From: Methyloversatilis discipulorum
GTDB taxonomy: Bacteria > Pseudomonadota > Gammaproteobacteria > Burkholderiales > Rhodocyclaceae
Reading direction: 5' to 3'
Assembly (NCBI RefSeq): GCF_018780585.1
Contig: NZ_JADMJL010000006.1
Location: forward strand, 62,001 to 126,000
DNA length: 64,000 nt
In this document: positions 1 through 64,000 of the stretch, piece by piece
Layout: each line of letters opens with the position of its first letter
Position numbering within the stretch: the first letter of the stretch is position 1
The notes under the pieces: generated by a model
The model's database searches: none
What the model saw: only the letters and a program-made list of their open reading frames with translations
What the model was told of the DNA's origin: nothing
Translations under genes and position numbers: made by a program

Positions 1-2751
1 CGTGACCGCATGCCGGCCGGCGTGGTGCCGGTGCTCGGCCCGGTGTCCACCGGTCTGGGCGAGGTCTATCAGTACACGCTGGTGCGCCCGGACGACGGCG
101 ACCGCGAATTGACGCAGGCGGAACTGACCGAGCGCCGCACCATCCAGGACTGGGTGGTGCGTCCGCTGCTGCGCTCGACCCGCGGCGTGGCCGAAATCAA
201 CTCGCAGGGCGGCTACCAGAAGCAGTACAAGGTGCTGGTCAATCCGGACCGTCTGCGTCACTACCAGCTCACCGTCAAGGATGTGTACGAGGCGCTGGCG
301 CGCAACAACGCCAATGCCGGTGGCGGCGTGCTGCCGCAGAACGCCGAGCAGTACCTGATCCGCGGCGTCGGTCTGGTGAAGGATCTGGACGACATCCGCC
401 TCATCGTCGTCAAGGAGATCAACGGTACGCCGGTGTTCATCCGCGACGTCGCCGAGGTGGTCTTCGGTCACGCGGTACGCGTCGGTGCGGTGGTCAAGAA
501 CGGCAGCACCGAGGCGGTCGGCGGCGTCGTCATGATGATGGCCGGCGGCAACGCCAAGGCCGTGGTGTCGGACATCAAGAAGAAAGTGGCCGACATCAAC
601 GACAACAACATGCTGCCTGGCGGCCTGAAGATCGAGCCCTACTACGACCGCTCGGAACTGGTCGATGCGGCACTGGCCACCGTGATCAAGGTGCTGATCG
701 AGGGCGTCATCTTCGTCGTCATCGTGCTCTACCTCTTCCTCGGCGATCTGCGTTCGTCGGTCATCGTGATCGCCACGCTGGTGGTGACGCCGCTGGTCAC
801 CTTCATGGCGATGAACCAGCTGGGGCTGTCGGCCAACCTGATGTCGCTGGGCGGTCTGGCCATCGCCATCGGTCTGATGGTGGACGGTTCGGTGGTGGTG
901 GTCGAGAACGCCTTCGAGCGCCTCGGCCATGCGAAGGAGGAAGGCGAAAGCCGCATCCGCGTCATCCTGTCGGCGGTGATGGAGGTGGCGACACCGGTCA
1001 TCTTCGGTATCGGCATCATCATTCTGGTGTTCCTGCCGCTGATGACGCTGCAGGGCATGGAAGGCAAGATGTTCGCGCCGCTGGCCTACACCATCGCCAT
1101 CGCACTGTTCGTGTCGTTGGTGCTGTCGCTGACGCTGACGCCGGTGCTGTCCAGCTATCTGCTCAAGGGCGGTGCCGACCACGACACCTGGCTGATCCGC
1201 ATGATGAAGAAGCCGTATGTGCCGATGCTCGAGTGGGCGGTCGCCAACAGCAAGAAGACGGTATCGCTGGCGGTGGCGGCCTTCATCGGCGCCATCCTGC
1301 TGCTGCCCTTCCTCGGCACCGCCTTCATTCCGGAGATGAAGGAAGGTTCGGTGGTGCCCGCGATGGATCGCGTGCCGAACATTTCGCTGCAGGAATCGCT
1401 GCGCATGGAACGCGAGGCGATGCGCCTGGTGATGGAGGTGCCGGGCGTGAAGTCCGCCGTGTCCGGTGTCGGTCGCGGCGAGTCGCCGGCCGATCCGCAG
1501 TCGCAGAACGAGTCCACGCCCATCGTGTCGCTGAAGCCGCGTGACGAATGGCCGGAAGGCTGGACGCAGGAAACCATCCAGGAGCAGATCCGCGAGAAGC
1601 TGAAGGCGCTGCCCGGCGTGAACATCATCATGGCGCAGCCGATTTCCGACCGCGTCGACGAGATGGTGACCGGTGTGCGCGCCGACGTCGCGGTGAAGAT
1701 ATTCGGCGACGACCTCGACCTGCTGAAGGCCAAGGCCGACGAGATCGCGCGCGTTGCGCGTGGCGTGCAGGGCGCGAGCGAAATCAAGATCGAACGCGTG
1801 ACCGGCCAGCAGTACCTCACCATCGAGATTGATCGGCCGACCATCGCCCGCTACGGCCTCAACGTGGGCGACGTGAACGACCTGATCGAAGCGGCCATCG
1901 GCGGCCGTCACGTGACCGACGTGTTCGAGGGGGAGCGGCGCTTCGCTGCGGTGGTGCGTCTGCCGGAGCGCTTCCGCGACAACATCGAGGCGATCCGCAA
2001 CATGCTGGTACCGACGCCGGAGGGCGCAGCCATCCCGCTGTCCAGCCTGGCCACCATCGACGTGCGCGACGGCCCGGCGCAGATCTCGCGCGAGACCGGC
2101 AAGCGTCGCATCGTCATCGGCATCAACGTGGCGAACCGCGACCTCGGTGGTTTCGTCGCCGAACTGCAGCAGAAGGTGAAGGACCAGGTGCAGTTGCCGG
2201 AGGCCTACTACTTCGAGTGGGGCGGCCAGTTCCAGAACATGGAGCGCGCGCTCGGCCACCTGTCGGTCATCGTGCCGATCACCGTGGCGGCCATCTTCTT
2301 CCTGCTCTTCCTGCTGTTCGGGTCGCTGCGTTTCGCCACGCTCATCATTACCGTGCTGCCCTTCGCGTCGATCGGGGGCGTGATCGGGCTGTTCGTCAGC
2401 GGCGAGTACCTGTCGGTGCCGGCGTCGGTGGGTTTCATCGCGCTGTGGGGTATCGCGACGCTGAACGGCGTGGTGCTGGTGTCCTACATCCGCGGCCTGC
2501 GCAACGAGGGCATGGAACTGATGCAGGCAGTGGTGCAGGGCGCCAAGATGCGCTTCCGGCCGGTCATGATGACGGCGACCGTTGCACTGCTCGGTCTGGT
2601 GCCCTTCCTGTTCGCCACCGGTCCCGGCTCCGAAGTCCAGCGTCCGCTGGCCATCGTGGTGATCGGCGGTCTGATCACCTGCACGCTGCTCACGCTGGTG
2701 GTGGTACCGGCGCTGTACACCTGGTTCGACGACAAGCCGTTTGAAGCTTGA
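1..2751 (+). CDS. Heavy-metal efflux RND permease, CzcA/CusA type (5' end outside window)
   Basis: Inner-membrane proton-driven pump subunit that would export metal cations through a CzcCBA/CusCBA-type tripartite complex. The reading frame is open from base 1, so roughly 110-130 N-terminal residues lie outside; 916 residues are visible against about 1,030-1,050 for the family. Early residues read MPAGVVPVLGPVSTGLGEVY, a typical HME-RND porter segment. The TM4 motif is MVDGSVVVVEN, with the single Asp-Gly of metal RND pumps rather than the Asp-Asp of drug pumps. Two bundles of hydrophobic helices flank the second porter domain. A PII-like gene follows after 26 bases. Which metal it moves cannot be read here. 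Confidence 0.93.
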   Translation, partial: RDRMPAGVVPVLGPVSTGLGEVYQYTLVRPDDGDRELTQAELTERRTIQDWVVRPLLRSTRGVAEINSQGGYQKQYKVLVNPDRLRHYQLTVKDVYEALARNNANAGGGVLPQNAEQYLIRGVGLVKDLDDIRLIVVKEINGTPVFIRDVAEVVFGHAVRVGAVVKNGSTEAVGGVVMMMAGGNAKAVVSDIKKKVADINDNNMLPGGLKIEPYYDRSELVDAALATVIKVLIEGVIFVVIVLYLFLGDLRSSVIVIATLVVTPLVTFMAMNQLGLSANLMSLGGLAIAIGLMVDGSVVVVENAFERLGHAKEEGESRIRVILSAVMEVATPVIFGIGIIILVFLPLMTLQGMEGKMFAPLAYTIAIALFVSLVLSLTLTPVLSSYLLKGGADHDTWLIRMMKKPYVPMLEWAVANSKKTVSLAVAAFIGAILLLPFLGTAFIPEMKEGSVVPAMDRVPNISLQESLRMEREAMRLVMEVPGVKSAVSGVGRGESPADPQSQNESTPIVSLKPRDEWPEGWTQETIQEQIREKLKALPGVNIIMAQPISDRVDEMVTGVRADVAVKIFGDDLDLLKAKADEIARVARGVQGASEIKIERVTGQQYLTIEIDRPTIARYGLNVGDVNDLIEAAIGGRHVTDVFEGERRFAAVVRLPERFRDNIEAIRNMLVPTPEGAAIPLSSLATIDVRDGPAQISRETGKRRIVIGINVANRDLGGFVAELQQKVKDQVQLPEAYYFEWGGQFQNMERALGHLSVIVPITVAAIFFLLFLLFGSLRFATLIITVLPFASIGGVIGLFVSGEYLSVPASVGFIALWGIATLNGVVLVSYIRGLRNEGMELMQAVVQGAKMRFRPVMMTATVALLGLVPFLFATGPGSEVQRPLAIVVIGGLITCTLLTLVVVPALYTWFDDKPFEA

Positions 2752-2777
2752 GCGAACATCGAAGACGGAGAGACGAC

Positions 2778-3116
2778 ATGAAGGAAATTCGCGCCATCAT
2801 CAGGCCGAACAAGCTGCCGAAACTGCGCACCGTATTGCGTGAAATGCCGGGCTTCCCGGGCATGACGGTGAGCAAGGTGGAGGGCTTCGGTGCGCCGAGC
2901 GAGCACACACCGCACAACATCAAGGAGGAGCTGACCGATTACTCCGCCAAGGTGCGCATCGAAATCGTCGCGCCCGACGAAAAGGTCGACGACATCGTGC
3001 GCCGCATCATCAGCGTTGCCTGCACCGGCCAGACCGGTGACGGTCTGGTCTGGGTGGTGCCGATCGACCGGGCGGTATTCATCAACAAGACCACCATCGG
3101 GTCGCCGCAGGGCTGA
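2778..3116 (+). CDS. P-II family protein of the metal-efflux-associated type (PII-NG-like)
   Basis: A 112-residue trimeric PII-fold protein. The start ATG at 2778 is preceded by GGAGAG at a good distance; an in-frame upstream extension to 2748 overlaps the pump gene and looks spurious. The PII B- and C-loop regions are recognisable (KVRIEIVAPDEKVDDIV and TGQTGDGLVWV). The T-loop is SEHTPHNIKEELTDY and lacks the GlnB Tyr51 in its usual setting, so GlnD-type uridylylation is unlikely. PII proteins encoded beside CusA/CzcA pumps form a known subgroup (PII-NG). A role in sensing metal or nucleotide state and modulating the pump is inferred from position only. Confidence 0.88.
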   Translation: MKEIRAIIRPNKLPKLRTVLREMPGFPGMTVSKVEGFGAPSEHTPHNIKEELTDYSAKVRIEIVAPDEKVDDIVRRIISVACTGQTGDGLVWVVPIDRAVFINKTTIGSPQG

Positions 3117-3125
3117 TCCACCCTG

Positions 3126-3152
3126 CGCCCGCGCCGGTCACAGGCGCGGGCG
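3126..3152. terminator. Hairpin between convergent genes, likely terminator
   Basis: The arms CGCCCGCGCC (3126-3135) and GGCGCGGGCG (3143-3152) pair perfectly over 10 bp around a 7-base loop. The + strand continues TTCTT. The stop codon of the opposing gene (3138) sits inside the loop. It would end transcription of the pump/PII unit. Confidence 0.65.
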
Positions 3153-3335
3153 TTCTTCCGGATGCCGCTGCAGCCAGGCAGCGTAGCGGCGTTCGTACTC
3201 CAGCTTCTCTTCCTGATAGACGGTCCATACGCAGCGCTCGCAACCGGATTCGCAGCACTCGGAGTCCATCGGCATGGTGGGCGGAACGGGGGCGACATCC
3301 TCGTCGAGCGATGCGGCCGACAGCATTTCGGTCAT
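3138..3335 (-). CDS. Small Cys-rich protein with oxidoreductase-like N-terminal domain
   Basis: A 65-residue protein with the signature ECCESGCERCVWTVYQEE followed by YERRYAAWLQRHPEE, matching the short Oxidored-like family (CCxSGCxxCVW). The four clustered cysteines could bind metal or an Fe-S cluster; no function is established. The start at 3335 overlaps the stop of the upstream Hpt gene by 4 bases (ATGA), so the two are translationally coupled. A longer frame reaching 3419 is possible but lies inside the Hpt gene. Confidence 0.78.
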   Translation of the reverse strand: MTEMLSAASLDEDVAPVPPTMPMDSECCESGCERCVWTVYQEEKLEYERRYAAWLQRHPEERPRL

Positions 3336-3694
3336 AGGCGGAAACGGGCGGTGATGAGACGGGCCGCATTGTCGTACTCGCCATCGAGCTGCGCCAGTGC
3401 GATCGTTGCTGCGCTGCAATCAGCGCCACCCTCCCGCAGCGCGCATTCCAGCGCCTGGGCGCTCGCCGACAGGCTGGCCGCGCCCACATTGCTGCAACTG
3501 CCCTTCAGTGCATGTGCCGCGCAGATGGCGGAACCGAGCTCGCCGTCGCGCAGTGCCCGGTGCACGGTCTGCAGCGTGCGCGGCGTGTCCTGCAACCAGG
3601 CACGCAGCACTTCATCGATCACCGGTCCGAGCATGTCCTGCAATTCGGCCAGTCGTGCGTCGTCGAGTACCGGAGGTGCTGTGGCGGTCGGCAT
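3332..3694 (-). CDS. Stand-alone Hpt (histidine phosphotransfer) domain protein
   Basis: A 120-residue alpha-helical protein carrying AAHALKGSCSNVGA, the HxLKGxxxxxG signature of Hpt domains, with His61 as the expected phospho-accepting residue. It would relay phosphate between a hybrid kinase and a response regulator. No kinase is adjacent, so its partner is unknown. Start ATG at 3694 was chosen; an alternative ATG at 3739 adds 15 residues. Neither has a clear Shine-Dalgarno. It overlaps the downstream Cys-rich gene by ATGA. Confidence 0.82.
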   Translation of the reverse strand: MPTATAPPVLDDARLAELQDMLGPVIDEVLRAWLQDTPRTLQTVHRALRDGELGSAICAAHALKGSCSNVGAASLSASAQALECALREGGADCSAATIALAQLDGEYDNAARLITARFRL

Positions 3695-3771
3695 GGTGTG
3701 CGGACGGTGTCGTCGGGTAACAGTCGGTGTCGCACACATCAACGACCGGCGCCGCCGCGCCTTGAGCGCCC

Positions 3772-4098
3772 TCAGCTTTCCCAGATCACCGGCTGTTTCG
3801 CCTTCAGCGAACGTTCGAGCTGTTCGATCAGCGGTGCGGCACGCTGGGCCAGCGACACCGGCATCAGCATGGCCGGCGGTCGGTCCTCGGGGTTGTCGTC
3901 GTCCTGCGGCTGTGCGCGTTCCGCTTCCCGGCTGGCGACGATCGCCTGCTTCAGTGCGTCGATCGCGGCGGGCAGCTGCTCCAGCGTGATAATGCCCTTC
4001 GCGTCGAAGGACTTGCCCATCAGCGACAGCAGCTGCTTTGCGTTGTCGCCGAACATGAGGGTGTCGGCAGTGGCGGATGACTTGAAGGTGACGATCAT
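3772..4098 (-). CDS. DUF1840 domain protein
   Basis: A 108-residue protein beginning MIVTFKSSATADTLMFGDNA, the characteristic start of DUF1840 proteins, a small family common in betaproteobacteria and without known function. The sequence continues LLSLMGK and ends with a basic helix (LIEQLERSLKAKQPVIW). No membrane segment or signal peptide is present. It lies upstream of, and in the same direction as, the Hpt gene, with a 77-base gap, and is divergent from the ROK kinase. Start 4098 is preferred over a long upstream frame that overlaps the divergent kinase. Confidence 0.82.
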   Translation of the reverse strand: MIVTFKSSATADTLMFGDNAKQLLSLMGKSFDAKGIITLEQLPAAIDALKQAIVASREAERAQPQDDDNPEDRPPAMLMPVSLAQRAAPLIEQLERSLKAKQPVIWES

Positions 4099-4158
4099 GA
4101 TCGATGGACCTCGGTGGGTGACGAAGGACATTGTCGCGCGGAACGTGGTGGCGGCGCC

Positions 4159-5049
4159 ATGCGCATAGGCGTCGATCTCGGCGGTACCAAGACCGAGCTG
4201 ATCGCGCTCGGCGACGATGGCGCGGTGCGCCTGCGCCGACGCGCGCCGACACCGGCCGGCGACTACGCGGCGACGGTCGCGCTGATCGCCGGGATGGTGA
4301 CGCAGGCCGAGCACGAACTGGGTGTGCGCGCCAGCGTCGGCATCGGCACACCGGGTTCGCAGTCGCCGGTCGACGGCCGCATGCGCAACGCCAATTCGAC
4401 CTGTCTCAACGGGCAGCCCCTCAAGCAGGACGTCGAGGCGGCGCTCGGTCGCGCGGTGCGGCTGGCGAACGACGCCAACTGCTTTGCGCTGTCGGAGGCG
4501 GTCGACGGCGCCGGCCGGGGTGCCGACGTCGTGTTCGGCGTCATCCTCGGTACCGGGGTCGGTGGCGGCGTCGTGGTTCACGGCCGCGTGCTGCAGGGCG
4601 CCAACGGCGTGGCCGGCGAGTGGGGGCACAACCCGCTGCCGCCGGGCGACGACACCGGTGGTCATACGCCGGCCTGCTACTGCGGCCGCCACGGCTGCGT
4701 CGAAACCTGGCTGTCCGGTCCGGCGCTGGCGGCCGACCATCTGCGGACGAGCGGCGAGACGGCGGCGCCGGAACACATCGTGGCCCGCGCCGCGGCCGGA
4801 GATGCCGCCTGCGAGGCGACGCTGCAGCGCTACGAGGCGCGGCTGGCGCGTGCGCTGGCCGGCGTCATCAATCTGCTCGATCCGGACGTGATCGTGCTCG
4901 GCGGCGGTCTGTCCTCGATCGGCCGGCTGTACGAACAGGTGCCACGGCTGTGGGTGCCCCATGTGTTCTCCGACCGCATCGTCACCCGGCTGTGCCCGCC
5001 GCTGCACGGCGATTCGTCGGGCGTGCGCGGTGCCGCCTGGCTGTGGTGA
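4159..5049 (+). CDS. ROK-family sugar kinase (fructokinase / N-acetylhexosamine kinase-like)
   Basis: A 296-residue cytoplasmic ATP-dependent sugar kinase. It opens with the phosphate-1 motif [17 protein letters not shown]. The catalytic region reads [13 protein letters not shown], and the ROK zinc motif is [20 protein letters not shown], with His and three Cys positioned to bind Zn. The adenosine motif LGGGLSS lies near the C-terminus. Features resemble E. coli Mak/NagK-type kinases; the sugar cannot be assigned. Start 4159 precedes the GxDLGGTK motif directly. The bufferin promoter region follows after about 110 bases. Confidence 0.9.
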
Positions 5050-5077
5050 GTCACCGTCAGCATTTTTCGCAGACCAC

Positions 5078-5105
5078 TGTAAGGTTCTCGATGCTTGCAG
5101 GTCTA
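5078..5105 (+). promoter_or_regulatory. Possible ECF-sigma promoter of the bufferin operon
   Basis: GTAAGG at 5079-5084 and GTCTA at 5101-5105 are separated by 16 bases. This resembles the GTAACC / N16 layout of SigF-type ECF promoters that drive related bufferin (gig) operons in Caulobacter. The match is imperfect, and no ECF sigma gene is in the window. Confidence 0.3.
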
Positions 5106-5161
5106 CTGCCGTGCAAGCCCCACAGGCGGCTTCCAGCCTGTCACTTCAGAGGAGTACACAG

Positions 5162-5428
5162 ATGAGCAAATCCGTCGCACTGCATGCCGCACTCGCTTCC
5201 GTCCTCGCGCTCGGCGTGGTCGCCAATCCGGTTTTCGCCGCCGATGACAAGGGCAAGGAGAAGTGCTTCGGTGTCGCCAAGAAGGGCGCCAACGACTGCG
5301 CTTCGGCCAACGGCAGCCACAGTTGCGCCGGTCAGGCCAAGATGGACAACGATCCGAACGAATGGAAGTTCGTCGCCGCCGGCACCTGCGAAAAGATGGG
5401 TGGCAAGACGATGGCGCCGGGCAAGTAA
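5162..5428 (+). CDS. bufA1: Bufferin precursor (BufA1 / DUF2282 family), periplasmic copper-binding RiPP
   Basis: An 88-residue pre-peptide. The N-terminus is a classical Sec signal (hydrophobic core [17 protein letters not shown], cleavage expected at VFA|ADD). The mature part has four cysteines in the family pattern KCFG, NDC, HSC and TCEKMGGK. In characterised bufferins these Cys are modified by an MNIO enzyme to thiooxazole-type heterocycles that bind copper in the periplasm. The start at 5162 follows GAGGAG at 5149-5154. It heads an operon with bufB, bufC and doxX, the same order as the Caulobacter gig/buf operon. Confidence 0.9.
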
Positions 5429-5438
5429 TCGGAGCGCT

Positions 5439-5461
5439 GCCGGCGCGCCCGCCGCGCCGGC
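5439..5461 (+). promoter_or_regulatory. Intercistronic hairpin between bufA and bufB
   Basis: GCCGGCGCG (5439-5447) and CGCGCCGGC (5453-5461) form a perfect 9-bp stem with a 5-base loop. It stands 11 bases after the bufA stop and 8 bases before the bufB start. There is no T-tract. It may stabilise the bufA message, attenuate read-through or occlude bufB initiation, giving much peptide and little enzyme. Confidence 0.5.
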
Positions 5462-5469
5462 TTCCAGAC

Positions 5470-6309
5470 ATGAAGATCGCATCTCCAACCGGCATCGGTC
5501 TGCGCCAGCCGCACTATGCACGCGTGCTCGATGAACGCCCGCCGCTGGGCTTCGTCGAAGTGCACAGCGAGAACTTCTTCCATGACGGTGGTGCTGCGCT
5601 GCAGGTCCTGCAGCGTGCGCGCGAGTGCTATCCGTTGAGCCTGCACGGCGTTGGTCTGGCGCTCGCGTCGGCCGACGGCGGCGGCGATGCGCACGTGGAG
5701 CGGCTGGCTGCGCTGGTGGATCGCTTCGAGCCGGCGCTGGTGTCGGAACACCTGTGCTGGGGTCGAATCGATGGTCGCCACTACAACGACCTGCTGCCCT
5801 TTCCCTACACCAGTGACGCGCTGGCGCTGGTTGCCGGCCGCGTATCCGCTCTCCAGGACCGGTTGAAGCGGCAGGTGCTGCTCGAGAACCTGTCGACCTA
5901 CGTGCAGTTCCGCGACAGCGAAATGAGCGAAGCCGATTTCCTGGCGGAACTGGTCTGCCTGACCGGCTGCGGTCTGCTGCTCGATCTGAACAATCTCTAT
6001 GTGAATGCGCGCAACTTCGGTGGCGATGCGCTGGAAGCACTCGACCGCCTGCCCATGCGCGCGGTCGGCGAAATCCATCTGGCCGGTCACGCGGTCACCG
6101 AACACGGCCTGATCGATACCCACGGCAGCCGCGTCTGCGACGACGTATGGGCGCTGCTGCGCGATGTGCGGCTGCGCGGTGTCGGCGCGCCGGCGTTGAT
6201 CGAGTGGGACACCGACCTGCCCGATCTCGACCTGCTGCTGGCCGAGGTGGCGCAGGCCGACCGCATCGGCGGCCTCGAACAGGAGCTCGACCATGTCCGC
6301 GCTGCGTGA
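5470..6309 (+). CDS. bufB1: MNIO-family maturase (DUF692, BufB)
   Basis: A 279-residue TIM-barrel enzyme of the multinuclear non-haem iron oxidase family, which modifies Cys in the BufA precursor. Family landmarks occur in order: GLRQPHY, FVEVHSENFF, PLSLHGVGLAL, SEHLCWGR, LENLSTYV, LLDLNNLYVNA, GEIHLAGHA, DTHG and LIEWDTDLP. The His, Asp, Asn and Glu residues of these blocks form the iron site. ATG 5470 begins the family's usual N-terminus although no strong Shine-Dalgarno precedes it. The 3' end overlaps bufC by 17 bases. Confidence 0.93.
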   Translation: MKIASPTGIGLRQPHYARVLDERPPLGFVEVHSENFFHDGGAALQVLQRARECYPLSLHGVGLALASADGGGDAHVERLAALVDRFEPALVSEHLCWGRIDGRHYNDLLPFPYTSDALALVAGRVSALQDRLKRQVLLENLSTYVQFRDSEMSEADFLAELVCLTGCGLLLDLNNLYVNARNFGGDALEALDRLPMRAVGEIHLAGHAVTEHGLIDTHGSRVCDDVWALLRDVRLRGVGAPALIEWDTDLPDLDLLLAEVAQADRIGGLEQELDHVRAA

Positions 6310-7090
6310 GGTGCAGCGCCGCTTCGGCGCCGCCCTGTCGTCGGCCGATGGCGAGGACGATGTGTTGCCGCTGCTGGCGGGCGACGAGGGTCGCAACCAG
6401 GCGCTGCTGTCGATCTATCGTGCCACCTCGATCGCCAACGCGACGGCGGCACTGCGGCTGGCCTACCCGGTCTGCCGGCAGATCACCGGCGACGACTACT
6501 TCGATGCGCTGGCGCGCCGCTATCGCGCGGCCTGTCCGTCGCGCGACGGCGACCTGAACCGTTACGGCGACCGCTTCGCCGCCTTCCTCGACGGCTTCGA
6601 GCCGGTGCGCGCGCTGCCCTATCTGCCGGACGTCGCCCGTCTCGAATGGTCGGTGCATGTGGCAACGACGGCAGCCGACGCGCGGCCGGCCGGCGGCGAG
6701 CTGTTCGCCGGACTGGCGCCCGAGGCGCTGGCGGAGTTGCGCCTGCAGATGACGCCCGGCTTCGCGCTGCACGCCAGCCGCTGGCCGGTGGCCGACATCT
6801 GGCTGCAACACCCGTCGGAGGCCGGTGGTCCGCACGCGCGCGAGCTCACCATCGACCTCGATCTTCCGCAACACGCCGTCGTCTGGCGCGAAGGCTACCG
6901 CGTGCGCGTCGGCGCGCTGCAACCGGCGACGCATGCCTTCTGGCAGGCGCTGGTCGAGGACGCGCCGGTGGGCGAAGCGTGGGCTGCAGCCAGCGCGACC
7001 GACCCGCATTTCGATCTTGCAGCGGCCATTGCGCAGGCACTTGCCGGCGGCTGGCTGCACCTGCCTGTCACCCCGGGAGCGCCCGCATGA
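6293..7090 (+). CDS. bufC1: BufC/HvfC-type partner protein (DUF2063)
   Basis: A 265-residue soluble protein of the putative DNA-binding/HvfC family. The N-terminal half has the typical LLSIYRATSIANATAALRLAYP segment region, then FDALARRYRAACPS and RFAAFLDGFEPVRALPYLPDVARLEW elements. In bufferin and related MNIO systems this protein is thought to bind the precursor and deliver it to the DUF692 enzyme. Overlap with bufB at the 5' end and an ATGA overlap with doxX at the 3' end indicate tight co-expression. Confidence 0.9.
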   Translation: MSALREVQRRFGAALSSADGEDDVLPLLAGDEGRNQALLSIYRATSIANATAALRLAYPVCRQITGDDYFDALARRYRAACPSRDGDLNRYGDRFAAFLDGFEPVRALPYLPDVARLEWSVHVATTAADARPAGGELFAGLAPEALAELRLQMTPGFALHASRWPVADIWLQHPSEAGGPHARELTIDLDLPQHAVVWREGYRVRVGALQPATHAFWQALVEDAPVGEAWAAASATDPHFDLAAAIAQALAGGWLHLPVTPGAPA

Positions 7091-7551
7091 ATGCCGTCCT
7101 TCGTCTTTACGACTTTGCCCTGCCGTTCGCCCGCCTGGCCGATTACGGCCGTCCGCTGCTGCTGCTTGCCTTGCGCCTCTATATCGCCTCGGTCTTCTTC
7201 AAGGCCGGCCTGACCAAGATCGAGGACTGGGACACCACGCTCTTCCTGTTCACCGAGGAATATTCGGTGCCGCTGCTGCCGCCGGCGCTGGCCGCGCTGC
7301 TCGGCACTGCCGGCGAACTGCTGCTGCCGCCGCTGCTCGCCATCGGCCTGGCAGGTCGCTTCGCCGCGCTCGGACTGACCGTCGTCAATGCGATGGCGCT
7401 GATGGCGTATCCTGCGCTATGGGCCTTCGAGTGCCCGGCCGCCGTGCAGTCCCATCTGTGGTGGGGCGCCGGCCTGCTGGCTGTGCTTGCTTTCGGGCCT
7501 GGAATGCTGTCCGCCGATCACTGGCTGGTCCGCTGGCGCGCGACGCGGTGA
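7087..7551 (+). CDS. DoxX-family membrane protein of the bufferin operon
   Basis: A 154-residue protein with four predicted transmembrane helices and the DoxX landmark RLYIASVFFKAGLTKIEDW near the first helix. Helices lie roughly at residues 18-38, 57-78, 82-103 and 115-135. DoxX proteins are standard fourth members of bufferin operons; the role (redox or export related) is not established. The start overlaps the bufC stop as ATGA. Confidence 0.88.
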   Translation: MNAVLRLYDFALPFARLADYGRPLLLLALRLYIASVFFKAGLTKIEDWDTTLFLFTEEYSVPLLPPALAALLGTAGELLLPPLLAIGLAGRFAALGLTVVNAMALMAYPALWAFECPAAVQSHLWWGAGLLAVLAFGPGMLSADHWLVRWRATR

Positions 7552-7639
7552 AACATCCGGCAACACTGCGGTCATCGTTTGCGGGAACATGACCCGCACC
7601 ATGCCTGCCCCATCCATATTCCATCCAGGGCAAGGCATC

Positions 7640-8134
7640 GTGCAATCGAAAAACAATACCCTGCATGCGCTGCTCGCCAGCGCTTGTCTGATCGTCGCCG
7701 CACCGGCGCTTGCCGATGAAGGCAACCATGTGCTGAGTCTGCAGCTGGGTCCCTACGTCCACCACTGGGACCACGATCCGGACCACAAGAACACGCCCGG
7801 CCTGATCGGTCTCGAATACATGGCGCCGTCGCAGTGGCTGGCCGGCGCATCCTTCCTGCGCAACTCCTTCGACCAGCCGACCGAGTACTACTACGCCGGC
7901 AAGCGCTGGGATCTGGACTCGATCAGTTCCAATCTTTACGTGAAGGTGACTGCCGGTGCGCTGCTCGGCTACACCGGTCGCTACGAGGACAAGATTCCGT
8001 TCAACCACAATGGTGTGGCCTTCGCCGTCATTCCGGCGCTCGGCTACCAGGTGGACCGCTACAGCGCGCAGGTGGCGCTGCTGGGCACCGCCGGCGTCAT
8101 GTTCACCTTCGGCATTGATCTGGCGAAGTGGTGA
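7640..8134 (+). CDS. Predicted outer-membrane beta-barrel protein, uncharacterised
   Basis: A 164-residue protein starting with GTG at 7640 after AGGGCAAGG. This gives a clean signal peptide (basic start, core ALLASACLIVAAPALA, cleavage before DEG). ATGs at 7589 and 7601 would only add a non-signal leader. The mature part alternates polar and aromatic residues and ends in a hydrophobic strand (VMFTFGIDLAKW), as small outer-membrane barrels do. Landmarks are SLQLGPYVHHW, NTPGLIGLEYM, NSFDQPTEYYYAGKRW and LLGYTGRYE. I do not recognise a characterised relative. It lies 88 bases after doxX and could be read through from the bufferin operon. Confidence 0.75.
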   Translation: MQSKNNTLHALLASACLIVAAPALADEGNHVLSLQLGPYVHHWDHDPDHKNTPGLIGLEYMAPSQWLAGASFLRNSFDQPTEYYYAGKRWDLDSISSNLYVKVTAGALLGYTGRYEDKIPFNHNGVAFAVIPALGYQVDRYSAQVALLGTAGVMFTFGIDLAKW

Positions 8135-8173
8135 ACGTAGGCTGACGCTCCAGATATCCGTCGAGGTCCATCC

Positions 8174-8551
8174 ATGTCCATCAGTCTGCTCGGCGCCGTC
8201 AAGGCAGTCCCCTGGGGCGACGTCATCGCCGCCGCACCGTCTGTCGTGCAGGGCGCCAACGCGCTGTGGGAGCGTGTCGCGAAGAAGCGGAAGAAGGGCG
8301 AGGAGCCATCCGTGGTCGCGCCGCCCGGCGCCAGCGACGACGTACGCATCGCTGCGCTGGAACAGGCGGTGACGGAATTGCAGAAGGAGGCGCTCGCCTC
8401 GTCCCAGCTCATCCGCACGCTGGCCGAACAGAACGCGCAACTGGTGAGCGAGATCGGGGCGCTCAGGTTGCGCGTCCGCGTCATCACCGTGGCCGGGACC
8501 GGGCTGCTGGTGTTCGTCGTCATCGCGCTGGCGACGATGCTGGCGCGCTGA
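8174..8551 (+). CDS. Tail-anchored coiled-coil protein, unknown function
   Basis: A 125-residue protein. A short N-terminal helix (LLGAVKAVPWGDVIAAAP) precedes a Lys-rich linker (KKRKKG). Then comes a heptad-like coiled coil of about 45 residues (IAALEQAVTELQKEA onward) and one C-terminal transmembrane helix (VAGTGLLVFVVIALATMLA). No known domain is recognised. It starts 39 bases after the beta-barrel gene, so the two may be co-transcribed. Confidence 0.72.
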   Translation: MSISLLGAVKAVPWGDVIAAAPSVVQGANALWERVAKKRKKGEEPSVVAPPGASDDVRIAALEQAVTELQKEALASSQLIRTLAEQNAQLVSEIGALRLRVRVITVAGTGLLVFVVIALATMLAR

Positions 8552-8615
8552 GCACGACCACGCCGCGGTCGATGCTGCGCGCTGAGCGCTCCAGAACGGG
8601 ATGAAGAAGCAGTGG

Positions 8616-8640
8616 GCGGAACCGCCCGCAGGCGGTCCGC
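8616..8640. terminator. Hairpin between convergent genes
   Basis: GCGG-A-ACCGCC pairs with GGCGGT-CCGC around a CGCA loop, with one bulged base. It sits between the end of the coiled-coil gene and the end of the convergent DUF2383 gene. There is no T-tract. Confidence 0.35.
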
Positions 8641-8659
8641 GTTACGGGCGTCCGGCCGG

Positions 8660-9112
8660 TCAGGCGACGGCGCGGTACTGATCGCGCAGCAGGCGGATCT
8701 GGTCGTGGTTGCGCTGCACGCCGGCCAGCTGGCGCTGTACCACGATGCGCACGTCGGACGGCAGCGGCTGGAACAGCGCCTCGCGGTAGCGCTGCAGCGC
8801 TTTGTCCTCGCCGCGTTCGGCCTCGTTCAGCATGGCCACGTTGTCGTCACCCGGCAGCGCGCTGCGCAGCGACACCCAGCCGCGGTGCAGGGCGCCGCTC
8901 ACGGTGCCGCTGGTATCGGGTTCGCCGCCGGACGCGGCAACGATCTGCTGAAGTTCGAGTGCGGCCGCGCGGCATTCCAGCGCGCGGTTGTTGAACAGCG
9001 CCTTGAGCTGTCCGGCCTGGGCGTGCTCGGCGCATTCGTTGAAGCCGTACTCGCCGTCCTTGCAGGTTTCGATCAGGGTGTTCAGGACTTCGATGACAGT
9101 GCGATTGCTCAT
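8660..9112 (-). CDS. PA2169-family four-helix-bundle protein (DUF2383)
   Basis: A 150-residue, fully helical, ferritin-like small protein. Typical family blocks are VIEVLNTLIETCKDGEYGF, LFNNRALECRAAALELQ and LNEAERGEDKALQRYREAL. Family members are usually stress-induced and annotated only by the fold; the function is unknown. The start at 9112 is preceded on the minus strand by GAGGAGACGTC, a strong ribosome site. It lies downstream of the chemoreceptor gene, in the same direction, with a 145-base gap. Confidence 0.88.
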   Translation of the reverse strand: MSNRTVIEVLNTLIETCKDGEYGFNECAEHAQAGQLKALFNNRALECRAAALELQQIVAASGGEPDTSGTVSGALHRGWVSLRSALPGDDNVAMLNEAERGEDKALQRYREALFQPLPSDVRIVVQRQLAGVQRNHDQIRLLRDQYRAVA

Positions 9113-9257
9113 GACGTCTCCTCGGTGATGAGTGCGGCGACGTGCCGCCGAATCCTCATCCTAGGTGTGCGCTGCCATGAGGGCTGTGGGTGTCCGGCGT
9201 AGGACAGCGTAGTCCTGCGCCGACCCGGGCGGGATGTCTTCCCGCCCGAACCGTGGC

Positions 9258-11261
9258 TTATAGCTTGAAGCGTCCGACCAGTTCGCCCAGATGGTCGGAG
9301 GCGCGGCCGATCTGCGACAGCGTGGCCGAGGTGCGCTGGATCGCCTCGTCGGTGTTCTGCACCACTTCGGACGCCTGCTCCGCCGACTGCGCCAGCGCGG
9401 TGGTGGCGGCCGACTGTTCCTGAGTCGCTTCGGCGATCTCGCGTACCCGTTCGGCGGCGCGCTGCATGCCGGCCTCGATGCCGCCGATCTCCTCGGCCAC
9501 GCGGGCGGCGCGCTCGACGCCCGACTCGACCGCTTCGCGCGTGCTGTTCATGCTGTCCACCGCGCGGTCGGTTTCGCTGTGCATGGCGGCGATCATGTCG
9601 CGGATTTCGGTGGTGGCATTGCTGGTGCGTTCGGCCAGCTTGCGCACCTCGTCGGCGACGACGGCGAAACCGCGGCCCTGCTCGCCGGCGCGGGCGGCTT
9701 CGATCGCCGCATTGAGCGCCAGCAGATTGGTCTGGTCGGCGATCTCGCGGATCACCTGCACGATGCCGTTGATCTGTACCGATCGTTCGGCCAGCCCGGT
9801 CAGCGAGCCGGCCAGCGTTTCCATGCTGCCGGCGATGTCGCGCATATGCGTCTGCATGCCGCGCACCGCCTCGCCGCTGCGCTGCGACGCGGTGTGCGTG
9901 TCCAGCATGACGCCATTGGCGTCGTTGGCGTGGCTGGCGATGTGGCCGATCGACACGGTGATTTCCTCGATCGTTGCCGCGTTGTCGCCAGTGGTGCCGG
10001 CCAGCGAGCGCGAACTGCCGGCGATGTGGTGGGTGGCGTCCGACACTTCGCGGATGCCGCCGACCAGGGTGTGGCTCTGATCGCGCACTTCGATGAACAT
10101 GCGCTGCAGGGTGCCAAGGAAGGCATTGACCGAGGTGGCGACACGCCCCAGTTCGTCGCGGCTGCGGGTTTCCGGCAGGCGGCGCGTCAGATCGCCTTCG
10201 CCGCTGGCCAGCGCCTGCATCGCGTCGGCCAGCGATTCCAGCGGCCGCGTCATCGCACCGAGCAGAGCGAACAGCACGCCGGCCGTCAGCAGCACGCTGA
10301 CGATGCCCATGACGATGGCGGTGTTGCGCAGTGCGTTGGCCGATGCGGTGATCACGTCTTCGGGCACCGACACCACGCTGCCCCACCAGGCGTCGCCGTC
10401 GCTCAGCGACACGCGCTGCAGGAAATGACGCACGCCGGCGGCGTCGCGCCACTGCAGGCTGCGACCTTCGCCCAGCGCAGCCAGCGCGTCGGCCGGCAGA
10501 TCGGAGGCCGGCTTGCCGATGCGGGCCGCGTCGGCATGAGCGACCACCAGACCGGACGGCGCATACAGTGCAACGGTGCCGACGTCGAAGGGCTTGATGC
10601 GGCCGAGGTCGTCGGCCAGCCGGTCGAGCGCCATGTCGACGCCGGCGATGCCGGCGAAGCGGCCATTGACGGCCAGCGGCTTGACCAGCGAGGTGATCAG
10701 CATCTTCCGGCCGCCGACCACGTATTCATAGGGCTCGGCGAGATAGGCGCGGCCGGTCTTCTTCGGCTGCTGGTAATAGTCGCCGGCGCCCGGCTTGTCG
10801 TAATCGACCAGCGGTTCGACCGACAGCTTGTCGCCGCTGCGGCTCCAGTAGGGCACGAAGCGACCGCTGGCGTCATGGCCGGCGGCACCGCCGAAGTCGG
10901 CGTCGCGTCCGTCGAAGGCGTTGGCTTCCCAGCCGGTGTAGACGCCCAGCAGTGCGGGGCGGCCCTCCAGCGTGCGACGCAGCAGACGGCTGACCGCATC
11001 GCGGTCGGGCGTGCCCTTCGAGTGCAGGCCTTCGAGCGACAGCGCCAGCGTGGACGACACGGCCATCGCTTCGTCCAGGTTGGCGCCGACATCGTGCGCG
11101 ACCGAGGCGGCCACGCTCTCCGCGCGCGCCAGACCCTGTTCGAGCACCGCCTGATGGCTGCGCCAGGCAAGCACACCCAGCGTGACCGAGAAGCAGAGCA
11201 GGACGGTGATGACGGTGGATGCCAGCAGCTTGGTGCGCAGACTCAGGGCGTGCAGATTCAT
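9258..11261 (-). CDS. Methyl-accepting chemotaxis protein with periplasmic dCache-type sensor
   Basis: A 667-residue transmembrane chemoreceptor. TM1 is at about residues 10-32 and the periplasmic Cache/PDC region at 35-310, with landmarks [28 protein letters not shown] and [16 protein letters not shown]2 is at about 313-335, followed by a HAMP domain ([12 protein letters not shown]) and the signalling hairpin with the highly conserved tip [20 protein letters not shown]. There is no C-terminal NWETF-type tether for CheR. The ligand is not assignable. A possible sigma-28 promoter lies 30 bases upstream. Confidence 0.95.
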
Positions 11262-11290
11262 GATCGACCTCGTTCTTGAGTGAGAAGGGG

Positions 11291-11317
11291 TTGACGACGA
11301 TCAAGAAAGTTTCTTTA
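11291..11317 (-). promoter_or_regulatory. Candidate sigma-28 (FliA) promoter for the chemoreceptor
   Basis: Read on the minus strand: TAAAGAAA, exactly 11 bases, GTCGTCAA. The consensus is TAAAGTTT-N11-GCCGATAA, so five of eight bases match in each box and the spacing is ideal. It stands 29 bases upstream of the chemoreceptor ATG, as expected for a class-III flagellar/chemotaxis gene. Confidence 0.5.
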
Positions 11318-11400
11318 GGGGAAAAATTTGTGAACGCAATGCACCATTTCCTGCCGGGCTGGAAGGTCGGCGCCAGACCGGCTATCTTCTTCGCCCCGTA

Positions 11401-11997
11401 ATGACCGATGCTTTCCGCCCCGTGGATATCCTGACCCCTCGTCTGTTGCTGCGACCGATGAGCGCCGACTTCCTGCAGGCGTCTGCAGAGGGTTGCGGTG
11501 TGCGGGATCTGTCCGGGCTGATCGGTCTGACGGTCGCCGAGGACTGGCTCGCCGAAGCCGATCTGGCCGCACTGCGCCTGGCCGACCTGAGGTCTGACCC
11601 GGAATACGCGCCGTGGTCGGTGCGCGCCATCGCCTTGCGCGACAGCGGTGAAATGATCGGTCACGCTGGTTTCCATACGCGGCCGGCGCCGGAATACCTG
11701 CTGCCCTACGCGCCGGACGGCGTCGAGACCGGCTACACCATCTATCCGCCGCACCGCCGCCGCGGCCTCGGGCGCGAGGCGCTGATCGCGCTGCTGCGCT
11801 GGGCACATCTCGATCAGGGCGTGCCGCGTTTCATCGCCTCGGTGCGGCCGGACAATCTCGCCTCGTGCTCCTTGCTGGCCAGTACCGGCTTCCGTCGCAT
11901 CGCCTCCTTCATCGACGAGGTCGACGGGCTGGAGTACGTGATGCGGCTCGACCCGCCGGCGTTGCGCCGCCTGCTGAAGGCCGTGGACGACCTTTAG
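11401..11997 (+). CDS. GNAT-family N-acetyltransferase
   Basis: A 198-residue acetyl-CoA-dependent acetyltransferase of the RimJ/RimL-like subgroup. It opens with the usual LTPRLLLRPMS strand. The acetyl-CoA pyrophosphate loop is visible as PPHRRRGLGREALIALL, an (R/Q)xxGxG/A-type motif, and the late strand reads IASVRPDNLASCSLLASTGF. The substrate is unknown. A TATCTT box about 18 bases upstream of the ATG, with no Shine-Dalgarno, suggests a very short leader. The 3' end overlaps the convergent propeller gene by 4 bases. Confidence 0.87.
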   Translation: MTDAFRPVDILTPRLLLRPMSADFLQASAEGCGVRDLSGLIGLTVAEDWLAEADLAALRLADLRSDPEYAPWSVRAIALRDSGEMIGHAGFHTRPAPEYLLPYAPDGVETGYTIYPPHRRRGLGREALIALLRWAHLDQGVPRFIASVRPDNLASCSLLASTGFRRIASFIDEVDGLEYVMRLDPPALRRLLKAVDDL

Positions 11998-13739
11998 TCG
12001 GGCAGCCCGAACACGACGACCGCATCGCCCTGGCGGTAGCCCCAGATCGCGCTGCCGCCAGCGGCCACCGCGACGTAGGGCTTGCCGTCGAGCACGTAGG
12101 CGATCGGCGGCGCATTGACGCCGGCGCCGGTCTGGAAGCGCCACAGCCGCTTGCCCGAGAGGCTGTCGAAGGCCGACAGATGGCCGTCGCCCTCGCCGGT
12201 GAACACGACGCCGGACTTCAGCGCCAGCACGCCGCCGATCAGTGGCTGATCGGTCTTCACCGTCCACTTCAGCTTGCCGCGCTTCTTCAGGTCGATCGCC
12301 GCCAGCACGCCCCATTGCGCCTCGTCCGCCGGTTCCATGCTGTCATAGCGCTGCGCCGGCTTGTCGGCGGTGGCCGCACTTTCCTTGATCCAGTAGCGCA
12401 TGGGCATGTGCATCGCGGCGACGAAGGCCAGACCGCGTTGTGTGTCCAGCGCGGCAGGTGACCAGTTCACGCCGCCCGCCACGCCCGGCGTGATGCGCGT
12501 GCCTTCGCGGCTGGCGGCGGCGAACAGGTTGTCCTGTGGCACGAAGGCGTCGGACTTGTAGAGCAGGGCGCCGGTGGCGCGATCGTGCACGTAGAACCAG
12601 CCCAGCTTGGACGCCTGGCCGACCGCCGGCACGACGCGCCCGTCCGGCTCGCGATGGTCGAACAGTACCGGCGGACTGGCCACGTCGTAGCCCCACTTGT
12701 CGTGCGGAATCTGCTGGAAGTGCCAGGCGTGGCGGCCGGTCTTCGCGTCGATGGCGACCAGCGAGGCGGTGTACAGATTGTCACCCGGGCGAGTGCTGTC
12801 GTTGATCTGCGGGCTCGGATTGCCGGTGCCGAAGTAGAGCAGGCCGCTATTCGCGTCGTAGGCCGGCGCGTTCCATACCGAGCCGCCGCCGTATTCCCAG
12901 GCGTCGGCGTACTTGCCGGCATTGGCGCGTTCCTCGGCAATATTGCGGTTCAGCGGCAGGCCGTCGGCGGTGCGCTCGACGAAAGCGCCCTCCCAGCCGC
13001 CCTCCGCCGGCTTGCGCACGGTGTCGAACTGCCACACGCGCCTGCCGGTTTTCGCGTCGAAGGCGGCGAGGAAGCCGATGCCGCCGTACTTGCCGGCGAT
13101 GCCCACGACGGCGGCCAGCTGGCCGGCGCGGCCTTGGGCATCGATGTGCAGGCCATAGCCGACGCCGTTGATGCCGACGATCACCTTGCCGTCCACCACC
13201 AGCGGCGCCGCGGCCGCGCCCACCCCGGAGCCGCCGCCGACTTCGCCCTTGATGCCTTCGCCGCTTTCGGTCAGTGCGCTGTCCGGCCGTGCCAGTTCGA
13301 TGTCCCAGGCCGGTTTGCCGGTGACGGCATCGAGCGCCACCAGGCGCGCATCGACGGTGGCGACGAACACGCGGCCGTCGTCCACCGCGACGCCGCGGTT
13401 GGCCGGGCCACAGCACAGCTTGTCGGTGCGCTTCCGGTGCGTGTAACGCCACAGCTCGGCGCCGGTACGCGCATCCAGCGCGACAACGTGCGAACCGGGC
13501 AGCGACACATACATGCGGCCGCCGGTGACGATGGGTGTCGCCTGGAAGGTTGCCGCGACACCGCTCTGGTAGATCCACTTCGGCACCAGCTTCTTCACCG
13601 TCTTCGGCGTGATTGCCGGCACGTCGGCCAGCCGCGTGTTGGCATGGTCCAGGCCGAAGGTGGGCCAGTCGCGGTCCTTCTGTGCGGCGGCGGGCAGGGC
13701 GAGCGCGAGCAGTACGAGGGGCAGGAGGTGGCGGCGCAT
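11994..13739 (-). CDS. PQQ-type beta-propeller dehydrogenase-like protein, periplasmic
   Basis: A 581-residue protein with a signal peptide (LLPLVLLALALPAAAQ) and repeated propeller blades with the W-motif pattern (ALDARTGAELWRY, AIDAKTGRHAWHF, AFDSLSGKRLWRF). Quinoprotein alcohol dehydrogenase landmarks are present: adjacent cysteines in KLCCGPANRG, GGGSVWN, and YFGTGNPSPQ followed by RPGDNLYTASLVA. I could not confirm every metal and PQQ ligand of methanol or ethanol dehydrogenases, and there is no C-terminal cytochrome domain. It may be an active PQQ dehydrogenase or a propeller relative. No pqq biosynthesis gene is in the window. Confidence 0.85.
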   Translation of the reverse strand: MRRHLLPLVLLALALPAAAQKDRDWPTFGLDHANTRLADVPAITPKTVKKLVPKWIYQSGVAATFQATPIVTGGRMYVSLPGSHVVALDARTGAELWRYTHRKRTDKLCCGPANRGVAVDDGRVFVATVDARLVALDAVTGKPAWDIELARPDSALTESGEGIKGEVGGGSGVGAAAAPLVVDGKVIVGINGVGYGLHIDAQGRAGQLAAVVGIAGKYGGIGFLAAFDAKTGRRVWQFDTVRKPAEGGWEGAFVERTADGLPLNRNIAEERANAGKYADAWEYGGGSVWNAPAYDANSGLLYFGTGNPSPQINDSTRPGDNLYTASLVAIDAKTGRHAWHFQQIPHDKWGYDVASPPVLFDHREPDGRVVPAVGQASKLGWFYVHDRATGALLYKSDAFVPQDNLFAAASREGTRITPGVAGGVNWSPAALDTQRGLAFVAAMHMPMRYWIKESAATADKPAQRYDSMEPADEAQWGVLAAIDLKKRGKLKWTVKTDQPLIGGVLALKSGVVFTGEGDGHLSAFDSLSGKRLWRFQTGAGVNAPPIAYVLDGKPYVAVAAGGSAIWGYRQGDAVVVFGLPD

Positions 13740-13790
13740 GGTGTCCGGCGGTGACGGAAAGCGACGATGCTAGCGCAGTCGCCCCTGCAG

Positions 13791-13819
13791 TCGTTACGTT
13801 CGGCGTGGCCGAGTAAAAT
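13791..13819 (+). promoter_or_regulatory. Candidate dnaE promoter with start codon at the expected +1
   Basis: TAAAAT at 13814-13819 is a good -10 box; TCGTTA at 13791-13796, spaced 17 bases, is a weak -35. The dnaE ATG starts only 7 bases after the -10, so transcripts from here would be leaderless or nearly so. Confidence 0.4.
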
Positions 13820-13825
13820 CGCCGG

Positions 13826-16800
13826 ATGAGCTCCGACAGCACCACCCTCTCCCCGGCCGCCGAGGCCCCCACACCTTTCGTCCACCTGCGCATCCACAGC
13901 GAGTACTCGGTGGTCGATGGCATCGTCACCGTCGATGCGGCGGTCAAGGCTGCTGCGAAGGATGGCATGCCGGCGATCGCCATTTCCGATCTCGCCAACG
14001 TGTTCGGCCTGGTCAAGCTGTACAAGGCGGCGCGCGGCAAGGGCGTGAAGCCGATCTGTGCGGTCGATGTCTATGTCAGCAACGACGCCGAGCGCGACAA
14101 GCCGCATCGCCTGCTGCTGCTGGCGCGCAACCGCGAGGGCTACGGCACCTTGTGCCGGCTGCTCACCCGTGCCTACCTGGAAAACAAGTACCGCGGCCGC
14201 GCCGAGCTGCGCCGCGAGTGGCTGGAGCGCGATGCCGAGGGCACGGCCGGTCTGATCGCGTTGTCCGGCGGCATGCTGGGCGACGTTGGCATGGCGCTGC
14301 TGGCCGGCAATATGGATTCGGCACGCCGCGCGGCGGCTGAATGGCTGCGGCTGTTCGACGGCGACTTCCACATCGAGCTGCAGCGCGCCGGCCACCCGAA
14401 CACCGAAACCTATATCGCCGACGCCTGCGCGCTGGCGTCGGAAATGGACATCCCGGTCGTGGCCACCCACCCGGTGCAGTTCATGTCGCCGGACGACTTC
14501 AAGGCGCACGAGGCGCGCGTCTGCATCGCCCAGGGCTATGTACTGAGCGACAAGCGCCGGCCGCGCGATTTCACCGAACAGCAGTACTTCAAGACCTCGG
14601 CTGAAATGGCCGCGCTGTTCGCCGACATTCCCGAAGCCTTGCACAACGCGGTCGAACTGGCGCGCCGCTGCAACCTGACGCTGACGCTGGGCAAGAACTA
14701 CCTGCCGCAGTTCCCGACGCCGCCCGGCATGACCATCGACGAGTTCATGATCGCCGAGGCGAAAGCGGGCCTGGAGAAGCGTCTGGCCCAGCTCTACCCG
14801 GACGAGACGGTGCGCGAGCAGAAGCGGCCGGAGTACGAGGCGCGGCTCAAGTTCGAATGCGACACCATCATCCAGATGGGCTTCCCCGGCTACTTCCTCA
14901 TCGTGGCCGACTTCATCAACTGGGCGAAGAAGAACGGCGTGCCGGTCGGCCCCGGTCGGGGATCGGGCGCCGGCTCGCTGGTCGCCTACTCGCTCGGCAT
15001 CACCGACCTCGACCCGCTGGCCTACGCGCTGCTGTTCGAGCGCTTCCTGAATCCGGAGCGGGTGTCCATGCCCGACTTCGACGTGGACTTCTGCCAGGAC
15101 AACCGCTGGAAGGTGATCGAGTACGTGCGCCAGAAGTACGGCGCCGACGCGGTGAGCCAGATTGCCACCTACGGCACGATGGCGTCGCGTGCGGTCATCC
15201 GCGACGTCGGCCGCGTGCTCGACATGGGTTACAACTTCTGCGACCAGCTGTCCAAGCTGATCCCGGTGGTGCAGAACAAGCCGCTGTCGCTGGCCGAGGC
15301 GCGCGAACAGGCGCCGCAGCTGGCCGAGCGCGAACAGGCCGAGGAGGAAGTGCGGGAGCTGCTGCGCCTGGCTGAACCGCTGGAAGGCCTGACCCGCGGC
15401 GTCGGCATGCACGCCGGCGGCGTGCTGATCGCGCCGGGCAAGCTCACCGACTTCTGCCCGCTCTACCAGCAGGACGGCGACGACGCCTCGCCGGTGAGCC
15501 AGTTCGACAAAGACGACGTCGAAGCCATCGGCCTGGTGAAGTTCGATTTTCTCGGTCTGCGCAACCTGACGATTATCGAACTGGCGGTCGACTACATCGA
15601 GCGCATGACTGGCAACAGGCCGGACCTGCTGAGCCTGCCCTTCACCGATCCGGCCGCTTACCAGATCCTGAAGGACGCCAACACGACCGCCATCTTCCAG
15701 CTTGAATCGGAGGGCATGAAGAAGCTGCTCGGCAAGCTGGCGCCGGACCGTTTCGAGGACATCATCGCCGTGCTGGCGCTCTACCGGCCGGGCCCGCTCG
15801 GCTCGGGCATGGTGGATGACTTCATCCTGCGCAAGAAGGGTCAGCAGGCGATCGACTATTTCCACCCGGACCTGGAAGCCTGCCTGTCGCCGACCTATGG
15901 CGTCATCGTGTACCAGGAACAGGTGATGCAGATTTCGCAGATCATCGGCGGCTACACGCTCGGTGGTGCGGACATGCTGCGCCGGGCGATGGGCAAGAAG
16001 AAGCCGGAGGAGATGGCCAAGCACCGCGAAACCATCGCCGCCGGTGCGAAGGAGAAGGGCTACGACCCGGCGTTGGCCGAACAGCTGTTCGACCTGATGA
16101 CCAAGTTCGCGGAATACGGCTTCAACAAGTCGCACACCGCCGCCTATGCCGTCGTCACCTACCACACCGCCTGGCTGAAGGCCCACCACTGCGCCGCCTT
16201 CATGGCCGCGTCGCTGTCGTCCGACATGGACAACACCGACACGGTGAACATCTTCTACCTCGACGCGAAGAAGAACCGGCTCACCATCCTGCCGCCGGAC
16301 GTCAACGAGTCCGAATACCGTTTCGTGCCGGTGTCGCGCAGCGAAATCCGCTACGGCCTCGGCGCGGTCAAGGGCACCGGCGAGCAGGCGGTGAACTGCA
16401 TCCTTGAAGCCCGCAAATCGGGCGGGCCGTTCAAGGACATTTTCGATTTCTGCCTGCGCGTCGACCGCCGCATGGTGAACCGCCGCACCATCGAGGCGCT
16501 GATCCGCGCCGGCGCCTTTGACGCGACGATCGCCGGCACGCCGCACGACCGCAACACGCTGATGAGCAGCGTCGCGCTGGCGATGGAGGCGGCCGAACAG
16601 GCGGCGGCCAACGCGCACCAGGGCGGCCTGTTCGACGACGCCCCCAGCGGCACCGGCGCGCGCGCGCCGGAGTATGTGCAGGTCAAGCCGTGGAGCGAGC
16701 GCGAAAAGCTGGCCAACGAGAAGCAGGCGCTCGGTTTCTACCTGTCCGGCCATCCCTATAACAGCTACGCACAGGAGTTCTCGCGCTTCGCCCGGCGCAA

Positions 16801-17344
16801 GCTGGCCCAGCTCGAATCGTCGCGCGATCCGACCGTGGTCGCCGGCTTGGTCGTCAGTTCGCGCGTGCAGATGACGCGTCGCGGCAAGATGGCCTTCGTC
16901 GCGCTCGACGACGGCACGGCGCAGATCGAGGTGTCGGTGTTCAACGAACTGTACGAAGCGTCGCGCAACAAGCTGCGCGAGGACGAAGTGCTGGTAGTCG
17001 AGGGCCGGGCGCAGTTCGATGAGTATTCGAACTCGATGCGCGTCGTCGCCGACAGCCTGCTCAGTGCCGGCGAGGCACGCGCCCGCTTCGCGCGCCGGCT
17101 CGAACTGAAGCTGAACGGCGAAGTGGCCACGCTCGGTGCGCACGCCGCCTGTGCCCGGCTGCGCAGTCTGCTCGAACCATTCCGCACCGAAAGCGGCTGC
17201 GCGGTCCGCCTGCACTACCGCAGCAACGACGCCGTCGCGCCGCTCGATTTCGGCGATCCCTGGCGGGTCAGGCTCGACGACGCGCTGTTCGACGGTCTGC
17301 GCGACTGGCTGCCGGCCGACGCGGTATCGGTGGCGTACGCATGA
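13826..17344 (+). CDS. dnaE: DNA polymerase III alpha subunit
   Basis: The 1,172-residue replicative polymerase catalytic subunit, close to the usual length of about 1,160. The N-terminal PHP domain is seen as FVHLRIHSEYSVVDG. The polymerase core has GPGRGSGAGSLVAY and the catalytic Asp motif PDFDVDFCQD, followed by YRPGPLGSGM and GFNKSHTAAYA. A helix-hairpin-helix region precedes the OB-fold (VVAGLVVSSRVQMTRRGKMA). The ATG is preceded by a -10-like TAAAAT with little room for a ribosome site. Transcription may continue into the following cupin gene through a repeat-rich gap. Confidence 0.98.
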   Translation: MSSDSTTLSPAAEAPTPFVHLRIHSEYSVVDGIVTVDAAVKAAAKDGMPAIAISDLANVFGLVKLYKAARGKGVKPICAVDVYVSNDAERDKPHRLLLLARNREGYGTLCRLLTRAYLENKYRGRAELRREWLERDAEGTAGLIALSGGMLGDVGMALLAGNMDSARRAAAEWLRLFDGDFHIELQRAGHPNTETYIADACALASEMDIPVVATHPVQFMSPDDFKAHEARVCIAQGYVLSDKRRPRDFTEQQYFKTSAEMAALFADIPEALHNAVELARRCNLTLTLGKNYLPQFPTPPGMTIDEFMIAEAKAGLEKRLAQLYPDETVREQKRPEYEARLKFECDTIIQMGFPGYFLIVADFINWAKKNGVPVGPGRGSGAGSLVAYSLGITDLDPLAYALLFERFLNPERVSMPDFDVDFCQDNRWKVIEYVRQKYGADAVSQIATYGTMASRAVIRDVGRVLDMGYNFCDQLSKLIPVVQNKPLSLAEAREQAPQLAEREQAEEEVRELLRLAEPLEGLTRGVGMHAGGVLIAPGKLTDFCPLYQQDGDDASPVSQFDKDDVEAIGLVKFDFLGLRNLTIIELAVDYIERMTGNRPDLLSLPFTDPAAYQILKDANTTAIFQLESEGMKKLLGKLAPDRFEDIIAVLALYRPGPLGSGMVDDFILRKKGQQAIDYFHPDLEACLSPTYGVIVYQEQVMQISQIIGGYTLGGADMLRRAMGKKKPEEMAKHRETIAAGAKEKGYDPALAEQLFDLMTKFAEYGFNKSHTAAYAVVTYHTAWLKAHHCAAFMAASLSSDMDNTDTVNIFYLDAKKNRLTILPPDVNESEYRFVPVSRSEIRYGLGAVKGTGEQAVNCILEARKSGGPFKDIFDFCLRVDRRMVNRRTIEALIRAGAFDATIAGTPHDRNTLMSSVALAMEAAEQAAANAHQGGLFDDAPSGTGARAPEYVQVKPWSEREKLANEKQALGFYLSGHPYNSYAQEFSRFARRKLAQLESSRDPTVVAGLVVSSRVQMTRRGKMAFVALDDGTAQIEVSVFNELYEASRNKLREDEVLVVEGRAQFDEYSNSMRVVADSLLSAGEARARFARRLELKLNGEVATLGAHAACARLRSLLEPFRTESGCAVRLHYRSNDAVAPLDFGDPWRVRLDDALFDGLRDWLPADAVSVAYA

Positions 17345-17410
17345 GCGCCCTCGCCCGGCCGCCCGAAGAGGGCGCTCACCCTCCCGCGGGGAGGTGGTCA
17401 CGCAGTGACC
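17342..17410. repeat. Three consecutive hairpins after dnaE (REP-like element)
   Basis: Three perfect inverted repeats follow each other: TGAGCGCCCTC / GAGGGCGCTCA (17342-17378, starting in the dnaE stop codon), CCTCCC / GGGAGG (17380-17394) and GGTCAC / GTGACC (17396-17410). The composition resembles dispersed intergenic REP-type elements found in GC-rich proteobacteria. It may partly terminate or stabilise the dnaE message. Confidence 0.55.
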
Positions 17411-17423
17411 GGAGGGGTGTGGC

Positions 17424-17909
17424 ATGAGCGCGCGCTGGCTCGACCGGGCGCTGCTCGACGCGGTGGTTGCCGAGGCGCAGCGCAGCCCGCGCCGACGGAT
17501 GAACCGCAACTTCCATCCGCACGACGATCATCCGGCGCACCGCCTGCTCAATGCCATCGAACCCGACAGCTATGTCAGACCCCACCGACATCTCGATCCG
17601 CTGAAGGATGAAACCATCCTCTGCGTGAAGGGTCGATTGGGGTGCATCCTTTTCGACGACAGCGGTGCAGTGCAGGAAACCTGCGTGCTGGCACCCGGTG
17701 GCGAGCGCTTCGGCGTCGATATCGCGCACGGTCAGTTTCACAGTCTGGTGGCCCTCGAACCCGGCTCTGTCATGTTCGAGGCGAAAGCGGGCCCCTACCG
17801 TGCGCTGACCGAGGCCGAATTCGCGCCCTGGGCACCGGCCGACGGTGAGCCGGCGCGGCGCTGGCTGGACTGGATGCAGGGTCTGTTCGATGGCGAACGG
17901 ATGCGCTGA
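17424..17909 (+). CDS. WbuC-family cupin-fold metalloprotein
   Basis: A 161-residue protein. The N-terminal segment has RRRMNRNFHPHDDHPAHRLLN. The cupin metal region is PHRHLDPLKDETILCVKGRLG, with His-x-His and Glu as the expected metal ligands, and a second block is HGQFHSLVALEPGSV. WbuC proteins often lie in O-antigen or polysaccharide gene clusters, but here the neighbours are dnaE and a regulator. The enzymatic activity is not known. A GGAGG sequence 10 bases upstream supports this start. Confidence 0.83.
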   Translation: MSARWLDRALLDAVVAEAQRSPRRRMNRNFHPHDDHPAHRLLNAIEPDSYVRPHRHLDPLKDETILCVKGRLGCILFDDSGAVQETCVLAPGGERFGVDIAHGQFHSLVALEPGSVMFEAKAGPYRALTEAEFAPWAPADGEPARRWLDWMQGLFDGERMR

Positions 17910-18036
17910 CCCGCTCACTGGGGCATACTGCCTTACAGGCCGGAGGTCACGAAATTACACAGTCACCCTTCAGTCCGCGTTGCGCGTGCCGTGAACGCTT
18001 TCTGAACCGGTTATTTCCTACGGATACAGAATCGCC

Positions 18037-18765
18037 GTGCAGACCGCCCGAATAGCATTGCTCGAAGACGACCCGGTACAGGTCGAAATCCTTGGCAGCT
18101 GGCTGCGTGCCGCCGGCCATGACATCCACACCTTCATGCGCTCTCGCGACCTGATGCGAGAAGCCGTGCGGGAAAGTTATGACCTGCTGCTGATCGACTG
18201 GGAGCTGCCCGATCTGCCAGGCGCCGACGTGCTGCGCTGGCTGCGCAACGAGCGCGGGCTGACGACCCCGGTCATCTTCGTCACCGCCCGGCAGGACGAG
18301 AACGACATCGTGACCGCGCTGGCCGCGGGCGCCGACGACTACATCGTCAAGCCGGCGCGACGCATGGAACTGCTCACCCGCATCGAAGCCGTACTGCGGC
18401 GCAGCCGCCCGCCGGCCGACCAGCCGGTGATCGATGCCGCGCCCTACCAGTTCGACATGAATTCGCACACCGCCCGCCTCAACGGCGAGGTGATAGACCT
18501 GACCGAGCGCGAGTTCGAACTGGCCGTCTTCCTGTTCCGCAACGTCGGCCGCCTGGTGTCGCGCGGCCACCTGCTCGAATCGCTGTGGGGCCGCAAGGGC
18601 GACGTGCCGACGCGCACCGTAGACACCCACATGTCGCGCGTGCGCTCGAAGCTCGCGCTGCGGCCGGAGAACGGCTACCGCCTCGCCTCCACCTACAACT
18701 ACGGTTATCGACTGGAACGCGTGGCCGACGACGGCAAGCGGGCGGAAGAACAGCCGGCTGCCTGA
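18037..18765 (+). CDS. OmpR/PhoB-type response regulator
   Basis: A 242-residue two-component regulator. The receiver domain (1-120) has the acidic pocket LLEDDP, the phospho-acceptor Asp in LLLIDWELPD, Thr in FVTAR and Lys in DYIVKPAR. A winged-helix DNA-binding domain (about 135-230) follows, with LTEREFELAVFLFRN, TVDTHMSRVRSKL and YRLASTYNYGYRL. Translation starts at GTG 18037; an in-frame ATG at 18124 would cut into the receiver. No kinase gene is adjacent, so it is an orphan in this window. A strong terminator follows. Confidence 0.93.
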   Translation: MQTARIALLEDDPVQVEILGSWLRAAGHDIHTFMRSRDLMREAVRESYDLLLIDWELPDLPGADVLRWLRNERGLTTPVIFVTARQDENDIVTALAAGADDYIVKPARRMELLTRIEAVLRRSRPPADQPVIDAAPYQFDMNSHTARLNGEVIDLTEREFELAVFLFRNVGRLVSRGHLLESLWGRKGDVPTRTVDTHMSRVRSKLALRPENGYRLASTYNYGYRLERVADDGKRAEEQPAA

Positions 18766-18783
18766 GATGTCGGTCCACCAATG

Positions 18784-18815
18784 AAAAAGGAGCCTCGCGG
18801 CTCCTTTTTCTTTTC
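18784..18815. terminator. Strong bidirectional rho-independent terminator
   Basis: AAAAAGGAGCC (18784-18794) and GGCTCCTTTTT (18799-18809) form an 11-bp stem with a TCGC loop, flanked by A-run and T-run on either side. It serves the response regulator (+) and mscL (-). Confidence 0.9.
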
Positions 18816-18827
18816 CACGACCGCCGA

Positions 18828-19256
18828 TTACTTCTGCAGTGAATCGCGGATCTGGCGCAGCAGCACGACTTCTTCCGGCGGCTCGGCCGGTGCCTCCGGT
18901 GCAGCAGGCTCTTCGCGCTTCAGCCGGTTGATCTGTTTCACCATGATGAAGATGATGAAGGCGAGGATGACGAAGTTCAGCGCGACGGTGAGGAAGCTGC
19001 CCCACGCGAACACCGGCACGCCAGCCTTCTTCAGGTCGGCCAGCGTTTCCGGCACGCCCGGCGGGATGTCCTTCAGCACGATGAAGAACTGACTGAAATC
19101 GAGGCCACCGAACAGCGCGCCGACGATGGGCATGATCAGGTCGCCGACGACGGAGTCGACGATTTTGCCGAAGGCTGCGCCGATGATGACGCCGACCGCC
19201 AGGTCGACCACATTGCCCTTCATGGCGAAGGCTTTGAATTCGGACACGAAGCTCAT
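18828..19256 (-). CDS. mscL: Large-conductance mechanosensitive channel
   Basis: A 142-residue inner-membrane channel that opens under membrane tension to release solutes during osmotic downshock. The family N-terminus [20 protein letters not shown] leads into TM1 ([23 protein letters not shown] region). TM2 is at about 85-108, followed by a charged cytoplasmic helix ([13 protein letters not shown]). The length is normal. The start at 19256 is preceded by GAGGAGAA on the minus strand. Confidence 0.97.
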
Positions 19257-19553
19257 GCGGTTCTCCTCTTTCGGTGGGGATGTCTGACCTGTGCAGCGAG
19301 CGCGAAGATAGCACAGGCGACTGTGTGCGCTGCGCCCCGGCCGGCGCGCAGGCTTCTCTGTTACGCTCGCGGACCATCGTGCTCATCGAGTGTCCGGTCG
19401 GGCGCTGTCACCCTGAACGGTCGCCATCGCGCGCCGCGGTTCGTCGTTACCTGATTTGCCTGCCATGTCCTGAAGTGCGCCCGCCCGGCGGCGCGCGGCG
19501 CGGCGTGGCCGGAGGTCGGCGACCCCGGTCCGCCTGTTTCGCATGGAGAAGGC

Positions 19554-21785
19554 ATGAAAGTACTGAAATACGCAGCATTCGCGCTGGGCGGTATTGCAGC
19601 GCTGCTGGCCGCCGTCGTGCTCTACGTCGCCATCACCTTCGATGCGGCAAAGCTCAAGGACGAACTGAAGCGCGTCGTGCAGGAGCAGAAGCAGCGCACG
19701 CTGGACATCGAGGGTGATGTCGATCTGTCCTTCTACCCCAATCTCGGTCTCCGTCTGGGTCGCACCACGCTGTCCGAGCACAGCAGTGCCGAACGTTTCG
19801 CTCAGGTCGACGCGGCGCGCGTGTCGGTCGCGGTGATGCCGCTGTTGTCGGGCTCACTGGTGGTGGACGAGATCCGCATCGAAGGTGCCTACATCCAGAT
19901 CACGCGGCACAAGGACGGCAGCTTCAACTTCAGCGACCTGCTGTCCGACGACAGCGACGACAGTTCGCCGGTCAGGTTCGACGTCGCCGGGCTGAAGCTG
20001 TCGCGTTCGGCGCTGGCCTTCCGCGACGAGGCCTCGGGCGCCGCGCACCAGCTGGAAGAGATCGAACTGTCGCTCGGCAAGCTGGCGAATGCCGCGCGCG
20101 GCAAACTCGATCTGGCGGCGCACCTGAAGTCCACGCAGCCGGCCATCGACAGCCGCATCGTGCTGGCCGCCACCTACGACTACGATCTGCCGGCCCAGCG
20201 CTATGCGCTCGACGATCTGAGCGCGAGGGTCGATGGCGAAGCGCTCGATCTGCAGGCGCTGAAAGCGACGCTGGGTGCCTCACGCATCGCGCTGGTGGGC
20301 GAAGGGCAGCTGGAACTGCAGAAGCTGCAGCTCGACGCCGTGGCGACCCGCGATGGCGAGGCGCTGAGCGCCAAGCTGTCGGCGCCAGCGGTTCAGCTGG
20401 CGGACGGAGCACTGCGCGGCGGCGATGTCAGCTTCAGCGCGCGGCTCGAATCGAAGGCGCGCGCCGCGGATCTGGCGCTTCAGTTCAAGGGGCTCGAGGG
20501 CAGCGCTGAGGAGATCAGGGCCAGTGGCCTGGTGCTGAACGTCGATGCGCGCATGGACGACGCCACCGTCAAGGCTTCGCTGCAGACGCCGCTGAACGTG
20601 CGTATCGATGGCCCGGTCATCGATCTGCCGGCGCTGGACGGCACCGTCGATGTTGCCCACCCGGCGCTGCCGATGAAGACGGTGAAGCTGCCGGTCAAGG
20701 GCGCGCTGCAGGCCGACGTCGGCAAGCAGACCGCGGCACTCGACCTCGCCACCCGGCTCGACGACAGCCAGATCAAGCTGAAGCTCGGTGCCACCCGGTT
20801 CGATCCGCTGGCGCTGAATTTCGACGTCGACATCGATCGCCTCAATGTCGACCGCTACCTGCCGCCAGCGAAGGCGGACGCCAAGCCTGCCGGCAATGCG
20901 GACGACACGCCGGTCGACCTGTCGGCGCTGCGCGGCCTCAACGCCAGCGGCAGCGTCAAGGTGGGCGAACTGCAGGTGTCCGGCGTGCGGATGACGAATG
21001 TGCGGCTGAACGTGAAGGCCGCCAATGGCAAGGTCGATGTCGCCCCGCTGTCGGCCGCGCTCTACCGCGGCACCGCCAGCGGCGCGCTGAGCCTGAACGC
21101 GGAGGGCAACCGGATTGCGTTGAAGCAGACCCTGGCCGATATCGACATCCATCCGCTGCTCAAGGACGCGGCGGACAAGGACCTGCTGGAAGGCCGCGGC
21201 AACGTGTCGCTCGACCTGGTGACGGCCGGCGGCACGGTCGGCGCGCTGAAGAAGGCGCTTGACGGCAGCGCCTCGCTGAAGCTGCGCGACGGCGCGATCC
21301 GTGGCATCAATCTGGCGAAAAGCCTGCGCGAGGCGAAGGCAGCGCTGGGCGGTGGCGCAGCGGCGGCGCAGAAGGCGAACGCGACTGAAAAGACCGATTT
21401 CTCGGAAATGAGCGCCAGCTTCCGCATCAAGGACGGCATCGCGCGCAACGACGATCTGGCGGCCAGCTCGCCCTTCCTCCGCCTGGCCGGCGCCGGCGCC
21501 ATCGACCTGCCGAAGTCCAGTCTCGACTACCTTGCGAAGGTGACGCTTGCGGCGACCAGCAAGGGTCAGGACGGCAAGGCGGCGGCCGACCTCAGGGGCG
21601 TCACCGTGCCGGTGCGCCTGTACGGCCCGTTCGCCAGCCTGGACTACAAGATCGAATTCGGCGACCTGGTCAAGGACGCCGCGCGCGCCAAGGTCGAGGA
21701 ACAGACGCAGAAGCTGCAGGAAAAAGCGAAGGAAAAGGTCCAGCAGCAGGTCGGCGACAAGCTGAAGGGCCTGCTCGGGCGCTGA
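19554..21785 (+). CDS. AsmA-family inner-membrane-anchored periplasmic protein
   Basis: A 743-residue protein with one N-terminal membrane anchor (about residues 8-30) and a long beta-rich periplasmic body. The AsmA N-terminal pattern is clear (LDIEGDVDLSFYPNLGLRLG, SVAVMPLLSGSLVVDEIRIE). A second conserved region reads ALSLNAEGNRIALKQTLADI and SASLKLRDGAIRGINLAKSL. The tail is Lys/Glu/Gln-rich. AsmA-like proteins are thought to move lipids between the inner and outer membranes. The start has GGAGAAGG upstream. It stands alone between divergent mscL and convergent DUF336 genes. Confidence 0.9.
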   Translation: MKVLKYAAFALGGIAALLAAVVLYVAITFDAAKLKDELKRVVQEQKQRTLDIEGDVDLSFYPNLGLRLGRTTLSEHSSAERFAQVDAARVSVAVMPLLSGSLVVDEIRIEGAYIQITRHKDGSFNFSDLLSDDSDDSSPVRFDVAGLKLSRSALAFRDEASGAAHQLEEIELSLGKLANAARGKLDLAAHLKSTQPAIDSRIVLAATYDYDLPAQRYALDDLSARVDGEALDLQALKATLGASRIALVGEGQLELQKLQLDAVATRDGEALSAKLSAPAVQLADGALRGGDVSFSARLESKARAADLALQFKGLEGSAEEIRASGLVLNVDARMDDATVKASLQTPLNVRIDGPVIDLPALDGTVDVAHPALPMKTVKLPVKGALQADVGKQTAALDLATRLDDSQIKLKLGATRFDPLALNFDVDIDRLNVDRYLPPAKADAKPAGNADDTPVDLSALRGLNASGSVKVGELQVSGVRMTNVRLNVKAANGKVDVAPLSAALYRGTASGALSLNAEGNRIALKQTLADIDIHPLLKDAADKDLLEGRGNVSLDLVTAGGTVGALKKALDGSASLKLRDGAIRGINLAKSLREAKAALGGGAAAAQKANATEKTDFSEMSASFRIKDGIARNDDLAASSPFLRLAGAGAIDLPKSSLDYLAKVTLAATSKGQDGKAAADLRGVTVPVRLYGPFASLDYKIEFGDLVKDAARAKVEEQTQKLQEKAKEKVQQQVGDKLKGLLGR

Positions 21786-21813
21786 CGCCCGGCCGTGAGG
21801 CCGGCCGGTCAGC
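21781..21813. terminator. Nested inverted repeat at the asmA 3' end
   Basis: An outer GCTGAC / GTCAGC and an inner CCGGCC / GGCCGG pair around a GTGA loop, starting in the asmA stop codon and ending 10 bases before the stop of the convergent gene. There is no T-tract. Confidence 0.45.
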
Positions 21814-21822
21814 GCGCGACGG

Positions 21823-22242
21823 TCAGAGCGGAATTTCCCAGCTCGCGCCGATGGCGGCGATGCCGGCGCGGGCGACGATGGCGTCCTCGCTCGACTTGAC
21901 GCCGGATACGCCGACGCCGCCGACGCATTCCCCATCGACGATGATCATTTCGCCGCCTTCCAGCGGCAGTACCGGCATGCGCAGCGCCGCCAGACGGCCG
22001 CTGTTCACGACGTCCTCGATCGCCTTGCTGGGCTTGCGCGCCAGTGCGCAGGTGCGGGCCTTCTCGGGGGCGATCTGGGTGCTCATGGGCGGCGCGCCGT
22101 CGAGGCGCTGCAGCCACATCAGGTTGCCGCCGTCGTCGACGATGGCAATGGTGACCGGCCAGTTGCGTTTCAGTGCTTCGGCCTCGGCGGCGGCGGCGAT
22201 CTGCTTCGCGTCGTCGAGCGTGAGGGTGAGGCGGGTTCTCAT
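21823..22242 (-). CDS. GlcG/HbpS-family protein (DUF336)
   Basis: A 139-residue single-domain protein of the HbpS/GlcG family, whose members bind haem, corrinoids or act as small accessory subunits. Landmarks are LTLDDAKQIAAAAEAEA, VTIAIVDDGGNLMWLQRLDGAP and the glycine-rich CVGGVGVSGVKSSEDAIVARAG. No signal peptide is present, so it should be cytoplasmic. The start at 22242 follows GGAGAC on the minus strand; a longer frame to 22296 lacks a ribosome site. It is divergent from the FNT channel. Confidence 0.85.
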   Translation of the reverse strand: MRTRLTLTLDDAKQIAAAAEAEALKRNWPVTIAIVDDGGNLMWLQRLDGAPPMSTQIAPEKARTCALARKPSKAIEDVVNSGRLAALRMPVLPLEGGEMIIVDGECVGGVGVSGVKSSEDAIVARAGIAAIGASWEIPL

Positions 22243-22539
22243 TCGGTTGTCTCCGTCAGGTTCTTGGGCTGACGAGGAATCCCGGTGCGTGCGCACGCGG
22301 TACTGCGATTCCCCGGCGACGCTTGGCCGTGACGGGTGGTCCGGCGGGGCGCAGGCGCGGAAGGTTGTTCGCGCGCACTGTGCGTCAGGCTGATTCGGCT
22401 GGAGGGTGTTCCGCTCGCGGTACAGACGGGCTGTCCGCGACTGCCGGCTCTACCGGCAGCAAGGACCACATCCTACACTGTCGGCTGCCCGGAGGAGACG
22501 GGTCAGAACGCACAGAGAACAACAGAGAGGAGCATCCGC

Positions 22540-23361
22540 ATGGCCAGTAATCTGGGTATCGATCTGTACTCGCCGAAGGAGATCGCGGAAAAGGTCGAGA
22601 ACATCGGCGTCGTCAAGGCCAATCTGCCGCTGCGCACGATGGCCATGCTGGGCATCCTGGCCGGCGCCTTCATCAGCTTCGGCGCGCTCTATTTCACGCT
22701 GGTCGCCAGCGATGCGTCGCTCGGCTTCGCGCTGACCCGGGTGCTCGGCGGGCTGGCTTTCTCGCTCGGGCTGATACTGGTGGCGGTGGCGGGTGCCGAA
22801 CTGTTCACCGGCAACAACTTCCTGGTGATGGCCTGGGCCGAGGGGCGCATTCCGTTCAGCCTGCTGGCGCGCAACTGGGCCATCGTCTATGTGACGAACG
22901 CGGTCGGTGCGCTGGGCATGGTGGCGCTGGTGATGCTGTCGCACCATACCGACATGAATGGCGGCGCGGTGGCCGAAGCCTATGTGAAGGTGGCGGCTGG
23001 CAAGACCGCCAGTTCCTTCACCACCGTGTTCATGAAGGGCGTCCTGTGCAATGCGCTGGTCTGCCTCGCCGTGTGGCTGGCCACCGCGGGGCGCAGCGTG
23101 ACCGACAAGGTGCTGGCCATCATCTTTCCGGTGTCGGCCTTCGTCGCCGCCGGTTTCGAGCACTGCATCGCCAATATGTATTTCATTCCGATGGGCATGC
23201 TGCTGCATGCCGGTGGCGTTGTACCCGCGGGCGTCGACCTGTCGGGCCTGACCCTCGTCGGCATGCTGTCCAATCTGCTGGCCGCCACGCTGGGCAATAT
23301 CGTCGGCGGCAGCATCCTGGTGGCCGGCGTCTACTACGTCACCTTCCGGCAGCGCGGCTGA
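22540..23361 (+). CDS. Formate/nitrite transporter (FNT) family channel
   Basis: A 273-residue pentameric anion channel with six predicted helices. FNT hallmarks include AMLGILAGAFISFGALYFTLV for the first helix and loop, GAELFTGNNFLVMAW (the L(E/F)TGN block), NAVGALGMVAL, and the paired motif GVLCNALVCLAVW. The late AGFEHCIANMYFIPMG contains the conserved pore histidine and asparagine. It could carry formate, nitrite, acetate or hydrosulfide; the sequence alone does not decide. The ATG at 22540 follows GAGAGGAGC. The pairing with the convergent ackA operon makes a short carboxylate plausible. Confidence 0.93.
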   Translation: MASNLGIDLYSPKEIAEKVENIGVVKANLPLRTMAMLGILAGAFISFGALYFTLVASDASLGFALTRVLGGLAFSLGLILVAVAGAELFTGNNFLVMAWAEGRIPFSLLARNWAIVYVTNAVGALGMVALVMLSHHTDMNGGAVAEAYVKVAAGKTASSFTTVFMKGVLCNALVCLAVWLATAGRSVTDKVLAIIFPVSAFVAAGFEHCIANMYFIPMGMLLHAGGVVPAGVDLSGLTLVGMLSNLLAATLGNIVGGSILVAGVYYVTFRQRG

Positions 23362-23390
23362 GCGCCCCCAGACCTGCCGCTTCGCGTCAG

Positions 23391-23439
23391 GCCCCCCGAG
23401 GGGGGCAAGAAAACTCGGGAGCGGCCCAGCGTTTTCTTG
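23391..23439. terminator. Double hairpin between FNT channel and ackA
   Basis: GCCCCCC / GGGGGGC (23391-23406) is followed at once by CAAGAAAAC / GTTTTCTTG (23406-23439) around a 16-base loop. The second arm carries a T-run on + and an A-run that gives a T-run on -. This fits a bidirectional terminator. The sequence type is also common as a dispersed intergenic repeat in Burkholderiales-like genomes. Confidence 0.65.
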
Positions 23440-23441
23440 AG

Positions 23442-24626
23442 TCAGCGGGCCGCGATCAGGGCGGCGGCCGCCTGCGCGGCGACGCGGCCTTCGTCGGTCG
23501 GCACGACCCACACTTCGATGCCGCTGTCGTCGCTGTCGATGCGCTGTACCGCGTCGCCGGTGGCCGCGGCGTTGCGTCCACCGTCCACGCGCACGCCCAT
23601 CCACGCGAGCGCGGCGCACACGTCGGCCCGCAGGGTCGCGTCGTGTTCGCCGATGCCGCCGCTGAAGGCGATGAGGTCGAGACCACCGATGCACGCGGCC
23701 ATCGCGCCGGCCTCCCGCACGACGCGGTAGGTGAACAGCTCGACCGCCTCGCGCGCCGCGGCGCCGGCGTCGGCGCGCAGCCGGCGCATGTCGGCCGAGA
23801 TGCCGGACACGCCGAGCAGGCCGCTCTGCCGGTACAGCAGTGTCTGCAGCCGGTCGTGGTCCCAGCCCTGTTCCATCAGATAGAGCAGTACGCCGGCATC
23901 GAGCGTGCCGCTGCGTGTGCCCATCATCAGGCCGTCCAGCGCCGAGAAGCCCATGGTGGTGGCCTGGCTGCGGCCATCGAGGGCGGCGCACAGACTGGCA
24001 CCGTTGCCGAGATGGGCCATCAGCACGCGGCCGTTGGCGCGCGGCGAATGCCGCTGCAGCGCACCCATGATGTACTGGTAGGACAGGCCGTGAAAGCCGT
24101 AGCGGCGCACGCCTTCGTCGTGCAGTGCGCGCGGCAGCGCGAAGCGGCTGGCCACTTCCGGCAGCCCGGCGTGGAAGGCGGTGTCGAAGCAGGCGATCTG
24201 CGGCAGCGCCGGGAAGGCCTCGCGGAAAGCGCGGATGCCGGCGACATTGTGCGGCTGGTGCAGCGGCGCCAGTGAATCGAGCCGGCTCAGGCGGGCGAGG
24301 ATGTCGTCGGTGACGATGACGCTGTCGCAGAAATCGCGACCGCCATGTACGACGCGATGCGACACCGCTTCGATGGCCGGCACGCCGGTTTCGCTGTCCA
24401 GCAGTTCGCGTAGCCCGGCCAGTGCGGCGGTGAAGGGCGCGTCGCTGGCTTCAAGCGAACGCCGGCCGCGGCGACCGTTCAGTGTCCAGCCCATGTCCGG
24501 CGTGCCGCCGGGTTCCAGCCCCTGGATGCTGCCGGTGAGCAGGCTGGCCTGCACCTCGCCGTCACGCAGCGGGTGGATGGAGAACTTCAGCGTGGACGAG
24601 CCCGCGTTGACGGACAGGATGGCCAT
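23442..24626 (-). CDS. ackA: Acetate/propionate kinase
   Basis: A 394-residue enzyme interconverting acyl phosphate + ADP with carboxylate + ATP. The signature motifs are all present: ILSVNAGSSTLKFSI, HRVVHGG, CFDTAFHAGLP (catalytic Asp), YGFHGLSYQYI, HLGNGAS, MGTRSG and AFSGGIGEH. The length matches the family. It follows the MaoC-Pta gene by 15 bases in a fabI-pta-ackA operon, so it probably takes the acyl phosphate made by that enzyme. Confidence 0.96.
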   Translation of the reverse strand: MAILSVNAGSSTLKFSIHPLRDGEVQASLLTGSIQGLEPGGTPDMGWTLNGRRGRRSLEASDAPFTAALAGLRELLDSETGVPAIEAVSHRVVHGGRDFCDSVIVTDDILARLSRLDSLAPLHQPHNVAGIRAFREAFPALPQIACFDTAFHAGLPEVASRFALPRALHDEGVRRYGFHGLSYQYIMGALQRHSPRANGRVLMAHLGNGASLCAALDGRSQATTMGFSALDGLMMGTRSGTLDAGVLLYLMEQGWDHDRLQTLLYRQSGLLGVSGISADMRRLRADAGAAAREAVELFTYRVVREAGAMAACIGGLDLIAFSGGIGEHDATLRADVCAALAWMGVRVDGGRNAAATGDAVQRIDSDDSGIEVWVVPTDEGRVAAQAAAALIAAR

Positions 24627-24641
24627 CGATGTGTATCCGGC

Positions 24642-26084
24642 TCAGTGCTGAGACCACGCTTCGCGCGGGTGGTCGCGGCGCGCGTTGTGGGCGGCGAGCA
24701 GTGCCAGCAGCGCCGAGGCGACGCGCGTCATCGGGCCGTCGGCGCGGCTGGTCAGCGCGATCGGCACACGGGCGCCGAGCACCAGGCCCGAACCGCTGGC
24801 GCCACCGAGGTATTCCAGTTGCTTGGCCAGCATGTTGCCGCTTTCCAGATCCGGCACCGCGAGAATGTCGGCGTCGCCGGCGACCGGCGACTGGATGTGC
24901 TTCACCTGTGCGGCGCGTGCGGAGATGGCGTTGTCGAAAGCCAGTGGACCGTCGAGCAGACCGCCGGTGATCTGGCCGCGATCCGCCATCTTGCACAGCG
25001 CGGCGGCATCGAGCGTCGACGGGATGTTCGGATTGACCGTCTCGACCGCCGACAGCACGGCGACCTTGGGCTGCTTCACGCCGAGGATGCGCGCGAAGTC
25101 GATCGCGTTCTGCACGATGTCGACCTTCTCGATCAGCGTCGGCCGGATGTTCAGCGCGGCGTCGGTGATCAGCAATGGCTTGCTGTACAGCGGCACATCG
25201 AAGCGGAACACGTGCGACATGCGACGCCCGGTGCGCAGCGCCGGACGGGACAGCACGGCATGAATCATCTCGTCGGTGTGCAGGCTGCCCTTCATCAGGA
25301 TGTCGACCTCGCCGGCGGCCGCCATGTCGGCGGCCTTGTCGGCGGCCGCGTGGCTGTGGGGTACGCCGACGATTTCGGCGGCATTCAGGTCGATGCCTGC
25401 TTCGGCTGCGAGATGGCGGATGCGAGCTTCCGGCCCGATCAGCACCGGAATGATCAGGCCGTGGCGAGCCGAATCCATCGCGCCGCTCAGCGACTCGACG
25501 TCGCACGGGTGCACCACGCCGCAGCGTACCGGCGGAATGCCGTCGCCCAGCGCCAGCAGTTCGCGGAAGCGCGCTTCCGGATCGAACAGCCGGATCTGCG
25601 GCGCGCGTACGTGCTCCAGCCGCACCTTCTGCGTTGGCGCCAGCACGCGGGCGGTGCCATGCAGCACACGGTCGCCTTTCTGGTTCACCACCTGGCAATC
25701 CAGTTCGACCCACTTCTTCGCGTCGTTCTTGCTGATGACGGTGGCCGTCACCGCCAGCGTGTCGCCGATGCGCACCGGCTTGGTGAAATGCAGCACCTGT
25801 TCCAGGTAGATGGTGCCCGGCCCCGGGAATTGCGTGCCGAGCAGTGCCGAGATCAGCGCGCCGCCCCACATGCCGTGCGCGATTACGCCGTGGAACAGCG
25901 TTTCCTCGGCGTATGCCGGGTTCATGTGGGCCGGGTTAGTGTCGCCGGACACCGCGGCGAAAGCCTGGATGTCGGCCAGCGTCAGCGTGCGCAGCAGGCG
26001 GGCGCTCTGGCCTATCGTCAGTTCGTCGTAGGTGATGTTCTCGATCCACTCGGTGCCGTGCATGTCGTGCGGTGAGGTGTCCAT
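24642..26084 (-). CDS. Bifunctional MaoC-like hydratase / phosphate acyltransferase
   Basis: A 480-residue fusion. Residues 15-150 form a MaoC/hot-dog (R)-hydratase domain with AAVSGDTNPAHMNPAYAEET and FHGVIAHGMWG, the usual Asp/His catalytic pair. Residues about 170-470 form a phosphate acetyl/butyryltransferase domain, with ILMKGSLHTDEMI, RRMSHVF, DAALNIRP and QITGGLLDGPLAFDNAIS. The domain order is a known proteobacterial architecture. With AckA it would convert acyl-CoA to acyl phosphate and ATP; the hydratase domain would act on 2-enoyl-CoA. It lies 24 bases after fabI and 15 bases before ackA. Confidence 0.93.
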   Translation of the reverse strand: MDTSPHDMHGTEWIENITYDELTIGQSARLLRTLTLADIQAFAAVSGDTNPAHMNPAYAEETLFHGVIAHGMWGGALISALLGTQFPGPGTIYLEQVLHFTKPVRIGDTLAVTATVISKNDAKKWVELDCQVVNQKGDRVLHGTARVLAPTQKVRLEHVRAPQIRLFDPEARFRELLALGDGIPPVRCGVVHPCDVESLSGAMDSARHGLIIPVLIGPEARIRHLAAEAGIDLNAAEIVGVPHSHAAADKAADMAAAGEVDILMKGSLHTDEMIHAVLSRPALRTGRRMSHVFRFDVPLYSKPLLITDAALNIRPTLIEKVDIVQNAIDFARILGVKQPKVAVLSAVETVNPNIPSTLDAAALCKMADRGQITGGLLDGPLAFDNAISARAAQVKHIQSPVAGDADILAVPDLESGNMLAKQLEYLGGASGSGLVLGARVPIALTSRADGPMTRVASALLALLAAHNARRDHPREAWSQH

Positions 26085-26108
26085 GCGGGAGTCCTGTCTG
26101 GTGGCGGT

Positions 26109-26882
26109 TCAGTCGACGGCGTGATAGCCGGCGTCGACGTAGAGGGTCTGCCCGGTCATGCCGGAGGCGGCGTCCGAGCACAAGAAGGCGGTCAGCCCGG
26201 CGATCTCGTCCAGCGTGACCAGGCGGCCCAGCGGCGACTTGCGAACAGCGCTGTCCATCAGTGCGTCGAAGGACGCGATGCCGGAGGCTGCGCGCGTCAG
26301 GATCGGGCCGGGCGACACCGCATGCACGCGGATGCCGGCGGGGCCGAGTTCCATCGCCATGTAACGCACCATCGATTCCAGTGCGGCCTTGACCGGTCCC
26401 ATCAGGCCGTAGTTCGGCACCGCCTCGTCGGCGCCGAGATAGGACATCGTGACCAGGCTGCCGCCGGCGCCCATGTGCGGTGCACACAGACGAGCCAGTG
26501 CGGCGAAGCTGTGGCAGGAAATGTCCATCGCCCGGGCGAAGCCGGCGCTCGAGCTGTCGATCACGCGGCCGTGCAGGTCTTCCAGCGGCGCCCAGGCGAT
26601 CGAGTGGATGACGAAATCGAGCCGGCCCAGATGGGCGACCGCGGCGGCGACCAGTGCCTCCAGGTCGCCGTCCTTCTCCACGTCGCAGGTGAACAGCGGC
26701 GAGGCGAGTTGATCGGCCAGCGGCGCAACGTAGCGCGCCGCCTTGTCGTTGAGGCAGGACAGCACCAGATCGGCGCCCTGGGCGCGAGCGGTCTGCGCGC
26801 AGCCCCAGGCGATGCTGCGATCGTTGGCAAGACCGACGACGAGGCCTTTCTTGCCGGACAGCGGAGGGGTGTAAGCGGTCAT
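26109..26882 (-). CDS. fabI: Enoyl-ACP reductase (FabI type)
   Basis: A 257-residue short-chain dehydrogenase of the FabI branch, reducing trans-2-enoyl-ACP with NAD(P)H. It starts LSGKKGLVVGLANDRSIAWG, the typical FabI cofactor motif, and has the Tyr-x6-Lys catalytic pair in NYGLMGPVKAALE, then VHAVSPGPI. It leads the operon with MaoC-Pta and AckA, an unusual place for an essential fatty-acid gene. It may serve an acyl-CoA side pathway, or be a second copy; that cannot be judged here. Confidence 0.9.
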   Translation of the reverse strand: MTAYTPPLSGKKGLVVGLANDRSIAWGCAQTARAQGADLVLSCLNDKAARYVAPLADQLASPLFTCDVEKDGDLEALVAAAVAHLGRLDFVIHSIAWAPLEDLHGRVIDSSSAGFARAMDISCHSFAALARLCAPHMGAGGSLVTMSYLGADEAVPNYGLMGPVKAALESMVRYMAMELGPAGIRVHAVSPGPILTRAASGIASFDALMDSAVRKSPLGRLVTLDEIAGLTAFLCSDAASGMTGQTLYVDAGYHAVD

Positions 26883-27325
26883 GACGTTGCCGGAATCGGT
26901 TCGGATGGACGGGTAAACACTACGCGTCGAATCTTACGGAGTTCCTGTTGCACTGCACATGACTTCGGACAAGTGCGCGCGCGGTCCTTCCGTCGGCACG
27001 CCGGACCTCTTTGCTGCCGCACGGTCGCCGTCGCGTCGTCGCATCGACAACGGCGGCCTGCCTGAAGGGCAGAGAGCTGCCTTGATGACGTGCGTATTCC
27101 GGGGCGTATTCGAGGGGTGGCGCGGAACCCAGCGCCGACGCGGCTCGCAGGTTGCGGTGCACAAAAAATAAGCGACTGCGGGCGGTGCGTTTATAAGCTT
27201 GCCGTAAGGTTCGCTCCCTAGCATCCGCCACGCTGCACTCAAGGCGCCCGGGTGCGGGGCTGTCGGGTACCCCCCGGCAGGCTGGATAAACCGGGTTGTT
27301 CATAAACACAGGAGGAGGAGTACCC
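26883..27325. other. 443-base intergenic region, divergent promoters expected
   Basis: This stretch separates fabI (-) from the symporter operon (+). I see no convincing gene: the short frames inside lack ribosome sites and family features. AT-rich patches ACAAAAAATAAG (27161-27172) and TTTATAAGC (27190-27198) stand out in GC-rich DNA and may mark promoter elements, but no -35/-10 pair with normal spacing is evident. The 3' end has a very strong ribosome site, GGAGGAGGAG, before the DUF4212 gene. Confidence 0.6.
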
Positions 27326-27580
27326 ATGGACAGTAACAGCCAAGGCTACTGGAAAGCCACGCTGGGACTGCTGACCAGGATCCTGATCATCTGGTTCGCA
27401 GTCTCGTTCGGCGCAGGCATCCTGTTTGCCGATGCGCTCAACGGCATCAAGCTCGGCGGCTATCCGCTCGGCTTCTGGTTTGCCCAACAGGGTTCGATCT
27501 ACATCTTCATCGCGCTGATCTTCTACTACGCGAAGAAGATGGGTGACATCGACCGCCAGTTCGACGTTCACGAGGATTGA
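27326..27580 (+). CDS. Small subunit of sodium:solute symporter (DUF4212)
   Basis: An 84-residue membrane protein with two transmembrane helices (about 14-36 and 50-70). It has the family tail YYAKKMGDIDRQFDV and the motif YPLGFWFAQQGSIYIF. DUF4212 proteins occur as partners of VC_2705-type symporters. The start at 27326 follows a run of GGAGGAGGAG; an upstream in-frame ATG at 27296 precedes this ribosome site and is unlikely. The symporter gene starts 4 bases after its stop. Confidence 0.92.
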   Translation: MDSNSQGYWKATLGLLTRILIIWFAVSFGAGILFADALNGIKLGGYPLGFWFAQQGSIYIFIALIFYYAKKMGDIDRQFDVHED

Positions 27581-27584
27581 TCAC

Positions 27585-29390
27585 ATGGACCTTCAAACAA
27601 CCATCTACATCGTTGTCGGTCTGAGCTTCGCGCTCTACATCGGCATCGCCATCTGGGCGCGTGCCGGTTCGACCAGCGAGTTCTATGCCGCCGGCGGCAG
27701 CGTGCATCCGATCACCAACGGCATGGCAACCGCCGCCGACTGGATGTCGGCTGCGTCCTTCATCTCGATGGCCGGCCTGATTTCCAACATGGGTTACGGC
27801 GGCGGCCTGTTCCTGATGGGCTGGACCGGCGGATACGTGCTGCTGGCCATGCTGCTGGCACCGTACCTGCGCAAGTTCGGCAAGTTCACCGTGCCGCAGT
27901 TCATCGGCGACCGCTTCTACTCGAAGTCGGCGTCGACCGTGGCGGTGATCTGCCTGCTGACCGCGTCGACCACCTACATCATCGGTCAGATGACCGGCGT
28001 CGGTGTGGCGTTCTCGCGCTTCCTGAACGTGTCCAGCGACACCGGCATCTACGTTGGCCAGGCCATCGTGTTCCTGTATGCGGTGTTCGGCGGCATGAAG
28101 GGCATCACCTACACCCAGGTGGCGCAGTACATCGTGCTCATCCTGGCCTACACCATCCCGGCCATCTTCATTTCGCTGCAGTTCACCGGCAACCCGCTCC
28201 CGCAACTGGGTCTGGGCAGCACGCTGAGCGGCACCGACGTGTCGCTGCTGGCCAAGCTCGACCAGGTCGTGACCGAACTGGGCTTCGGCAAGTACACGAC
28301 GACCACGGCGGGCTCGACGCTCAACATGTTCGTCTACACGCTGTCGCTGATGATCGGTACCGCCGGTCTGCCGCACGTGATCATGCGCTTCTTCACCGTT
28401 CCGACGGTCAAGGACGCACGTTCGTCGGCTGGCTGGGCGCTGGTGTTCATCGCCATCCTCTACACGACCGCTCCGGCCGTGGCCGCGATGGCCAAGATGA
28501 ACCTGCACGGCACGGTCAACACCGCGGTGAAGACCAACGGCGACCTGTACGCCGTCGAGTCCAGCATCAAGAACGAAGACCGTCCGGACTGGATGAAGCG
28601 CTGGGAAAAGACCGGTCTTCTGAAGTGGGAAGACAAGAACGGCGACGGCCGCATCCAGTACTACGACGACAAGACCAAGAGCGACGAAGCCAAGGCCAAG
28701 GCCGAAGCCGCGGGCTGGAAGGGCAACGAGCTGACGGTGAACGCCGACATCATCGTGCTGGCCAACCCGGAAATCGCGCTGCTGCCGAACTGGGTAATCG
28801 CGCTGGTGGCTGCCGGTGGTCTGGCTGCCGCACTGTCGACCGCTGCCGGTCTGCTGATGGCGATTTCGTCCGCCGTGTCGCATGACCTGGTCAAGGGCGT
28901 GTTCAACCCGAACATCAGCGAGAAGGGCGAGCTGCTGGCGGGCAAGATCGCCATGGCGGTGGCCATCGTGATTTCGGGCTATCTCGGCCTGAACCCGCCG
29001 GGCTTCGCGGCAGGTACCGTGGCGCTGGCCTTCGGTATCGCGGCATCGTCGCTGTTCCCGGCCATCATGATGGGCATCTTCTCGAAGAAGATGAACAAGG
29101 AAGGCGCCATCGCCGGCATGCTGGCGGGTCTCGCGGTCACGCTGTTCTACGTGTTCGCGCACAAGGGCATCTTCTTCATCAAGGGCACGGACTTCGTCGA
29201 CATGATCGGTGGCGCGAACTCCTTCTTCGGCATCACGCCGGAAGCCTTCGGTGCGGTCGGTGCGCTGGTGAACTTCATCGTCGCCTTCCTGGTCGATAAG
29301 GTGACCAAGGAGCCGCCGGAGCACATCCAGCACATGGTCGAATCCGTGCGCATCCCGCGCGGTTCGAAGGTGGTGGACGGCGCTCACTGA
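27585..29390 (+). CDS. Sodium:solute symporter, VC_2705-like, ActP-related
   Basis: A 601-residue SSS-family importer with about 13 membrane helices. Recognisable blocks are FYAAGGSVHPITNGMATAAD, ASTTYIIGQMTGVGVAFSRF, YAVFGGMKGITYTQVAQY, GTAGLPHVIMRFFTVP and AALSTAAGLLMAISSAVSHD. A hydrophilic insertion of about 85 residues (318-400) holds a canonical 12-residue EF-hand loop starting at Asp350 (DKNGDGRIQYYD). Substrate is probably a short monocarboxylate such as acetate, by similarity to ActP. It is co-transcribed with the DUF4212 subunit, and a strong terminator follows. Confidence 0.93.
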   Translation: MDLQTTIYIVVGLSFALYIGIAIWARAGSTSEFYAAGGSVHPITNGMATAADWMSAASFISMAGLISNMGYGGGLFLMGWTGGYVLLAMLLAPYLRKFGKFTVPQFIGDRFYSKSASTVAVICLLTASTTYIIGQMTGVGVAFSRFLNVSSDTGIYVGQAIVFLYAVFGGMKGITYTQVAQYIVLILAYTIPAIFISLQFTGNPLPQLGLGSTLSGTDVSLLAKLDQVVTELGFGKYTTTTAGSTLNMFVYTLSLMIGTAGLPHVIMRFFTVPTVKDARSSAGWALVFIAILYTTAPAVAAMAKMNLHGTVNTAVKTNGDLYAVESSIKNEDRPDWMKRWEKTGLLKWEDKNGDGRIQYYDDKTKSDEAKAKAEAAGWKGNELTVNADIIVLANPEIALLPNWVIALVAAGGLAAALSTAAGLLMAISSAVSHDLVKGVFNPNISEKGELLAGKIAMAVAIVISGYLGLNPPGFAAGTVALAFGIAASSLFPAIMMGIFSKKMNKEGAIAGMLAGLAVTLFYVFAHKGIFFIKGTDFVDMIGGANSFFGITPEAFGAVGALVNFIVAFLVDKVTKEPPEHIQHMVESVRIPRGSKVVDGAH

Positions 29391-29451
29391 GTTCCGGCCG
29401 AAGCCGAGCAGGACACCGTCGCGGCCCTGCCGCGCCGGTGGTTTAATGAGA

Positions 29452-29483
29452 GGCCCTGCCAGCCGTTCTGGCGGGGCCTTTTC
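29452..29483 (+). terminator. Rho-independent terminator after the symporter
   Basis: GGCCCTGCCAG (29452-29462) pairs with CTGGCGGGGCC (29468-29478) over 11 bp with one G-T pair. The loop is CCGTT, and TTTT follows. Confidence 0.88.
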
Positions 29484-29538
29484 ACTGATACACCCGTCGT
29501 GCCGTTGCGCGCGGCAGAGGCGGGGGAGGAGACACAGC

Positions 29539-29892
29539 ATGGTGTTCGACATCGGCGTCGCAATGACGTGGATACTTTTTCTCGCGCTGTTCCCGATCGC
29601 TTTCTTCTGGCTGCGCCGCTGCTGGCGCATCCTGGTCAAGCGGGATTTTTCAGAGGTCGCGCTCAAGCGCGGCGAACCGCCGCCCGACGCAGCCCGCTGG
29701 GCGCCGTATGAGCTGACGATCAACGGCATCGGCGGCATCGTCATCCTGTTCGTCATCGGCGGCGTTGTCACCGGCACGCTGAGTTATGAACAGTGGAGCG
29801 CCATCGCCGGCACGACGATCTGGTGCAAGTTCTTCACCAGTTTCGCGCTGGGCCGGCACGCCCATATGAACGCGACCAAGAAGGCCGCCTGA
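29539..29892 (+). CDS. Small membrane protein, unknown
   Basis: A 117-residue protein with two predicted helices (about 7-28 and 57-80) and basic flanks (WLRRCWRILVKRDF). The C-terminus is His/Lys-containing and cytoplasmic in appearance. I do not recognise a family of known function. The ATG at 29539 follows GGGAGGAGAC. It stands between the symporter terminator and the next small membrane gene, whose start is 11 bases downstream, so it begins the sensor-side transcription unit. Confidence 0.75.
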   Translation: MVFDIGVAMTWILFLALFPIAFFWLRRCWRILVKRDFSEVALKRGEPPPDAARWAPYELTINGIGGIVILFVIGGVVTGTLSYEQWSAIAGTTIWCKFFTSFALGRHAHMNATKKAA

Positions 29893-29903
29893 GCCGCACG
29901 GCG

Positions 29904-30101
29904 ATGAACACGCCGATCCGCTCGCAGCGGCTGATCGGGCTGTTCGCCGCGGCCCTGCTGCTGTTCAACTTCCCGCTGCTGGCACTGTGGGACCGGCACG
30001 CGCTGCTGTTCGGTCTGCCCTTGTTCCCGACCGCGCTGTTCCTGGTGTGGGGCGCGCTGATCGCGCTGCTCGCGCTGGTGATCGAGCGCACGGAGCGCTA
30101 G
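29904..30101 (+). CDS. Two-helix small membrane protein (DUF3311-like)
   Basis: A 65-residue protein with two hydrophobic helices (RLIGLFAAALLLFNFPLLAL and LFLVWGALIALLALVIE). This is the arrangement of small proteins encoded directly before SSS-family transporters, here before the symporter-kinase fusion. It may be its accessory subunit, mirroring the DUF4212/symporter pair. Its stop is 2 bases before the GTG of the next gene. The family assignment is tentative. Confidence 0.72.
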   Translation: MNTPIRSQRLIGLFAAALLLFNFPLLALWDRHALLFGLPLFPTALFLVWGALIALLALVIERTER

Positions 30102-30103
30102 CT

Positions 30104-32902
30104 GTGCTGTCCGCGCCGCTGCTGGTCGGTGCGTCCTTCGCCTACCTGCTGCTGCTGTTCGCGGTCGCCTGGTACGGCGACCATCGCGCGCAACAGGGGC
30201 GCTCGGTCATCGACAACGCCTGGGTGTATGCCGCCTCGATGGCGGTCTACTGCACCGCGTGGACCTATTTCGGCAGCGTCGGCCGCGCGTCGACCTCAGG
30301 CGTGTGGTTCCTGCCCATCTATCTCGGCCCCACGCTGGCGATGATTCTGGCCTGGATGGTGGTGCGCAAGATGATCCGCATCGCGCGCAGCTACCGCATC
30401 ACGTCGATCGCCGACTTCGTTGCCAGTCGCTACGGCAAGAGCCCGACGCTGGCCGGACTGGTGACACTGATCACCGTGGTCGGCATCGTTCCGTATATCG
30501 CGCTGCAGCTGAAGGCCATCGCAAGCGGCTACGCGGTGATGACCACGGTGCCGGGCGAGGCGGTCGGCAGCCCGTCCGACTGGTGGCGCGACAGCACGCT
30601 CTACGTCGCGCTCGCGCTGGCCGGTTTCACCATGGTGTTCGGTACCCGCCACCTCGACACCACCGAACGTCACGAGGGCATGGTGGCGGCCATCGCCTTC
30701 GAATCGGTGGTGAAGCTGATCGCCTTCATCGCCGTCGGCAGCTTCGTGTGCTGGTCGCTGTTCGACGGCCCGGCCGACCTGTTCGGGCGCGCACTCGACA
30801 ACCCGGACCTCGCGCCGCTGCTCGGTCTGGAGCAGCAGGGCCGCCCCTTCGCCTACGAACAGTGGTTCGCGCTGACCGTGCTGTCGATGCTGTCGGTCGT
30901 GTTCCTGCCGCGCCAGTTCCAGGTGATGGTGGTCGAGAACGTGAACGAGCGCCACCTGCGCCGCGCCGTGTGGGTGTTTCCGCTCTACCTGCTGCTGATC
31001 AATGTGTTCGTGCTGCCGATCGCGCTCGGCGGCCTGCTGCACTTCGGCGCTGGCAACATGAATGCGGAAAGCTTCGTGCTGTCGCTGCCACTCGACCGCG
31101 GCTGGCACGCGCTGGCACTGTTCGCCTTCATCGGCGGGCTGTCGGCGGCGACCGGCATGGTCATCGTCGAAACCATCGCGGTGTCGACCATGGTGTGCAA
31201 CGACCTGGTGATGCCGCTGCTGCTGCGTACCCGCCGCTTCGGCGCCCGCGCCGCCGGTGACCTCACCGGCATCCTGCTCGGCATCCGGCGCGCAGCCATC
31301 GTCGGCGTCATGCTGCTCGGCTACATCTACTTCCACGTCGCCGGCGAGGCCTACGCACTGGTGAGCATCGGCCTGATCAGCTTCGCCGCGGTGGCGCAGT
31401 TCGCGCCGGCCGCGCTCGGCGGCATGTACTGGAAGGGCGGCACCCGCGGTGGCGCGCTCGCCGGGCTCAGCGCCGGTTTCGCGCTGTGGGCATGGACGCT
31501 GATGCTGCCGTCCATCGCCAAGTCCGGCTGGATGGATGCCGCCTTCATCGCGCACGGTCCGTGGGGCATCGAGTTGCTGAAGCCGGAACAGCTGTTCGGC
31601 CTGGCCGGCCTCGACAACCTGACGCATTCGCTGTTCTGGAGCCTGCTCGCCAATATTGGCGCCTATGTCGGCGTGTCGCTGTGGCGCACGCCGTCGGCGG
31701 CGGAAACCAGCCAGGCGCTGCTGTTCGTCGATGTGTTCGAACGGACCGAAGGCAGCCGGCCGGTGTTTTGGCGCGGGCGTGCGCAGGTGGCCGACCTGTT
31801 GCCGCTGGTCGCGCGCTTTCTGGGTGCGGCGCGCGCGCAGAAGCTGTTCGAGGACTACGCCGCCGCCAGCGGTGTAGCCGGCGTGGACGAGATCAAGCCG
31901 GATGCACGTCTGGTGCAGTTCGTCGAAACCCAGCTTGCTGGCGCCATCGGCAGCGCGTCGGCACGCGTGATGGTGGCGTCGGTGGTGGAGGAGGAGGCGC
32001 TGGACCTCGACGACGTGATGCGCATCCTCGACGAAGCGTCGCAGCTGCGCGCCTATTCGCACGCGCTGGAGGAGAAGTCGCAGTCGCTGGAGCGCGCCAC
32101 CGCCGAACTGCGCGCCGCCAACGAGCAGCTGAAGAGCCTGGACCGGTTGAAGGACGATTTCATGTCCTCGGTCACGCACGAACTGCGCACGCCGCTCACC
32201 TCGATCCGCGCGCTGTCCGAGCTGATGGTGGACGACCCGCAGATGGACAGTGCGCAGCGCCAGCACTTCCTCGGCATCGTCGTGGCCGAGACCGAGCGCC
32301 TGAGCCGCCTGGTGAACCAGGTGCTGGACATGGCCAAGATCGAATCCGGCCACGCCGAATGGCACACCGCCGATGTCGATCTGCGGGCGCTGGTGTTGAA
32401 GGCGATCGAAACGACGCACGAGGTGTTCCGCGAGCGCGGTGCCGACGTGACGCTGGACGCACCGTCCGCCGTGGCGACGCTGCGCGCCGACCCCGATCGG
32501 CTCACCCAGGTGCTGCTGAACCTGCTGTCCAACGCCGCCAAGTTCGTACCGCGCGGCAGCGGACGCATCCATGTGCGCATGCGCAGCGACGACAGCGGTA
32601 TCACGGTCGAAGTGCGCGACAACGGCCCCGGCGTGCCGGTGGCCGAGCACGCGCTGGTGTTCGAGAAATTCCGCCAGGGCGGCGACGGGGTGAACCGGCC
32701 GCAGGGCACCGGACTCGGCCTGCCGATCAGCCGACAGATCGTCGAGCATTTCGGCGGCAGAATGTGGCTGGAATCTGATGCAGGCCAAGGCGCCTGCTTC
32801 GCCTTCCATCTACCGTGGCAGATACAAGAGGGCCGTCAGGCACCCGACAATCCGACCGCAAACCCCGTGCAGGGCGGACAGCAAGGAGGAGCTCCCCAGT
32901 GA
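30104..32902 (+). CDS. Sodium:solute symporter-histidine kinase fusion (CbrA-like, with STAC region)
   Basis: A 932-residue sensor. Residues 1 to about 500 form an SSS transporter-like domain of about 13 helices (YCTAWTYFGSVGRAS, YRITSIADFVASRYGKSP, FLPRQFQVMVVENVNERHLR). A STAC-like linker (about 540-630) and a coiled coil lead to the HisKA domain, with His692 in VTHELRTPLTSIRAL. The ATPase domain has LNLLSNAAKF, VRDNGPGVP and GTGLGLPI. It should sense or bind a transported solute and phosphorylate the adjacent receiver. Translation starts at GTG 30104; upstream frame extension overlaps the preceding gene. Confidence 0.93.
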   Translation: MLSAPLLVGASFAYLLLLFAVAWYGDHRAQQGRSVIDNAWVYAASMAVYCTAWTYFGSVGRASTSGVWFLPIYLGPTLAMILAWMVVRKMIRIARSYRITSIADFVASRYGKSPTLAGLVTLITVVGIVPYIALQLKAIASGYAVMTTVPGEAVGSPSDWWRDSTLYVALALAGFTMVFGTRHLDTTERHEGMVAAIAFESVVKLIAFIAVGSFVCWSLFDGPADLFGRALDNPDLAPLLGLEQQGRPFAYEQWFALTVLSMLSVVFLPRQFQVMVVENVNERHLRRAVWVFPLYLLLINVFVLPIALGGLLHFGAGNMNAESFVLSLPLDRGWHALALFAFIGGLSAATGMVIVETIAVSTMVCNDLVMPLLLRTRRFGARAAGDLTGILLGIRRAAIVGVMLLGYIYFHVAGEAYALVSIGLISFAAVAQFAPAALGGMYWKGGTRGGALAGLSAGFALWAWTLMLPSIAKSGWMDAAFIAHGPWGIELLKPEQLFGLAGLDNLTHSLFWSLLANIGAYVGVSLWRTPSAAETSQALLFVDVFERTEGSRPVFWRGRAQVADLLPLVARFLGAARAQKLFEDYAAASGVAGVDEIKPDARLVQFVETQLAGAIGSASARVMVASVVEEEALDLDDVMRILDEASQLRAYSHALEEKSQSLERATAELRAANEQLKSLDRLKDDFMSSVTHELRTPLTSIRALSELMVDDPQMDSAQRQHFLGIVVAETERLSRLVNQVLDMAKIESGHAEWHTADVDLRALVLKAIETTHEVFRERGADVTLDAPSAVATLRADPDRLTQVLLNLLSNAAKFVPRGSGRIHVRMRSDDSGITVEVRDNGPGVPVAEHALVFEKFRQGGDGVNRPQGTGLGLPISRQIVEHFGGRMWLESDAGQGACFAFHLPWQIQEGRQAPDNPTANPVQGGQQGGAPQ

Positions 32903-33264
32903 GCAGCAAGATACTGATTGCCGACGACGAGCCGAACATCCTCGTCTCTCTCGAATTCCTGATGAAGCGCGAAGGCTTCGACGTCAGCGTGGCGCGCGAC
33001 GGCGTCGAAGCGCTGGCTGCCATCCGCGAACAGCAGCCCGAACTGGTGCTGCTCGACGTGATGATGCCCGGCAAGAGCGGCTTCGAGGTGTGTCAGGAAG
33101 TGCGTGCCGACGACGCGCTGCGCGGCGTGCGCATCCTGATGCTGACGGCCAAGGGGCGCGACACCGACGTCGCCAAGGGTCTCGCGCTCGGCGCCGACGC
33201 CTACATGACCAAACCCTTCTCCACGCGGGAACTGGTGCAGAAGGTGCGCGAGATGCTCGGATGA
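32899..33264 (+). CDS. Single-domain response regulator (receiver only)
   Basis: A 121-residue CheY-like receiver with no output domain. The acidic pair is in ILIADDEPN, the phospho-acceptor Asp in LLDVMMPGKSG, Thr in MLTAKG and Lys in YMTKPFST. The GTG start overlaps the kinase stop (GTGA) and follows AAGGAGGA, so it is coupled to the kinase. It also runs directly into the exonuclease fusion gene. With no DNA-binding domain, it must act by protein contact. Confidence 0.93.
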   Translation: MSSKILIADDEPNILVSLEFLMKREGFDVSVARDGVEALAAIREQQPELVLLDVMMPGKSGFEVCQEVRADDALRGVRILMLTAKGRDTDVAKGLALGADAYMTKPFSTRELVQKVREMLG

Positions 33265-35438
33265 ATCCAAACCGCCGCCCCGATCGCCGCTTCTGGCAAG
33301 TGCTGGCGGCACTGTCTGGTCTGCTGCTGCTGTGGGCGGTGGTGACCTGTCTGCTGCTGCTGTCCACGCTGGACGCCAGCGAACGCGACACTGTGCTGTC
33401 GCTGCTCGGCGGGCGCATGCCGCTGGCGCTGATGACGCTGCTGTTCGTGCTGATGCTGGCCGCCGCCGGGCTGAACCAGCTGTACCGCCGCTACATCGTC
33501 GCGCCGGCGCGGCTGGTGGACGAGGCGCGCATCGTGCTCGGCACCGATGCCGAGCGCGCACTGACGCCGCAGGGCGACGTCGAGAACCGCGCGCTGGCCG
33601 ACGTCATCGCCGGCTTTGTAGAACAGCGCGCGCGGCTGCGCGCCGACATCGCCGAACAGGTGCGCGCCGCTAGCCGCAACGTCGAACAGGAACGCAGCCG
33701 GCTCGCCGCGCTGATGTCGGAACTGACGCAGTCGGTCGTCGTGTGCAATCTGGACGGTCGCATCCTGCTCTACAACAACCGCGCGCGGCTGCAGTTCCGT
33801 GCGCTGTCCGACGCCCCGCGTCTGGCCGACGGCGCCGAACTGATCGGCCTCGGCCGCTCGATCTACACCGTGTTCGACCGCAAGCTGGTCGCCCACGCGC
33901 TGGAGAACATCGGCCAGCGCATGCAGCGCGGCGTCGCCAGCCCGTCGGCGCAGTTCGTCACCACCACGCGCGCCGGCCAGCTGCTGCGCGCGCAGATGAC
34001 GCCGGTGCGCAGCGGCGACGACGGCGACAGTGCGATCAGCGGCTTCGTGCTGATGCTGGACAACATCACGCGCGACTTCGAGGAGGATTCGGAGCGCGAT
34101 CGCCTGCTGCTCGGGCTGACCGAAGGCAGCCGCGCCTCGCTCGCCAACATGCAGGCGGCGATCGACATGCTGGACTACCCCGACCTCGAACCGGCGATGC
34201 GCGAGCGCTTCCACGGCGTCATCCGCGACGAGGTGGGCGCGATGAGCCGGCGCATCCGCGATCTGGCCGACGAAGCGACGCGCGGCCTGAAGGCGCGCTG
34301 GCCGCTGGAGGACATGCTGGGTGCCGATCTGCTGTCGGCGGCCACGCGCCGCATCGAGGCGGTGAAGGGCCCGCGCGTGCAGCCGGACGACATCGACGCC
34401 ACGCTGTGGCTCAAGGTCGACAGCTTTTCGCTGCTGCAGGCGCTGGCCTATCTGGCCGAGCGGCTGGCCGACGAGTACGACATCCGCGTCGTCATGCTCA
34501 GACTGGTCGCCGCGCCGCAGGACAACCGCGCCCACCTCGACCTGATCTGGCAGGGTCAGACCATGAGCACCGAAACCGTCATGAGCTGGCAGATGGACGC
34601 GATGACGGCCGGCGGCGAGCGCTCGCCGCTGTCGGTGCGCGACGTGGTCGAACGGCACGGCGGCGAGTTCTGGCTGGAGCGCGAGCGGGTGCGCCACCGC
34701 GCCTTCTTCCGCTTCCTGCTGCCGCTGGCCAGCGAGCGCGAACAGCTCGACGTCGCGACCTTCGTGCCGCAGGGCAGCCGCCCCGAGTACTACGACTTCG
34801 ACCTGTTCCGCGCCACCGAATCCAGCCGCGAACTGGCCGACCGGCCGCTGACCGAACTGGCCTACACCGTGTTCGACACCGAAACCACCGGCCTGAACCC
34901 GGGCGAGGGCGACGAAATCATCCAGATCGGCGCCGCCCGCGTGGTCAACGGCAAGCTGCTGCGGCAGGAAAGTTTCGAACAGCTGGTCGATCCGCAGCGC
35001 GGCATTCCGGCGGCATCGATCCCCATCCACGGCATCACGCCCGACATGGTGGCCGGCCAGCCGACGATAGACCGCGTGCTGCCTGCCTTCCACACCTTCG
35101 CCCAGGACACCGTGCTGGTTGCGCACAACGCCGCCTTCGACATGCGTTTCCTGCAGCTGAAGGAGGCGCGCACCGGCGTGCGCTTCGAGCAGCCGGTGCT
35201 CGACACGCTGCTGCTGTCGGCGCTGGTGCACCCGAACCAGGCGTCGCACCGGCTGGAGGCCATCGCCGAACGCTTCAACATCACCGTGATCGGCCGCCAC
35301 ACCGCGCTCGGTGACGCCATCGTCACCGCCGAGGTCTTCCTGAAGCTGATACCGCTGCTCGCCGAGAAGGGCATCCACACGCTGGGGCAGGCGATGGAGG
35401 CGGCGCAGGAAACGTATTACGCGCGGATCAAGTACTGA
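33261..35438 (+). CDS. Membrane PAS / degenerate kinase fused to a DEDDh 3'-5' exonuclease
   Basis: A 725-residue fusion. Two membrane helices lie at about 11-35 and 53-74, a PAS-like domain at about 145-270, and a kinase-like region at about 275-490. In the helix that should carry the H-box, the phospho-accepting position is Glu288 (TEGSRASL against HELRTPL). The ATPase lobe lacks clear N and G boxes, so it is probably a pseudokinase. Residues about 530-705 are a DnaQ-like exonuclease with intact DEDDh residues Asp539, Glu541, Asp627, His680 and Asp685. ATG 33261 overlaps the receiver stop. It converges on the DUF294 gene. Confidence 0.9.
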   Translation: MNPNRRPDRRFWQVLAALSGLLLLWAVVTCLLLLSTLDASERDTVLSLLGGRMPLALMTLLFVLMLAAAGLNQLYRRYIVAPARLVDEARIVLGTDAERALTPQGDVENRALADVIAGFVEQRARLRADIAEQVRAASRNVEQERSRLAALMSELTQSVVVCNLDGRILLYNNRARLQFRALSDAPRLADGAELIGLGRSIYTVFDRKLVAHALENIGQRMQRGVASPSAQFVTTTRAGQLLRAQMTPVRSGDDGDSAISGFVLMLDNITRDFEEDSERDRLLLGLTEGSRASLANMQAAIDMLDYPDLEPAMRERFHGVIRDEVGAMSRRIRDLADEATRGLKARWPLEDMLGADLLSAATRRIEAVKGPRVQPDDIDATLWLKVDSFSLLQALAYLAERLADEYDIRVVMLRLVAAPQDNRAHLDLIWQGQTMSTETVMSWQMDAMTAGGERSPLSVRDVVERHGGEFWLERERVRHRAFFRFLLPLASEREQLDVATFVPQGSRPEYYDFDLFRATESSRELADRPLTELAYTVFDTETTGLNPGEGDEIIQIGAARVVNGKLLRQESFEQLVDPQRGIPAASIPIHGITPDMVAGQPTIDRVLPAFHTFAQDTVLVAHNAAFDMRFLQLKEARTGVRFEQPVLDTLLLSALVHPNQASHRLEAIAERFNITVIGRHTALGDAIVTAEVFLKLIPLLAEKGIHTLGQAMEAAQETYYARIKY

Positions 35439-35442
35439 GCGT

Positions 35443-35469
35443 GGCGGGGCGCGTCAGAACCGCCCCGCC
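35443..35469. terminator. Hairpin between convergent exonuclease and DUF294 genes
   Basis: GGCGGGGC (35443-35450) and GCCCCGCC (35462-35469) pair over 8 bp; the stop codon of the DUF294 gene lies in the loop. There is no T-tract. Confidence 0.45.
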
Positions 35470-37289
35470 TGATAGCGCTGCCCCAGCACGTTCTGCAGCG
35501 ACTGCACGACGCTGAAGGCGTCCTTCAGCTGGCTGCGTTCGAAGTTCGACAGTTCGTCCGGGCGCAGGAAGTTGTCAGCGTTCAGGCCGGCGGCGAGTTG
35601 GCGGGCCTGGTGCTGGATGCGCAGCGTGGCGATGAATTCCAGCGCGTCGCGCAGGTCGCGTGCGGCCTGTTCGCTGATCTCGCCGCTGGCGGCGGCGACG
35701 GCCAGCCGGTCGTGCGTGTTGACCGCGTCGTGGCCGCCGGCCAGTGCATAGACGCGCGCCAGGTCGACCACCGGCACGATGCCGTTGTGCTTGAGGTCCA
35801 GCGTGCCCTTGTTGTCGCCGCTGCGTATCGTCGACAGGCTTCGGAACAGGCCCAGTGGCGGCGTGTGGCTCAGTGCATTGCCCACCATGTATGCGAGGAA
35901 GATGCGGTTGTCGCGCGTGTGTGCGAGCACGTCGCGGCGCAGTTCGTCGAGCAGCGCGGTCTTGCCGTAGATGGCGCGCAGGTCGAAGAACACGCAGGTG
36001 AGCATGAGCGCCTTCGGCTCCGGCTGGTCCACCCATTTGCGGAAGTACTGCATCCAGCGCGCCTTGGGCTGCCGCCACTGGTCGGTCATCGCCATCATTT
36101 CGCCCGGGCAGTGGATGTAGCCGCAGGCGTCCAGGCCGTCGCACACCCAGGTGGCGAAGGCCTTGAAATAGTCGCCGTGCATGGCAGCGTCGTAGCTGTC
36201 GTCGATCACGAGACAGTTGTCCTGGTCCGACTTGGCCGTCTGTTCGCTGCGCGCCTGTGAGCCGGCGGCCACCCACACGTAGTCCACCGGCGCCGGGCCG
36301 AACTTCGCTTCGGCCAGCTGCACCAGCCGGCAGGTGATGGCGTCGGTCACCGCGGTGATGATGTGGCCGGTGCTGTAGGCAGTGGCGCCGGCAGCGGCCA
36401 GATTCTGCTGCAGCTGGCGCACGCGCGAGGCGGCGGCAGCCAGGCCCTCGACCGTGGTCTGCTTGTAGATGTCGCCGGCCAGGTAGACGGCAGAAGTGCT
36501 GTGCTGTTCGGTCAGGTCGGTGGCGGTGATCATGCCGGCCACGCGATCGCCGTCCATCACCGGCACGTGGTGGATGTTGTGGCGCGCCATCAGCAGCAGT
36601 GCGTCGAAGGCGGGCTTGCGCACGTCCATCGTCATCGGTGCGACGGTGGCGATGTCGATCACCGGACGGTCGATGTCCAGCCCCTGGGCGACGGCGCGGT
36701 TGCGCAGGTCGCGGTCGGTCACCAGGCCGTACAGATGGCCGGCTTGGTCGACGATGAGCACCGAGGACACGCGTTGTTCGCGCATCAGCTGCGCCGCCGC
36801 GCGTATGGCGGTGTCCGGCGCCAGCGTGATCGGTGCGCGCTTGACCAGTGCCCGCACCGGCGTGGTCATCAGATTCAGGTGTGGATCGCTGCTGCGCGAG
36901 GTGGTGCCGGGGCTGCCACCCGGCACGATGAAGGCGCGCAGCGCCGGATGGGCGGCGCAGGCGGCGTCGATGTCGGCAGCGGCAAAGCGGGCGACCGTGG
37001 CACCGCGGTCGGCGCGCACCGTCCACGGTTCCGGTACGCGGGCGGCGGTGCCGTAACCGAACAGTTCGCCCGGCGCGAGCGCGACGCGGCCGCCGTGGTC
37101 GGCGTCGATCAGGTCGATGTGGCCGTCGAGCAGCAGGTAGAGCGCGTCGGCATCGACCGCCGCCTCGCCGTCGAAGGCGACGACACGGGCGGCGGCGGCC
37201 AGCGCCTCGCGGGCGCCGTCATCCAGCAAGGCAAGGGCGCGCTGCGTCGACAGCGCGGTGCGCAGGCGAGCGTCGGGGGAATCGGTCAT
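35454..37289 (-). CDS. cNMP-like / CBS-pair / DUF294 nucleotidyltransferase
   Basis: A 611-residue cytoplasmic protein. Residues 15-125 resemble a cyclic-nucleotide-binding fold, though the phosphate-binding motif looks degenerate. Two CBS domains follow at about 141-265 (SSVLIVDQAGHLYGLVTDRD, HHVPVMDGDRVAGMITATDL). The DUF294 nucleotidyltransferase core (about 285-430) keeps GSQARSEQ (343-350) and the acidic SDQDN (354-358). A DUF294 C-terminal helical domain completes it (about 455-600). The GlnD-like catalytic pattern suggests nucleotidyl transfer controlled by adenine-nucleotide binding. Association with exonuclease and SSS genes is seen in other proteobacteria. Confidence 0.9.
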   Translation of the reverse strand: MTDSPDARLRTALSTQRALALLDDGAREALAAAARVVAFDGEAAVDADALYLLLDGHIDLIDADHGGRVALAPGELFGYGTAARVPEPWTVRADRGATVARFAAADIDAACAAHPALRAFIVPGGSPGTTSRSSDPHLNLMTTPVRALVKRAPITLAPDTAIRAAAQLMREQRVSSVLIVDQAGHLYGLVTDRDLRNRAVAQGLDIDRPVIDIATVAPMTMDVRKPAFDALLLMARHNIHHVPVMDGDRVAGMITATDLTEQHSTSAVYLAGDIYKQTTVEGLAAAASRVRQLQQNLAAAGATAYSTGHIITAVTDAITCRLVQLAEAKFGPAPVDYVWVAAGSQARSEQTAKSDQDNCLVIDDSYDAAMHGDYFKAFATWVCDGLDACGYIHCPGEMMAMTDQWRQPKARWMQYFRKWVDQPEPKALMLTCVFFDLRAIYGKTALLDELRRDVLAHTRDNRIFLAYMVGNALSHTPPLGLFRSLSTIRSGDNKGTLDLKHNGIVPVVDLARVYALAGGHDAVNTHDRLAVAAASGEISEQAARDLRDALEFIATLRIQHQARQLAAGLNADNFLRPDELSNFERSQLKDAFSVVQSLQNVLGQRYQAGRF

Positions 37290-37387
37290 CGCGTTCGGGG
37301 CTCCGCAGGCAGGGCAGGTAATGCAAGCATGCCTGCAATCGTCGTCGCCGCCTTGACTACACGCAAGCCCCGCGACGGCGGCCGGGA

Positions 37388-38161
37388 CTAACTCACGCGT
37401 ACTTCCGCGCCGGGTTCGATCGCGCCGCCAGCCACCACCTCCAGATACACGCCGAGATCGCGATGTCCGTAGCGCTCCATCATGGTCGCCGGAATGGTCA
37501 TGTCGCGCTCCGCCGTGAGCGGGTTCACGCCGGTGGCGGCGCAGCGCGGGGTGCGCATGACCGCCTTCAGGCGCACGTTGCCGATCGTCAGTTCGCGGTC
37601 GAGCCAACCCGCTTCCGCCCACGGCTCCGCGCCGTCGATGTAGAGGTTGGCGCGAAAGCGCATCGGGTCGATGTCCACGCCCCATTCCTCGCCGATGCGG
37701 CGCACCGTGGCGAGGTTGATCAGCGACACTGCATTCATCATGCCGTGCGACAGCACGCTCACGTCGGTGAAGCGGAAGCCTTCGCCAGCGACGAGCGTGG
37801 GCGGGCCTTCGAAGCGGGCGCCCAGGTGGCGGGCAACGAAATCGGCGAAGCGGGCGCAGGCGGCGCTGTCGTCGAGGTCGACCTGCAGCGTGCGACCGTC
37901 CGGCGTGCGCACGGTGAGGCGGCGCGCGTCGTCGTCGAGATGGGTGGTCAGGGCAGCCAGGGCCGGGTGGTCCATCAGCGCGATGAAGTCAGTCTTTGGA
38001 CGTGGCTGATAGCTGCCGGCATCGAAGTCCCAGCTGCCGTTGGTGAGCGCGTACAGGCGGTCCAGCGGCATGCCCTCGCCGGCGCGCAGTTCGACGCGGG
38101 CGAGCGGTTCGGCGGAAAGGCCCTTTACGGGGTAGCGGTAGAGCTGACGGAGCGTGATCAT
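37388..38161 (-). CDS. MOSC domain-containing protein
   Basis: A 257-residue protein with an N-terminal beta-barrel (LRQLYRYPVKGLSAEPLARVEL) and a C-terminal MOSC domain with the conserved cysteine in MRTPRCAATGVNP. MOSC proteins handle molybdenum cofactor or sulfur transfer; relatives such as YcbX/YiiM and mARC reduce N-hydroxylated compounds. There is no ferredoxin domain. Start 38161 was chosen because the family begins at this strand; a longer frame to 38242 has no ribosome site. Confidence 0.88.
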   Translation of the reverse strand: MITLRQLYRYPVKGLSAEPLARVELRAGEGMPLDRLYALTNGSWDFDAGSYQPRPKTDFIALMDHPALAALTTHLDDDARRLTVRTPDGRTLQVDLDDSAACARFADFVARHLGARFEGPPTLVAGEGFRFTDVSVLSHGMMNAVSLINLATVRRIGEEWGVDIDPMRFRANLYIDGAEPWAEAGWLDRELTIGNVRLKAVMRTPRCAATGVNPLTAERDMTIPATMMERYGHRDLGVYLEVVAGGAIEPGAEVRVS

Positions 38162-38315
38162 GGCGGTGCCCGGGGAAGTGAGGAATGAGCGGATGCTCGG
38201 GGCGCCGGCCGACACCGGCAATAAGTCGTTCACCGGATGCACCGGCGTTGTCGATTCCTGCGCGTCTGCTTCGTCGTCCGGACATACCCCTTACTCACTT
38301 GCAGGAGAGACCGAC

Positions 38316-38750
38316 ATGCGATTCATGGTGCTGATCAAGGCCGACGCGAACAGCGAGGCGGGCGTGATGCCGGACGAGGCGCTGCTGACCGAGATGGGCC
38401 GCTTCAACGAGGAACTGGTAAAGGCCGGTGTCATGCTGGGCGGCGAAGGGCTGCACCCGAGTTCGCGCGGGGCGCGCGTGCGCTTCTCGGGGGCGGCGAG
38501 AACCGTCACCGATGGCCCCTTCGCGGAAACCAGGGAGCTGATCGCCGGCTTCTGGATCTGGCGGTGCGCCTCGCTGCAGGAGGCTATCGACTGGGTGAAG
38601 CGCTGTCCCAACCCGATGCCGGGCGAGTCGGAAATCGAGATCCGGCAGATTTTCGAAGCCGACGACTTCGGCGACGCGATGACGCCCGAACTGCGCGCGC
38701 AGGAAGACCGACTGCGCGAGCAGATCGAGCGCAACCTGCCCGGCGGCTGA
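38316..38750 (+). CDS. YciI/DGPF-domain protein
   Basis: A 144-residue protein with a dimeric ferredoxin-like alpha/beta fold. It starts MRFMVLIKADANSEAGVMPD and has the DGPF motif VTDGPFAETRELIAGFWIW. Such proteins are often paired with ECF sigma factors, but none is adjacent here. No catalytic role is established. A strong AGGAGA ribosome site precedes the ATG at 38316. It is divergent from the MOSC gene. Confidence 0.87.
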   Translation: MRFMVLIKADANSEAGVMPDEALLTEMGRFNEELVKAGVMLGGEGLHPSSRGARVRFSGAARTVTDGPFAETRELIAGFWIWRCASLQEAIDWVKRCPNPMPGESEIEIRQIFEADDFGDAMTPELRAQEDRLREQIERNLPGG

Positions 38751-38781
38751 GTACCGGCGCAGGTCCGAACCCGACATTCTG

Positions 38782-38813
38782 TTGAAAAACAATATATCTG
38801 ACGATATATTGTT
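38782..38813 (+). promoter_or_regulatory. Sigma-70 promoter with BigR-type operator
   Basis: TTGAAA (38782-38787) and TATATT (38805-38810), spaced 17 bases, form a near-consensus promoter. Overlying it is a perfect inverted repeat, AACAATATATC (38788-38798) / GATATATTGTT (38803-38813), with a TGAC spacer. The layout fits autorepression by the ArsR/BigR-type protein encoded just downstream. The ATG lies 8 bases after the -10, implying a leaderless message. Confidence 0.82.
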
Positions 38814-38817
38814 GGCC

Positions 38818-39147
38818 ATGGACACACCCACGCTCGACGATCTGCGCGTTTCGGCTTCGCGCGCCTGCGCGCTGCTGCGCGTGCTGGCGCACGAAGACCG
38901 GCTGGTGCTGCTGTGCCGGCTGGCCGAGCGCGAACACACGGTGGGCGAACTGGAACAGGCGCTGGGCATCGTCCAGCCGACGCTGTCGCAGCAGCTGGGT
39001 GTGCTGCGGCGCGAAGGTCTGGTCGATACGCGGCGCGACGGCAAGTACATCCACTACCGCATCGCCAGCGACGACGCACTGGCGGTCATGCAGACCCTGC
39101 ACGCGCGCTTCTGCGCGGACACCACGAACCACGGAGACACACGATGA
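38818..39147 (+). CDS. ArsR-family repressor, BigR/SqrR-like persulfide sensor
   Basis: A 109-residue winged-helix repressor. The recognition region is [22 protein letters not shown], followed by the wing [12 protein letters not shown]. Cys33 (LLCRLAE) and Cys99 (ARFCAD) match the positions of the redox cysteine pair of BigR/SqrR, which form a tetrasulfide or disulfide in response to sulfide. It overlaps the next gene by ATGA, so it heads a sulfur-transport operon that it should repress. Starting at 38782 would place the start in the operator. Confidence 0.9.
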
Positions 39148-39578
39148 CCATCGCCTGGGATGCCTTCACACCCTGGAGTTCGCTGGCCGGCGGCGTGCTG
39201 ATCGGCCTGTCGGCCGCCTTGCTGATACTGGGCAGCGGGCGGGTGGCCGGCATCAGCGGCATCGTCGGCGGTCTGCTCAGGCCGGGTGGTCCGGACACGA
39301 CCTGGCGCCTGGCTTTCCTCGGTGGATTGCTGGTCGCGCCCTTGCTGTGGCGGCTGTTCGCTGTGCTGCCCGAGGCGCAGCCGGTGGCCGGTGGCGGGCT
39401 GCTGGTCGTCGCCGGACTGCTGGTCGGCATCGGCACGCGCTACGGCTCGGGTTGCACCAGCGGCCACGGCGTGTGCGGCCTGTCGCGCCTGTCGCCGCGC
39501 TCGCTGGTGGCCACGCTGGCTTTCATGGGCGCCGGTTTCGCCACCGTCTACGTCGTCCGTCACCTGCTGGGAGCCTGA
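39144..39578 (+). CDS. YeeE/YedE-family sulfur transport protein, first half (PmpA-like)
   Basis: A 144-residue membrane protein with about four helices and the family hallmark [20 protein letters not shown], whose cysteine relays the sulfur substrate (thiosulfate or persulfide) through the channel. With the next gene it forms the two halves of a YeeE-like transporter. The start overlaps the repressor stop by 4 bases. Confidence 0.9.
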
Positions 39579-39580
39579 AC

Positions 39581-39997
39581 ATGCAAGCGCTGATCGCACT
39601 CGTTGCCGGGCTGTTGTTCGGCCTCGGCCTGCTGCTGTCCGGCATGGCCAACCCGACCAAGGTGGTCGGTTTTCTGGATCTGGCCGGGAACTGGGATCCG
39701 TCGCTGGCGCTGGTCATGGCCGGGGCCATCGGCGCCGCCTTGCCCGCCTTCACGATCGCCAGGAAGCGCAGCACCGCCTGGGCCGGTTGCGCGCTGGCGC
39801 TGCCCAGCGCCACGCAGATCGATGCTCCGCTGGTGCTGGGCAGTCTGACCTTCGGTGTCGGCTGGGGGCTTGCCGGCTACTGCCCGGGTCCGGCGCTGGT
39901 GTCGCTGGGTACCGGTTCGGCGCCGGCCGTGGTGTTCGTGCTGGCAATGATCGCCGGCATGGCGATCCACGCCTGGCTTACGCGGCCACGGGCGTGA
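39581..39997 (+). CDS. YeeE/YedE-family sulfur transport protein, second half (PmpB-like, DUF6691)
   Basis: A 138-residue membrane protein with about four helices. Family motifs are LLLSGMANPTKVVGFLDLAGNWDPSL at the N-terminus (cited here as separate parts, SGMANP and FLDLAGNWDPSL) and GVGWGLAGYCPGPALVSLG near the C-terminus, where the Cys completes the sulfur pathway. It starts 2 bases after the first half. Its end overlaps the convergent flavin monooxygenase gene by 20 bases. Confidence 0.9.
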   Translation: MQALIALVAGLLFGLGLLLSGMANPTKVVGFLDLAGNWDPSLALVMAGAIGAALPAFTIARKRSTAWAGCALALPSATQIDAPLVLGSLTFGVGWGLAGYCPGPALVSLGTGSAPAVVFVLAMIAGMAIHAWLTRPRA

Positions 39998-41198
39998 GCA
40001 GGTAGTCGAACAGCGCGCGCACGCTGCGGATCTGGTTGCCAAAGGGCAGGGCGCCGCGGCCGCGGAAGAAGAGGCCGGTCTTCAGGTCACCCTTCAGCGC
40101 GGCGGCCAGCTGGTGATCAATGCAGAACTGGCCCCAGCCGATCAGGCCGTCGCGCAGCCCGCACTGGGCGAGGCAGTCGAAGCTCTTGGCGCAGCGCGAC
40201 TTGGCATGCGCCACCGCCTGAGTCCTGTCGAGCAGCGACAGGTATTTCTGCAGCCAGGGCGTGCGCACCGCGCGCGCCGGCAGACCGGCCACGCTGGTGA
40301 ATTCGACCAGATCCTCATCGCGCGCCTCGGCCAGCACGTGCTTGAAGGCGTCGTCGGCGTCACATTCCTCGGTCACCGCGAACGAAGTGCCAAACTGCAC
40401 CGCCGAGGCGCCCAGCGCCTGCATGCGACGGATGTCTTCGTGCGTGCGCAGGCCACCGGCGACGATGACCGGCACTTTGCCCTCGAGGCCGGCCTTGTGC
40501 AGCACTTCCAGCGTTTCCGGCACCACGCGTTCGAAATCGAAGCGCGGGTCGCTGGTGTCTTCGACCTTGGCCGCGCCGAGGTGGCCGGCGGCCCAGCCCG
40601 GATGTTCGAGCACCACGGCGTCAGGCGCGCGTTGCTTGCGTTCCCACTTGCGCACGATGAGCTGCACGCCGCGCGCGTCGGACAGGATGGGGATGAGCGC
40701 CGCCTTCGGGTATTCGCGCGCCAGTTCCGGCAGATCCAGCGGCAGGCCGGCGCCGACGACGATGGCGTCAATGCCGGCCTGCAGCGCGGTCTTCACATGT
40801 TCGGCGTAGGCACTGACGGCACGCATCACGTTCACCGCCAGCATGCCGCGACCGCCCGAAATTTCCTTCGCGGCCGCAATCTCGCGCTGCAGGGCTTCGA
40901 CGTTGGCGGCGTTGATCTGCTGTTTGGCGTCTTCACCGCGCAGGCCGCGCGTGCGTTCCATCAGGTCCGGGTGATGACGGCGCAGGTCCACCGACGAAAT
41001 GGTGCCGACACCCCCCTGCTGTGCCACGGTGCCTGCCAGCCGGTGTGCCGACACGCCGACGCCCATGCCGCCCTGCACGATGGGCAGCAGCGTGCGGCCG
41101 CCGAGCTTCAGCGGCCGCAGGCCGCTGCGCGCGAACTGCTCGGCATGCGGGCTGACCGCCGACGTGACGGCGGAAACTTCGGAAGGGGAAAGCATCAT
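39978..41198 (-). CDS. NAD(P)H-dependent flavin oxidoreductase / nitronate monooxygenase
   Basis: A 406-residue FMN-binding TIM-barrel enzyme of the 2-nitropropane dioxygenase class. FMN-site blocks are visible: IVQGGMGVGVSAHRLA, VGTISSVDLR, VVGAGLPLDLPEL, VIVAGGLRTHEDIRRM and SAVQFGTSFAVTEEC. A Cys-rich C-terminal extension (SRCAKSFDCLAQCGLRD) is typical of the larger subgroup. The physiological substrate is unknown. Two consecutive ATGs occur at the start; 41198 is used. The 3' end overlaps the sulfur-transport gene on the other strand. Confidence 0.9.
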   Translation of the reverse strand: MMLSPSEVSAVTSAVSPHAEQFARSGLRPLKLGGRTLLPIVQGGMGVGVSAHRLAGTVAQQGGVGTISSVDLRRHHPDLMERTRGLRGEDAKQQINAANVEALQREIAAAKEISGGRGMLAVNVMRAVSAYAEHVKTALQAGIDAIVVGAGLPLDLPELAREYPKAALIPILSDARGVQLIVRKWERKQRAPDAVVLEHPGWAAGHLGAAKVEDTSDPRFDFERVVPETLEVLHKAGLEGKVPVIVAGGLRTHEDIRRMQALGASAVQFGTSFAVTEECDADDAFKHVLAEARDEDLVEFTSVAGLPARAVRTPWLQKYLSLLDRTQAVAHAKSRCAKSFDCLAQCGLRDGLIGWGQFCIDHQLAAALKGDLKTGLFFRGRGALPFGNQIRSVRALFDYLLTPVAA

Positions 41199-41552
41199 GG
41201 TGTACGGACCGGCGGAGTGTGGGCGACACCATAGCCGGCCGTCGGCGGCGCCGGCTTGAGCAAGGTCAAGCACCGCTCCCATCCGTAAAGTGCGCCAGAC
41301 CCGCGGCCCGGGCTCGGGGGAGGGTTCTGTGGGAGGGGCCTTCTGACCCCGACTGCGGCCTGAATCGAAGCCTGCGGATTGCAGCGGCCGCGTCGCGGCC
41401 AAGGCCGCTCCCACAGGGATCGCGCCAAATCCGCGGCCAGAGCCAGGGTTTTGTGGGAGGGGTCTTGACCCCGACGGCGGCCTGACTGCGGACTGCAGCG
41501 GCCGAGTCGCGGCCGAGTCGCGGTCGAGGCCGCGACTCGGGGCGCCTGGCGA
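41199..41552. repeat. REP/BIME-like repeat cluster in a 354-base gap
   Basis: Two imperfect direct copies start GTGGGAGGGG at 41329 and 41453 and share GACCCCGAC, GCGGCCTGA, TGCAGCGGCCG and GTCGCGGCC. The first copy is closed by an inverted arm: TGTGGGAGGGGCCTT (41328-41342) against AAGGCCGCTCCCACA (41401-41415), one mismatch. A third hairpin, CCGAGTCGCGG / CCGCGACTCGG (41513-41540), sits beside the end of the PEP-CTERM gene. No gene is visible in the gap. Confidence 0.75.
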
Positions 41553-43130
41553 TCAGCGCATGCGACGCTTCGCGGCGAGGCCGATCATGCCGAGGCCGGC
41601 CAGCAGCATGGCGTAGGTTTCCGGTTCCGGTACCGCGCTGATCGAGAACATCGAGGTCGTGCCGGACACTTCGTTGGCCACCGCGAGGAAGAGCTTGCCG
41701 TCGTACTCGAAGGCGCTCAGGCCTTCCGGCGACAGCGAGTCGGCGTCGACGATGAAGTCGAGGAAGGTGGCGGCGGTCGGGTCGGTCACGTCGTAGATCG
41801 CGATCACGCTCTGCAGCGAACGTTCGAAACCGATGAAGGCCAGTGTGCGGTCGCCGATCTCCAGCAGCGTCACGCCCTCCGGCTCGACGCCCTTGTTGTC
41901 GCTGCGGCCGTCGTCGATCAGCGCCGGGAACTGTGCCAGCAGAAGTGCTTCGAGCTGGTTGCCGCTGTCGAAGACCTGGTTGCCGTTCTCGTCCAGGATG
42001 GAGAAGGAGCGGCCGCCGAAGGTGTGAATTTCGTCGTAGTCGCCGTCGCCGTCGAGGTCGCCGCCGGAGGTCGTGACCGTCAGGCGGCCCAGGTTGGCAT
42101 TCTTCTTCAGGTCGGCCGCGTTCGGAAACACGGTCGGGTCGAGCACGTAGCTGCCGGAGCCGACGCGGATCTCCTCGTTGAAGGCGCCGGGGATCGCGTC
42201 GTCGAGGTTGCGCGAGTCGCCTTCGTTGGCGGTGACGTAATAGGTCTTGCCGCCGCTGCTGTAGGCGGCGATGGCATCCGGCATGTACATGCCCTTGACC
42301 GGCACCGTGCGGTAATTGCCGGTCAGCGCCGTATTGGCCGGGCCGTCGCGGTCCGAGGTGTCGATCGCGTTCTGCGGCAGGCTGAAGTCCTTCAGGCCGA
42401 GCGACTTCACGCTGGTGATCGAGTTCGTCGTCAGATCGATCATCGCCACCGCGTTCGCTTCCTGCAGCGTCACCATGGCGCTCTTGCCGTCCTTCGCCAC
42501 TGCGATGTATTCGGGTTCCCAGTCGAGCGAGGGCTTGCTGCCCGGCGTGACGATGCGGCCGAGACCGCTGGTGCCGTCGTAGGCGCTGAAGCCCAGCGTC
42601 GTGACCGCATCGCGCGTGGTGTCGATGATGCTGATCGAGCCGCGTGCCTCCTGCGTGGTGGAGGCGGTCAGCGGCAGCGGTTCGCCTTCGTTGGCGGTCA
42701 TGATGCGACCGTCCGGCGTGAAGGTGACCATGTCCGGCAGGGCGCCGACCGAGTAGCTGTTCAGCATGCTGCGGCTGGTCGTGTCGAAGGTGAGCACGGT
42801 GCCGGCGGCGGTCTTGACCGGTGCCGCGATGGCGAAGGCGGCCACGCCGTTGCGCACGGCGACGCTGTTCAGCTCACCCCAGGCCGTGGTGTCGATGTGC
42901 TGCACGAAGCTGCCGGTCGATGCACTCAGGATGTCGATGCCCTTCAGGCCGGCCACCCACAGTTCGTTGTTGAGGCTGTCGAAGGCGACGATTTCCGAGG
43001 TCTGCCCGGCGACGCTGGTCGCGGCGCCGTGGGTGAAGGTCCACAGCTTTTCCCAGCTGACGGCATCGGCTGCCTGGGCGACCGGAACGAACAGCGCGGC
43101 GATGGCCGCGGCGGTGATTTTTCTGACCAT
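41553..43130 (-). CDS. Choice-of-anchor I protein with PEP-CTERM sorting signal
   Basis: A 525-residue exported protein. A signal peptide (ITAAAIAALFVPVAQA) is followed by a beta-propeller/esterase-like fold with LWTFTHGAATSVAGQTSEIV, LDWEPEYIAVAKDG, MYMPDAIAAY, YVTANEGDSRN, DLDGDGDYDEIHTFGGRSFS and DNKGVEPEGVTLLEI blocks. The C-terminus is a full PEP-CTERM signal: VPEPETYAMLLAGLGMIGLA then basic KRRMR. Such proteins are processed by exosortase in exopolysaccharide-producing bacteria. Function is unknown; phosphatase or phytase activity is sometimes guessed. The start at 43130 follows AGGAG. Confidence 0.9.
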   Translation of the reverse strand: MVRKITAAAIAALFVPVAQAADAVSWEKLWTFTHGAATSVAGQTSEIVAFDSLNNELWVAGLKGIDILSASTGSFVQHIDTTAWGELNSVAVRNGVAAFAIAAPVKTAAGTVLTFDTTSRSMLNSYSVGALPDMVTFTPDGRIMTANEGEPLPLTASTTQEARGSISIIDTTRDAVTTLGFSAYDGTSGLGRIVTPGSKPSLDWEPEYIAVAKDGKSAMVTLQEANAVAMIDLTTNSITSVKSLGLKDFSLPQNAIDTSDRDGPANTALTGNYRTVPVKGMYMPDAIAAYSSGGKTYYVTANEGDSRNLDDAIPGAFNEEIRVGSGSYVLDPTVFPNAADLKKNANLGRLTVTTSGGDLDGDGDYDEIHTFGGRSFSILDENGNQVFDSGNQLEALLLAQFPALIDDGRSDNKGVEPEGVTLLEIGDRTLAFIGFERSLQSVIAIYDVTDPTAATFLDFIVDADSLSPEGLSAFEYDGKLFLAVANEVSGTTSMFSISAVPEPETYAMLLAGLGMIGLAAKRRMR

Positions 43131-43236
43131 GACGAACTCCTGTTGTTGTTGGGCGAAACGCGTCTTGCGGACGCGCAATCACAGCAACAGGATGTTTCGA
43201 CAAGGTTACGCCGCGATGACATGACACAGTTTTGCA

Positions 43237-43272
43237 ATCGGGTGCCGCCCCGCAGGCCGGGCGGCACCCGAT
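43237..43272 (-). terminator. Strong hairpin downstream of gcvP
   Basis: ATCGGGTGCCGCCC (43237-43250) and GGGCGGCACCCGAT (43259-43272) form a perfect 14-bp stem with an 8-base loop, 24 bases after the gcvP stop. There is no clear T-tract on the minus strand, but it is the only candidate end signal for the gcv transcripts. Confidence 0.65.
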
Positions 43273-43295
43273 CGACTGTCCGTCGCGGACGAGGA

Positions 43296-46193
<2,898 letters not shown>

Positions 46194-46322
46194 GGTTCAA
46201 CAGTCCTTTCCGGGCCGCTTCTGGCGGTCCTTTGGTGAAGGTACCGGTCTCGCGTCATGTCGACGTCTGACCGGAGTCGAGGTTCAGCAGAAAAAAGAAG
46301 CGTCGCTGTGTGCGGTCGGGCG

Positions 46323-47438
46323 TCAGCGCCTGTAGCGGTTCGGCACGAAGGGCATGTTGGCGAGTGCGGCCGGCACCTTCTGCCCGCGCGATTCGATGAA
46401 CAGCGGCGTGCCAGCCAGTTTCGCGGCGCGCTCGATATAGGCCATCGCGATCGGCCGGCCCAGCGTCGGGCTGTGGTTGCCGCTGCTGATGACGCCGATC
46501 TGACGGCCGTCGGCGTCGACCACCGCGGCGCCGGCACGCTGCGGCGCGCGGCCCTCCGGCAGCAGGCCGACGCGCACCCGCGCCGGCGGTGCGGCGAATT
46601 CGCCGAGGATGACCGCCGCGCCCGGGAAACCGCCGGCACGCACGCCACCGGCACGGCGTGCCGGTGCGACCGCCCAGCCTATGGCTGCCGATACCGGCGT
46701 CGTCGTCGCGTCGATGTCGTTACCGTAGAGGCACATGCCGGCCTCCAGTCGCAGCGTGTCGCGCGCGCCGAGGCCGATCCAGCGCACGTGCGGGTGTTCG
46801 AGCAGGCGCTCGGCGAAGGTGGGACCGGTTCCGGCCGGCAGCGAAATCTCGAAGCCGTCTTCGCCGGTGTAGCCGCTGCGGCTGACCCGCGCGCCGTCGT
46901 TGAATTCGCGCACGTCGAGGAAGCGCATGCCGGTCAGGTCGCCGTAGGGCTGCAGCACCGCTTCGGCTTCCGGGCCCTGCAGCGCGAGCAGCACGCGGTC
47001 GTCGCGCAGGCGCCAGCTGCAGTCGTTACCCGGCGGATGGGCGTCGAACTGGGCGAGCACGTCGTCGAGGCGCGACGCGTTGCAGACCACATGGAAGGTG
47101 TCGCCCATGCGCTGGATCATCAGGTCGTCGATCAGGCCGCCGGCGGTGTTGGGCAACAGCGAGTAGGTCTGGCGGCCGTCGGGCAGCGCGACGAGGTCGG
47201 CGGTGGTCAGCGATTCCAGCCAGGCGCAGGCGCCGGGGCCGCTGACCTCGATCTGCCCCATGTGGGACACGTCGAACAGGCCGGCGTGGGCGCGCGTATG
47301 GAGGTGTTCCTGCAGGATGCCCGGGGCGTACTGGATGGGCATGTCCCAGCCGGCGAAGGCAACCATCTTGGCGCCCGCGGCCAGATGCAGCGGATGAAAC
47401 GGTGTGCGGCGCAGCGCCGCGGTGTTCGGGGTGTCCAT
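46323..47438 (-). CDS. gcvT: Aminomethyltransferase, glycine cleavage T protein
   Basis: A 371-residue tetrahydrofolate-dependent enzyme releasing ammonia and 5,10-methylene-THF from aminomethyl-GcvH. Landmarks are MVAFAGWDMPIQYAPGILQEH (given as MVAFAGWDMPIQY and GILQEH), FDVSHMGQIEVSGP, SLLPNTAGGLIDDLMI, RSGYTGEDGFEI and GARDTLRLEAGMCLYGNDID (ARDTLRLEAG). Start 47438 follows AGGAAAGGA on the minus strand; a longer frame to 47576 is not supported. Expression is probably from the region shared with the divergent tetR gene. Confidence 0.95.
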   Translation of the reverse strand: MDTPNTAALRRTPFHPLHLAAGAKMVAFAGWDMPIQYAPGILQEHLHTRAHAGLFDVSHMGQIEVSGPGACAWLESLTTADLVALPDGRQTYSLLPNTAGGLIDDLMIQRMGDTFHVVCNASRLDDVLAQFDAHPPGNDCSWRLRDDRVLLALQGPEAEAVLQPYGDLTGMRFLDVREFNDGARVSRSGYTGEDGFEISLPAGTGPTFAERLLEHPHVRWIGLGARDTLRLEAGMCLYGNDIDATTTPVSAAIGWAVAPARRAGGVRAGGFPGAAVILGEFAAPPARVRVGLLPEGRAPQRAGAAVVDADGRQIGVISSGNHSPTLGRPIAMAYIERAAKLAGTPLFIESRGQKVPAALANMPFVPNRYRR

Positions 47439-47599
47439 CGTTGGATCCTTTCCTGCCGTGCGGTCGGAGGGTGACCTGCGCATGGCTTGAGTCCCGCTCG
47501 CCGGGTGGGCGGGCAAGGGCGCGCATGATGCCATGCAACAACAGTGGTCGACGCGTCGACGACGCCGATGTTGCACCTTGACGACGGAAAGTTATTAAC

Positions 47600-47613
47600 T
47601 GAACATTCGGTCA
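47600..47613. promoter_or_regulatory. Candidate TetR operator in the gcvT-tetR divergent region
   Basis: TGAACATTCGGTCA is an imperfect palindrome (TGAAC / GGTCA) of the type bound by AcrR/TetR pump repressors, in an AT-rich patch 66 bases before the tetR start. A separate perfect 14-base palindrome, GTCGACGCGTCGAC, lies at 47547-47560. Confidence 0.55.
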
Positions 47614-47679
47614 TTAAAAACCGGATGTCCTGCACGCCGTGACAACACGCCTTTCCGCCACTTTCCCGGTGCGCACACG

Positions 47680-48306
47680 ATGAGCGTCGCGGCTCGCCGC
47701 GGGCGGCCGGCGCTGGTCGATCCGGCGGCGCTGATACGCTGCGCGCTCGACCTGTTCGTCGAGCACGGCTACGCCGCCACCCGGCTGGAGGACGTGGCGC
47801 ACGCGGCCGGGGTGTCCAAGGGCACGCTCTACCTCTACTTCGATTCCAAGCAGGCGCTGTTTGCCGCGGTCGTGCGTGAGGGTCTGGTGCCGGCGCTGGC
47901 CGAGGGCGAGGCGCTGGTGGCCGGCTGGGCCGGCAGCGGCCCCGACCTGATGCGCCAGCTGCTGGCCGGCTGGTGGCAGCTGATCGGCGAGACGCCGCTC
48001 GGCGGCCTGCCCAAGCTGATGGTCGCCGAAGCGCGCAATTTTCCCGACATCGCCGAGCTGTACCACCGCGAAGTGATGCAGCGCGGCTGCGCGCTGGTCG
48101 CGCGGGCGATCGACTACGGACACGCGCGCGGCGAGTTCCGCTCGCCCGGCGACGCACGCACCGTCGATGCGGTGATGGCGCCGCTGCTGCTGTACGTGCT
48201 GATGAAACATTCCTTCGGTTCGATTGCCGATGCCTGTTGCGGCGCTTCCGAAGCCGACGATATCCGTTTCCGCATCGAATTCTCCATTCAGGCCCTGCTC
48301 ACATGA
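47680..48306 (+). CDS. TetR/AcrR-family repressor of the RND pump
   Basis: A 208-residue regulator. The N-terminal helix-turn-helix is canonical (CALDLFVEHGYAATRLEDVA, AGVSKGTLYLYFDSKQALFAAVV). The C-terminal ligand-binding domain is all-helical, with LYHREVMQRGCALVARAI. It overlaps the adaptor gene as ATGA and so is the first gene of the tetR-adaptor-permease operon, which it should autoregulate. The inducer is unknown. Confidence 0.93.
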   Translation: MSVAARRGRPALVDPAALIRCALDLFVEHGYAATRLEDVAHAAGVSKGTLYLYFDSKQALFAAVVREGLVPALAEGEALVAGWAGSGPDLMRQLLAGWWQLIGETPLGGLPKLMVAEARNFPDIAELYHREVMQRGCALVARAIDYGHARGEFRSPGDARTVDAVMAPLLLYVLMKHSFGSIADACCGASEADDIRFRIEFSIQALLT

Positions 48307-49301
48307 CCAAGCTGTTTGCGTTCTGCTTCGCCGCGCTGCTGCCGGTCCTGCCGGCGTCGGCGCAGACGCCGCCCGCCGTCGGCTTCAAGCCGCTGTCCGA
48401 AATCGCCACCTATCCGCAGCGCGATGCACCGGCGCAGGCGGTGGCGCTCAACCGCACCCAGCTCGCCGCCGAACTGAGCGCGCGCGTGGCGTCCACGCAC
48501 GCCGAGCCGGGCGAGCACGTGAAGAAAGGCCAGGTGCTGGTGCGGCTCGATGCGCGCGACTACCAGCTCGCACTGGAGCGTGCGCAGGCGCAGTTGCAGG
48601 CGGCGCAGGCACGACTGGCGCAGGCCGACGCGCAATTGCGTCGCACGCGCGCCTTGCGTGACCAGAACTTCGTTTCGCCGGAGGCGCTGACGCAGCGCGA
48701 GACCGAAGTCGAAGTGGTGCGCGCCGATGTGGCCGTCGCCGCCAACGCGGTCGACCTCGCGCGGCGCAATGTCGACAAATGCGTGCTGCGTGCGCCCTAT
48801 GACGCGGTGGTGCGCACGCGCGAGGCTTCGGCCGGCTCGCTGGCCGGCGTCGGCACGCTGCTGATGACGCTGGACGACGCACGGAAGGTGGAGGTGTCGG
48901 CACGCGTGGCGCCGCGCGATCTCGACGCGCTGCGCGCCGCACGCGAACTCGCATTCGTATCGCCCGCCGGCCGCCAGCCGCTGCGCATCGCCCGCGTTTC
49001 GCCGGCGATCGACGACGCCACCCGTACGCACGAGGTGCGCGCCGTCTTCACCGGAGAGCGTGCACCCTCGGGCGCCGAGGGGCGACTGGTGTGGCAGGAC
49101 CCGGCGCCGCACGTGCCGGGCGAACTGCTGGTGCGGCGCGGTGCGGCGCTCGGCGTGTTCGTCATGCGCGAAGGCAGCGCCCGCTTCGTGCCGCTGGACG
49201 GCGCGCAGGAGGGCCGACCGGCGCGCACCGACCTGCCGGCCGACACGCGCATCGCGGTCGACGGCCGCAACAGCCTGGTCGACGGACAGTCGCTGAAATG
49301 A
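48303..49301 (+). CDS. RND efflux periplasmic adaptor (HlyD/AcrA family)
   Basis: A 332-residue membrane-fusion protein. The signal peptide is LFAFCFAALLPVLPASAQ, with no lipobox cysteine. A lipoyl-like half (SARVASTHAEPGEHVKKGQVLVRLDARDYQ, given as EPGEHVKKGQVLVRLD) surrounds an alpha-helical hairpin at about 78-150 with repeated Ala-Gln-rich coils. Then come the second lipoyl half (NVDKCVLRAPYDAVVRTREA) and the beta-barrel domain. It bridges the permease and an outer-membrane channel. ATGA overlaps occur at both ends. Confidence 0.92.
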   Translation: MTKLFAFCFAALLPVLPASAQTPPAVGFKPLSEIATYPQRDAPAQAVALNRTQLAAELSARVASTHAEPGEHVKKGQVLVRLDARDYQLALERAQAQLQAAQARLAQADAQLRRTRALRDQNFVSPEALTQRETEVEVVRADVAVAANAVDLARRNVDKCVLRAPYDAVVRTREASAGSLAGVGTLLMTLDDARKVEVSARVAPRDLDALRAARELAFVSPAGRQPLRIARVSPAIDDATRTHEVRAVFTGERAPSGAEGRLVWQDPAPHVPGELLVRRGAALGVFVMREGSARFVPLDGAQEGRPARTDLPADTRIAVDGRNSLVDGQSLK

Positions 49302-52300
49302 AGCGCCCGATGCCGTTCTATCCCCGCTTCATCAGCAATCATCCGCTCGCCAACATCACCTTCATGGTGGTGCTGCTGCTCGGCCTGATGGCCTATCTCG
49401 GTCTGCCGCGCGAACAGGACCCGGAAATCAATTTCAACTGGGTGCAGATCACCGTGGCGCTGCCCGGCGCCTCGCCCGAGGATGTCGAGAAGCGGGTGCT
49501 GCAGCCCCTCGAGGACGCGATCCAGAACGTGTCCGACATCCGCTTCATCTCGTCAGCTGCGCGCGACGGTCTGGCCGGCATCCTGGTCCGTTTCGACGAG
49601 GTGCCGGTCGGCACCTTCGACAAGCGGGTGAACGATCTGCGGCGCGAGATCCAGAACAAGGCGCGCGCCGAACTGCCGGTCGAAGCCAAGGAAGCGCAGA
49701 TCATCGAGGTCACCAGTTCCAACGGCTTCCCCACGGCGCAGGTCCTGCTCACCGGTCGTGCGGACGACGAGGTGTTGCGCGCGCTCGGGCGCGAGATGAA
49801 GACCGATCTGGAACGAATGAAGGGTGTTGACCGCGTGTTCTCGCTCGGCCTGCACGACCCGGAACTGCGCGTCGAGTATTCGGCGCAGGCGGCACAGGCA
49901 CGCGGTCTGCTGCCGACGGACATCGCCGACGGCGTCGGCGCCTGGTTCCGCGACGTGTTCGCGGGCCGGCAGCGCGCCGGCGAGCAGGAGTGGCTGGTGC
50001 GCGTGGTCGGTCAGGACGCCGATCCCGGCTGGCTGGCCGACGTCGGCGTCGCGCCGCGGGCCCGCCCGGGCAGCATGGTGAAGCTGGACGAGGTGGCGAC
50101 CGTGGTACGCGCCCGCGCGCGGCCGACGCAGCAGGTGTCGTCCGACGGCCAGCCCGGCGTGCTGTTCTCGCTGGCCAAGAAGCCGGGCGTGAACACGCTG
50201 GCGCTGATCGAGCGCGTCAATGAATACGTCGAGCGCAAGAACGCGGTGCTGGCGGCGCAGGGGCTCAAGCTCGAACTGATGGACGACCAGACGGTGCCGA
50301 CGCGCGAGGCGATCGCCATCATGGAATCGAATGCGCTGGTCGGTCTGATCATGGTCATCCTGCTGTGCTGGATCTTCCTCGGCTCGCGCATCGCGCTGCT
50401 GGTCGGCCTCGGCATCCCGTTCTCGCTGGCCGGCACCTTTGCCATCCTGCAGGCGACCGGATTCACGCTGAACATATCGGTGCTGCTGGGTGTGGTGATC
50501 GCGCTCGGCATGCTGGTCGACGACGCGGTGGTCATCGTCGAGGCCATCTATTACCGGCTGCAGCGCGGCGCGGCCACGCTGGACGCCGTCGTCGGTGGCG
50601 TGCAGGAGGTATGGGCGCCGGTGCTCGCTTCGGTGGCGACGACGATGGCGGCCTTCCTGCCGCTGATGCTGCTGCCGGGCATCGTCGGCAAGTTCATGTT
50701 CGTCATCCCCTTCGTCGTCACGCTGGCGCTGGCGATCAGCCTGATCGAGGCGTACTGGATGCTGCCCGCTCACGTGCTGTCGATGGGCCGCACGGTCGAG
50801 CGGCCGTCGCGGCTGCAGGCCACGCGTACCCGCTTCACCCGCGTGCTGCGCCATCGCTACGCCAAAGTGCTGGCGTTCGCGGTACGCCACTGGATCGTGC
50901 TGTGCGTGATCGTGCTGTCGCTGGTCGCTGGCGCGGTCGGTGCGATGGCGACAGGTCTGGTGCGCGTGCAGTTCTTCGCCTTCGATCCGATGCGCATCTT
51001 CTACGTGAACATCGACATGCCGGCCGGCAGTCCGCTGTCGGCGACGCTGGCGCGGGTGCAGCAGATCGAGGGTGAGGTGCGCCGCCATCTGCAGGACGGC
51101 GAGGCGCGGCGCGTGGCGGCGCTGGCCGGCGCCAAGTTCACCGACGCCGAAGCGCTGTTCGGCGACGCCTACGGTCAGGTGGTGGTGGCGCTGCTGCCGC
51201 GCGCGGACGAAGGGCGCGAGGTCGGCGCCATCGTCGATGGCATGCGTGCAGCCGTAGTCGGGCTGCCCGGCGCCGGCACCATCAGCTTCACCCAGCTGTC
51301 CGGCGGGCCGCCGGTGCAGAAGCCGGTCAAGGTAAGGGTGCGCGGCGACGATCTGGTCGAACTGCGCGCCGCAAGTGCGGAGGTCAAGCGCATTCTCGGC
51401 GCCATCGACGGCGTGCGCGACATCGTCGACGACGACATCCCGGGCCGGCCGCAGCTGGCGCTTCAGCTCGACCGCGACGCGCTGCGCGACGCCGGCCTGA
51501 CCGCTGACCAGGTTGCGCGCGCAGTCCGGCTGCAGGTGGAGGGTGAAATCGTCGCCGTCACCCGCGATCAGGGCGCCAAGCTCGAAGTGCGCGTCGCCGC
51601 CGCCGGCCACGCGGATGACGACGTGATGCGCGTGCTCGACGCGCCGATCGCCCTGCCCGGCGGTGCGGCCACCACCTTGCGCGCGCTGGTCTCCGCCGAC
51701 ACAACGCGCGGCCCGGGGGTGATCAAGCACTACAACCTGCGCCGCACGATCACCGTGGAGGCCGACCTCGACAAGGACAAGCTGAACGCGCTGCAGGTGA
51801 CCGACGCGCTGAAGACGGCGTGGGAAGAGGCGCGCACGCGTTTTCCGCGCACCGACCTCGACTTCTCCGGCGAACTGGAAGACGTCGAGGAAAGCCTGCA
51901 GGCGATGAAGGTGCTGTTCCTGCTCGGCGTCGGACTCATCTACCTGATTCTCGCGGCGCAGTTCCGCAGCTACTGGCAGCCGCTGATGATTCTGGCCACC
52001 GTGCCGCTGGCCTTCACCGGCGTCGCCGTTGGCCTGCTGGTCAGCGGTTCGCCGCTGTCGCTGTACACGCTGTACGGCGTGATCGCGCTGACCGGCATCG
52101 TCGTCAATTCGGCCATCGTGCTGATCGACGCTGCCAACGAACGCCGCCTGGCCGGCATGAGCGTGCTGCACGCGGCGATCTACGCCGCCCGCCGCCGTGT
52201 CGTGCCCATCATCATCACCACCAGCACCACCGTCGGCGGACTGTTCTCGCTGGCCGCCGGCATCGGCGGCTATTCGCTGCTGTGGGGGCCGGTGGCGGGC

Positions 52301-52417
52301 GCCATCGTCTGGGGGCTCGGTGTCGCCACCGTGCTCACGCTGTTCGTGATGCCCGCCCTCTACATCGCCTGCATGCGCCCGCGCACTGCACGCACCCGAC
52401 TTCGCTCAAGTTTCTGA
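49298..52417 (+). CDS. RND efflux permease (multidrug / HAE-type)
   Basis: A 1,039-residue inner-membrane pump with twelve helices in two bundles and two large porter loops. The N-terminus reads PRFISNHPLANITFMVVLLL. The proton-relay helix carries GMLVDDAVVIVEAIYYRL, the Asp-Asp motif of drug-type RND proteins. The second bundle has YLILAAQFRSYWQPLMILATV (given as LILAAQFRSYWQPL) and GIVVNSAIVLIDAANERR. Substrates are not predictable. It overlaps the adaptor gene by ATGA; the TolC-like gene 1.0 kb downstream could supply the outer-membrane channel. Confidence 0.95.
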   Translation: MKRPMPFYPRFISNHPLANITFMVVLLLGLMAYLGLPREQDPEINFNWVQITVALPGASPEDVEKRVLQPLEDAIQNVSDIRFISSAARDGLAGILVRFDEVPVGTFDKRVNDLRREIQNKARAELPVEAKEAQIIEVTSSNGFPTAQVLLTGRADDEVLRALGREMKTDLERMKGVDRVFSLGLHDPELRVEYSAQAAQARGLLPTDIADGVGAWFRDVFAGRQRAGEQEWLVRVVGQDADPGWLADVGVAPRARPGSMVKLDEVATVVRARARPTQQVSSDGQPGVLFSLAKKPGVNTLALIERVNEYVERKNAVLAAQGLKLELMDDQTVPTREAIAIMESNALVGLIMVILLCWIFLGSRIALLVGLGIPFSLAGTFAILQATGFTLNISVLLGVVIALGMLVDDAVVIVEAIYYRLQRGAATLDAVVGGVQEVWAPVLASVATTMAAFLPLMLLPGIVGKFMFVIPFVVTLALAISLIEAYWMLPAHVLSMGRTVERPSRLQATRTRFTRVLRHRYAKVLAFAVRHWIVLCVIVLSLVAGAVGAMATGLVRVQFFAFDPMRIFYVNIDMPAGSPLSATLARVQQIEGEVRRHLQDGEARRVAALAGAKFTDAEALFGDAYGQVVVALLPRADEGREVGAIVDGMRAAVVGLPGAGTISFTQLSGGPPVQKPVKVRVRGDDLVELRAASAEVKRILGAIDGVRDIVDDDIPGRPQLALQLDRDALRDAGLTADQVARAVRLQVEGEIVAVTRDQGAKLEVRVAAAGHADDDVMRVLDAPIALPGGAATTLRALVSADTTRGPGVIKHYNLRRTITVEADLDKDKLNALQVTDALKTAWEEARTRFPRTDLDFSGELEDVEESLQAMKVLFLLGVGLIYLILAAQFRSYWQPLMILATVPLAFTGVAVGLLVSGSPLSLYTLYGVIALTGIVVNSAIVLIDAANERRLAGMSVLHAAIYAARRRVVPIIITTSTTVGGLFSLAAGIGGYSLLWGPVAGAIVWGLGVATVLTLFVMPALYIACMRPRTARTRLRSSF

Positions 52418-52438
52418 CGCACTGCATCACGGTACAAT
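52411..52438 (+). promoter_or_regulatory. Candidate promoter of the pcm-rhodanese-tolC unit
   Basis: TACAAT at 52433-52438 is a near-consensus -10 box; TTTCTG at 52411-52416, spaced 16 bases, is a weak -35. The pcm ATG lies 26 bases downstream of the -10. Confidence 0.45.
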
Positions 52439-52464
52439 CGCCGCTTCTTTCAGGGGACCGAAAA

Positions 52465-53118
52465 ATGGATATCGAACAGGCGCGCTTCAATATGGTGGAA
52501 CAGCAGATCCGGCCGTGGGACGTGCTGGACCAGGACATCCTCGACCTGCTGTTCGTCGTCAAGCGCGAAACCTTCGTCCCGGCGCCGCTGCGCCAGCTCG
52601 CCTTCGCCGACACCGCGATTCCGCTGGGCCACGGCGCGGCGATGCTGGAGCCGAAGATCGAGGCGCGCGTGCTGCAGGAACTGAAGCTGAAAAGCACCGA
52701 TACGGTGCTCGAGATCGGTACCGGCTCCGGTTACATGGCGGCCCTGCTGGGCGCCCGTGCCAGCCAGGTGACGACGGTCGAGATCGAACCGGCACTGGCC
52801 GAGCGTGCCCGCGAGAATCTGACCGCTGCCGGCGCGTTGAACGTGCGCGTCGAAGTCGGCGACGCCGCCCAGGGCTGGGCCACGCACGCCCCCTACGACG
52901 TGATCGTGGTGTCCGGCGGCCTGCCGGTGCTGCCGCAGGAGCTGGTGGCCCAGCTGCGTCCGGGTGGTCGCCTGATCGCCTTCATCGGCGAAGAGCCGCT
53001 GATGAACTGTGTGCTGGTCAGGCTGAACGCCGACGGCACGCAGTCGCAGGAAGTGCTGTTCGAAACGGTGGTGCCGACGCTGCGCAACGCGCGCGGCGCG
53101 CAGCGCTTCGTGTTCTGA
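52465..53118 (+). CDS. pcm: Protein-L-isoaspartate O-methyltransferase family protein
   Basis: A 217-residue SAM-dependent methyltransferase repairing isoaspartyl residues. Landmarks are FNMVEQQIRPWDVLDQDI at the N-terminus, VLEIGTGSGYMAALLG (SAM motif I), VTTVEIEPALAERARENL and LRPGGRLIAFIGEE. This shorter branch is often found upstream of rhodanese and tolC in betaproteobacteria, as here; whether it truly repairs isoaspartate is less sure than for E. coli Pcm. A CAGGGGA ribosome site precedes the start. Confidence 0.9.
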   Translation: MDIEQARFNMVEQQIRPWDVLDQDILDLLFVVKRETFVPAPLRQLAFADTAIPLGHGAAMLEPKIEARVLQELKLKSTDTVLEIGTGSGYMAALLGARASQVTTVEIEPALAERARENLTAAGALNVRVEVGDAAQGWATHAPYDVIVVSGGLPVLPQELVAQLRPGGRLIAFIGEEPLMNCVLVRLNADGTQSQEVLFETVVPTLRNARGAQRFVF

Positions 53119-53128
53119 GGCGGGCGCG

Positions 53129-53452
53129 ATGCAGCAACTGAGCGTGACCGACCTCGCCGCCTGGCTGGCCGATGAAAGCCGTCCCAAACCGCAGCTCCTC
53201 GACGTGCGCGAGAAGCACGAGTGGGCCATCTGCCGCATCGAGGGCAGCCAGCTGATGCCGATGAACACGGTGCCGGCGCAGCTGCAGGAACTCGACCCGG
53301 AGCGGCCGCTGGTGTGCGTCTGTCACCACGGCGGCCGTTCGATGCAGGTCGCCATCTTCCTCGAACGCAATGGCTTCTCGAACGTGTTCAACCTCAGCGG
53401 CGGCGTGGACGCCTGGGCGCTGCAGGTCGACAGCTCGATGGCACGGTACTGA
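53129..53452 (+). CDS. Single-domain rhodanese-like sulfurtransferase
   Basis: A 107-residue rhodanese domain. LLDVREKHEWAICRIEGSQLMPMN is the usual N-terminal part (given as LLDVREKHEWAICRI and GSQLMP). The active-site loop is CVCHHGGRSMQVA, with the catalytic Cys starting CHHGGRS. It probably carries sulfane sulfur as a persulfide. It lies 10 bases after pcm and 3 bases before the TolC gene, indicating one transcript. Confidence 0.93.
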   Translation: MQQLSVTDLAAWLADESRPKPQLLDVREKHEWAICRIEGSQLMPMNTVPAQLQELDPERPLVCVCHHGGRSMQVAIFLERNGFSNVFNLSGGVDAWALQVDSSMARY

Positions 53453-53455
53453 GCA

Positions 53456-54775
53456 ATGCGCCTTTCGCGGACGGCTGCGCTGATTGCCGGCCTGCTGGCA
53501 TCGACCGGCACGCTGGCGGCTGAAGACCTGTTGGCTGTTGCGCGAGCGGCGCTGGCCAACGACGCCCAGTTCCAGTCGGCGCGTGCGCAGCGCGAGGCGA
53601 CTTCGGAAAAGCTGCCACAGGCGCGCGCCGGGCTGCTGCCCAGCCTGACGCTGAACGGTACGACGCAGTGGAACGACGTCGAGATCAGCAAGCCGGTCGA
53701 TCGCAGCACGCAGTACAACTCGCACAACTTCGGTTTCCAGCTGACCCAGCCGCTGTTCCGCTGGGCCAACTGGGTGCAGTTCGAGCAGGGCAAGCTGCAG
53801 GTCGCGGCGGCTGACGCCCAGCTTGCGCAGGCGCGGCAGGACACACTGCTGCGCGCGGCGCAGGCCTATTTCGATCTGCTCTATGCGCAGGACGTGCTCA
53901 CCTCCATCATCGCGCAGAAGACGGCCGCCTCGGAGCAGCTCGAACTGGCGCGCAAGAGCTTCGAGGTCGGCACTGTCACCATTACCGACGTGCACGAGGC
54001 GCAGTCGCGCTTCGATCTCGCCACCGCGCAGGAAATCGCCGCGCGCAGCGACATCGAGGTGAAGCGGCATGCGCTGGCGGTGATCACCGGCCGCGCGCCG
54101 GAGGCGCTGCGCGGTCTGCGCAGCGAAGTCGCCTTCACGCTGCCGGAGCCGGCGCGCATGGAGGACTGGGTCGATCGCGCGCAGACCGAGAGTCTGACAG
54201 TGCTGGCGCAGCTGGCGAACCAGGAGATCGCCAACCGCGAGATCGAACGCCAGCGCGCGGGCCACTACCCGACGGTCGATCTGGTCGCGACCTACGGTCA
54301 GAACAAGACCGTCATCACTTTCGCCGGTGCGCCGCTGAACAACGAAACGACGACCGGTACGGTCGGCGTGCAGGTGTCGGTGCCGCTGTTCCAGGGCCTG
54401 GGGCAGGAATCGCGCGTGCGCGAATCGGCCCACCTGCTCGACCGCGCCCGCGCCGAAGTCGATTTCGCACGGCGCAACGCCGCGCAGCAGGCGCGTCAGG
54501 CCTGGCTGGGCGTGGCCAACGGCATCGCTCAGACCGCCGCACTGCGCGCCGCGCAGGTGTCGTCACAGTCCTCGCTCGATGCCAACAAGCTTGGCTACGA
54601 GGTCGGCGTGCGCATCAACATCGACGTGCTGAACGCGCAGCAGCAGCTCTACGTCACCCGTCGTGACCTCGCCAAGGCGCGCTATGACACGCTGCTCGCT
54701 CAACTGCGCCTGAAGGCGGCCGCCGGCCAGCTCGCCGAGCCGGAGATCGAGGCGGTCAACGCGTTGCTGGAGTAG
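53456..54775 (+). CDS. tolC: TolC-family outer-membrane channel protein
   Basis: A 439-residue outer-membrane efflux protein. The signal peptide (AALIAGLLASTGTLAA) is followed by two internally repeated OEP domains with long helical coiled coils (ARAALANDAQFQSARAQREA, LFRWANWVQFEQGKLQVAAA) and short strand regions. It forms a trimeric tunnel used by RND and type I exporters. It is the last gene of the pcm-rhodanese-tolC run and may serve the RND operon upstream. Confidence 0.93.
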   Translation: MRLSRTAALIAGLLASTGTLAAEDLLAVARAALANDAQFQSARAQREATSEKLPQARAGLLPSLTLNGTTQWNDVEISKPVDRSTQYNSHNFGFQLTQPLFRWANWVQFEQGKLQVAAADAQLAQARQDTLLRAAQAYFDLLYAQDVLTSIIAQKTAASEQLELARKSFEVGTVTITDVHEAQSRFDLATAQEIAARSDIEVKRHALAVITGRAPEALRGLRSEVAFTLPEPARMEDWVDRAQTESLTVLAQLANQEIANREIERQRAGHYPTVDLVATYGQNKTVITFAGAPLNNETTTGTVGVQVSVPLFQGLGQESRVRESAHLLDRARAEVDFARRNAAQQARQAWLGVANGIAQTAALRAAQVSSQSSLDANKLGYEVGVRINIDVLNAQQQLYVTRRDLAKARYDTLLAQLRLKAAAGQLAEPEIEAVNALLE

Positions 54776-54780
54776 GCGCA

Positions 54781-54798
54781 GGCGCCGTCTGCGGCGCC
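54781..54798 (+). terminator. Hairpin after tolC
   Basis: GGCGCCG (54781-54787) and CGGCGCC (54792-54798) pair around a TCTG loop, 5 bases after the tolC stop. There is no T-tract. Confidence 0.45.
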
Positions 54799-54815
54799 CC
54801 TGCTCGGCCGCCTGA

Positions 54816-54872
54816 TGGAGCGGGCTTGCTCGCGATGCCGGCATGACATCGTCGCGACGTCCTCCCGCTCCA
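54816..54872. repeat. REP-like palindromic element
   Basis: TGGAGCGGG (54816-54824) and CCCGCTCCA (54864-54872) are inverted. The left side continues CTTGCTCGCGATG and the right is preceded by CGTCGCGACG. The GAGCGGGCTTGCTCGCGA sequence type resembles widespread REP elements. It lies between the convergent tolC and VOC genes. Confidence 0.6.
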
Positions 54873-54902
54873 GACGAATGCGCTGATTCACCCTGCGTCG
54901 AT

Positions 54903-55364
54903 TCACCCCAGCGCCGCAATCACCTCCGGCGGCGCCTGCACCAGTTCGATCAGCACACCCTCGCCGCACAGCGGGAAATCCCCGTTGCCCTTGGGGTGGA
55001 TGAACACGATGTCGTGACCGGCGGCGCCGCGACGGATGCCGCCCGGCGTGAAGCGCATGCCCTGCGCGGTGAGCCATTCGACCGCGGTCGGCAGGTCGTC
55101 CACCCACAGGCCGATATGGTTCAGCGGCGGCTCGTCCACGCGCGGCTTTTTCGAAGGATCGAGCGGCTGCATCAGGTCGACCTCGACCCGGTGCGGGCCG
55201 CTGCCCAGCACTGCGATGTCTTCGACCACGTTCTCGCGTTCCGAGGTGAAGTCACCTTCGAGACCGAGGCCGAACAGGTCCACCCACAGGCGGCGCAGCT
55301 TCATGCGGTCGGGGCCGCCGATGGCAATCTGCTGCAGGCCGAGGATGCGGAAGGGACGGCTCAT
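54903..55364 (-). CDS. VOC (glyoxalase/bleomycin-resistance) family protein
   Basis: A 153-residue metal-dependent vicinal-oxygen-chelate protein with two beta-alpha-beta-beta-beta modules. Candidate metal residues are the His and Glu of [20 protein letters not shown] and NHIGLWVDD, with Glu in VLIELVQ. The first module is lactoylglutathione-lyase or methylmalonyl-CoA-epimerase-like, but the substrate is not assignable. Its start (55364) overlaps the lgt stop by 4 bases, so it is translated with lgt. Confidence 0.87.
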
Positions 55365-56179
55365 GTGTTCACTCCTGTGTTGCGTCGGTAGGACCCGATC
55401 ATCATCGCGATGCCGGCGATGATCATCGGCAGGCTCAGCCACTGGCCCATCGACAGTCCGCCCGCCAGCAGGCCGAGAAAGTCATCCGGTTCGCGGCCGA
55501 ACTCTGCGAGGAAGCGGAAGCCGCCATAGCCGATCAGGAACATCGCGCTGACCGCAGCCATCGGTCGCGGACGGCGCGAGAACCACCACAGCAGCACGAA
55601 CAGCCCCAGCCCTTCGCCGGCGAACTGGTAGAGCTGCGACGGGTGGCGCGGCAGCATGTCCACGGTCGGGAAGATCATCGCCCACGGCACGTCGGTGACG
55701 CGCCCGACCAGTTCGGCGTTCAGGAAGTTGCCGATGCGTCCGGCCGCCAGGCCCAGCGGCACCAGCGGCGCGATGAAGTCGGTGAGCTGGAAGAAGCGCC
55801 AGTCGGCGCGCCGCGCGAACAGCGCGACGGCCACCAGCACGCCGAGAAAGCCGCCGTGAAAGCTCATGCCGCCCGACCAGATGGCCGGGATTTCAGTCCA
55901 GTGTTCGAGGTAGTAGGCCGGCTTGTAGAACAGCACGTAGCCCAGCCGCCCGCCCAGCACCACGCCCAGCACGCCGTAGAACAGCAGGTCGTCGATCTGC
56001 TTCGCGTCCAGCGATGGCGCACCGGCCGCGGCCAGCCGCTTCGCATGCACGCGGCCGAGCAGCATGAAGGCGACGAAGGCGAGCAGATACATGAGCCCGT
56101 ACCAGCGCACGGCCAGCGGGCCGATCTCGAAGGCGATCGGGGAAATGGTCGGGTGGATCAGGTAGTCGTGGATAGGCAC
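55361..56179 (-). CDS. lgt: Prolipoprotein diacylglyceryl transferase
   Basis: A 272-residue inner-membrane enzyme transferring diacylglycerol to the lipobox cysteine of prolipoproteins. About seven helices are visible. Signature blocks are [39 protein letters not shown] with the essential His, [16 protein letters not shown] (Lgt signature) and RHPSQLYQF. The normal length and intact motifs argue for a functional gene. The VOC gene follows with an ATGA overlap. Confidence 0.97.
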
Positions 56180-56253
56180 GGAAGAGGAGAGGTGGCTGTG
56201 CGGTCCGACAGTTTAACTTTGCCGGGCGGGTGCGTTCGTTTCCTGGCCCGCCG

Positions 56254-57219
56254 CTATTTCAGCCAGCCCTTGCGGCGGAAGTACCAGAAGGGCAAGGCCA
56301 CGCTCAGCGCCATCAGGCCGAGCGAGAACGGGTAACCCCAGCGCCAGCCCAGTTCGGGCATGTGCGCGAAGTTCATGCCATAGACGCTGGCGATCAGCGT
56401 CGGCGGCAGCATGGCGACCGACGCGACCGAGAAGATCTTCACCACCTTGCTCTGGTTCAGGTTGATGAAGCCGATGATGGCGTCCATCAGGAAGTTGATC
56501 TTGTCGAAAATGAAGGCGGTGTGGCCGTCCAGCGATTCGATGTCGCGCAGGATCTGCTTCACCTTGTCGGTCTGCGCCTTGCCCAGCCGGTGCTCGCGCA
56601 TCAGCCACGACAGGGCGCGTCGCGTGTCCATCAGGTTGCGCCGTATGGTGCCGTTCAGGTCCTCGTTGCGGGCGATGCGGGTGATGCTGTCGGCCGCTGC
56701 GTCGTCCGAGCCGCGCTGCTCGCCGAGCACGCGGGCGCTGACCGATTCCAGTTCGGTGTAGATGTGTTCCAGTGCATCGGCGGACTGTTCGACGTCCAGC
56801 GCGAACAGTTCGATCAGGATGTCGGTCGGCTGCGCAAGCTTGCCCGGCTGCGCGCGGTTGCGCATGCGCAGCAGGCGCATGATGGGCAGTTCGTCGTCGT
56901 GCAGGCTGATCAGCATGTGCGGGCCGATCACGAAGCGCAGCGCCTCGGTCACGTACTCGTGACCGCGCCCGATCAGGAAATCGGCGCGCAGGTTCAGATT
57001 GCCCTGTGCGTCGACGAACACCCGCGCGCTGGCCTCGATGTCGGCGTCGTCATCGGGCGCCTCGACATCGATGCGGAAGCGACGTTGCAGCCATCGCTCC
57101 TCGTCGCCGTCGAGATCGAGCGCGTCTATCCAGACGATGTCCTGGTCGGGCACCGCGTCGTGCAGCGCTTCGGCGGCGCGGGTGAGTCGGCCGTCCTGCA
57201 GCGTGTAAACGTGAATCAT
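56254..57219 (-). CDS. corA: CorA-family magnesium/divalent cation channel
   Basis: A 321-residue pentameric cation channel. A large N-terminal cytoplasmic funnel with acidic stretches (DDDADIEA) leads to a long stalk helix. Two C-terminal membrane helices follow, with the selectivity motif YGMNF between them (GMN) and a basic tail FWYFRRKGWLK. Mg, Co or Ni transport is expected; related ZntB-like proteins cannot be excluded. It is probably transcribed alone. Confidence 0.92.
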   Translation of the reverse strand: MIHVYTLQDGRLTRAAEALHDAVPDQDIVWIDALDLDGDEERWLQRRFRIDVEAPDDDADIEASARVFVDAQGNLNLRADFLIGRGHEYVTEALRFVIGPHMLISLHDDELPIMRLLRMRNRAQPGKLAQPTDILIELFALDVEQSADALEHIYTELESVSARVLGEQRGSDDAAADSITRIARNEDLNGTIRRNLMDTRRALSWLMREHRLGKAQTDKVKQILRDIESLDGHTAFIFDKINFLMDAIIGFINLNQSKVVKIFSVASVAMLPPTLIASVYGMNFAHMPELGWRWGYPFSLGLMALSVALPFWYFRRKGWLK

Positions 57220-57326
57220 CGGCAGACATCCGGGTGGGGCGGTTCGAACCGGGAAGGGCGGTACCGGCGGGCACCGGTGAGGCGGATGTTAGCGGTCACG
57301 ACTTCCATGTCCGCAACTTTCGTCGA

Positions 57327-58016
57327 TCAGCCCCTTGCCCCGAACAGCGCCGTGCCGACGCGCACGATGGTGGCGCCTTCGGCGATCGCCGCTTCGAGGT
57401 CCTGCGACATGCCCATCGACAGCGTGTCGAGACGGTGTCCGCGCGCGTTCAGATCGTCCTTCAACTGCCGTAAATGGGCAAAACGGCGACGCTGGAGGGC
57501 GACATCATCGGTCGGTTCGGGAATGGCCATCAGGCCGCGCAGTGCGAGTCGCGGCAGTGCCGCGATGGCGTCGGCCAGCGCCGCGACCTCGTCCGGTGCG
57601 ACACCGCTCTTCGAGGTCTCGCCGCTCACATTGACCTGTATGCACAGGTTCAGCGGCGGCCGATGCGGGTCGCGCTGTTCGGACAGCCGCGCGGCGATCT
57701 TCTCGCGGTCCACCGAATGCACCCAGTCGAACCAGGTCGCGACCTGACGCGTCTTGTTGCTCTGCAGCGGGCCGATGAAGTGCCAGTCCAGCGCGAGGCC
57801 GGCTTCTTCGAGGCGCTGCGCCTTGTCACAGCCTTCCTGCACGTAGTTCTCGCCGAAGGCGGTCTGACCGGCGGCATGCGCGGCGATGATGTCCGCATCC
57901 GGCTTGGTCTTGCTCACCGCCAGCAGAAGAATGTCTGCGGGGTCGCGGCCGCAGGCGCGGGCGGCGTCGGCGATACGGTGGCGAATTGCTTGCAGGTTGT
58001 CTGAAATGCTCATCAT
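57327..58016 (-). CDS. YggS-family PLP homeostasis protein
   Basis: A 229-residue TIM-barrel PLP-binding protein that buffers pyridoxal phosphate. The PLP lysine is in LLAVSKTKPDADII, followed by FGENYVQEGCDKAQRL, WHFIGPLQSNKTRQVA, QVNVSGETSKSGV and MGMSQDLEAAIAEGATIVRVG (given as MGMSQDLEAAI and VRVGTALFG). Two consecutive ATGs open the gene. It is divergent from pilT, the usual betaproteobacterial arrangement. Confidence 0.96.
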   Translation of the reverse strand: MMSISDNLQAIRHRIADAARACGRDPADILLLAVSKTKPDADIIAAHAAGQTAFGENYVQEGCDKAQRLEEAGLALDWHFIGPLQSNKTRQVATWFDWVHSVDREKIAARLSEQRDPHRPPLNLCIQVNVSGETSKSGVAPDEVAALADAIAALPRLALRGLMAIPEPTDDVALQRRRFAHLRQLKDDLNARGHRLDTLSMGMSQDLEAAIAEGATIVRVGTALFGARG

Positions 58017-58033
58017 AATGCCCTGAATTTCTT

Positions 58034-58046
58034 CGAATTATATTCG
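58034..58046. promoter_or_regulatory. Overlapping divergent -10 boxes for yggS and pilT
   Basis: CGAATTATATTCG has inverted ends (CGAAT / ATTCG). On the minus strand it holds a consensus TATAAT, 20 bases before yggS. On the plus strand it holds TATATT at 58039-58044, 35 bases before pilT. The -35 boxes are not clear. Confidence 0.45.
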
Positions 58047-58079
58047 GCACAACACCCCATTCATTGCCCGAGGCCCGTC

Positions 58080-59123
58080 ATGGACATCACCGAACTGCTC
58101 GCGTTTTCCGTCAAGAACAAGGCGTCCGACCTGCACCTCTCGGCCGGTCTGCCGCCGATGATCCGCGTGCATGGCGACGTGCGCCGGATCAATCTGCCGC
58201 CGATGGAGCACAAGGATGTGCACGGCATGATCTACGACATCATGAACGACACCCAGCGCAAGGTGTACGAAGAGCACCTTGAAGCCGACTTCTCGTTCGC
58301 GGTGCCCAATCTGGCGCGTTTCCGGGTCAACGCCTTCGTGCAGAACCGTGGTGCGGGCGCGGTGTTCCGGACCATTCCGTCCAAGGTGCTGACGCTGGAA
58401 GACCTGAAGGCGCCGAAGATTTTCCAGGACATCGCCAACACGCCGCGCGGCATCGTGCTGGTGACCGGCCCGACCGGCTCCGGCAAGTCGACCACGCTGG
58501 CGGCCATGGTCGATTACATCAACGAAAACGAGTACGGCCACATCCTGACCGTCGAAGACCCGATCGAGTTCGTGCACGAATCCAAGCGCTGCCTGATCAA
58601 CCAGCGCGAAGTCGGGCCGCACACGCTCAGCTTCTCGAACGCGCTGCGCTCGGCGCTGCGGGAAGACCCGGACGTGATCCTGGTCGGTGAAATGCGCGAT
58701 CTCGAAACGATACGGCTGGCGCTGACCGCGGCCGAAACCGGTCACCTGGTGTTCGGCACGCTGCACACCTCCAGCGCTGCGAAAACCATCGACCGTATCG
58801 TCGACGTGTTCCCGGCCGAGGAAAAGGAAATGGTGCGGGCCATGCTCTCGGAGTCGCTGCGCGCAGTCATTTCGCAGACGCTGCTGAAGACCAAGGACGG
58901 TACCGGCCGGGTTGCCGCGCACGAAATCATGGTCGGCTCGCCGGCCATCCGCAACCTGATCCGCGAGAACAAGATCGCGCAGATGTATTCGGCCATCCAG
59001 ACCGGTCAGAGTCTGGGCATGCAGACGCTGGATCAGAACCTGCAGGAACTGGTGCGCCGCAACGTCATTTCGCCGGCCGAAGCGCGCACCCGTGCGCAAA
59101 ACAAGGACATGTTCGCCGGCTGA
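58080..59123 (+). CDS. pilT: Type IV pilus retraction ATPase
   Basis: A 347-residue hexameric cytoplasmic ATPase that drives pilus retraction and twitching motility. Motifs are DLHLSAGLPPMIR, Walker A GPTGSGKST, the Asp box EDPIEF, Walker B VILVGEMRD, the His box TGHLVFGTLHT and the PilT-specific AIRNLIRENK motif. The length is standard (about 345). It is followed after 51 bases by pilU. Confidence 0.98.
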   Translation: MDITELLAFSVKNKASDLHLSAGLPPMIRVHGDVRRINLPPMEHKDVHGMIYDIMNDTQRKVYEEHLEADFSFAVPNLARFRVNAFVQNRGAGAVFRTIPSKVLTLEDLKAPKIFQDIANTPRGIVLVTGPTGSGKSTTLAAMVDYINENEYGHILTVEDPIEFVHESKRCLINQREVGPHTLSFSNALRSALREDPDVILVGEMRDLETIRLALTAAETGHLVFGTLHTSSAAKTIDRIVDVFPAEEKEMVRAMLSESLRAVISQTLLKTKDGTGRVAAHEIMVGSPAIRNLIRENKIAQMYSAIQTGQSLGMQTLDQNLQELVRRNVISPAEARTRAQNKDMFAG

Positions 59124-59174
59124 GTGCCGCGCCTGCCGCTACACTGACAACGACAACCGCCGCGGAGAGCGCAG

Positions 59175-60308
59175 ATGGAAAGAGATCAGGCCCTCAAATT
59201 CATGTACGACCTGCTGCGCCTGATGGTGACCAAGCGCGGTTCCGACCTGTTCGTGACCGCCGGTTTTCCGCCGGCGATCAAGGTTGACGGCCGCATCGTG
59301 CCGCAGTCCAACCAGTCGCTGACGCCGCAGCACACGGCCGAACTGGCGCGCGCCATCATGAACGACCGGCAGGCGGCCGAATTCGAGGCGACCAAGGAGT
59401 GCAATTTCGCGATCTCGCCGGCCGGCATCGGCCGCTTCCGCGTCAATGCCTTCGTGCAGCAGGGCAAGATAGGCTGCGTGCTGCGCACCATCAACGCCAA
59501 GATTCCGACGCTGGACGAACTGGGCCTGCCGCCGGTGCTGAAGGACGTGGCGATGACCAAGCGCGGTCTGGTCATCTTCGTCGGTGGTACCGGCACCGGC
59601 AAGACGACCTCGCTGGCCGCACTGGTCGACTGGCGCAACACCAACAGCTACGGCCACATCATCACGATCGAGGACCCGATCGAGTACGTGCACGACCACA
59701 AGAACTGCGTGGTGACGCAGCGCGAGATCGGGCTCGACACGGCGGACTGGGAAATCGCGCTGAAGAACACGCTGCGGCAGGCGCCGGACGTGATCCTGAT
59801 GGGTGAAATCCGCGACCGCGAAACGATGGAGCACGCGATCCAGTTCGCCGAAACAGGTCACCTGTGCCTGGCCACGCTGCACGCCAACAGCTCCAACCAG
59901 GCGATCGACCGCATCATCAACTTCTTCCCGGAAAACAAGCGCGAACAGCTGCTGATGGACCTGTCGCTGAACCTGCGGGCGATGATTTCGCAGCGTCTGG
60001 TGCCGCTGAAGGAAGGCAAGGGCCGGGCGGCAGCGATCGAGGTCATGCTGAATTCGCCGCTGATCGCCGACCACATCTTCAAGGGCAATGTCGGCGAGAT
60101 CAAGGACGTGATGAAGCGCTCGCGCGAGCTGGGCATGCAGACCTTCGACCAGGCGCTGTTCGACCTCTACGAGGCCGGCCGCATCAATTACGAGGACGCG
60201 CTGCGCAACGCCGACTCGGTCAACGACCTGCGCCTGCAGATCAAGCTGAACAGCAAGGAAGCGCAGGACCGCAACCTGAACGTGACGTCGGGGCTGGATC
60301 TGGTCTGA
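59175..60308 (+). CDS. pilU: PilT-like accessory retraction ATPase
   Basis: A 377-residue PilU-type ATPase that supports PilT during retraction under load. Motifs are SDLFVTAGFPPAIKVDGRI, Walker A GGTGTGKTTS, EDPIEYVH, VILMGEIRD and TGHLCLATLHANSS. It has a longer C-terminal tail than PilT, as expected. A GGAGAGCG ribosome site precedes the start. Confidence 0.97.
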   Translation: MERDQALKFMYDLLRLMVTKRGSDLFVTAGFPPAIKVDGRIVPQSNQSLTPQHTAELARAIMNDRQAAEFEATKECNFAISPAGIGRFRVNAFVQQGKIGCVLRTINAKIPTLDELGLPPVLKDVAMTKRGLVIFVGGTGTGKTTSLAALVDWRNTNSYGHIITIEDPIEYVHDHKNCVVTQREIGLDTADWEIALKNTLRQAPDVILMGEIRDRETMEHAIQFAETGHLCLATLHANSSNQAIDRIINFFPENKREQLLMDLSLNLRAMISQRLVPLKEGKGRAAAIEVMLNSPLIADHIFKGNVGEIKDVMKRSRELGMQTFDQALFDLYEAGRINYEDALRNADSVNDLRLQIKLNSKEAQDRNLNVTSGLDLV

Positions 60309-60331
60309 GCAGGCGCCGGCTGGGTCAGGCG

Positions 60332-60353
60332 GTCGCGGTCGGAAGACCGCGAC
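60332..60353. terminator. Hairpin between convergent pilU and usp
   Basis: GTCGCGGTC (60332-60340) and GACCGCGAC (60345-60353) form a perfect 9-bp stem with a stable GGAA tetraloop. There is no T-tract. Confidence 0.6.
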
Positions 60354-60371
60354 AGCTGGTCGCTTGCCCGT

Positions 60372-60776
60372 TCAGCGCACCACCAGCACCGCACACGGCG
60401 CGTGGTGCAGCACGTTGCTGCTGACCGACCCCATCACGATGCGCTTGGCCAGACTCAGGCCACGCGTGCCGAGGATGATCAGTTCGGCCTTTTCCTCTTC
60501 CGCGATATCGACCAGAACGTCGGCCGGTTCGCCCATCGCGAGCCGGGTGCGCGCGGCCACGCCGCGAGCCGCCAGTTCGGCCGCCACCTTGTCGAGTGCC
60601 GCGCGCGCGTGGTCGATCTCGGCCTGGTCCACTTCGACCGCGGTACCGCGTATGCCCAGCGCGGGGCCGCGTACCACCGACACGATGACCGCATCGAGCG
60701 GACCGTTCAGGATCTGCAGCTGATCGATCGCCTTGTGCGCGTGTTTCGAACCGTCGTAGGCCACCACCACTTTCAT
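60372..60776 (-). CDS. Universal stress protein (UspA family)
   Basis: A 134-residue single-domain Usp. It starts MKVVVAYDGSKHAHKAI and keeps the ATP-binding motif G-2x-G-9x-G(S) in LGTRGLSLAKRIVMGSVSS, so it belongs to the nucleotide-binding subgroup. The start 60776 follows GGGAGA on the minus strand; a longer frame to 60851 is unlikely. A notable palindrome lies 83 bases upstream. Confidence 0.93.
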   Translation of the reverse strand: MKVVVAYDGSKHAHKAIDQLQILNGPLDAVIVSVVRGPALGIRGTAVEVDQAEIDHARAALDKVAAELAARGVAARTRLAMGEPADVLVDIAEEEKAELIILGTRGLSLAKRIVMGSVSSNVLHHAPCAVLVVR

Positions 60777-60858
60777 TGTTCTCTCCCGATAGGTGACGCA
60801 CGTCGGTGCGCCGGCCTGTGCATTATTCGGGGCGGCCATGGCGAGCGGCAATTCTCAG

Positions 60859-60874
60859 TAGGGAGTAATCCCTA
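60859..60874. promoter_or_regulatory. Palindromic operator candidate upstream of usp
   Basis: TAGGGA-GTAA-TCCCTA is a perfect 6-4-6 inverted repeat, followed by ATGGGTAGGGA (60875-60885), which repeats the half-site. Regulator unknown; the half-sites resemble those of NarL/LuxR-type response regulators. Confidence 0.5.
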
Positions 60875-60900
60875 ATGGGTAGGGATGGCGGGCCGGCGGT

Positions 60901-61116
60901 TCAGCAGCCGCACTGGCGGATCACCGGACGCACTGCCAGCAGTTCCAGCGTCTCGTCGATGCTCAGTCCGGATTCGAGCAGCGCGGCGCCGTCGAAACAC
61001 CAGGACAGGTCGGTGTTCGGTTCCAGCACGGCCAGCCCGGTCGTGCTGTCGAACACCTCGTGCTGCCAGAAGTTGTGTTCGCTGCGGCTGCGTACCTGGT
61101 AGCGCTTGTCGCTCAT
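60901..61116 (-). CDS. Small hypothetical protein
   Basis: A 71-residue soluble protein (MSDKRYQVRSRSEHNFWQHE at the start, ending VIRQCGC). It contains VFDSTTGLAVLEPN and a C-terminal helix LSIDETLELLA. No family of known function is recognised. Its start overlaps the stop of the Bcr/CflA exporter (ATGA), so it is the last gene of a three-gene chain. Confidence 0.7.
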   Translation of the reverse strand: MSDKRYQVRSRSEHNFWQHEVFDSTTGLAVLEPNTDLSWCFDGAALLESGLSIDETLELLAVRPVIRQCGC

Positions 61117-62294
61117 GCGTGCATGCTCCGGTAGCGCAGCCAGGCCAGCCAGCCGACGAAGACGAAAGCGGCCATGCCGGCGGCCAGATGCAGCGGTTCG
61201 CCCCACAGCACCGGCACCACCAGGCCGGCGGCCATCGCGTTGGTCAGCGACTGCGCGAAGCCCTGGCACGACGACACCATGCCGCGCGCACGCGGGAACA
61301 GCTCCAGCGCCAGCAGCGACAGTATCGGCATGGCCAGCGCCTGGCCGATGTTGTACAGCGCGATCGGCAGCACCGCCCAGGGCAGGCTGGCCGGAGTGAG
61401 CACATTCAGCATCACGTTGCCGAAGGCGGCCGCCAGCATGATGGTGTACGCCATCTTGAGCTGCAGTTGCGGCGCCATCTTGCCGGCCAGCCGGCGGCCC
61501 AGCCAGGAGCCGGTCATCATGCCGGCCACCGTCGGGCCGAACAGCCAGGCGAAGCCCTGGGGCGACACGCCCAGGTGCTCCATCAGGAACACCGGCGCCG
61601 ACATCACGTAAAGGAAGAAACCGGCGAAGTTCATCGACACCGCGATCACCAGCGCCAGCAGCGCCGGATGGGCGAACATGTGGGCGTAATCGCGCGCCAG
61701 CTTGACCGGATGCAGGCTGCGCCGGTGCGCCGGGTCCAGCGTTTCCGGCAGGCGCAGCAGGCAGAGCAGCCACATCAGCGCCGAATAGGCGGCGAGAAAC
61801 CAGAACACCGCACGCCAGCCGAACAGGCCGAACACCCAGCCGCCGATGATGGGGGCGGCCGCCGGCGCCAGCGCGAACAGCAGCTGTATCGTGCTCATCA
61901 GCCGCTGTGCCTGCGCACCTTCGAACAGATCGCGCACGACTGCGCGGCCGACCACCATGCCGGCGCCGGCGCACATGCCCTGCAGCGCGCGGGCGATCCA
62001 CAGGTGCTCGATCTGCGTGGCCAGCGCGCAGCCGACCGAGGTCAGGAAGAACATGACCAGCGACCACAGCACGACGCGTCGCCGGCCCAGCGCGTCGGCG
62101 ACGGCGCCATGCCACAGCGTCATCAGCGCGAAGAAGCCGAGGTAGATGGTGAGCGACTGCTGCACTTCGAGCTTGGTCGCGCCCAGATCGGCACCGATCG
62201 CCGGAAAAGCCGGCAGGTAAGTGTCGATCGCGAACGGACCGATGGCGGACAGGCCCGCCAGCAGGAAGGCCAGGCTGCGCGGCGAACGGCTCAC
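61113..62294 (-). CDS. Bcr/CflA-family MFS drug exporter
   Basis: A 393-residue, 12-helix major facilitator. Bcr/CflA features are GPFAIDTYLPAFPAIGADLG after the first helix, then TLWHGAVADALGRRRVVLWS (motif A-like GxxxDxxGRR), ARALQGMCAGAGMVVGRAVV and LAPAAAPIIGGWVFGLFGWR (motif C-like). It probably exports hydrophobic antimicrobials such as bicyclomycin or phenicols. It overlaps both neighbours by 4 bases. Confidence 0.93.
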   Translation of the reverse strand: MSRSPRSLAFLLAGLSAIGPFAIDTYLPAFPAIGADLGATKLEVQQSLTIYLGFFALMTLWHGAVADALGRRRVVLWSLVMFFLTSVGCALATQIEHLWIARALQGMCAGAGMVVGRAVVRDLFEGAQAQRLMSTIQLLFALAPAAAPIIGGWVFGLFGWRAVFWFLAAYSALMWLLCLLRLPETLDPAHRRSLHPVKLARDYAHMFAHPALLALVIAVSMNFAGFFLYVMSAPVFLMEHLGVSPQGFAWLFGPTVAGMMTGSWLGRRLAGKMAPQLQLKMAYTIMLAAAFGNVMLNVLTPASLPWAVLPIALYNIGQALAMPILSLLALELFPRARGMVSSCQGFAQSLTNAMAAGLVVPVLWGEPLHLAAGMAAFVFVGWLAWLRYRSMHA

Positions 62295-62719
62295 TGGGCG
62301 GGGGCGGCCGCTGGCGGCGCGGTGGCCGGTACGGCCGGCAGTGCTTCGAAGGCGCGGCGCTCGGCGTCCGGCATCTCCACCACGCGCACGTCGCTGACGT
62401 AGTACTGCGTCTCGCCGAAGCAGGAGGTGGGCACGCCGATGTGCTGCGCGTAATGCAGCGATACGCGCTGGCCCATGCTTTCGTTCAGCTTCTGTGCCAC
62501 TTTCTCGTCACGCACCGAGAACTCGAACTTCTCGGTCAGCGTGCCGGGCATGGTGACCATCGCCAGTTCGCCTTCCCAGGTCTTGCAGAACCAGCCTTTG
62601 TTACTGAATTTCTGTACGTAGCCGGCACGTTCGCCGGTGGAATAGCTCCAGTTCAGCACCAGCCAGGTGTAGCCACCGAACAGTGCCAGCAGCAGGGCGA
62701 GGACGGAAAAGATGCGCAT
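62291..62719 (-). CDS. Membrane-anchored periplasmic protein, unknown
   Basis: A 142-residue protein. One N-terminal membrane helix (VLALLLALFGGYTWLVLNW) is followed by a compact periplasmic part with WSYSTGERAGYVQKFS, GWFCKTWEGELAMVTMPG and GVPTSCFGETQYYV. Two Cys (in WFCKTW and TSCFGE) could form a disulfide. The tail is Ala/Pro-rich. I recall this family as common in betaproteobacteria and sometimes mislabelled as a dehydrogenase; no enzymatic motif is visible. It overlaps the MFS gene by ATGA. Confidence 0.82.
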   Translation of the reverse strand: MRIFSVLALLLALFGGYTWLVLNWSYSTGERAGYVQKFSNKGWFCKTWEGELAMVTMPGTLTEKFEFSVRDEKVAQKLNESMGQRVSLHYAQHIGVPTSCFGETQYYVSDVRVVEMPDAERRAFEALPAVPATAPPAAAPAQ

Positions 62720-62749
62720 GCCGTTCTCCGGGGAAGGTCGCGGGTGAAA

Positions 62750-63589
62750 TTACAGACCGAGCCGCTGCCAGATGGTCGAGGTGAGCCCCGCCTGGTTCAG
62801 CGTGTAGAAATGCAGGCCCGGTGCGCCGCCGGCCAGCAGCCGTTCGCAAAGCGTGGTCACGACATCCAGGCCGTAGGCCCTGACCGATGCGGCGTCGTCG
62901 CCGAAGCCTTCGAACTTGCGCTGCATCCAGCGCGGGATTTCGGCACCGCAGGCTTCCGAGAAGCGCGCGATCTTCGAGAAGTTGGCGATCGGCATGATGC
63001 CCGGGTAGATCGGTGCTTCGACGCCCATCGCGCGCGCGTCATCGACGAAGGCGAAGTAGGCATCGGTGTTGTAGAAGTACTGGGTGATGGCCGAGTCGGC
63101 ACCCGCCTTCATCTTGCGCACGAAGTTCTGCAGGTCCTTGGCCGCGTTGCGCGCCTGCGGATGCACTTCCGGGTAGGCGGCCACTTCGATGTGGAACCAG
63201 TCGCCGGTTTCGGCGCGCACGAACTCGACCAGTTCGTTGGCGTAACGGAAATCGCCCGGATCGACCACGCCGGACGGCAGGTCGCCGCGCAGCGCCACCA
63301 TGTGATGGATGCCTTCTTCCTTGTAGCGCTCCAGCGTCTGCCGCAGGTTGTCGCGGGTCGAGCCGATGCACGACAGGTGCGGCGCCGCGTTCAGGCCTTC
63401 GGCCTTCATTTCGAGCACGGTTTCGAGTGTGCGATCGCGCGTGGTGCCGCCGGCGCCGTAGGTGACCGAGAAGAAGGACGGGTTGAGCTGGCGCAGCTGA
63501 CGGCGCGTGGCGCGCAGCTTTTCCGCACCCTCTTCGGTGGCCGGCGGGAAGAATTCGACGCTGCAGATGCGCGTGGGGTTGTCAGTCAT
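62750..63589 (-). CDS. metF: 5,10-Methylenetetrahydrofolate reductase
   Basis: A 279-residue FAD-dependent TIM-barrel enzyme making 5-methyl-THF for methionine synthesis. Landmarks are CSVEFFPPATEEGAEKL, FFSVTYGAGGTTRDRTLE, HLSCIGSTRDNL, VALRGDLPSG, SAITQYFYNTDAYFAFVDDA (given as ITQYFYN) and YPGIMPIANFSKI. The start at 63589 overlaps the end of the TlyA gene by 8 bases, so the two are co-expressed. Confidence 0.97.
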   Translation of the reverse strand: MTDNPTRICSVEFFPPATEEGAEKLRATRRQLRQLNPSFFSVTYGAGGTTRDRTLETVLEMKAEGLNAAPHLSCIGSTRDNLRQTLERYKEEGIHHMVALRGDLPSGVVDPGDFRYANELVEFVRAETGDWFHIEVAAYPEVHPQARNAAKDLQNFVRKMKAGADSAITQYFYNTDAYFAFVDDARAMGVEAPIYPGIMPIANFSKIARFSEACGAEIPRWMQRKFEGFGDDAASVRAYGLDVVTTLCERLLAGGAPGLHFYTLNQAGLTSTIWQRLGL

Positions 63590-64000
63590 GGTGGTCGGTC
63601 GCGTCGCGCCGGGCCGCGTACAGGAAGAATTCGCGGTTGCCGTCGCCGCCCTTGATCGGGCTGTCGAAGTAATCCAGTGCGCTGAGACCGTTTGCTTCGG
63701 CAAACGTCCGCATGCGCACCTCCAGGGCCGGGTATTGTGCCGCATCGCGCACGATGCCGCCTTTCCCCAGTGCATCCGGGCCCAGTTCGAACTGCGGCTT
63801 CACCAGCGTGAGCACGCGTCCGTCCGGGGCCAGCAGCGCCGGCCACTGCGGCAGCAGCAGCGTCAGCGAAATGAAGCTGGCGTCGCACACCAGCAGGTCG
63901 AAGCCGCCGGCCGCCATATGTATACCGAGCGTGGCGGCGTCCAGCGTGCGCGCATTCAGGTGTTCGATGCAGACGATGCGCGGATCACCGCGCAGCCGCG
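63582..64000 (-). CDS. TlyA-family rRNA 2'-O-methyltransferase (start outside window)
   Basis: The C-terminal 138 residues of a TlyA/RrmJ-type methyltransferase. Visible motifs are FDLLVCDASFISLTLLLPQW, LTLVKPQFELGPDALGKGGIVRD (given as LVKPQFELG and GKGGIVRD) and FDSPIKGGDGNREFFLYA. The Asp and Lys of CDASF and VKPQFE belong to the catalytic K-D-K-E set. The S4 RNA-binding domain and SAM motif I lie outside the window. The family methylates ribosomal RNA and is often named haemolysin A. Confidence 0.93.
   Translation of the reverse strand, partial: RLRGDPRIVCIEHLNARTLDAATLGIHMAAGGFDLLVCDASFISLTLLLPQWPALLAPDGRVLTLVKPQFELGPDALGKGGIVRDAAQYPALEVRMRTFAEANGLSALDYFDSPIKGGDGNREFFLYAARRDATDHHD

Follow-up and report, generated by a model that had tools for sequence, protein, structure and literature searches.

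A gene block of Methyloversatilis discipulorum probably encodes a two-component system with a nuclease as its output: a phosphorylated single-domain receiver would dock on the dead kinase domain of a membrane-anchored protein, hereafter EXO, and switch the exonuclease attached to it. We put the probability of this reading at about 0.55. Receiver and EXO appear strongly linked, as judged from gene order and from the pattern of sequence change at the presumed docking face.

The block lies in the window, i.e. the whole stretch of 64,000 nt analysed here. The initial annotation had described ten kilobases with eight named genes, and had tied kinase, receiver and exonuclease together by short gene overlaps. 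All eight genes were recovered in place, in the families proposed (Pfam, NCBIfam; Table 1), and both 4-nt overlaps are in the sequence: GTGA between the kinase and receiver genes, ATGA between the receiver and EXO genes. The gene for the CBS/DUF294 protein is convergent on the EXO gene, with a gap of 15 nt. Its product has the CBS pair, DUF294 and DUF294_C domains of a DUF294 nucleotidyltransferase (Pfam), and a weak N-terminal match to a cNMP-binding domain, below the cut-off. The translation shows a G-S...D-x-D motif, which we take to be the nucleotidyltransferase motif. Scanning for promoters gave none, the terminator scan gave five matches (4.9 in shuffled sequences) and the Rfam search gave zero. 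By EXO, the nearest named relative is a Methyloversatilis MAG (84%).

Table 1. Genes of the block and parts of EXO, with positions in the window
Feature	Position (nt)	Strand	Assigned by
DUF4212 small subunit of sodium/solute symporter (TIGR03647)	27326-27580	+	Pfam, NCBIfam
VC_2705-family sodium/solute symporter, SSF (TIGR03648)	27585-29390	+	Pfam/NCBIfam
Small 117-aa membrane protein, found after the symporter in many relatives; no Pfam family above cut-off	29539-29892	+	
Membrane protein, 65 aa; accompanies the symporter-kinase in both gene orders	29904-30101	+	
SLC5 symporter-histidine kinase (SSS-HK), 932 aa	30104-32902	+	HisKA and HATPase_c by Pfam
Lone single-domain receiver, 121 aa	32899-33264	+	Response_reg (Pfam)
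EXO, membrane pseudokinase-exonuclease, 725 residues	33261-35438	+	RNase_T (Pfam), model, Foldseek, alignment
EXO domains: two N-terminal membrane helices; PAS-like, residues 156-268; pseudo-DHp, 270-341; degenerate ATPase, 350-489; DEDDh exonuclease, 534-702			
Presumed receiver-docking helix of EXO, residues T287-D302	34119-34166	+	
CBS/DUF294 nucleotidyltransferase	35454-37289	-	CBS, DUF294 and DUF294_C (Pfam)

An AlphaFold model of EXO made from 36 sequences (mean pLDDT 79, pTM 0.38) starts with two membrane helices at the N-terminus, followed by a PAS-like domain, a DHp of two helices, an ATPase-like domain as in kinases and the nuclease. In Foldseek searches the middle region resembled the histidine kinases 9a5d (E 1e-17) and 4i5s (E 1e-14), with low TM-scores and a large rmsd over the multi-domain alignment; model and matches together give this region the DHp and CA fold. 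Among the 36 aligned EXO members (window included), Pfam detected RNase_T in 36 and PAS_4 in 15, and neither HisKA nor HATPase_c in any at E≤0.01. The EXO search of the window's genome (E≤0.001, 21 candidates scored) matched EXO, two exonucleases and the operon kinase. The last shares 26% identity with the EXO kinase region over 227 residues, with its H692 aligned to E288 of EXO; by this comparison the kinase domain of EXO is a homologue of the operon kinase.

The marks of an active kinase are gone from this domain. E288 stands in place of the acceptor His, which is absent from that position in the window protein and in all 172 other distinct EXO proteins. The acceptor site holds E in 77 and Q in three of 80 close EXO proteins (window included); among receiver-linked EXO proteins E occupies it in 137 of 150, and R is found at +3 in 149 of 150. 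In the alignment columns of the N-box Asn and the G1 motif DxGxG, both required for ATP binding, EXO has other residues. The nuclease is differently preserved: D539, E541, D627, H680 and D685 (DEDDh) are kept in 80/80 close EXO proteins, in 149-150 of the 150 receiver-linked ones and in 14 of 17 receiver-less loci. By these catalytic residues the C-terminal part is predicted to be an active DEDDh 3'-5' exonuclease. Its Foldseek matches are PolC/epsilon exonucleases (PDB 2p1j, 2ido); the fold is like that of these PolC/DnaQ-type enzymes, whereas the EXO nuclease sits behind a membrane pseudokinase.

The partner proteins have intact active sites. The kinase boxes (H692, N806/N810, D839-G841-G843, G868/G870/G872) are invariant in 31 aligned kinases. 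The window receiver has D9, D10, the phosphorylation site D53, T83 and K105; D9, D10, D53 and K105 are invariant in 33 aligned receivers and T83 is kept in at least 90%. The alignment thus describes a lone receiver with an intact active site, as in a DivK/DivL-like pair. Pfam detected no C-terminal receiver domain and no STAC domain in the 932-aa kinase, whose residues 535-650 had no meaningful sequence match in the PDB, and no DNA-binding domain in the 121-aa receiver.

We surveyed the distribution of EXO with its non-nuclease part as query (E≤1e-10) in genome sets that overlap. Matches came from 92 of 131 genomes in the family, 20 of 300 in the order, 20 of 369 in the class and 34 of 397 in the phylum. 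EXO extends to other classes of the phylum, and one family outside the class has it in 15 of 18 genomes. Within the order, the kinase (E≤1e-100) was detected in 17 of 20 EXO-positive genomes vs 21 of 280 EXO-negative ones. Two of these 21 (G527 and G612) have a kinase match of just 670-680 bits in frames of ∼1,160 residues, which may be CrbS-like.

The initial annotation had made its idea depend on linkage beyond the window's genome, and such linkage exists. Among the 167 distinct EXO loci that extend 450 nt or more upstream, 150 carry the receiver gene as the immediate upstream neighbour of EXO, in the same orientation. The position of the kinase gene varies; in 151 records (one locus counted twice) it precedes the receiver in 117, follows EXO in 21 and was not seen in 13. 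Since the kinase may stand on either side of the receiver-EXO pair, the pair itself is the tightest link. Both genes of the pair were present in 74 of 80 public loci, with a 4-nt overlap in 47 of the 74. A separate set comprised 74 EXO loci flanked on each side by 7 kb or more. Within 7 kb of EXO, 47 of them have a DUF294 gene and 52 the symporter; 60 have one or both and 14 neither, while DUF294, symporter, kinase and receiver are all near EXO in 30. As a rough guide, a DUF294 gene would be expected no farther than 7 kb from an arbitrary gene in <1% of cases, vs the 47/74 observed, an estimate that rests on two strong matches in the window's 4.56 Mb genome. Two loci show the association as one co-directional run: symporter, DUF294, receiver, EXO, small protein and kinase in L206, and kinase, receiver, EXO, DUF294, DUF4212 and symporter in L134. 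Two records (L156 and L197) proved to be one locus; the copy was removed from the adjacency and EXO residue counts and is still inside the covariation, tree, independent-pair and receiver-comparison analyses; the correction left our probabilities as they were.

In 17 EXO loci the receiver gene is not the immediate upstream neighbour, and these were used to examine the docking face. With receiver absence defined as no whole-genome match at E≤1e-35, an orthologous receiver was found elsewhere in five of the genomes (G068, G199, G311, G396 and G447, all with the kinase too) and in none of the other 12. Those 12 also have no kinase scoring like the orthologues: weaker matches in six of them reach ∼230 or 340-440 bits vs 1290-1530 bits in the five. 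In G311 the receiver lies inside the same cluster on the opposite strand; G068, G199 and G396 carry a second EXO copy, which adjoins the receiver in G068 and G199. G447 is therefore the sole clean separation of receiver and EXO.

Residues A299-A300, at +11 and +12 from the acceptor position in DHp alpha1, are lost in genomes that lack the receiver and its orthologous kinase. They are kept in 140 of 150 receiver-linked EXO proteins and in 5/5 with the receiver elsewhere; in receiver-absent EXO they are kept in 0/9 with an intact nuclease and 0/3 in which the nuclease is lost as well. The nine receiver-absent, nuclease-intact proteins retain conserved positions at 0.99 in the PAS domain, 0.96 in the nuclease and 0.84 in the ATPase-like domain, while within the DHp retention is 0.53 for alpha1 and 0.39 for alpha2; in receiver-linked EXO proteins of comparable overall conservation the figure for alpha1 is 0.78 to 1.0. 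The five most-changed of the 117 conserved EXO positions are F317, E288, W471, A299 and A300, so that the DHp supplies four of the five though it holds 7/117 conserved positions. Change extends to the ATPase-like domain, at W471 and D427.

In a tree built without the DHp columns, the nine proteins form six clades on the best tree, two on weak branches. Supported branches gave five independent pairs, in which A299-A300 followed receiver absence in a mean of 4.4, F317 in 5.0, E288 in 3.8 and N/S296 in 3.3. The median sign-test p-values were 0.125, 0.0625, 0.125 and 0.25, respectively, in a design where five pairs cannot reach 0.05. Differences against the prediction were seen in none of the pairs for A299-A300 or F317. 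A covariation analysis of receiver against EXO (150 pairs with an effective number of 64; mutual information with APC) gave no usable signal, and its positive control, kinase DHp against receiver (128 pairs, effective number 39), missed the known interface.

The changed positions can be placed on kinases whose receiver contacts are known. We take His243 to be the acceptor of EnvZ. The EnvZ specificity residues T250, L254 and A255, as given in PMC2991266, then correspond to +7, +11 and +12. According to the parts of PMC4211667 consulted, DivL has Tyr550 at the acceptor position and binds DivK~P, and substitutions at R553 (+3) and Y562 (+12) impair binding.

Since the genomes that lack the receiver lack the orthologous kinase too, the DHp change could instead reflect loss of a contact with the kinase. 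The dead kinase of EXO would then pair with the symporter-kinase in a mixed DHp bundle, tuning it or being tuned by it, and the receiver would act elsewhere. RetS/GacS is a precedent for such a bundle, and the homology of the EXO pseudo-DHp and CA to the operon kinase fits it. We consider this unlikely, because the positions that change (0, +11 and +12) match receiver-facing positions of known kinases while the presumed core residue +6 stays as it was in receiver-less loci (L in 15/17, V in 2/17), and because receiver and EXO remain adjacent when the kinase gene is on the other side (21/151). The receivers of loci without EXO bear on the same point.

For these we made the reciprocal comparison, of 17 receivers from kinase-positive loci without long EXO against the 150 EXO-linked receivers; the 17 are kin, and the comparison does not correct for it. 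Mean retention over 47 conserved receiver positions was 0.84. The least-kept positions are D9 (E in 12/17), K85, N13, K93 and A96, followed by V54, V64, M81 and R87. Many changed positions lie near the active site and in the beta4-alpha4 region, and some are buried (V54, V64, L51). Because the kinase is retained in these loci, the receiver changes hint that EXO imposes a constraint on the receiver, and count against kinase pairing; general relaxation of the receiver may account for them as well.

In the 21 kinase-positive, EXO-negative genomes of the order the kinase mostly comes with a lone receiver, often beside another regulator. Kinase and receiver thus live without EXO, so dedication of the receiver to EXO is not universal. 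Such loci lend some weight to a second rival, in which the genes are co-regulated neighbours only: EXO would be a constitutive or PAS-controlled nuclease for DNA or RNA upkeep during carboxylate growth, and the receiver would be a phosphate sink or serve other regulators. Persistence of EXO without a receiver, with an intact nuclease in nine receiver-absent cases, and the structural closeness of the nuclease to proofreading domains of PolC/epsilon type agree with it too. We hold this explanation to be doubtful all the same, as it leaves the direct receiver-EXO adjacency and the DHp-centred change unexplained and gives a plain nuclease a conserved dead kinase of no obvious use. The initial annotation had named the exonuclease fusion as the obvious candidate for the target of the lone receiver; the 150/167 adjacency and the docking-face change in receiver-absent genomes support that choice. 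Its further working idea, of RNA or a nucleotide signal being trimmed under the control of solute sensing and against nucleotidyl transfer, is neither favoured nor disfavoured by these results, so that the interpretation as a whole has partial support.

Docking of a receiver on a dead kinase has a described counterpart. DivK and DivL of Caulobacter are likewise a single-domain receiver and a PAS-containing pseudokinase that lacks the acceptor His, in a comparison where docking is measured for DivL and predicted for EXO (PMC4211667, in part). The same source reports that alphaproteobacteria without DivK often lack the DHp-CA of DivL, the same logic as the loss of the EXO docking face without the receiver. 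The two differ in output and acceptor residue: DivL targets the kinase CckA and carries Tyr at the acceptor site, whereas EXO would act on its own nuclease and mostly carries Glu. EXO was rejected as a DivL orthologue, for which Tyr (or Ala) at the acceptor and no nuclease are expected; in EXO the nuclease is fused.

The symporter-kinase points to a different set of known systems. CrbS/R (MxtR/ErdR) and RpuS/R also consist of an SLC5 symporter-kinase tied to monocarboxylate uptake, as described in the portions consulted of PMC5715377, PMC9927547 and PMC9100948; these kinases are hybrids with a receiver tail and work with LuxR-type regulators, whereas the window has a non-hybrid kinase and a lone receiver. 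The window pair was accordingly rejected as CrbS/CrbR by its Pfam domains. In Pseudomonas, CrbS/R is also linked to exonuclease and CBS-protein genes, like the block (PMC9927547). The P. putida genes pp_0353 (RNase_T) and pp_0354 (CBS), an exonuclease gene in an operon with a CBS-protein gene as its likeness to the block, are under MxtR/ErdR control, and their homologues adjoin actP/yjcH in P. aeruginosa (PMC9927547). Loss of pp_0353 slows growth on pyruvate and not on acetate, a phenotype given without a mechanism in the parts consulted, where the authors speculate on mRNA decay (PMC9927547).

We assume that pp_0353 is kin to a short form of exonuclease found in our survey. The short exonuclease (237 aa in locus L188 of genome G649) has RNase_T as its sole Pfam match and, in 12 EXO-negative genomes, the short form reaches 44-89 bits with the EXO profile. 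In G649 the short exonuclease-DUF294 pair lies directly before the kinase and receiver genes. The idea that the short exonuclease strictly replaces long EXO was rejected, as 7 of 26 EXO-positive genomes were matched as well. One of these seven matches lies in the nuclease of long EXO itself.

These systems raise a third rival: a transcriptional carboxylate switch of CrbS/R type, in which exonuclease and CBS protein would simply belong to the regulon, as they do in Pseudomonas. It would suit the status of pp_0354, in one operon with pp_0353, as an ErdR target (PMC9927547, in part), the discussion of the P. fluorescens CBS/nucleotidyltransferase Pflu5625 in the CrbS/R regulon paper (PMC5715377, in part) and the short exonuclease-DUF294 pairs of the order, where 12 of the 21 kinase-positive, EXO-negative genomes have one, with the two genes adjoining in each. 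We regard it as very improbable for the window, whose kinase, unlike CrbS, has no C-terminal receiver and whose partner receiver, unlike CrbR, has no DNA-binding domain; moreover, the short exonuclease was unmatched in the window's genome at E≤1e-20.

Among the literature matches listed, which covered few subscription papers, we found no description of an operon of symporter-kinase, lone receiver and pseudokinase-exonuclease. The statement of the initial annotation that no mechanism had been described agrees with this literature, though pp_0353/pp_0354 have been published as MxtR/ErdR targets (PMC9927547, in part). The association of exonuclease, DUF294 and symporter is thus partly in print; the undescribed part, among the matches found, is the lone receiver with the dead-kinase nuclease.

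In the proposed two-component system with nuclease output, the symporter-like kinase would sense a small carboxylate or its transport and, given the intact active sites and the gene order, would phosphorylate the lone receiver. The phosphorylated receiver would dock on the dead kinase domain of membrane-anchored EXO, much like DivK~P on DivL, and a docking-induced change in the DHp/ATPase-like region would switch the DEDDh 3'-5' exonuclease attached to it. The symporter and the CBS/DUF294 nucleotidyltransferase, whose linkage is recurrent, may share in the physiological response.

The model is directly testable through named residues, E288, A299-A300 and F317. We give an even chance to the broader proposal that a nutrient-sensing symporter-kinase directly controls a membrane-tethered exonuclease in a widespread, undescribed class of two-component systems, with nutrient flux setting nucleic-acid turnover without a transcription step. 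If this is right, a nuclease would be a new direct output of a two-component system, and the trick of DivK and DivL, a dead kinase serving as a receiver sensor, would be at work in metabolism. It would also help to explain why exonuclease and CBS-nucleotidyltransferase genes recur beside monocarboxylate transporters.

In three EXO-like membrane pseudokinases from three genomes of the same genus (L122, L123 and L125), the DEDDh residues, which form the nuclease catalytic set of EXO, the 725-residue membrane pseudokinase-exonuclease of the carboxylate block, are gone from the C-terminal region. Two of these three proteins (L122 and L123) were run against Pfam, and neither gave a match to RNase_T, the family of the EXO C-terminal domain. 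The dead acceptor site, E288 in EXO, is Gln rather than Glu in three related EXO proteins (L045, L050 and L059). Each of their loci also contains a symporter gene; genome searches detected no orthologue of the receiver or of the kinase in the three corresponding genomes.

Among loci with a symporter-kinase and a lone receiver but no EXO, an OmpR-type regulator is additionally found nearby in two (L172 and L180) and a LuxR-type regulator in three (L183, L186 and L188). The genome of the window itself carries a second DUF294-DUF4212-symporter cluster (see table). In locus L191 (genome G527), a DUF294 gene paired with the short exonuclease lies near a symporter-kinase in a 1,159-residue frame; a second response regulator is also in this neighbourhood, as is an ActP-like symporter. 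The arrangement looks like a CrbS/R-type locus (hybrid SLC5 kinase with LuxR-type regulator) that carries the exonuclease pair as well.

Coordinates of the features discussed
Feature	Location	Remark
DUF294-DUF4212-symporter cluster, then kinase and response-regulator gene, no EXO (L274)	contig C46, about 8472-16213	second such cluster of the genome
Formate/nitrite-type channel, acetate kinase, MaoC-phosphotransacetylase fusion, enoyl-ACP reductase-like gene	window 22336-26882	just 5' of the carboxylate block; named by eye from translations
65-aa membrane protein	window 29904-30101	

The symporter-kinase is accompanied by the 65-aa membrane protein in either gene order, which recalls cbrX ahead of cbrA (PMC6591292).

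With gene identities named by eye, from translations alone, the four upstream genes are an acetate-activation set adjoining the carboxylate block.
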